A stretch of DNA of 21,906 bases, taken from Desulfobacula sp. Lineage in GTDB: Bacteria; Desulfobacterota; Desulfobacteria; Desulfobacterales; Desulfobacteraceae. This document shows positions 1 to 21,906 of the stretch, one piece after another; position 1 is the stretch's first letter, and each line of letters opens with the position of its first letter. The stretch spans positions 1 to 21,906 of the forward strand of contig JAQICW010000517.1 in NCBI GenBank assembly GCA_027858355.1, written 5' to 3'. The position numbers were made by a program, and so were the translations under genes. The notes under the pieces were generated by a model. It made no database searches, was not told the origin of the DNA, and was given only the letters and a program-made list of their open reading frames with translations.

Positions 1-373
1 AATTAAAGTAAAGCATGAGGAACGTCATGGCGGCGATTCAAAATACAGCCTCTTGAAACTGATCTCACTCCAGTTTGATCTTCTGACCAGCATGACGACC
101 TTTCCTTTAAGGCTTTTAAGTATTATCGGCGGAATAATTTCATTCTTCGGTGTCGGGTTCGGTGTTTTTCTGATGGTAATGCGGCTATTATTCGGAGCGG
201 TGTGGGCTGTTAACGGCGTATTTACCCTGTTTGCCGTTCTTTTTATACTGATAGGAGCACAATTTATTGCCCTGGGACTTCTGGGGGAATACCTGGGTCG
301 TGTCTACAATGATGTCAGAGCAAGACCGCGCTATTATATTCATCATATTATCGGCAAAGAAGAGAATCAATAA
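1..373 (+). CDS. arnC: ArnC, undecaprenyl-phosphate 4-deoxy-4-formamido-L-arabinose transferase (3' end, partial)
   Basis: The frame is open from base 2 at the window edge to a TAA at 371-373, so only the C-terminal ~123 residues are present. The stretch H-E-E-R-H-G-G-D-S-K-Y-S-L is the conserved end of the GT2 catalytic domain of ArnC/polyisoprenyl-phosphate glycosyltransferases. Two hydrophobic segments follow (roughly I/F/V-rich stretches at 118-180 and 205-285), then the family's typical tail G-E-Y-L-G-R-V-Y-N-D-V-R-x-R-P-x-Y. In the family this enzyme moves Ara4FN from UDP to undecaprenyl phosphate on the inner face of the inner membrane. The TTG at 53 is an internal codon, not the start. 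The next gene, arnA, confirms the assignment over other GT2 prenyl-phosphate transferases. The gap to arnA is 104 bp, AT-rich, with no convincing gene. Confidence 0.9.
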   Translation, partial: IKVKHEERHGGDSKYSLLKLISLQFDLLTSMTTFPLRLLSIIGGIISFFGVGFGVFLMVMRLLFGAVWAVNGVFTLFAVLFILIGAQFIALGLLGEYLGRVYNDVRARPRYYIHHIIGKEENQ

Positions 374-477
374 ATGGCAGAAGACTTAGGATCTAACGAT
401 AATAAATAAATAAAACCGGTTGCGGATTTTGAGACATCTTAAATTATTTAATTTAAAAAATAGAGAGTAAAAAAATT

Positions 478-2466
478 ATGAAAACAATTGTTTTTGCCTA
501 TCATGATATAGGCTGTATCGGAATTAAAACCCTTTTGAAAAATAATTTCAACATTGCTGCGGTTTTTACCCATGTTGACAATCCTGATGAAAATATATGG
601 TTTGAATCGGTGGCCAGTCTTTGCGCCCAAAAAAATATACCTGTATATGCCCCGGAAGATGTTAACCATCCGATGTGGAAGGAAAAAATAAAGGGGATTG
701 CACCGGATATCATTTTTTCATTTTACTACAGAAAGCTCCTTGGAGAAGAGATATTGGCCATTCCCCGTCATGGGTGTTTGAATCTGCATGGCTCCAGACT
801 TCCAGCCTACCGGGGACGGTGTCCCATTAACTGGGTACTTGTAAACGGGGAAACCAGAACCGGCATGAGTCTGCATTATATGACAATAAAACCTGATGCA
901 GGAGATATTGTCGCCCAGGCAGATATTGATATTTCAGATAATGACACTGCCTATACCCTGCACAAAAAATTTGCCGGAGCCTTACCAGAACTTTTGGATA
1001 ATGTTTTACCCCTGATACAGGAAAACACGCATCCCCGGATACCTCAGGACTCATCCTTATCATCCTATTTTGGAGGCAGAGGTTCCAAGGACGGAGAAAT
1101 CAACTGGAATGTTGCCCCTTCTGCCGTAAGAAATCTTGTAAGGGCTGTCACCAAACCCTATCCGGGAGCCTTCTCCTTTGCAGGCAACCGAAAGATCATT
1201 TTCTGGGATGTATCAGTGTCAGAAGACAGCGTTGATGCAGAACCAGGGACAATAGTGTCTTCGTCCCCTTTTATCATCGCGTGTACCAAAGGTGCCATAC
1301 AGGTGAATTCAGGCCAGATTGAATCAGGAATTCATTTAACAGGAAGCCAGCTTGCCCAGGATTTGCAACTGATTCGCGGCATGAAATTCGGTCCAAGAGC
1401 AAGCCTTAAAATTGAGACATCAAGAAAAAAACACATATTAATACTCGGTGTGAACGGGTTTATCGGCAATGCGCTCAGTGAACGTCTCCTTAAAAGCAAC
1501 CGGTATGAAGTTCATGGGATGGACATCCATTCCAACGAGATTGAAAGACTCATTGGCAGACCCGGATTCAATTTCCATGAAGGGGACATTTCCATTCACC
1601 GTGAATGGATCGAGTATCATGTCAAAAAGTGTGATATCATTCTTCCCCTTGTGGCCATTGCCACGCCTGCCGAATATACCAGAAACCCCCTTAAGGTTTT
1701 TGAACTTGATTTTGAAGAAAACCTTCGCATCGTCCGGTATTGTTCCAAGTATGGGAAACGAATTTTATTTCCGTCAACTTCAGAGGTGTATGGCATGTCC
1801 GATGACGAGACCTTTGACGAGGACAATTCAAAACTTGTTTTAGGACCTATCAGAAAACAGCGGTGGATATATTCTTGCAGTAAACAGCTTCTGGACAGGG
1901 TGATATATGCCTATGGCCAGACAACTGGATTGGAATTTACTATTTTCCGACCGTTTAACTGGATCGGCCCAAGACTGGACAGCCTGTCCTCTGCACGCAT
2001 CGGAAGTTCTCGGGCCATCACCCAGCTGATTTTGAATCTTGTGGAAGGAACCCCCATCCAGCTTGTTGATGGCGGGGCGCAGAAACGATGTTTTACCGAT
2101 GTCAATGATGGTGTTGAATGCCTGTATCGAATTATTGAAGACAAAAACAATTGCTGCAACCATAAAATCATCAATATCGGCAACCCGGATAATGAAGCCT
2201 CAATAAAAGAACTTGCCCGGATACTGGTTGAAAAATTTGAAAAACATCCGCTGCGGCAAAAGTTTCCTCCCTTTGCAGGGATATGTGAAATCGAAAGCAA
2301 GTCTTTCTATGGAAAAGGGTATGAGGATGTTCAGCACAGAAAGCCAAAAATTAAAAATGCCAAGGAGTTTCTGGATTGGGAACCTTGTGTTCAAATGGAA
2401 CAGTCCATAGAAGAGACCCTGGATTTTTTCCTGCGTCAGGCTGTGGGAGATGAAAAGCTTGACTGA
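478..2466 (+). CDS. arnA: ArnA, bifunctional UDP-Ara4N formyltransferase / UDP-glucuronate oxidative decarboxylase
   Basis: A 662-residue protein, against 660 for E. coli ArnA, with both domains intact. Residues 1 to ~305 are the 10-formyl-THF-dependent formyltransferase: N102 and H104 in N-L-H-G-S and D140 in P-D-A-G match the catalytic triad even by number. Residues ~317-660 are the NAD-dependent short-chain decarboxylase: G-V-N-G-F-I-G (324-330), S435-E436 in S-T-S-E-V-Y-G, Y465-x3-K469, and R621 in H-R-K-P. These match E. coli S433, E434, Y463, K467 and R619. The decarboxylase oxidises UDP-GlcA to UDP-Ara4O. After transamination by ArnB (outside the window), the N-terminal domain formylates UDP-Ara4N. 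The ATG is preceded by AGAGAG at 463-468. The TGA stop overlaps arnD, indicating coupling. Confidence 0.98.
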
Positions 2467-3367
2467 AACAATCCTTGGCCTGCGAATTGATGTGGACACA
2501 TACCGGGGTACAAAAATAGGTGTCCCCAATTTACAAAGACTCCTTTTGTCGCATCAAATTGCTGCCTCTTTTTTTTTCTGTGTCGGCCCGGATAATATGG
2601 GCCGGCATATCAAAAAACTGTTGAACCCGGGATTTTTAAAGAAAATGCTGCGGTCCAATGCACCAAATCTTTATGGATGGGATATCCTTTTAAAAGGGAC
2701 TATTTTACCAGGGCCTGTTATCGGTAAAAAATGTGCTGATATTATCCGTTCCGTTGCGTTAGACGGCCATGAAATCGGCCTCCATGCCTGGGACCATTAC
2801 CAGTGGCAGGCTCATATATTGAACATGAGTCAAAAACAAATCTTTGACGGCATGCGCAAAGGATGTGAAAGCCTGGAAGCCATAACCGGGAGTCGTCAGC
2901 CGGCTTGTTCTGCTTCCCCAGGCTGGATCTGCAATGATACTGTACTTGAAGTCAAAGAAAAATTTACATTCTTATATAATAGTGACACCAGGGGATCTCA
3001 TATTTTTTTTCCTGTGGTAAAAAACAGGACCTTAACCTGCCCGCAAATCCCGGTAACCCTGCCGACCTATGACGAAATTATCGGCAGTTGCGGTCTGAGC
3101 CAGGCAAACTACAATGAATATCTTTTTTCATTGATACAGCCCGGCCGGCTGAATGTATTAACCATACATGCAGAAGCAGAGGGTATCCGTTGTCTGGATC
3201 TGTTTGAAAATTTTATCAAACAGGCGTTAGCCCGGGGGATCTGTATCCTCCCATTAGGAAGCCTGCTTGATAAATTTCCTTTTAGAGATAATTGCAGGGT
3301 CATTGAAAAAAAAATGGACGGCCGTCATGGTAAGATAGCTTTTCAATCCATGGAAAATGAGAACTAA
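2450..3367 (+). CDS. arnD: ArnD, 4-deoxy-4-formamido-L-arabinose-phosphoundecaprenol deformylase
   Basis: A polysaccharide-deacetylase (NodB/CE4) family protein of about 305 residues, close to the usual ~300 for ArnD. Visible motifs are L-R-I-D-V-D-T (11-17, catalytic or metal Asp region), the zinc-site segment [11 protein letters not shown] (106-116, with H112 and H116), and T-I-H-A-E near 239-242. It removes the formyl group from Und-P-Ara4FN before flipping, giving Und-P-Ara4N. The start is ambiguous. ATG 2450 overlaps arnA by 17 bp, but its GGGAG sits directly against it. A TTG at 2459 has that same GGGAG at a normal distance and gives an N-terminus [11 protein letters not shown], much like known ArnD proteins. 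Function is clear either way. Confidence 0.96.
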
Positions 3368-3373
3368 AATTAT

Positions 3374-5023
3374 ATGAAAAAAAGTTTATTTTTAATCACC
3401 CTATGTTTTTTATGCCTGTATATTCTTCCTCTTGACATCAGACCTCTGGTTACCCCGGATGAAGTCCGCTATGCCGAGATACCCAGAGAAATGCTGATGT
3501 CAGGGGACTGGATTGTCCCCCGCCTTAATGGGTTGCTGTATTTTGAAAAGCCGGTCATGGGATATTGGCTGAATGGACTTGGAATAAAGCTTTTTGGTGA
3601 AAATGCATTTGCAGTCCGTTTTTTTTCCGCAGTCAGTGCAGGAGTGTCTGCGTTGATGGTATTTTTTCTGGCATTCAGATTTGGAAGCAGCATCCGAAAA
3701 GGGGTGATAACAACAGCCGTTTACCTGACTTTTTTTCTCGTTTACGGACTTGGGGTGTTCAGTGTCCTTGACGGGATGTTTTCTTTTTTTCTCACCGCGT
3801 GCATCGGGTTTTTTTTCCTGTCCTGGTCCTGCCGGGATCGTCCGCACCCCTATTATGGGTATTTGACCCTTGCGGGCATCTTCTGCGGATTTGCCTTTTT
3901 AACAAAAGGATTTCTCGCATTTGTCGTGCCGATTTCCATTATCGTACCCTTTCTTGTATGGGAAAAGGAGTATAAAAGAATCTTCAGCATGTCATGGATG
4001 CCGATCTGTGTTGCAATAATCGTTATTTTGCCATGGGCGGTTCTTATCCATTTAAAGGCACCTGATTTCTGGAACTTTTTTTTCTGGCACGAACATGTGA
4101 AGCGATTCTTCTCTGACGACGCCCAGCACAAAGCATCCTTTTTCTACTTTTTTATGACGCTTCCGGCTGCTCTTCTGCCCTGGACATTTCTTGTTCCTGC
4201 ATCCATTGCAGGTCTCAGGGCCAATGGGATAAAGACTCCGCTTCTACGGTATGCCATCTGCTGGTTTGTCTTTCCATTCCTTTTGTTTTCCATTTCTTCA
4301 GGAAAGCTTTTAACCTATATTCTTCCTTGTTTTCCGGCTCTGGCAATTCTTCTGTCAACAGGTATTATTGAATATTTGAATACAGAAAAAACCTATTGGT
4401 TCAACAAAGGGGTCTTTTTTTTAATGGGTTTCATGGGGCTTCTGATTGTTTGCCTGCTAATACTGCAGACCGGTATGATTGCGCCACTCCATCCCTATGC
4501 ATATGAAGCTCAATGGAAAGAGGCACTTTTTTTTGCTGCCCTAATAATTTTTATTATTGTTTTAAAATCAAGTTTGATTACAGCAGACCACACAAAAAAA
4601 ATACTCATCTTTGCGGCAGCGCCATTGTTTTTTTATCTTTCCGCCCACTTTCTTATTCCGGACCTGACATTTTTAAGAAAGTGCCCTGGTGAACTTATCC
4701 AGAGGAATATGGACCGTATTGATAAAGATGTCCTTGTTTTTTCCCCGTCAACACCGCTAAGGGCTGTCAATTGGTTCCTTAAAAGGGATGATGTTTTCAT
4801 GCTGAGCCAAGGGGAACTGGTTTATGGCCTCAAACAAAAGGGTTACAAAAATCGGTTGGTCAGTTATCAACAATTTTACGAGCTGGTCCGAAAGAACAAT
4901 GGAAAGAAAAAAATTGCAATTATTATTGACCAGTGGGACTATGCAAGGATTAAGGACAACTTGCCGGAATCTGCATATATGGATTCTTCAGGTGATGACG
5001 GATTTGCATTTATTATTTTTTAA
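3374..5023 (+). CDS. arnT: ArnT, undecaprenyl-phosphate-Ara4N:lipid A aminoarabinosyltransferase
   Basis: A polytopic GT83 (PMT-superfamily) transferase of 549 residues; the family norm is about 550. The first periplasmic loop carries the family signature P-D-E-V-R-Y-A-E-I-P-R-E-M (28-40), whose Asp29 corresponds to the conserved catalytic-site acid. It is followed by G-D-W-I-V-P-R and Y-F-E-K-P-V-M-G-Y-W-L-N. Around a dozen hydrophobic helices follow, with a soluble C-terminal region from about residue 440. ArnT moves L-Ara4N from undecaprenyl phosphate to lipid A phosphates on the periplasmic face, reducing negative charge and binding of cationic peptides such as polymyxin. It begins six bases after arnD, with only a weak ribosome-binding site, consistent with operon translation. 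Confidence 0.96.
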   Translation: MKKSLFLITLCFLCLYILPLDIRPLVTPDEVRYAEIPREMLMSGDWIVPRLNGLLYFEKPVMGYWLNGLGIKLFGENAFAVRFFSAVSAGVSALMVFFLAFRFGSSIRKGVITTAVYLTFFLVYGLGVFSVLDGMFSFFLTACIGFFFLSWSCRDRPHPYYGYLTLAGIFCGFAFLTKGFLAFVVPISIIVPFLVWEKEYKRIFSMSWMPICVAIIVILPWAVLIHLKAPDFWNFFFWHEHVKRFFSDDAQHKASFFYFFMTLPAALLPWTFLVPASIAGLRANGIKTPLLRYAICWFVFPFLLFSISSGKLLTYILPCFPALAILLSTGIIEYLNTEKTYWFNKGVFFLMGFMGLLIVCLLILQTGMIAPLHPYAYEAQWKEALFFAALIIFIIVLKSSLITADHTKKILIFAAAPLFFYLSAHFLIPDLTFLRKCPGELIQRNMDRIDKDVLVFSPSTPLRAVNWFLKRDDVFMLSQGELVYGLKQKGYKNRLVSYQQFYELVRKNNGKKKIAIIIDQWDYARIKDNLPESAYMDSSGDDGFAFIIF

Positions 5024-5040
5024 CCTATTGGGGATGCACT

Positions 5041-5412
5041 ATGAATAAATATATTCCTTTGATTGTTTTTGGAGTATTACTCAATGCCTTGGCCCAGATT
5101 GCCCTGAAACAAGGAATGAGGGTAATTGGAACCTTCTCTTTTTCTGTTGAAAATATTCTCCCCATATTGATAAAGGTCAGCGTAAACCCCTTTATAATTG
5201 CAGGTCTTGCCTGTTATGCCGTCAGTGTCATTGTCTGGTTGATGGTCCTTTCACGGGTGGAGGTAAGCTTTGCATATCCTCTTTTGAGTATCGGATATAT
5301 TGTCACGGCATTTGCAGGCTATCTGTTTTTTAATGAAAACATGGGATACGTCAGGTGGACCGGTGTTCTTATCATCTGCCTCGGGGTGTATCTCATCACA
5401 AAAACAGGATAA
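5041..5412 (+). CDS. ArnE/ArnF-like SMR-family subunit, probable Und-P-Ara4N flippase
   Basis: A 123-residue protein with four predicted membrane segments (about 3-22, 46-70, 75-93 and 100-120), the layout of the small multidrug resistance/EamA half-size family. Its place directly after arnT, and segments such as N-A-L-A-Q-I-A-L-K-Q-G near the N-terminus and P-L-L-S-I-G-Y in helix 3, fit ArnE/ArnF (111 and 128 residues in E. coli). Those two form the heterodimer thought to flip Und-P-Ara4N. Only one such gene is present here, so I give no symbol: it may act as a homodimer or have a partner elsewhere. A GGGG at 5030-5033 lies upstream of the ATG. The next gene is lptF, after 55 bp. Confidence 0.85.
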   Translation: MNKYIPLIVFGVLLNALAQIALKQGMRVIGTFSFSVENILPILIKVSVNPFIIAGLACYAVSVIVWLMVLSRVEVSFAYPLLSIGYIVTAFAGYLFFNENMGYVRWTGVLIICLGVYLITKTG

Positions 5413-5424
5413 AGGATAGTGTTC

Positions 5425-5490
5425 ATGTCGCACCGGATATTGCATCATACAGCAAAAGCAAATCGTATTGTTTGGAGTGAAATCAATTAA
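5425..5490 (+). other. Possible 21-codon leader ORF overlapping the start of lptF
   Basis: The 55-bp gap before lptF holds one good start signal: AAAGGA (5411-5416) eight bases ahead of an ATG at 5425. That frame encodes 21 residues (M-S-H-R-I-L-H-H-T-A-K...) and ends at TAA 5488-5490, about 10-20 bases inside lptF and in a different frame. Its stop falls right by the candidate lptF starts (TTG 5468, GTG 5477), which have poor ribosome-binding sites of their own. A coupling leader peptide is possible. Chance, or a small sequence error shifting the true lptF start, is equally possible. Nothing in the peptide resembles a known family. Confidence 0.25.
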
Positions 5491-6658
5491 TATAGTCAAC
5501 AAATATATTTTCCGGGAACTTGTCTTTCCCTTTTTAAACTGCCTTTTTTTCCTGACATTTGTATTCCTGATGACCCGGATTCCCGAAATCGCCAATATGG
5601 TAATGAACTATAATGTTCAAATTTCATCCATATTGATCATGATCGTTTTCACTTTACCCAGATTTTTAGAATTTACCATACCCATGTCAGTTACCATCTC
5701 CATTCTCCTCACAATCATGCGAATGTCCGGAGAGAATGAAATTCTTGCATTAAAGGCTGCGGGCGTATCCCTTTACAAGCTGCTCCCGCCGGTACTGGTT
5801 TTCTGTCTCATGGGAACAATTTTAACCCTTTGGATGACTCTGTTCGCGCTGCCCTGGGCGAATCTGTCCATTCGGCTGAAAAAAATTGAGTTTGCACAAT
5901 CCGGTATTGACATGGCATTGCAGGAGCGTCAGTTTAATTATCAAATTGATAACTTGATGATCTATGTATCCCATGCAGATATAAAAACCCATACCTTAAA
6001 AGACATCCTCATTGAAGATAGGAGGACAAAGGGGGTTGTCAGTATTTCAGCTGCCCCGTCAGGAGAACTTATCCATAACAAAAATAAAATGGTATATACC
6101 CTGAGGCTGTATAATGGAATAATAAACCAGGTAAATTTTGAGCAGGGTTCTGTGAACAATATCCAATTCGAGAATTATGACATCACCATTGATCTGACAG
6201 CAATGAACAGGGCGGGTGGAAAAATAACCAAAGAATTTGATGAAATCAATCCTATTGAGCTGATCCGGCGTATCCGAACAGGCATCAAGGACAAGACTTC
6301 TTTAAATGAAGCCTTGATGGAGTTGAACGAAAAATTTTCTGTTCCATTTGCCTGTCTTAGTCTTGGTCTTCTTGCCTTCTCACTCGGCATCCAGTCAACT
6401 TCCCTGAAACGATCTTCGGGATTCAGCATGGGGCTCCTTTTTTTCCTATTATATTATTTTCTTCTGGCGGCCGGATGGTCAGCCGGAGAAACAGGTGCTT
6501 ACCCTCCGTTTTTAGGCATGTGGATGCCCAATATGGTACTTGGAAGCGCTGGAATCTATCTTTTGATAAGAAACGCAAAAGATAAACCGGTCAGAATGCC
6601 TCAATTTGTTGTTAATCATGCATCCGCCCTTAAGCGGCGTCTTTTGAGAAGCGTGTAA
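5468..6658 (+). CDS. lptF: LptF, LPS export ABC transporter permease (YjgP/YjgQ family)
   Basis: About 396 residues, slightly longer than the usual 360-370. Three N-terminal membrane helices (about 19-40, 52-80 and 105-130) carry the family signature R-M-S-G-E-N-E-I-L-A-L-K-A-A-G-V-S (85-101), which lies in the coupling-helix region contacting LptB. A soluble beta-jellyroll segment (~140-275) and three C-terminal helices (~295-375) follow. With LptG and the LptB ATPase (not in the window) it extracts LPS from the inner membrane and passes it to LptC/LptA. The start is uncertain: TTG 5468 or GTG 5477. The latter gives V-K-S-I-N-I-V-N-K-Y-I-F-R-E-L, the common N-terminus. Neither has a strong ribosome-binding site. 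lptG follows after three bases. Confidence 0.93.
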   Translation: MFGVKSINIVNKYIFRELVFPFLNCLFFLTFVFLMTRIPEIANMVMNYNVQISSILIMIVFTLPRFLEFTIPMSVTISILLTIMRMSGENEILALKAAGVSLYKLLPPVLVFCLMGTILTLWMTLFALPWANLSIRLKKIEFAQSGIDMALQERQFNYQIDNLMIYVSHADIKTHTLKDILIEDRRTKGVVSISAAPSGELIHNKNKMVYTLRLYNGIINQVNFEQGSVNNIQFENYDITIDLTAMNRAGGKITKEFDEINPIELIRRIRTGIKDKTSLNEALMELNEKFSVPFACLSLGLLAFSLGIQSTSLKRSSGFSMGLLFFLLYYFLLAAGWSAGETGAYPPFLGMWMPNMVLGSAGIYLLIRNAKDKPVRMPQFVVNHASALKRRLLRSV

Positions 6659-6661
6659 TTC

Positions 6662-7738
6662 ATGTCCTGCCTGCATAGATACTGGCTAAAAGAATTTTTA
6701 AAACTGTTTTTTATTATCCAGGCCATCATCCTTATCCTGTTTGTTTTTATTGAGTACCTGTCGATGATGAATAAATTTTTAACCTCTGATATTACCCTTC
6801 TGGGTGCATTGTGGTATGTTCTGCTGGAAACACCGTTCATGTTTGTACAGGTTGCACCCGCAAGTATTCTTTTATCCAATATTTTTGTTTTTGGTACGAT
6901 GAACAGGAACAATGAACTTTTGGCATTAAAATCATCAGGAATCAGCATTTATTTTCTCGTAAAACCAGCTATTTTTTCTGGTTTTGTACTTGCCTCAGCC
7001 ATGTTTCTTATGGGGGAAATTCTCGTGCCCATATCCATGGTAAAGGCACACCATATCGAATATAGCGTCATCAGACATCAAAAAAATATTTCACAAAGCA
7101 GAAAGAATATATGGATTAGATCTGGTAAAAAACTCATCCACTTTAATTACTATGATCCAATGAAAAAATCAGCGGCCGGCATTACAATCGTATCCATGGG
7201 GAACACCTTTCGACCTGAATCCAGATTTGATGCACAAAAAGGCTATTACAAGGATGGAGAATGGATTTTTGAACATATTATCCAACAAACCTATAACCCC
7301 GGGACAGGTGATTATGATGTCACCAATTATGAAAGAAAAAAAATCGCCTTGAAAATAGACCCTGAAGATTTTGAACAAATGGTAAAAAAATCAGATGAAA
7401 TGGGTTATTTTGAACTTAGAAAATATGTAGATAAAGTGAAAAGCGAAGGATATGACGCAACAACCTATAGGGTAGACCTGTATGGAAAAATTGCATTCCC
7501 TTTTATCTGCGTTATTATGGCCTTGACAGGAGCGGCCACCGGCATGAAATCTTTTACAAAAGAGAGTATTCCCAGGGCGATAACTACAGGAATTATCATT
7601 TCATTCATGTACTGGTTTTTTCATGGGTTCTGTATGTCTCTTGGATATGGAAATTCTCTGCCTCCCCTGTTGGCTGCCTGGGCAGCCAATCTCTTCTTTT
7701 TTTGTTTTGGCAGTATCTATCTTATAACTACAGAATAG
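6662..7738 (+). CDS. lptG: LptG, LPS export ABC transporter permease (YjgP/YjgQ family)
   Basis: A 358-residue partner of LptF with the same plan: three N-terminal helices, a periplasmic jellyroll (~130-265) and three C-terminal helices. The signature M-N-R-N-N-E-L-L-A-L-K-S-S-G-I-S lies at about 79-94. It starts three bases after the lptF stop, so the two are made together. Calling the first gene lptF and the second lptG follows the usual order; the two families are homologous and could be confused. The location directly downstream of the arn genes places LPS export and lipid A decoration in one apparent transcription unit. It is convergent with the kinase gene, separated by 61 bp that contain only a 4-bp hairpin (7745-7756) and no clear terminator. 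Confidence 0.92.
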   Translation: MSCLHRYWLKEFLKLFFIIQAIILILFVFIEYLSMMNKFLTSDITLLGALWYVLLETPFMFVQVAPASILLSNIFVFGTMNRNNELLALKSSGISIYFLVKPAIFSGFVLASAMFLMGEILVPISMVKAHHIEYSVIRHQKNISQSRKNIWIRSGKKLIHFNYYDPMKKSAAGITIVSMGNTFRPESRFDAQKGYYKDGEWIFEHIIQQTYNPGTGDYDVTNYERKKIALKIDPEDFEQMVKKSDEMGYFELRKYVDKVKSEGYDATTYRVDLYGKIAFPFICVIMALTGAATGMKSFTKESIPRAITTGIIISFMYWFFHGFCMSLGYGNSLPPLLAAWAANLFFFCFGSIYLITTE

Positions 7739-7799
7739 AATTTAAGCCAGAAGGCTAATACATTGATCTTTCCCCGATATTTTTCATATAAACCTCGTT

Positions 7800-9206
7800 T
7801 TACGTACTATGAGGCAAAGAAACTATTACCCGTGTCCAATCCCCTGGTTTGCTCTCAAATTTTATCTGCCCATTATGAAGCTCGATGATTCTTTTTACAA
7901 TGGCGAGCCCCAAACCCGCACCGCCGTGCTGAAGTGCCCTGGACTGTTCAACCCGGTAAAATTGGTCAAACACTTTGCCGATCTCAGTCTCGGCAACGCC
8001 TGGCCCCGTGTTACTCACCATTATCGTTAAACCACCCTCAGATTGCTCACCAACCACTTCAACCCTGCCTTCCTCCACGTTATACTTGATGGCATTATCC
8101 AGTATATTTGAAAATGCACGGTTTAGCTTTTCAGCATTTCCCTCTGTTAGAAGTTGCCAAGGAAGACTGACCGATATTTTAATATTGCGCAGGTCGGTCA
8201 AAAAACGGTAATCCTCTATCAAAGATGTCAGCAGTTTGGCCACATCTACAGGGTCTTTGGCTATGACGTCTTTAATTTCAAGTGATGACAGATCCAGAAG
8301 ATTTTTCACAAGTCTTTCCATACGCAGCACTTGCTCGGTCAGCCATGCAAGGTTTTGGGTTTGAAGGCTGGAAAATTTTTCATCCTGGGATGAGCGTGTT
8401 TCATCCAGAGCCAGCCGCATCATGGTCAAAGGTGTTTTCAATTCGTGTGACGCGTCGGCAAGCAACTGCTTTTGCCGTATAAAGGCATGCTGCAGACGCT
8501 CAAAGACCTGGTTGAGTGTTCGGGCCAGGGTGTTGAACTCGTCCGGGTCAGCGCCCACCGGTATCCGCCGATCAAGATGCTTTTCGGTAATATCCCTGAC
8601 CTGGTCGTTCATCACCTGGACAGGTTTCAGGATATACCCGGCAACAAAATAGCTGATTGCCATCAGCACCAGCACTGAAAATGCAAGGCCGCTGACAACG
8701 CCAATAAAGATATCCCATAGCTCTTCTTCGAGTTTTTCCATTGGACAGGCGGCACAAACTAAAAATGTCTTTCCATCCAAAGAAATGATGAAGCTTTTCA
8801 CCCGAAAAGTCACTTCATTTTGCCGATCCTGCCTTAAATCAATTTTATTCCGGGGAATAATCACACTCTCAGTGGCACTGGAACCCGGAGCCGGTTCTTT
8901 AATTTTTACTAATTCAGCCAAATGGGACTGATAAATCAACTTGCCGGCAGCCTGATCATAAATCTTCAGCCAATAACGGTCATCCCCCACAAACAAAGGC
9001 TCATCCGGAATTATATCCCCTTTTTTCCAGCTTGTTTCACCTTTTGAAACAATGGGGACAGTCCTTTGAGAGACGGCTTCCAACTCAGAATCGATAATAC
9101 GAAACGGCTGTTCAATCACTTCCCACAATATGATGCATGAAAATATCAGGCTGGATAAAAACCCGGCACCTGTAATCAGCAGGGCAATTTTTTTCCGAAC
9201 AGTCAT
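7800..9206 (-). CDS. Sensor histidine kinase, two-component system (HAMP-HisKA-HATPase)
   Basis: A 468-residue inner-membrane kinase. It has a first helix ~8-30, a periplasmic sensor region ~31-164, a second helix ~166-192, and HAMP ~193-245. HisKA follows with D-A-S-H-E-L-K-T-P-L (phospho-accepting H254), then an N box N-I-L-D-N-A-I-K-Y-N (367-376), G1 box N-T-G-P-G-V (399-404) and G2 box G-A-G-L-G-L-A-I (429-436). All catalytic boxes are intact. The sensor region contains C151-x2-C154 just ahead of helix 2. The ATG overlaps the response regulator stop by 4 bp (ATGA), so they form a pair. The PmrB/CusS/QseC-like layout and the arn genes next door make an envelope-stress or cationic-peptide signal plausible. 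The ligand cannot be read from sequence. Confidence 0.95.
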   Translation of the reverse strand: MTVRKKIALLITGAGFLSSLIFSCIILWEVIEQPFRIIDSELEAVSQRTVPIVSKGETSWKKGDIIPDEPLFVGDDRYWLKIYDQAAGKLIYQSHLAELVKIKEPAPGSSATESVIIPRNKIDLRQDRQNEVTFRVKSFIISLDGKTFLVCAACPMEKLEEELWDIFIGVVSGLAFSVLVLMAISYFVAGYILKPVQVMNDQVRDITEKHLDRRIPVGADPDEFNTLARTLNQVFERLQHAFIRQKQLLADASHELKTPLTMMRLALDETRSSQDEKFSSLQTQNLAWLTEQVLRMERLVKNLLDLSSLEIKDVIAKDPVDVAKLLTSLIEDYRFLTDLRNIKISVSLPWQLLTEGNAEKLNRAFSNILDNAIKYNVEEGRVEVVGEQSEGGLTIMVSNTGPGVAETEIGKVFDQFYRVEQSRALQHGGAGLGLAIVKRIIELHNGQIKFESKPGDWTRVIVSLPHST

Positions 9207-9886
9207 TTGTCTTCACTCTTGATAATATACCCTACACCCCGAATGGTCTGAATGATCTTACCATGACCGGAATCCCCGATCTTGTGGCGCAGGTTTTTGA
9301 TATGGACATCCATAAAATTCGACATGGTGAAAGGATCAAAGGCGTCTCCCCAAACGTGTTCTGTCAGGTTGAAACGTGACACGGCCCTGTTCTTGTTGTA
9401 TAATAAAAATTCAAGTATGGAAAACTCCCTGGCAGTCAATTCTACAAGGTTACCTCCTTTTTTCACTTCGCGGCTGACAGTATCGAGCTGTAGGTCTTTT
9501 ATATGTAAAATCGGATCGGCTTGCCCTCCGGACCGCCTGAACAGAGCGCGAATGCGTGCCAAAAGCTCATCAAGCGAAAAGGGTTTGGCCAGATAGTCGT
9601 CAGCGCCCAGGTCGAGCCCCTTGATCTTGTCGTCGCTTTCGACCTTAGCCGTCAGCATTAGAACAGGTGTGGTCATGCCCGCCTGCCTGATTTCCTGCAG
9701 CACAGACAACCCGTCTTGTTTTGGTAGCATAATATCCAGAATAATCAGATCAAAGGGAGCATCAAACAGCTTGTCCAATGCCGCTTCACCATCCAGTGCA
9801 GTTTCAACCATGTAGCGCTGACCTTCAAAAGCACGCTTGAGCTGATCCAATAATGTCTGCTCGTCATCAACAATTAATATTTTCAT
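9203..9886 (-). CDS. OmpR/PhoB-family response regulator
   Basis: A 227-residue regulator. The receiver domain (1-~118) has the acidic pair D7-D8, phosphorylation site D51 in L-D-I-M-L-P, T79 and K101. The winged-helix DNA-binding domain (~127-225) has T-A-R-E-F-S-I-L-E-F and the recognition-helix segment S-N-F-M-D-V-H-I-K-N-L-R-H-K-I (189-203), ending R-G-V-G-Y. The ATG is preceded by AGAGG in the 38-bp gap after the glycosyltransferase fusion gene. There is therefore little room for an independent promoter, and it is probably co-transcribed with the lipid genes upstream. It is the cognate partner of the overlapping kinase. By position it could be a PmrA analogue for the arn genes, but I found no convincing operator in the window. 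No symbol is given. Confidence 0.95.
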   Translation of the reverse strand: MKILIVDDEQTLLDQLKRAFEGQRYMVETALDGEAALDKLFDAPFDLIILDIMLPKQDGLSVLQEIRQAGMTTPVLMLTAKVESDDKIKGLDLGADDYLAKPFSLDELLARIRALFRRSGGQADPILHIKDLQLDTVSREVKKGGNLVELTAREFSILEFLLYNKNRAVSRFNLTEHVWGDAFDPFTMSNFMDVHIKNLRHKIGDSGHGKIIQTIRGVGYIIKSEDK

Positions 9887-9924
9887 TTCATACCTCTAAT
9901 CAATCCCAACGTCCAGGCAGCGAC

Positions 9925-12141
9925 TTAATCATTTTTTGATTTACCAAGGACGACCACGCGCCGGTATAATTTCAAAATTTTATCTGTCATTTTTTCCACG
10001 GAATAATTTTCAGCAAATGGTCTGCAATTTTCAGATAAAATTAATAATAGTTGGTCATTCTCTAAGAGAGCGACTACAGCCTTTGCCCAGCTATCAGTAC
10101 TTTCTAAGACCTTAAATCCATTATAGCCATCTTTGACCACATCATAAACCCCGCTGGCGCGTACCGCAACAACAGGACAACCACCTGCCATGGCTTCCAG
10201 TAATACCATCCCCTGCGTCTCCGAGGTAGAAGCGAACACGAAAATGTCGGCGGCCAGGTAACACCGGATAACCTCATGCGGGGCCATATTTCCGGTGAAA
10301 ATAATCATGTCTTCCATGCCAAGAGCAGCTACCTTCTGCTCAAGCCGCTCCTTTTCCGGACCATCGCCCACCAGCAGACATTTAAACGGTATTCGACTCC
10401 TTTCCTTTACTTTCTCAAGCCCGTTGATCAAAAAATCAAGGTTCTTTTCTTTTGCCATTCGTGAAACGCTGATCAAAAGGCGTTCGCCCAGGACCACATA
10501 TTGACTTCGAAACTCTTGAACTTGGCTATCAGACCAGCGCTTGTAATCCTCAATGCTGATACCGGTGGGAATCGTCTCGATCAGGGCACTGACCCCAAGG
10601 TTTCGAAGGTATTCCTCAGTGGAGGATGTGGGGGTGATAATGGCATCGCATCTGTTGGCAAAATGCTTGATGAGAAAATGAACTGCCAAATTTTTTAAAA
10701 CCATCCCCGGAAGCGGGATATAGTGCGTATATTTCTCCAGCCGGGTGTGATAAGTAAAAACCACTGGTATATCATCCTTCCTGGCAAGTCGCATACCCTT
10801 TTTGCCCAACCAGAAAGGATGATGAACATGTACAAGGTCACAGTCAAATGCCTTGAACACCGTTTGAATTTTCCGCGAAAAAATATTGGCAACAGGAAAA
10901 TTGTTTAACCGATTAAAAGAAAATGTCGGACACCGGAAGATACTGCCGTCTCCTGGATCTGTCCATTGTTGCGGATAGCCCGGGGCAAAAAGTTTCACTG
11001 TTGACCCCAGCCGGACAAGCCGCCGATAAAGCCGGTCAATAGAAAGAGGCACACCGCCAATAAACGGAAGGTAGTTATTGGTAAACATGGCCACGCGAAG
11101 CCGTGATTCCGAGAGGGCCTCTTCATCAACACTGAAATCGCGATATAAGTGCTCCTGGCGGATGATCATCTCATACACTTTCAAGGCCACAAGACTGATC
11201 ATGCTCAGAATCAGCAAGGAGTTGAAAATACTCATATAAAAAAAGGAATGTAGAAAAAGTTTCAGAGTTTCAAATTTTTCCCTGAACAGACCCAGCCTCT
11301 GGGGAGCAGGCACATTTTCAAAAGCCACCTGGTCCGGACCTACATTGACTTTTACAAATTGGTAATGCTCCTGCTGATCAAGAAGTAACCCACCGCCGCC
11401 ACCTGATATAACATAGCGAACGCCCTGCACCATGCTATCATGGTAAACAGGATAGCTAGCTGAAAAAACAGCAGTCACCTTATATTGGGAAAATAAATTC
11501 TGTAAAATTCGACTCAATTTTTTATCCAGAACATATTTGGAGTAATCCGAATCAAAACCTGGCAAAAAAAACAAAGAATTGCCTAAAAATATAAACCGAT
11601 ACTGGTATTTCCCAGCCTCTATCAATCTCTGTCTCAACCACTTCAATTGCCATTTCCAGGAAGTCTGCCCTGTTGAATCAAGGAAAATGAAACAGGCGTT
11701 TTTAAGATAAAAGGAAAAAAAATAAGGGCCAAAATGCCGATAGAATTTTTCTGCTCCAAAATCTTCAGCCTCATTAAGGCCTGCGGTCAATACGTAGGGG
11801 AGACCCAATTTGTTGAGCCCGCGGTACAAGAGCCGGTATTTGCCTTCTGTCCCATCATAAACCGCGTTTCCCGCTGATATAATAAAGTCAGCTCCATTCT
11901 CCCGGATCAGGGGCGCAATACGCCTCTCAAAAATTCGCATGGAATTCCTGATATTGCCTACAACAGCAAATTTAAACTTGGCTTTATCGTGGAGACTTGC
12001 TTCGATCCGGTCAATATGATCGGCGTTGACTGCCTGATAATCTGTCTCATATACCAGGAGAAAAACCTTATAACCAATGACAGATGCCATGAGCAGCAGA
12101 ATAATGATCAGATATAACTTTGATTTTTGTTTGCGGCTCAT
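9925..12141 (-). CDS. Fusion of an inactive metallophosphoesterase-like domain with a GT4 glycosyltransferase
   Basis: 738 residues in three parts. Helix ~9-31 leads into a periplasmic region (~55-285) that aligns along its length with the phosphoesterase encoded at 13997-15019: F-A-V-V-G-N against F-A-V-F-G-D, A-G-N-A-V-Y-D-G against L-G-D-L-V-F-D-G, and S-G-G-G-G-G against T-G-G-A-G-A. Every metal-binding or catalytic position is replaced: N63, N92, L122-N123, G187, A228, Y230. A second membrane segment (~296-325) returns the chain to the cytoplasm. Residues ~348-730 form a GT-B glycosyltransferase of family 4, with N-Y-L-P-F-I-G-G-V (356-364), H-T-R-L-E-K-Y-T-H-Y (465-474), R-M-A-K-E-K-N-L (561-568) and the E-x7-E pair E641/E649. 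The H-T-x4-Y-x-H-Y stretch recalls diacylglycerol glucosyltransferases. The start ATG overlaps the upstream stop by 4 bp and has AAGGGA at a good distance. Glycolipid synthesis is my inference. Confidence 0.9.
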   Translation of the reverse strand: MSRKQKSKLYLIIILLLMASVIGYKVFLLVYETDYQAVNADHIDRIEASLHDKAKFKFAVVGNIRNSMRIFERRIAPLIRENGADFIISAGNAVYDGTEGKYRLLYRGLNKLGLPYVLTAGLNEAEDFGAEKFYRHFGPYFFSFYLKNACFIFLDSTGQTSWKWQLKWLRQRLIEAGKYQYRFIFLGNSLFFLPGFDSDYSKYVLDKKLSRILQNLFSQYKVTAVFSASYPVYHDSMVQGVRYVISGGGGGLLLDQQEHYQFVKVNVGPDQVAFENVPAPQRLGLFREKFETLKLFLHSFFYMSIFNSLLILSMISLVALKVYEMIIRQEHLYRDFSVDEEALSESRLRVAMFTNNYLPFIGGVPLSIDRLYRRLVRLGSTVKLFAPGYPQQWTDPGDGSIFRCPTFSFNRLNNFPVANIFSRKIQTVFKAFDCDLVHVHHPFWLGKKGMRLARKDDIPVVFTYHTRLEKYTHYIPLPGMVLKNLAVHFLIKHFANRCDAIITPTSSTEEYLRNLGVSALIETIPTGISIEDYKRWSDSQVQEFRSQYVVLGERLLISVSRMAKEKNLDFLINGLEKVKERSRIPFKCLLVGDGPEKERLEQKVAALGMEDMIIFTGNMAPHEVIRCYLAADIFVFASTSETQGMVLLEAMAGGCPVVAVRASGVYDVVKDGYNGFKVLESTDSWAKAVVALLENDQLLLILSENCRPFAENYSVEKMTDKILKLYRRVVVLGKSKND

Positions 12142-13214
12142 TGCAGGATTCCCTTTTTACGGCTGAATATCTCCCTGTAGACAACAAAAATACCGATCAG
12201 CACCCCGATATAGATGGTCAAAAGGCGCCAGGACAGAGTCAGCAGCAGGATATCCTGTTTTTGTACAAGCTGTGCAAATAAAAGTCCATATCCACCTTCG
12301 GCAACGCCTGTTGCCCCTGGTGTCGGGGCAAAATACATAAAAAATGTCACCACTACCTGAAAAGCCAGAACGGTCAAAAAAGGCACTTGATACCCAAACG
12401 CCCTAATAAGAACGACGGAAAATGAAAAGAGCAGAAAAAGAAACAGGGCCGTGGACAAAATAGACAGGGCTGCCCAGCGCGGTCTGCCTCTGAAATACCG
12501 TTTAAAACCGCCTGAAAACAGGTCTAACTCATGGGAAACCTTCAAAAAAACAGATCGGAACCGCTGCCGTGATAATATTTTTATAAAATTGAGCCAGTAC
12601 AATCCCCTGTATATCCAGCGCTTGATCATTTTAATCCGGAAAAGGATGATCCAGAAAACGGCAAGATATGCACATGAAAATCCGGTGATGCCATAGAGCA
12701 GATTCTTGTGGAGAAATGTATGAAACAGGCTTGGCATGGCCCAATTAATAATCGGTGTGAGTGTAAAAAGCATCAAGGCTGCCAGCAGGGTCCGAATTGA
12801 CGTGGCGGCCGTTGCCTCCCCGATGGGCATTCCTTTTTGTTTCATGAAATAAACCTGAACCACGCCACCGCCGGTGGCAAGAGGAGTGACATTGGATACA
12901 AAAATATTAACAAAGACAAGCTTCATGATATAGGTGAAACCAATGCGGAACCCCATCGCCCTTATAACGCAATACAGCCGCAGGCCGTCCATCAGAAAAT
13001 ACAGAACCAGTAAAACCACCAGACTGCCAACGACATGAATTGAAAGCAGTCCCGAGGGAATTCTAAGCTGCCCTGCCCAAAAATAACGGTGAACAAAATA
13101 AAGAGTGGTGAAAGACAGTATAAAAAATAATATTGCCAGCCCGAAATACCCCAGTGAACGCTTAGAGATATGCAAAGGAACATGTTGATCTATGGGTTGT
13201 AATGCTTTCATCAT
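12138..13214 (-). CDS. LPG-synthase-like transmembrane protein (TIGR00374/YbhN type, putative lipid flippase)
   Basis: A 358-residue integral membrane protein with about eight helices. Diagnostic segments are N-V-T-P-L-A-T-G-G-G-V-V-Q (108-120), followed by a charged Q-K-G-M-P turn, and F-A-P-T-P-G-A-T-G-V-A-E-G-G (295-308). Both are hallmarks of the lysylphosphatidylglycerol synthase transmembrane-region family, whose members flip or synthesise modified lipids. There is no soluble C-terminal aminoacyl-transfer domain, so it is not a full MprF. It is encoded between an acyltransferase gene and the glycosyltransferase fusion gene, overlapping the latter by 4 bp. This suggests it moves the lipid product or precursor of that enzyme. 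ATG 13211 just inside is an alternative start. No strong ribosome-binding site is visible. Confidence 0.88.
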   Translation of the reverse strand: MMKALQPIDQHVPLHISKRSLGYFGLAILFFILSFTTLYFVHRYFWAGQLRIPSGLLSIHVVGSLVVLLVLYFLMDGLRLYCVIRAMGFRIGFTYIMKLVFVNIFVSNVTPLATGGGVVQVYFMKQKGMPIGEATAATSIRTLLAALMLFTLTPIINWAMPSLFHTFLHKNLLYGITGFSCAYLAVFWIILFRIKMIKRWIYRGLYWLNFIKILSRQRFRSVFLKVSHELDLFSGGFKRYFRGRPRWAALSILSTALFLFLLFSFSVVLIRAFGYQVPFLTVLAFQVVVTFFMYFAPTPGATGVAEGGYGLLFAQLVQKQDILLLTLSWRLLTIYIGVLIGIFVVYREIFSRKKGILQ

Positions 13215-13223
13215 CTATTAAAA

Positions 13224-13904
13224 TCAATTGTCTTTTTTTGTGCCATCATTATAAACCATATTGTCAGCCTTTTTGTCCAGCCTTATAATAGCTTTGGCAA
13301 GTTTACCCGACCACTTGGATACCTGTACCTGCCCGGCACTAATTCCGGGCGGGACTTTGATGGGCACACCAAAGACCAGGCCTATCCTTGCGAATGGCAG
13401 TGGAATTTCCATTCGGTCCCATCGTTTTTTAAGCACCATCTTCCTGCTGCTATTTACTGAGGCAGGCAAAAGATCAAATCCGTATGTAGACGCAATCCGT
13501 ATGATCCCATTTTTGACAACGTGCCGTGGGCCCAGAGGGCCATCCACTGCCAGGCCACCCACCCGGCTTTCAGACAAAGCTTTTCCCATAAAATTAAGGG
13601 CACCCTGTCCTGATTGATCCGGTATCCGGGTGGTCTGATAACCGAAATTTCGACATATTTCAGAGATAACGTTCCCCCGCACTGACTGGTTGGTGACAAT
13701 GAGCGCCTTATAGCCCTCCAGCAAGGAAAATACCGGCACATATTTTCCATGCCAAAAACAAATAAGGAACCGTTCTTTGCTGAAATACAATCGATCCAGG
13801 TAGTCCCGACCATCAACGCGAACCTGCCAGGTTCTGCTTTGCAGGCGCAACAGGCTGGAAAAAATCCTGCCTTTGAATATGGTCAACTGCCTTTTTTTAC
13901 TCAT
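13224..13904 (-). CDS. Lysophospholipid acyltransferase-family protein (DUF374)
   Basis: A 226-residue protein with the features of the DUF374 branch of the acyltransferase superfamily. These are F-W-H-G-K-Y-V-P-V-F (50-59, catalytic-type H52), then V-T-N-Q-S-V-R-G-N-V-I (70-80), and A-V-D-G-P-L-G-P-R-H-V-V-K-N-G (119-133). An N-terminal hydrophobic or amphipathic stretch and a basic C-terminal half fit a peripheral inner-membrane enzyme. Relatives are thought to acylate lipid A-like or lysophospholipid acceptors, but the substrate is not known for this branch. The ten-base gap to the flippase-like gene supports co-expression. Upstream lie 92 bp without a gene, holding a small ACCG/CGGT inverted repeat at 13969-13980 with no T-run. 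Specific substrate unknown. Confidence 0.85.
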   Translation of the reverse strand: MSKKRQLTIFKGRIFSSLLRLQSRTWQVRVDGRDYLDRLYFSKERFLICFWHGKYVPVFSLLEGYKALIVTNQSVRGNVISEICRNFGYQTTRIPDQSGQGALNFMGKALSESRVGGLAVDGPLGPRHVVKNGIIRIASTYGFDLLPASVNSSRKMVLKKRWDRMEIPLPFARIGLVFGVPIKVPPGISAGQVQVSKWSGKLAKAIIRLDKKADNMVYNDGTKKDN

Positions 13905-13996
13905 CCCAAAACGAGACCCCCAGATGACACCGATAATAATTACGGCTTATTTCAGACATACCAGCTTTACCGTTTGCGGTTTAAATCGATTATTTA

Positions 13997-15019
13997 TCAT
14001 GATTTTTTGAGCTCAAACACCACTGCCAGAGCATAGGCCATCAGCAGGAATATAGCAATTTCAATACCATGCAGGCGAACCATAGCGTACAGGTAAATCC
14101 AGGCCATGGAACCGACCCGATCCAGCCACTCAAAATCAGGGGTTGCTATGGGCACAACCGCTATTTGGACATCTGCGCCTTTTATGCTGACTTTCAGGTA
14201 ATGGAAAAAATCATGTTCCGGATCTTTACCGACAAGTTCCGCTCCGGCACCCCCTGTGATGGTGAATGGAATCCCCTCCCATTTCCCAGAATAGTAGGAA
14301 TGAATATGGGATGTAAAAATATGAGTGACATTATTTGTTTTAAATAAATCAAGCAGAGAGCGTGCAGATTCCGGCGGCATACAGTGGTGATGCCGGCCGC
14401 CTCTTGGATCATACAATGGCACGTGCATGAAAACAAACCTGTGGGAGGCATCAGCCGCTTTTTCTAACTCTTTTTCCAGCCATTGACGCTGCCATTGATC
14501 CAGGTCTTTCTCATCTGCATTGTCAATCACAATAAAAAAATCCCGGCCGATTTTGAAAGAATAATAAAACGGCCCGAATAATTCATAGTACAGACCCCTT
14601 CCCTTTTCACGCAGCTCGTGGTTGCCAATGGCCGTTAGCAGGGGGATTTCCATGTTTTTGCGGACCTGGCTGAAAACATAACGATATTTTTCCATCTCAC
14701 CGTCAAAAACCAAATCACCAAGATCCATTGCAAAACCAAGCGAAGGGTCCTGGCTTACTTTCCGAAGCAGTTCAGGAAAGGCTGAATGACTATTTTTATT
14801 GTCCCCGAAAACAGCAAATGCGTAATCATTCGAATTATTAATTTCAATAGTCTTCAAGTTTTGAGCAAGCCAGTTTTTGGCTGGTGGGGCTGCAAAAAAA
14901 AACCAGATTTCGGCACTAATCAGAAGAAAAGCACAGAATATGAATAATCCCATTGCTACTGGATGCTGCCTTCTATGGGTGTTAAAAATATTTAATATCG
15001 CTTTAATCATTTGTTTCAT
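13997..15019 (-). CDS. Membrane-anchored periplasmic metallophosphoesterase (calcineurin-like)
   Basis: 340 residues: a helix at ~22-43, a soluble domain ~60-295, and a C-terminal helical stretch ~303-335. The metal site of the calcineurin-like family is complete. D73-N74 lie in F-G-D-N-K-N, G101-D102 in L-G-D-L-V-F-D-G, N133-H134-E135 in I-G-N-H-E, H199 in F-M-H-V-P-L-Y, and H238-x-H240 in T-S-H-I-H-S. Helix placement puts the catalytic domain in the periplasm. The substrate is unknown; a lipid-linked phosphate or phospholipid head group would fit the neighbours. It heads the acyltransferase/flippase/glycosyltransferase/two-component run, with a promoter-like sequence about 45-75 bases upstream and AAGGA ahead of the ATG. 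Its domain is paralogous to the inactive domain of the fusion protein at 9925-12141. Confidence 0.92.
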   Translation of the reverse strand: MKQMIKAILNIFNTHRRQHPVAMGLFIFCAFLLISAEIWFFFAAPPAKNWLAQNLKTIEINNSNDYAFAVFGDNKNSHSAFPELLRKVSQDPSLGFAMDLGDLVFDGEMEKYRYVFSQVRKNMEIPLLTAIGNHELREKGRGLYYELFGPFYYSFKIGRDFFIVIDNADEKDLDQWQRQWLEKELEKAADASHRFVFMHVPLYDPRGGRHHHCMPPESARSLLDLFKTNNVTHIFTSHIHSYYSGKWEGIPFTITGGAGAELVGKDPEHDFFHYLKVSIKGADVQIAVVPIATPDFEWLDRVGSMAWIYLYAMVRLHGIEIAIFLLMAYALAVVFELKKS

Positions 15020-15065
15020 CAGAATTTTCCTTGTTTGTCAGTGGCAGAATAATTTTTGATAGATC

Positions 15066-15093
15066 ATCTTAAACTTTCCTAACGTTTTGTCAA
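15066..15093 (-). promoter_or_regulatory. Sigma70-like promoter upstream of the metallophosphoesterase gene
   Basis: On the minus strand a perfect TTGACA (15093-15088) is followed by a 16-bp spacer and TAAGAT (15071-15066, four of six matches to the -10 consensus). A start near 15059 would leave a leader of about 40 bases before the ATG at 15019. It lies in the 89-bp gap after the DedA-PAP2 fusion stop and fits as the promoter of the 15019-to-7800 gene run. This is read by eye; no experimental support. Confidence 0.55.
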
Positions 15094-15108
15094 TATCGTG
15101 CATTTCAA

Positions 15109-17172
15109 TCATTGCCCGCATCTCTCCCATATCAGCAATACCCTGCCTTGCCAGTGTATCCTGCGGTGATCATCATCCACCTGGATTTCTTCCCCGGACC
15201 GGCTGACGGATTCGATAGAAAATTGATCCTTGAGCATGCCTTTTATTCCGTCCAGGGGATGGTCATACTCTCCCGTATCCATTGCTGCGATGATCAAGCC
15301 GGTAAGGTGCCGGAGGTGCTGAACCTCTATTGTTCCAATGAAAAGGGGAGTGTTGCCCTTTTCGATTATAGTATCCGAAGGCCATAGACGCAGTACCCAC
15401 CGATTGTTTTTGTCCCTGTAAATAAGGCGCAGCCTGTCAACCCGGCCGGAATGGAGATGAGGTAAAACAGGTAATTTTTCAATGGGTACATCCGGTGAAA
15501 ATATTCCCAGAAGGCTTTTCAAATTCATGGGTGAAGGCCGATGCCATCCCAGGCTTAACAGGTGCCGGACAAGCTTTTCAGGGGAGCCGGCCCACTGGAT
15601 GGTCAGAGGCTGTTCTCTTTCACCGCCCATATCAAACCGCCAGGCCGAAAGGTTTTTCCAGCCGCTGCCGGACCAGACAGCAAACGCCATGGTCTGGACA
15701 TTGTATCGAGGCGCATACAGAACAAGATCTTTTTCAAGGTTCCGGGCCACATGCCATCCTCCGGCGAACACGATAATTAGAATGGTTACAAGCCCCAGTA
15801 AACACCGGGGAACTTTTGGGGTTGGTTTTTTCAGCCAGGCGATTCCTGACAGGGCTGTCCAGCTTGTGCCGATAAAAATTCCTCCCAGAATATCAGAAAG
15901 CCAATGGGTACCCAGATAAAGGTGGGAAAGTGCGATAATAAAAGAAATCAGGAGCACTGTAATAAAAATCCCCCAGCGTAATGATCCCAAAGAACTCCTG
16001 GCAAGCAGGATTGCAAGGAACCCATACAGAATCACACTTGTCGCCGTATGACCACTAAGAGATCCAAAGGCCAGGACTCCCTGAACGACCACAGGAAAAA
16101 CCAGATGACTCAACCCTTTAAGCGATTGAAACCCTGCCAGGGCACCGAGTATGGTTATTGTCCAAAATCCCGCAGTGCGGTAGCATTTTCTTGAGACCAG
16201 CACGACCAGGATGGCAAAAAACAGGCAAATATTTACAAAAGAATCCCCCAATTCTGATATGGCGGCAAAAACAGGATCTGCCCATGGGGTTCGAAGCGAC
16301 TGAAAAAAATGATACACCGCCTGATCAGCCAGTACCAGCGGATCTTTGGCCAGGACATCCTGAAGAACGCTTAAAGCCCCCCATCCGGATAGGGAAAGCA
16401 ACAGGACTAAAAAAATAAGAAATAATTCCTCACCCTGCTGGCGGAGGAACAGGTAAGAAAAAAGACTTTTGACAGGGCGCAGCAGCCAATGGACTGGTTC
16501 ATCTGTGGAAATCCAGCCTTTGAACGTTGCAAACCAGACCGGACCCTGATGGCCCACCCGCAACACCAGTTTGCGGCCAAGCCAGATAAAGCCCCATACC
16601 GCCACAAGGAGGATGAAAACAAGCACGGCCAGACGAGTGCTGACCGCACCGGCCACGGCCAGGGAAGTCCCGAAAAAGACTCCGGGCAGGATATAGACTA
16701 GGGCCCAGCCAATGGCGGAGACTACATTGACCACGGAAAAATGCAGTGGCCTCATGCCTAGCATCCCTGCAACAACCGGTATGACCGGGCGTACCGGTCC
16801 GACAAAACGGCCGAACAGCACACTTATGCCGCCATGACGTTTAAAAAAAACTTCCCCTTTCTCCAGCATGCCGGGATAACGGGAAAACGGCCAGACCTGC
16901 CGCAGCTGGTCTTTGTAATGGTGACCCAGCCAGTAGCTGATACCATCTCCGGCAATGGCGCCTAATGCGGCCAGGGTCAGCACTGTTTTCAGATCCAGGC
17001 TGCCTGTGGCCACCACAGCCCCGACACCGAACATGATCACCGTACCGGGGATAATTAAACCGACCAGGGTCAGGGATTCGGAAAGAGAAATCAGAAAAAC
17101 CGCCCCATAGGCCAGGACGGGGTGATGGGTAATAATAGCCAGCAATATGTTGATGTAATGCAGATGGCTCAT
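15109..17172 (-). CDS. DedA-PAP2-LssY fusion membrane protein
   Basis: I place the start at ATG 17172, which overlaps the upstream stop by 4 bp and is preceded by GAAGGG. The longer frame to 17268 lies inside the upstream gene. The product is 687 residues. Residues ~1-205 are a DedA domain, with S-E-S-L-T-L-V-G-L-I-I-P-G (31-43) and F-G-R-F-V-G-P-V-R-P-V-I-P (120-132). Residues ~250-450 are a PAP2-like domain with S-L-S-G-H-T-A-T (371-378) and H423/D427. Residues ~480-687 are a soluble LssY-type C-terminal domain. Such fusions are known and usually annotated as bifunctional DedA/PAP2 proteins. The PAP2 part looks weakened: motif 1 keeps K352 but has no R-P pair (H-L-V-F-P), and motif 3 has S-H where S-R is usual. 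A role in undecaprenyl-phosphate turnover is inferred. Confidence 0.9.
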   Translation of the reverse strand: MSHLHYINILLAIITHHPVLAYGAVFLISLSESLTLVGLIIPGTVIMFGVGAVVATGSLDLKTVLTLAALGAIAGDGISYWLGHHYKDQLRQVWPFSRYPGMLEKGEVFFKRHGGISVLFGRFVGPVRPVIPVVAGMLGMRPLHFSVVNVVSAIGWALVYILPGVFFGTSLAVAGAVSTRLAVLVFILLVAVWGFIWLGRKLVLRVGHQGPVWFATFKGWISTDEPVHWLLRPVKSLFSYLFLRQQGEELFLIFLVLLLSLSGWGALSVLQDVLAKDPLVLADQAVYHFFQSLRTPWADPVFAAISELGDSFVNICLFFAILVVLVSRKCYRTAGFWTITILGALAGFQSLKGLSHLVFPVVVQGVLAFGSLSGHTATSVILYGFLAILLARSSLGSLRWGIFITVLLISFIIALSHLYLGTHWLSDILGGIFIGTSWTALSGIAWLKKPTPKVPRCLLGLVTILIIVFAGGWHVARNLEKDLVLYAPRYNVQTMAFAVWSGSGWKNLSAWRFDMGGEREQPLTIQWAGSPEKLVRHLLSLGWHRPSPMNLKSLLGIFSPDVPIEKLPVLPHLHSGRVDRLRLIYRDKNNRWVLRLWPSDTIIEKGNTPLFIGTIEVQHLRHLTGLIIAAMDTGEYDHPLDGIKGMLKDQFSIESVSRSGEEIQVDDDHRRIHWQGRVLLIWERCGQ

Positions 17173-17768
17173 AGCCCTTCTCTTCGCCTCTTTATTAATA
17201 CTCCCAGCGCATGATAGAGGACCTGGATCAATTTCTCGTTCAACGGCCGAAGACGTCCCGCAAGCCAATGCACCAAACCGACGCTCGATAGTCCAGCGAC
17301 GAGGCTTCCGGCCATATCAAAGGGAAAATGGATACCACTGTAAACCCGTCCCCAGGCAGTCAGTATGGCAGCAACCAGAAGCAGAATACCGGAAGTGGAC
17401 CAGTTCCTGGCCATAAGCAGATAAAATGCAGCGGCAAACATCAAAGTGGCATGATCACTGGGAAAAGAGGTTTCCGGTCCATGGGGGAAGAGCGGTGTGC
17501 AAAGTCCGATCATGTAAGGCCGCGGGTGAAAATAAAAATGGCCGATCAACTGGTTGACAACCAGGCCGATAATCATGGCCTGTGTTGCTTCAAGAAGAGC
17601 TATTTTGTTATATTTGTCCACAAAAAATCATAAAATGATGAACAAAGCCACCAGAAGATAAGGGCCGCCTTCGGCGAAAAAAATGGCAAAGCCATCCGTA
17701 ATCGGTCGCGTCCCGGCTCCTGCGTGAATCCACTGAAAAATCTTCGCATTCAAGTCCATTGCCATCAT
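17169..17768 (-). pseudogene. BcrC/YbjG-like PAP2 phosphatase gene interrupted by an in-frame TGA
   Basis: A 199-codon frame runs from ATG 17768 (GGGAG just upstream, 4-bp ATGA overlap with dedA) to a TGA at 17171-17169. It is broken only by TGA at codon 47 (17630-17628). Codons 1-46 read [14 protein letters not shown]..., a normal N-terminus and first helix for this family. After the stop come N-Q-L-I-G-H-F-Y-F-H-P-R-P (72-84), the motif F-P-S-D-H (102-106), and G-R-V-Y-S-G-I-H-F-P-F-D with R141, H147 and D151. That active site, undamaged, is that of undecaprenyl-pyrophosphate phosphatases of the PAP2 class. Without the stop the length equals the usual ~200. A GTG at 17621, three codons after the stop, could start a 150-residue protein lacking the first helix. 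It may be a nonsense mutation, readthrough or a sequence error. Confidence 0.75.
17628..17630 (-). other. In-frame TGA (codon 47) in the PAP2 gene
   Basis: Codon-by-codon reading from ATG 17768 gives F-I-I-L (codons 43-46), then TGA, then F-F-V-D-K-Y (codons 48-53) in the same frame. The position lies at the end of the first helix, where relatives often have Trp, so a TGG-to-TGA change is the simplest origin. TGA ends other genes in the window, so it is a true stop in this organism. The bases after it are AT-rich and show no stable hairpin of the bacterial SECIS type. Confidence 0.85.
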
Positions 17769-18391
17769 TTTTTCTCCCATTGCTGTACCTTGGATATGCG
17801 AACCTTCCGCTTATGCCAATAAAAAATCAGCAGGATAACGCATCCAATCACTAGGACCATGGTAATCCAGTGCAGGTTCTGGAGGACCAGTTGCTCATTG
17901 CGGCCAAACCAATACCCCATGGCTGCCAGCGCCAGCACCCAGATTCCTGCCCCGAGAACGGTTGCCGAACAAAAGGCGAATATATTCATTCGGGCCAGAC
18001 CCGCCGGAAGCGAAATATACTGGCGGATACCCGGTAACAGACGACCGACAAAGGTGCTGATATGCCCGTGGCGTTCAAAAAAGCGGTCTGCTTTTTCCAG
18101 CGACTGGCGGCTTACCAGCAGATACCGCCCATATTTTTCAAAAAAAGGTCTGCCAAACCTCAGGGCAAGCCAATAGTTGAAAACAGCCCCCATAAGGCTT
18201 CCCAGAGTGCCGCAAAGAATGACCATCCCGATGTTCATTTTACCGCTGGCGGCAAGATAAGCCGCGGGAGGGATCACTACCTCACTGGGGAATGGGAAAA
18301 ATGAAGATTCCAGGGCCATGAGCATCACGATGCCCGGATATCCCCATTGGCCTACAGTGGCAGAAAGCCAGGTAACAAACTGGTGAAACAT
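17765..18391 (-). CDS. DedA-family membrane protein (SNARE-associated/VTT domain)
   Basis: 208 residues from ATG 18391, chosen because AAGGGAG lies six bases upstream. The TTG at 18412 would use codons that form this ribosome-binding site. Conserved elements are the acidic residues E28 and E37 in [11 protein letters not shown] (27-37), [10 protein letters not shown] (79-88), and [12 protein letters not shown] (114-125) with its two arginines. Several hydrophobic segments and a basic C-terminal tail complete it. DedA proteins act in membrane-potential and lipid homeostasis. Some recycle undecaprenyl phosphate across the inner membrane and several influence polymyxin resistance. The stop overlaps the ATG of the PAP2 gene by 4 bp. 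The 97-bp gap from the RND gene holds no gene and only weak promoter-like matches. Confidence 0.93.
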
Positions 18392-18488
18392 ATTAAACTC
18401 CCTTTTCTTCAAATAACTATCAGCACCTTTTTGAACTCAAGATAACAGGCCATAATGAAGATAGCATGAAGCTGGAAGCGCACCACTC

Positions 18489-21400
18489 TTATAAATCATG
18501 TGGTAATTGTTTTTTTGCCGCATTTTCACCTATAAAAAATAAATACATGCAGGGAGTTACTATAAGAGAGAAAAAGAGGGACCCAATCAAGCCGAATATG
18601 ACGGCAACAGCAAATGGCTGCAGCATTTCTCCGCCATTTCCAAACCGTAATGCCATTGGGAGAAAACCCCCGTTTGTCGTTATGGATGTGATCAAAATAG
18701 GCCTTATCCGCACAACTCCTGCCTTGATAAGAGTTTCTCTTATTGAGATGCCCCTGTTTTTATACCGTTCCACAAAGTCAATCACCAGAATACCATTGTT
18801 AACAACGATTCCCAGGGAGGTGACCAAGCCGATAAAGGTGGAGACATTAAAGGATGTATGGGTCAGCGCTAACCCGAAAACAACAAAAGACTGCGAAAAA
18901 ATTGTTCCGATGAATATGACCAGGGCAACTTTATACCCCTTGAATTCCAGCAAAAGAAGCGAAAAAACCAGAAACCCTGAAAGACAGAGGATAAAAATAA
19001 GCTGCTGAAATGATTTTTGCTGGGTATTCCAATCCCCGCCGATGTTCACATTTACTCCACTGGGAAGCGCCAGTGTATCTAAGGTGTTCTGTATGGTACG
19101 GACATTTTTGCGAAGATTGCCGGTCTTTGTTTTGATGTCGATATTAATAATCGGAATGCCATTCTCATGATAGGTAATGCGTGGCATATTCTTCACTTTG
19201 ACGTCGGCCACAGATGAGAGAGGCAGGTACTTGCCCGTAGCCGTAAAAATTGGCAGCGAAGGTAATTGTTCCAGGTATTTTTTATACATTACAGGATAGA
19301 TGACACGCACATCAATTTTCCGGACACCTTCTGAAACTGAGGTGGCAATGGTTCCTGCCAGTGCGGTTTTTATCTGTGCAGAGACATTCTCTTCAGTCAA
19401 TCCTGCCCGGATTAATTTTTCCTTATGAAACTCAACCCTGAATCCTGGCGAAGTGTCCGGCAACACCCCCTTAACTTCCTGAATGGAAGGAATTTTTTCA
19501 AGAGTCGTTTTGATGGTGGAAAATGCGGTGCTAAGATCCTTTTGGCTGTTGCCGGTCAATTTAACGATTACTGCATTCTGGCGGCCACTTAAATCGATAA
19601 AACGATCCGGAAGTATTTGATGCAGGTCCACATTCAACTCTGGATAGACACGGGTTAGTTCCGTTTCAAGCTTGTCCATGACATCGAAAACCGATATGGA
19701 GGCCTGCCCTTTAACAGGCTGGGGGTGCATGTAAAAATGAGCTTCATTGGGTCTTACCGCCTCATCGCCGGTCTGGCGCGAGTATGTCTTTATTTCAGGA
19801 ATTGTCCGGATCACTTTTTCAACACCATTCACGATGCAGCTCATTTCATCCAGGTTCGTTCCAGGAACTGTATCCAGATCCATAATAAACGTTCCTTCAT
19901 CCCAGAGCGGCAGAAAACTGGTCGGCAGTGTTGTGAACATAACCACGGCTGCACCAGCCATAAATGTGCTGAGAAGGACAATGATTCCGGAACGCTTAAG
20001 GGTTGCTCCCAGAATTATTTTATAGATGCGCTGAAGAAGTCCCTCTTTCAAAACTTTCTGAACCGGGCGGCTGTTCTGGCCGAAAAAATGAAACACCATT
20101 ATGGGAATGAAAAAGATCGCCAGAATCAGTGAAAGCGTTAAGGAGATCGCTATGGTGGTTGAGGAGGCCTTGAAGAAAAATCCGGAAACACCGCTCAGCA
20201 TGATCATTGGAATAAAAACAGCTATGGTCGTCAGTGTTGCTGAAAAAAGCGGCGGGATAACTTCCGCAGTTCCGTCAATGATTGAGGTTTGGGTGTCCAC
20301 CCCCTTGTCGTAATAGCGTGATATATTTTCAACCACCACACTCGCGTTGTCCACAAGGATTCCAACAGCAGCTGTTAAGCCGCCCAGGGTCATTATATTT
20401 AAGGTCAATCCCAGGATTTTCATTACCAAAAGTGTGATTACCAGGGTCAGAGGCATGAATATAACCATGGGCAGAGAGGTTCTGAAACGTCTGAGGAGAA
20501 GAAAGACGACCAATGAAATAATTACTATGCCGGTCAGAAGATTAAACACCACTCCCCTGATGGATTTTCGCACAAATTCCGACAGGTCATACCATTTTGA
20601 AATGTGCATGTCTGAGGGAAGTTTAGTTTGGATGTTCGCCAACGCCACCGCGACAGCCTGGGAGACTTTTATCACATTTGCATTCGGATGCTTGGTGATA
20701 TTAAACAAGACCGCGGGATGTCCGTCAGTTGAAGTGGAGATCGCCAGGGCCGTTGTTCCTTCATTGACCTGGGCTACCTGTTTCAGATAAACGGGATTTC
20801 CTGAAACCTGCCCTACAATGATGGTTTCAATGTCGGAAGTACCCTTTAACTGAAAATCTGAAACCCCCAGGAACAGTTTATATTCTTCTGTTATAGTGCC
20901 AAGGAAATCAATTGTATTGGATTTTTTGATGGTCTCGATTATTTTCAGCGGATCCAAATGGTATTGGACTAATTTCTCGGGTTTCAGGACAATCTTATAT
21001 TCAGGTCCAACACCACCGATCACCTCTACTTTATCAACTCCAGCGACTTTCTCCAGTATCGGCTTGATATCACGGAGTGTATACTTTCTGAGTGACAGAA
21101 GAGATACAGTGTCTGAATAGAGACTAAAACCGGCGACGGGGAAGGCGCTTGTCGTCATCTGGGTTATTTTTAATCTTGTATCTGGAGGAAGGACAGCTTT
21201 GATTTCACCAGTTTTGGAAAGAACAGACTGGTATGCCTGCCTTAGATCGGTCCCCCAGTTAAACGTCAACTTGAGTTCCGCGGAGCCCTGGAAGGTTTCG
21301 GATGTAATAAATTTAATGCCGGAGATGGAATGTAACCCGTCTTCCAGAGGTTTTGTGACAAACATCTCCATATCTTTCAGCGGCGCAAACCCCCTGTCCA

Positions 21401-21548
21401 CCCTTATCACAATTTGCGGAAAAACAACTTTCGGGAAGACAGATTGTGTCAATGTTATAAGAGAATACCCCCCCAGCAGAGTCAAAATAAACACAATGAA
21501 TGTAATAGCAGTTCTGTTTTTAAGAACCACGGCAATTAGTTTTTTCAT
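18489..21548 (-). CDS. RND-superfamily efflux transporter, inner-membrane subunit
   Basis: A 1019-residue protein with the duplicated RND plan: helix 1 at ~11-31, a large periplasmic loop to ~325, helices 2-6 at ~335-495, helix 7 at ~525, a second loop to ~840, then helices 8-12. Helix 4 has G-I-L-V-D-N-A-S-V-V-V-E-N (396-408): one acidic proton-relay residue, D400, followed by Asn where AcrB has a second Asp. The helix 10 segment L-G-I-V-V-N-N-G-I-L-V-I-D-F lacks the AcrB-type Lys. These features place it outside the AcrB group. The substrate is unknown and no CusA-type metal methionine pattern was evident. The ATG overlaps the adaptor stop by 4 bp, so pump and adaptor are co-translated. No outer-membrane channel gene is visible. 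Confidence 0.95.
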   Translation of the reverse strand: MKKLIAVVLKNRTAITFIVFILTLLGGYSLITLTQSVFPKVVFPQIVIRVDRGFAPLKDMEMFVTKPLEDGLHSISGIKFITSETFQGSAELKLTFNWGTDLRQAYQSVLSKTGEIKAVLPPDTRLKITQMTTSAFPVAGFSLYSDTVSLLSLRKYTLRDIKPILEKVAGVDKVEVIGGVGPEYKIVLKPEKLVQYHLDPLKIIETIKKSNTIDFLGTITEEYKLFLGVSDFQLKGTSDIETIIVGQVSGNPVYLKQVAQVNEGTTALAISTSTDGHPAVLFNITKHPNANVIKVSQAVAVALANIQTKLPSDMHISKWYDLSEFVRKSIRGVVFNLLTGIVIISLVVFLLLRRFRTSLPMVIFMPLTLVITLLVMKILGLTLNIMTLGGLTAAVGILVDNASVVVENISRYYDKGVDTQTSIIDGTAEVIPPLFSATLTTIAVFIPMIMLSGVSGFFFKASSTTIAISLTLSLILAIFFIPIMVFHFFGQNSRPVQKVLKEGLLQRIYKIILGATLKRSGIIVLLSTFMAGAAVVMFTTLPTSFLPLWDEGTFIMDLDTVPGTNLDEMSCIVNGVEKVIRTIPEIKTYSRQTGDEAVRPNEAHFYMHPQPVKGQASISVFDVMDKLETELTRVYPELNVDLHQILPDRFIDLSGRQNAVIVKLTGNSQKDLSTAFSTIKTTLEKIPSIQEVKGVLPDTSPGFRVEFHKEKLIRAGLTEENVSAQIKTALAGTIATSVSEGVRKIDVRVIYPVMYKKYLEQLPSLPIFTATGKYLPLSSVADVKVKNMPRITYHENGIPIINIDIKTKTGNLRKNVRTIQNTLDTLALPSGVNVNIGGDWNTQQKSFQQLIFILCLSGFLVFSLLLLEFKGYKVALVIFIGTIFSQSFVVFGLALTHTSFNVSTFIGLVTSLGIVVNNGILVIDFVERYKNRGISIRETLIKAGVVRIRPILITSITTNGGFLPMALRFGNGGEMLQPFAVAVIFGLIGSLFFSLIVTPCMYLFFIGENAAKKQLPHDL

Positions 21549-21906
21549 CGCTTTTCAGCCCGCACTGACATACCGTCGGAAAGCTCATAATTTCCCACAA
21601 CGGCAACTGATTCACCAACCTGTACTCCTTTTTTTATCTCAATCAGTTTATCTGTTCGAATCCCGGTTTTAACGACCCGTCTTTCAGCCTTACTCGATGA
21701 GATAACAAACACAATTTGTTTCCCCTCTTGAGTGAGAATTGCCGTGCGCGGTATTTCCGGAACAGTTTTCTCGCCAACATGGATCGTAATCCGACAAACG
21801 GCGCCAGGATAAAGATCCCGAGTTTCAAGGGGAGCAATGGCATGAAAAGTGCCGGTTACAGGATCTGTGACCGGCACTATTGCCTCTATTTTGGTTTGAT
21901 ACTTTT
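21545..21906 (-). CDS. RND periplasmic adaptor (HlyD/MFP family), C-terminal part only
   Basis: The frame stays open to the window edge (reading K-Y-Q-T-K-I-E-A-I-V-P-V-T-D inward), so the gene starts outside. The GTG at 21877 is internal. The ~120 visible residues match the end of membrane fusion proteins: a beta-barrel strand region with V-P-V-T-D-P-V-T-G-T-F-H-A, L-Y-P-G-A-V-C-R-I-T-I, then the membrane-proximal part I-P-R-T-A-I-L, V-F-V-I-S, R-R-V-V-K-T-G-I and G-V-Q-V-G-E-S-V-A-V-V-G. It links the RND pump to an outer-membrane channel. It overlaps the pump gene by 4 bp. Confidence 0.9.
   Translation of the reverse strand, partial: KYQTKIEAIVPVTDPVTGTFHAIAPLETRDLYPGAVCRITIHVGEKTVPEIPRTAILTQEGKQIVFVISSSKAERRVVKTGIRTDKLIEIKKGVQVGESVAVVGNYELSDGMSVRAEKR

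Follow-up and report, generated by a model that had tools for sequence, protein, structure and literature searches.

The stretch of DNA analyzed here (the window) comprises 21,906 nucleotides of a Desulfobacula sp. contig (JAQICW010000517.1) and encodes, on its minus strand, a protein of 738 residues in which a membrane-anchored relative of the calcineurin-like phosphoesterases is joined to a GT4 glycosyltransferase (GT). The genes and features of this locus are:

9925..12141, minus strand: fused gene P0001 (738 aa), encoding a TM helix, a pseudo-calcineurin-like domain, a TM helix and a GT4 glycosyltransferase (ORF, Pfam)
12049..12117, minus strand: first membrane helix, about residues 9-31 (hydropathy; model helix 3-31)
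11302..11982, minus strand: pseudo-phosphoesterase domain (N-domain), about residues 54-280, predicted periplasmic
11953..11955, minus strand: codon of N63, which replaces the first metal Asp (family alignment)
11866..11868, minus strand: codon of N92, which replaces the bridging metal Asp (family alignment)
11158..11289, minus strand: second membrane helix, about residues 285-328 (model helix 285-328; hydropathy)
9928..11100, minus strand: GT4 domain, residues 348-738 (Pfam PF00534; E641-x7-E649 at 10195-10221)
12138..13214, minus strand: flippase-like gene (LPG_synthase_TM; PF03706 109.2 bits, cut-off 33.4), which we take to be UPF0104
13224..13904, minus strand: DUF374 gene (PF04028 29.3 bits, cut-off 26.8), presumably acyltransferase-like
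13997..15019, minus strand: stand-alone TM-anchored phosphoesterase P0002 with seven ligands, 340 aa (PF00149 42.5 bits)
15109..17268, minus strand: VTT (DedA)-PAP2-LssY_C gene (Pfam)
17169..17621, minus strand: PAP2 phosphatase gene (Pfam)
17765..18412, minus strand: VTT (DedA) gene (Pfam)
9203..9886, minus strand: response regulator, downstream of the fused gene (Pfam)
7800..9206, minus strand: histidine kinase, downstream of the fused gene (Pfam)

According to the ORF coordinates, the flippase-like gene lies directly upstream of the fused gene on the same strand and overlaps it by 4 bases. Positions 478-7738 of the window hold a cluster like the lipid A aminoarabinose genes, which begins with an ArnA-like formyltransferase-epimerase (Pfam) and continues with what are presumably a deacetylase, ArnT and a small transporter (assigned by eye), and then an LptF/LptG-like pair.

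Related proteins were collected by protein searches, from which the best 120 of 1026, 890 and 2926 matches, respectively, were taken. In the search with P0001 itself, 7998 candidates were scored and 1026 proteins reached E <= 1e-3; 114 of the best 120 are 700-800 aa long, P0001 included, the others being 79% to about 55% identical to it. Among the matches listed, the source names are glycosyltransferase (in several forms), 1,2-diacylglycerol 3-alpha-glucosyltransferase and hypothetical protein. The GT half of P0001 matches PF00534 with 127.5 bits (cut-off 26.4) and PF13439 with 106.3 bits, and comparison of its structure model showed a GT fold like that of BshA, MshA and PimA. The E-x7-E pair noted in the initial annotation of this DNA is indeed retained, as E641/E649, in all 114 of these sequences among the matches listed. 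The best NCBIfam match of P0001 is the alpha-monoglucosyldiacylglycerol synthase model NF049988 (182.7 bits, under its cut-off of 400), and diacylglycerol glucosyltransferase was the best family in all three proteins tested (P0001, L070 and L100). The GpgS model NF053787 (cut-off 480) gave 114.9 bits with P0001 and 87.5 with L070, both under the cut-off. Since the GT scores sit under each lipid-GT equivalog cut-off listed, the lipid acceptor is uncertain; the description of this half as a glycolipid glycosyltransferase is upheld in that its best-scoring family is a glycolipid synthase, though under cut-off.

Against the phosphoesterase profile PF00149, P0001 reached 16.9 bits, under the curated cut-off of 21.5. 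Structure prediction and structure comparison nevertheless gave a calcineurin-like fold for the N-domain, in agreement with what had been proposed for residues 50-290. A profile of this domain compared with solved structures retrieved nine distinct chains at E <= 0.01, all of them purple acid phosphatases (best 3.6e-5), and the fold also matches Plasmodium GAP50 (PDB 3tgh), a match of fold only. The model of full-length P0001 has a pTM of 0.57; contacts between domains are thus not predicted. Based on the two hydrophobic helices, the N-domain is predicted to be periplasmic.

Residues 40-278 of P0001 align with residues 52-290 of P0002 (26% identity, E 9e-26, BLASTP) and hydrophobic helices flank both domains. 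The alignments also showed that all seven metal or catalytic positions are changed in P0001. The residue pairs first given are correct for D73-N63, D102-N92, N133-L122, H134-N123 and H199-G187 but not for H238-A228 and H240-Y230, which are one residue off: H238 pairs with S229 and H240 with P231. P0002, which had been called intact, does carry the seven ligands but is not fully canonical, as Lys75 takes the place of the His of the D-x-H motif that we assume for calcineurin-like enzymes at this position. Among 118 stand-alone rows, which hold the window paralog twice (P0002 and P0122), this column is Lys in 96, Arg in 19, Ser in 2 and Gln in 1; because Lys or Arg (115/118) replaces the D-x-H His, the metal site of P0002 and its relatives may be unusual. 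The proposed paralogy of the N-domain and P0002 is remote, P0002 being placed away from the fused group in the tree. An origin of the N-domain by recent duplication of its neighbor P0002 was rejected, the two N-domains being far apart in the tree.

The loss of the ligands is a family trait of the fused proteins. Among the matches listed, N63 and N92 are invariant in the 114 full-length sequences, and the columns of H134, H199, H238 and H240 hold His in 7, 2, 0 and 10 of 114, respectively; position 229 is Gly in 111/114, P0001 itself having Ser. A genome scan found Asn at both 63 and 92 in all 23 loci, 9 of which also contain a DUF374 relative. A larger set was then assembled, in which a sequence counted as fused when an almost complete N-domain and, after it, the GT were read in the same frame. 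An initial count of 153 (164 before removing identical ones) might include genes twice through different starts; when rows whose N-domains were alike by 98% or more were merged, 188 rows were reduced to 156 non-redundant fused sequences. Of the seven ligands, 127 of these keep none, 23 keep one and six keep two. Fused homologs retaining their ligands, which would point to a local decay, were thus looked for and none of the 156 keeps more than two; the first metal Asp is kept in none of the fused sequences read.

Counted per genome at >250 bits, in draws that include known carriers and in which MAG contigs may be mis-binned, the fusion occurs in 6/395 genomes of the Desulfogranum phylum (one, G097, in two pieces), 7/398 of the Terasakiispira phylum, and in the phyla of a Clostridia MAG (3/299), an Acetomicrobium MAG (6/120), a Deferribacteraceae MAG (5/50, one cut by the contig end before the GT) and a Planctomycetota MAG (2/149). 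Sphaerochaeta pleomorpha also carries it, with 59% identity along the entire length. The spread of the fusion across several phyla is both wide and patchy.

The pseudo-domain is under purifying selection. Its pairwise dN/dS in seven pairs was 0.045, 0.080, 0.084, 0.174, 0.067, 0.079 and 0.069, and that of the GT half in the matching pairs 0.062, 0.169, 0.152, 0.219, 0.047, saturated and 0.086; several dS values are >= 1 and only approximate. In five of the six pairs computable for both, the value of the pseudo-domain is below that of the GT half. These values (0.045-0.174) and the ligand counts in the 156 fused sequences agree with the earlier proposal that the fold was kept without its metal site, selected rather than decayed. 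On the same grounds, the alternative that a fused enzyme was once active and decayed locally was rejected and retains next to no probability: frames are broken in L014 and L029 and, per the ORF table, in L018 and L019, which would fit decay and may be MAG assembly errors, but the same loss is found in relatives across several phyla, and dN/dS in the pseudo-domain is low.

Unfused relatives, pooled from protein matches and loci, amounted to 172 rows and, after merging, to 155 non-redundant sequences: 131 keep all seven ligands, 10 keep six and 14 fewer. Each ligand column is kept in 114-116 of the 118 stand-alone rows. All seven are kept in 16/24 relatives of one phylum survey, from which a spurious antisense ORF (L033 minus) was left out, and in 11/12 relatives of other surveys, where L075 yielded no ORF row. 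Two unfused rows keep no ligand, likely L093, cut by the contig end, and the N-piece of L014, with its broken frame. Five unfused phosphoesterases (L035, L036, L037, L038 and L040) lack several ligands, and because they fall in two places of the tree, ligand loss probably occurred more than once outside the fusion. Pseudo-enzymes hence arose among the unfused proteins too, yet every fused sequence read is a pseudo-enzyme.

The tree was built by a quick method from 80 chosen N-domains, 39 of them fused, excluding the eight ligand-motif columns and inferring no root. The 39 fused rows form one side of a branch (SH-aLRT 98), with one label change vs a mean of 27 when labels were shuffled. Long branches near this group make its nearest relative unsure. 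A different fusion was observed in L041:697-2397 and L042:703-2394, where a seven-ligand phosphoesterase and a VTT (DedA) domain share one ORF (Pfam in L041 only; L042 by similarity).

Conservation is not evenly distributed in the pseudo-domain. Over 138 full-length rows, mean column information amounts to 2.70 bits for the pseudo-domain, compared with 2.82-2.95 for the GT. The former active-site loops, picked by hand at the strand ends of the structure model, reach 3.29 bits vs 2.55 in the rest of the domain (0/217 circular shifts reach that value), and 3.14 vs 2.55 bits without Gly and Pro (1/188 circular shifts). Much of this conservation may be structural, since unfused relatives often have the same residues at two of the positions (D155 in 149/155; at position 124, Glu in 120 and Asp in 34).

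These residues bear on the idea that the N-domain still catalyzes some reaction without the canonical two-metal site. The old site does hold near-invariant polar residues: among the 156 fused sequences, Asn occupies position 63 in 144 of 149 read (Ser in 4, Glu in 1; 7 gaps) and position 92 in 153 of 155 read (Asp in 2; one gap), N66 is present in 149/149 read at that position, and E124 and D155 in 156/156. Certain potential ligands persist or are newly gained: where active enzymes have Asn, at position 122, His is present in 73/156, for which reason a weak metal site of another kind may remain, and position 187 is Asn in 77/156. Residual catalysis is nonetheless quite improbable, given that no fused sequence has more than two of the seven ligands, that position 229 is Gly or Asn in 151/156 and position 231 Pro in 114/156, and that E124 and D155, shared with unfused relatives, may be structural.

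The conserved loops are also relevant to a purely mechanical role, in which the dead domain would be a scaffold or anchor that, instead of a small ligand, holds another protein, be it the flippase or a different component of the envelope, in the manner of the pseudo-phosphatase GAP50. A partner surface located elsewhere would not explain the higher conservation of the former active-site loops. This explanation, which also has to account for the loci with no flippase gene nearby described below, is considered rather unlikely. One-sided conservation, sought as a sign of a partner interface, was detected neither in the second membrane helix (p 0.27) nor in the first (p 0.37). The result for the second helix lends no direct support to a signaling path through it.

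The gene neighborhood was compared in 40 other loci, that is, 42 minus L061 (the same gene as L023) and L019 (without upstream sequence); L001 and L006 belong to the same genome, and the stretches vary in length. A flippase gene is located directly upstream of the fusion in 28/40, nearly always with an overlap, ORF starts being the first start codon and overlaps thus upper values. In L106 the flippase gene is also upstream, with a DDE transposase gene (10567-11694) in between, and in L070 it is downstream of the fusion. No flippase gene was found in 10/40 loci within the stretch examined, which varies in length, and these count against a flippase-coupled explanation and also against the scaffold explanation. 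Five of the ten have a convergent neighbor that is VTT (L021, L022, L065) or VTT-sized (L066, L067). More generally, L021, L022 and L062-L067 (the Terasakiispira phylum, plus L022) have a gene beside or near the fusion in the opposite orientation, which is VTT in L021, L022 and L065 and VTT-sized in L062-L064, L066 and L067. In P0317, a metagenome protein, the C-terminal end of a flippase (55% identity over 58 aa) is joined directly to the GT4.

Two kinds of gene groups are informative on the lipid. L070:6110-10090 combines a fused GT4, a DUF2334 protein and a flippase. The DUF2334 protein scores 338.4 bits as a GlcNAc-PG deacetylase, above the cut-off of 280, and the flippase 272.3 bits as a GlcN-PG flippase, under the cut-off of 320; position 63 of this fusion is Glu and not Asn. 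Judging from these sequences, the L070 fusion appears to take the place of GpgS in a gpgSDF-like gene group. The window flippase gave only 19.1 bits with the GlcN-PG flippase model NF053789 (cut-off 320), and no deacetylase gene was found beside the window fusion among the neighbors scanned.

The second kind was found in L113:8354-11485 and L115:6638-9760, where an MGDG synthase, an intact TM-anchored phosphoesterase and a PF03706 flippase are encoded by separate, overlapping genes, with the phosphoesterase gene in the middle and VTT-PAP2, PAP2 and two-component genes nearby. In the phylum of the Deferribacteraceae MAG, three genomes have an intact phosphoesterase at E <= 1e-30; these are two of them, the third (L114) being arranged otherwise. 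By its gene content, this trio is possibly the fused system in an active, split form. A glycolipid synthase, a phosphoesterase domain and a flippase recur together, the phosphoesterase being intact where the genes are separate and dead where it is fused. Of the 14 stand-alone loci inspected (L113-L126), L118 has the phosphoesterase near an unfused GT4 and VTT-PAP2-LssY_C and PAP2 genes, and L120 near a lipid A acyltransferase and genes like window 478-5023, which we take to be the ArnA-like, deacetylase and ArnT genes; the others, besides L113 and L115, show RND, regulator or unrelated genes.

Flippase adjacency and the gpgSDF-like and MGDG-synthase gene groups give new support to the glycolipid reading of the GT. 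The acceptor could instead be a non-lipid or undecaprenyl-linked molecule, with the dead domain binding a periplasmic glycan. The nearby PAP2 and VTT genes, which presumably function in polyprenyl phosphate recycling, and GT scores under all the lipid-GT cut-offs listed are in line with such an acceptor. It is improbable, however, because diacylglycerol glucosyltransferase scores best in P0001, L070 and L100, and because the gene groups include a GlcNAc-PG deacetylase or pair the unfused phosphoesterase with an MGDG synthase.

Altogether, we propose, at about even odds (a probability of roughly 0.5), that the fused protein is a glycolipid synthase coupled to a flippase and that its pseudo-enzyme domain, in the periplasm, serves as a sensor or receiver by binding a lipid head group. 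The cytoplasmic GT4 half would glycosylate a membrane lipid, either diacylglycerol or a phospholipid, and the flippase encoded by the overlapping upstream gene would carry the product across to the leaflet facing the periplasm. On that side, the pocket of the former active site, unable to hold two metal ions, may bind the head group of this flipped glycolipid or that of a phospholipid competing with it. The pseudo-domain might then report to the GT via the second membrane helix, or pass the lipid on, so that synthesis would be matched to export. A possible role of the domain in sensing or receiving the glycolipid once flipped is suggested by the frequent adjacency of the fused gene to a lipid flippase gene; the acceptor is deduced from family resemblance and operons, and head-group binding, signaling and hand-off are likewise inferred. 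The recurring trio would be explained most simply by a phosphoesterase that originally acted on the head group of a lipid supplied by the flippase; in the fused form, only the recognition would be retained. Such recognition could provide feedback to the GT, allow hand-off or act as a scaffold. A broader scenario, that of a widespread enzyme for quality control across the bilayer, is possible but on balance doubtful: a hydrolytic lipid phosphoesterase that formerly worked next to a glycolipid synthase and a flippase would have been fused to the synthase, lost catalysis once and become a receptor that reads which lipid has reached the outer leaflet and gates its synthesis on the inner side.

The initial annotation knew of no described system with this layout, and none was found among the matches listed in literature searches, which for the most part did not extend to subscription journals; PMC4796936 contains neither the term "fusion" nor "metallophosph". 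MprF holds a flippase and lysyl transfer in one chain and is not known to have a phosphoesterase domain. The proposed system resembles MprF (also described in the available part of PMC10128005) in that lipid modification is coupled to a flippase of the LPG_synthase_TM family, but in the window flippase and synthase are separate genes; one relative, P0317, joins a flippase C-terminus to the GT4. Plasmodium GAP50 (3tgh), named an inner membrane complex anchor in its PDB title, differs in being eukaryotic and without a glycosyltransferase. PlcP of other bacteria cleaves phospholipid, and PlcP and the glycosyltransferase Agt are separate and active. Compared by description, they are alike to the fusion in that a phospholipid-cleaving enzyme is paired with a GT; Agt of Desulfovibrio alaskensis (Dde_3613) functions in glycolipid synthesis in a sulfate reducer, according to the accessible part of its report (PMC5193443).

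The gpgSDF genes of Pseudomonas aeruginosa make glucosaminyl-phosphatidylglycerol with a GT4, a COG3233 deacetylase and a UPF0104 flippase, as stated in the portion available of PMC12713373. The likeness lies in a GT4 and a UPF0104/AglD2-type flippase in one gene group, the window having a PF03706 flippase with its GT; in L070 the fused GT4 is accompanied by a deacetylase above cut-off and a flippase somewhat under it. GpgS, however, is predicted to be cytoplasmic and without membrane helices (PMC12713373, same portion), and the window GT is under the GpgS cut-off (114.9 vs 480 bits), its fused gene having no deacetylase gene of this type as a neighbor. In Clostridioides difficile, HexSDF likewise comprises a glycolipid synthase, a deacetylase and an MprF-like flippase beside a two-component system, but HexS is annotated as an MGDG synthase and "metallophosph" is absent from the paper (PMC10128005).

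The fusion thus represents a clear case in which gene fusion and loss of a metal site go together across several phyla while the stand-alone relatives are mostly intact. The amount of glycolipid that bacteria synthesize in the cell has to be balanced with what they export to the outer leaflet, and to our knowledge how they measure this balance is largely unknown. As a single chain whose catalytic half is predicted to lie inside and whose dead lipid-enzyme half is predicted to lie outside, the fused protein is a candidate sensor of this kind that can be tested.
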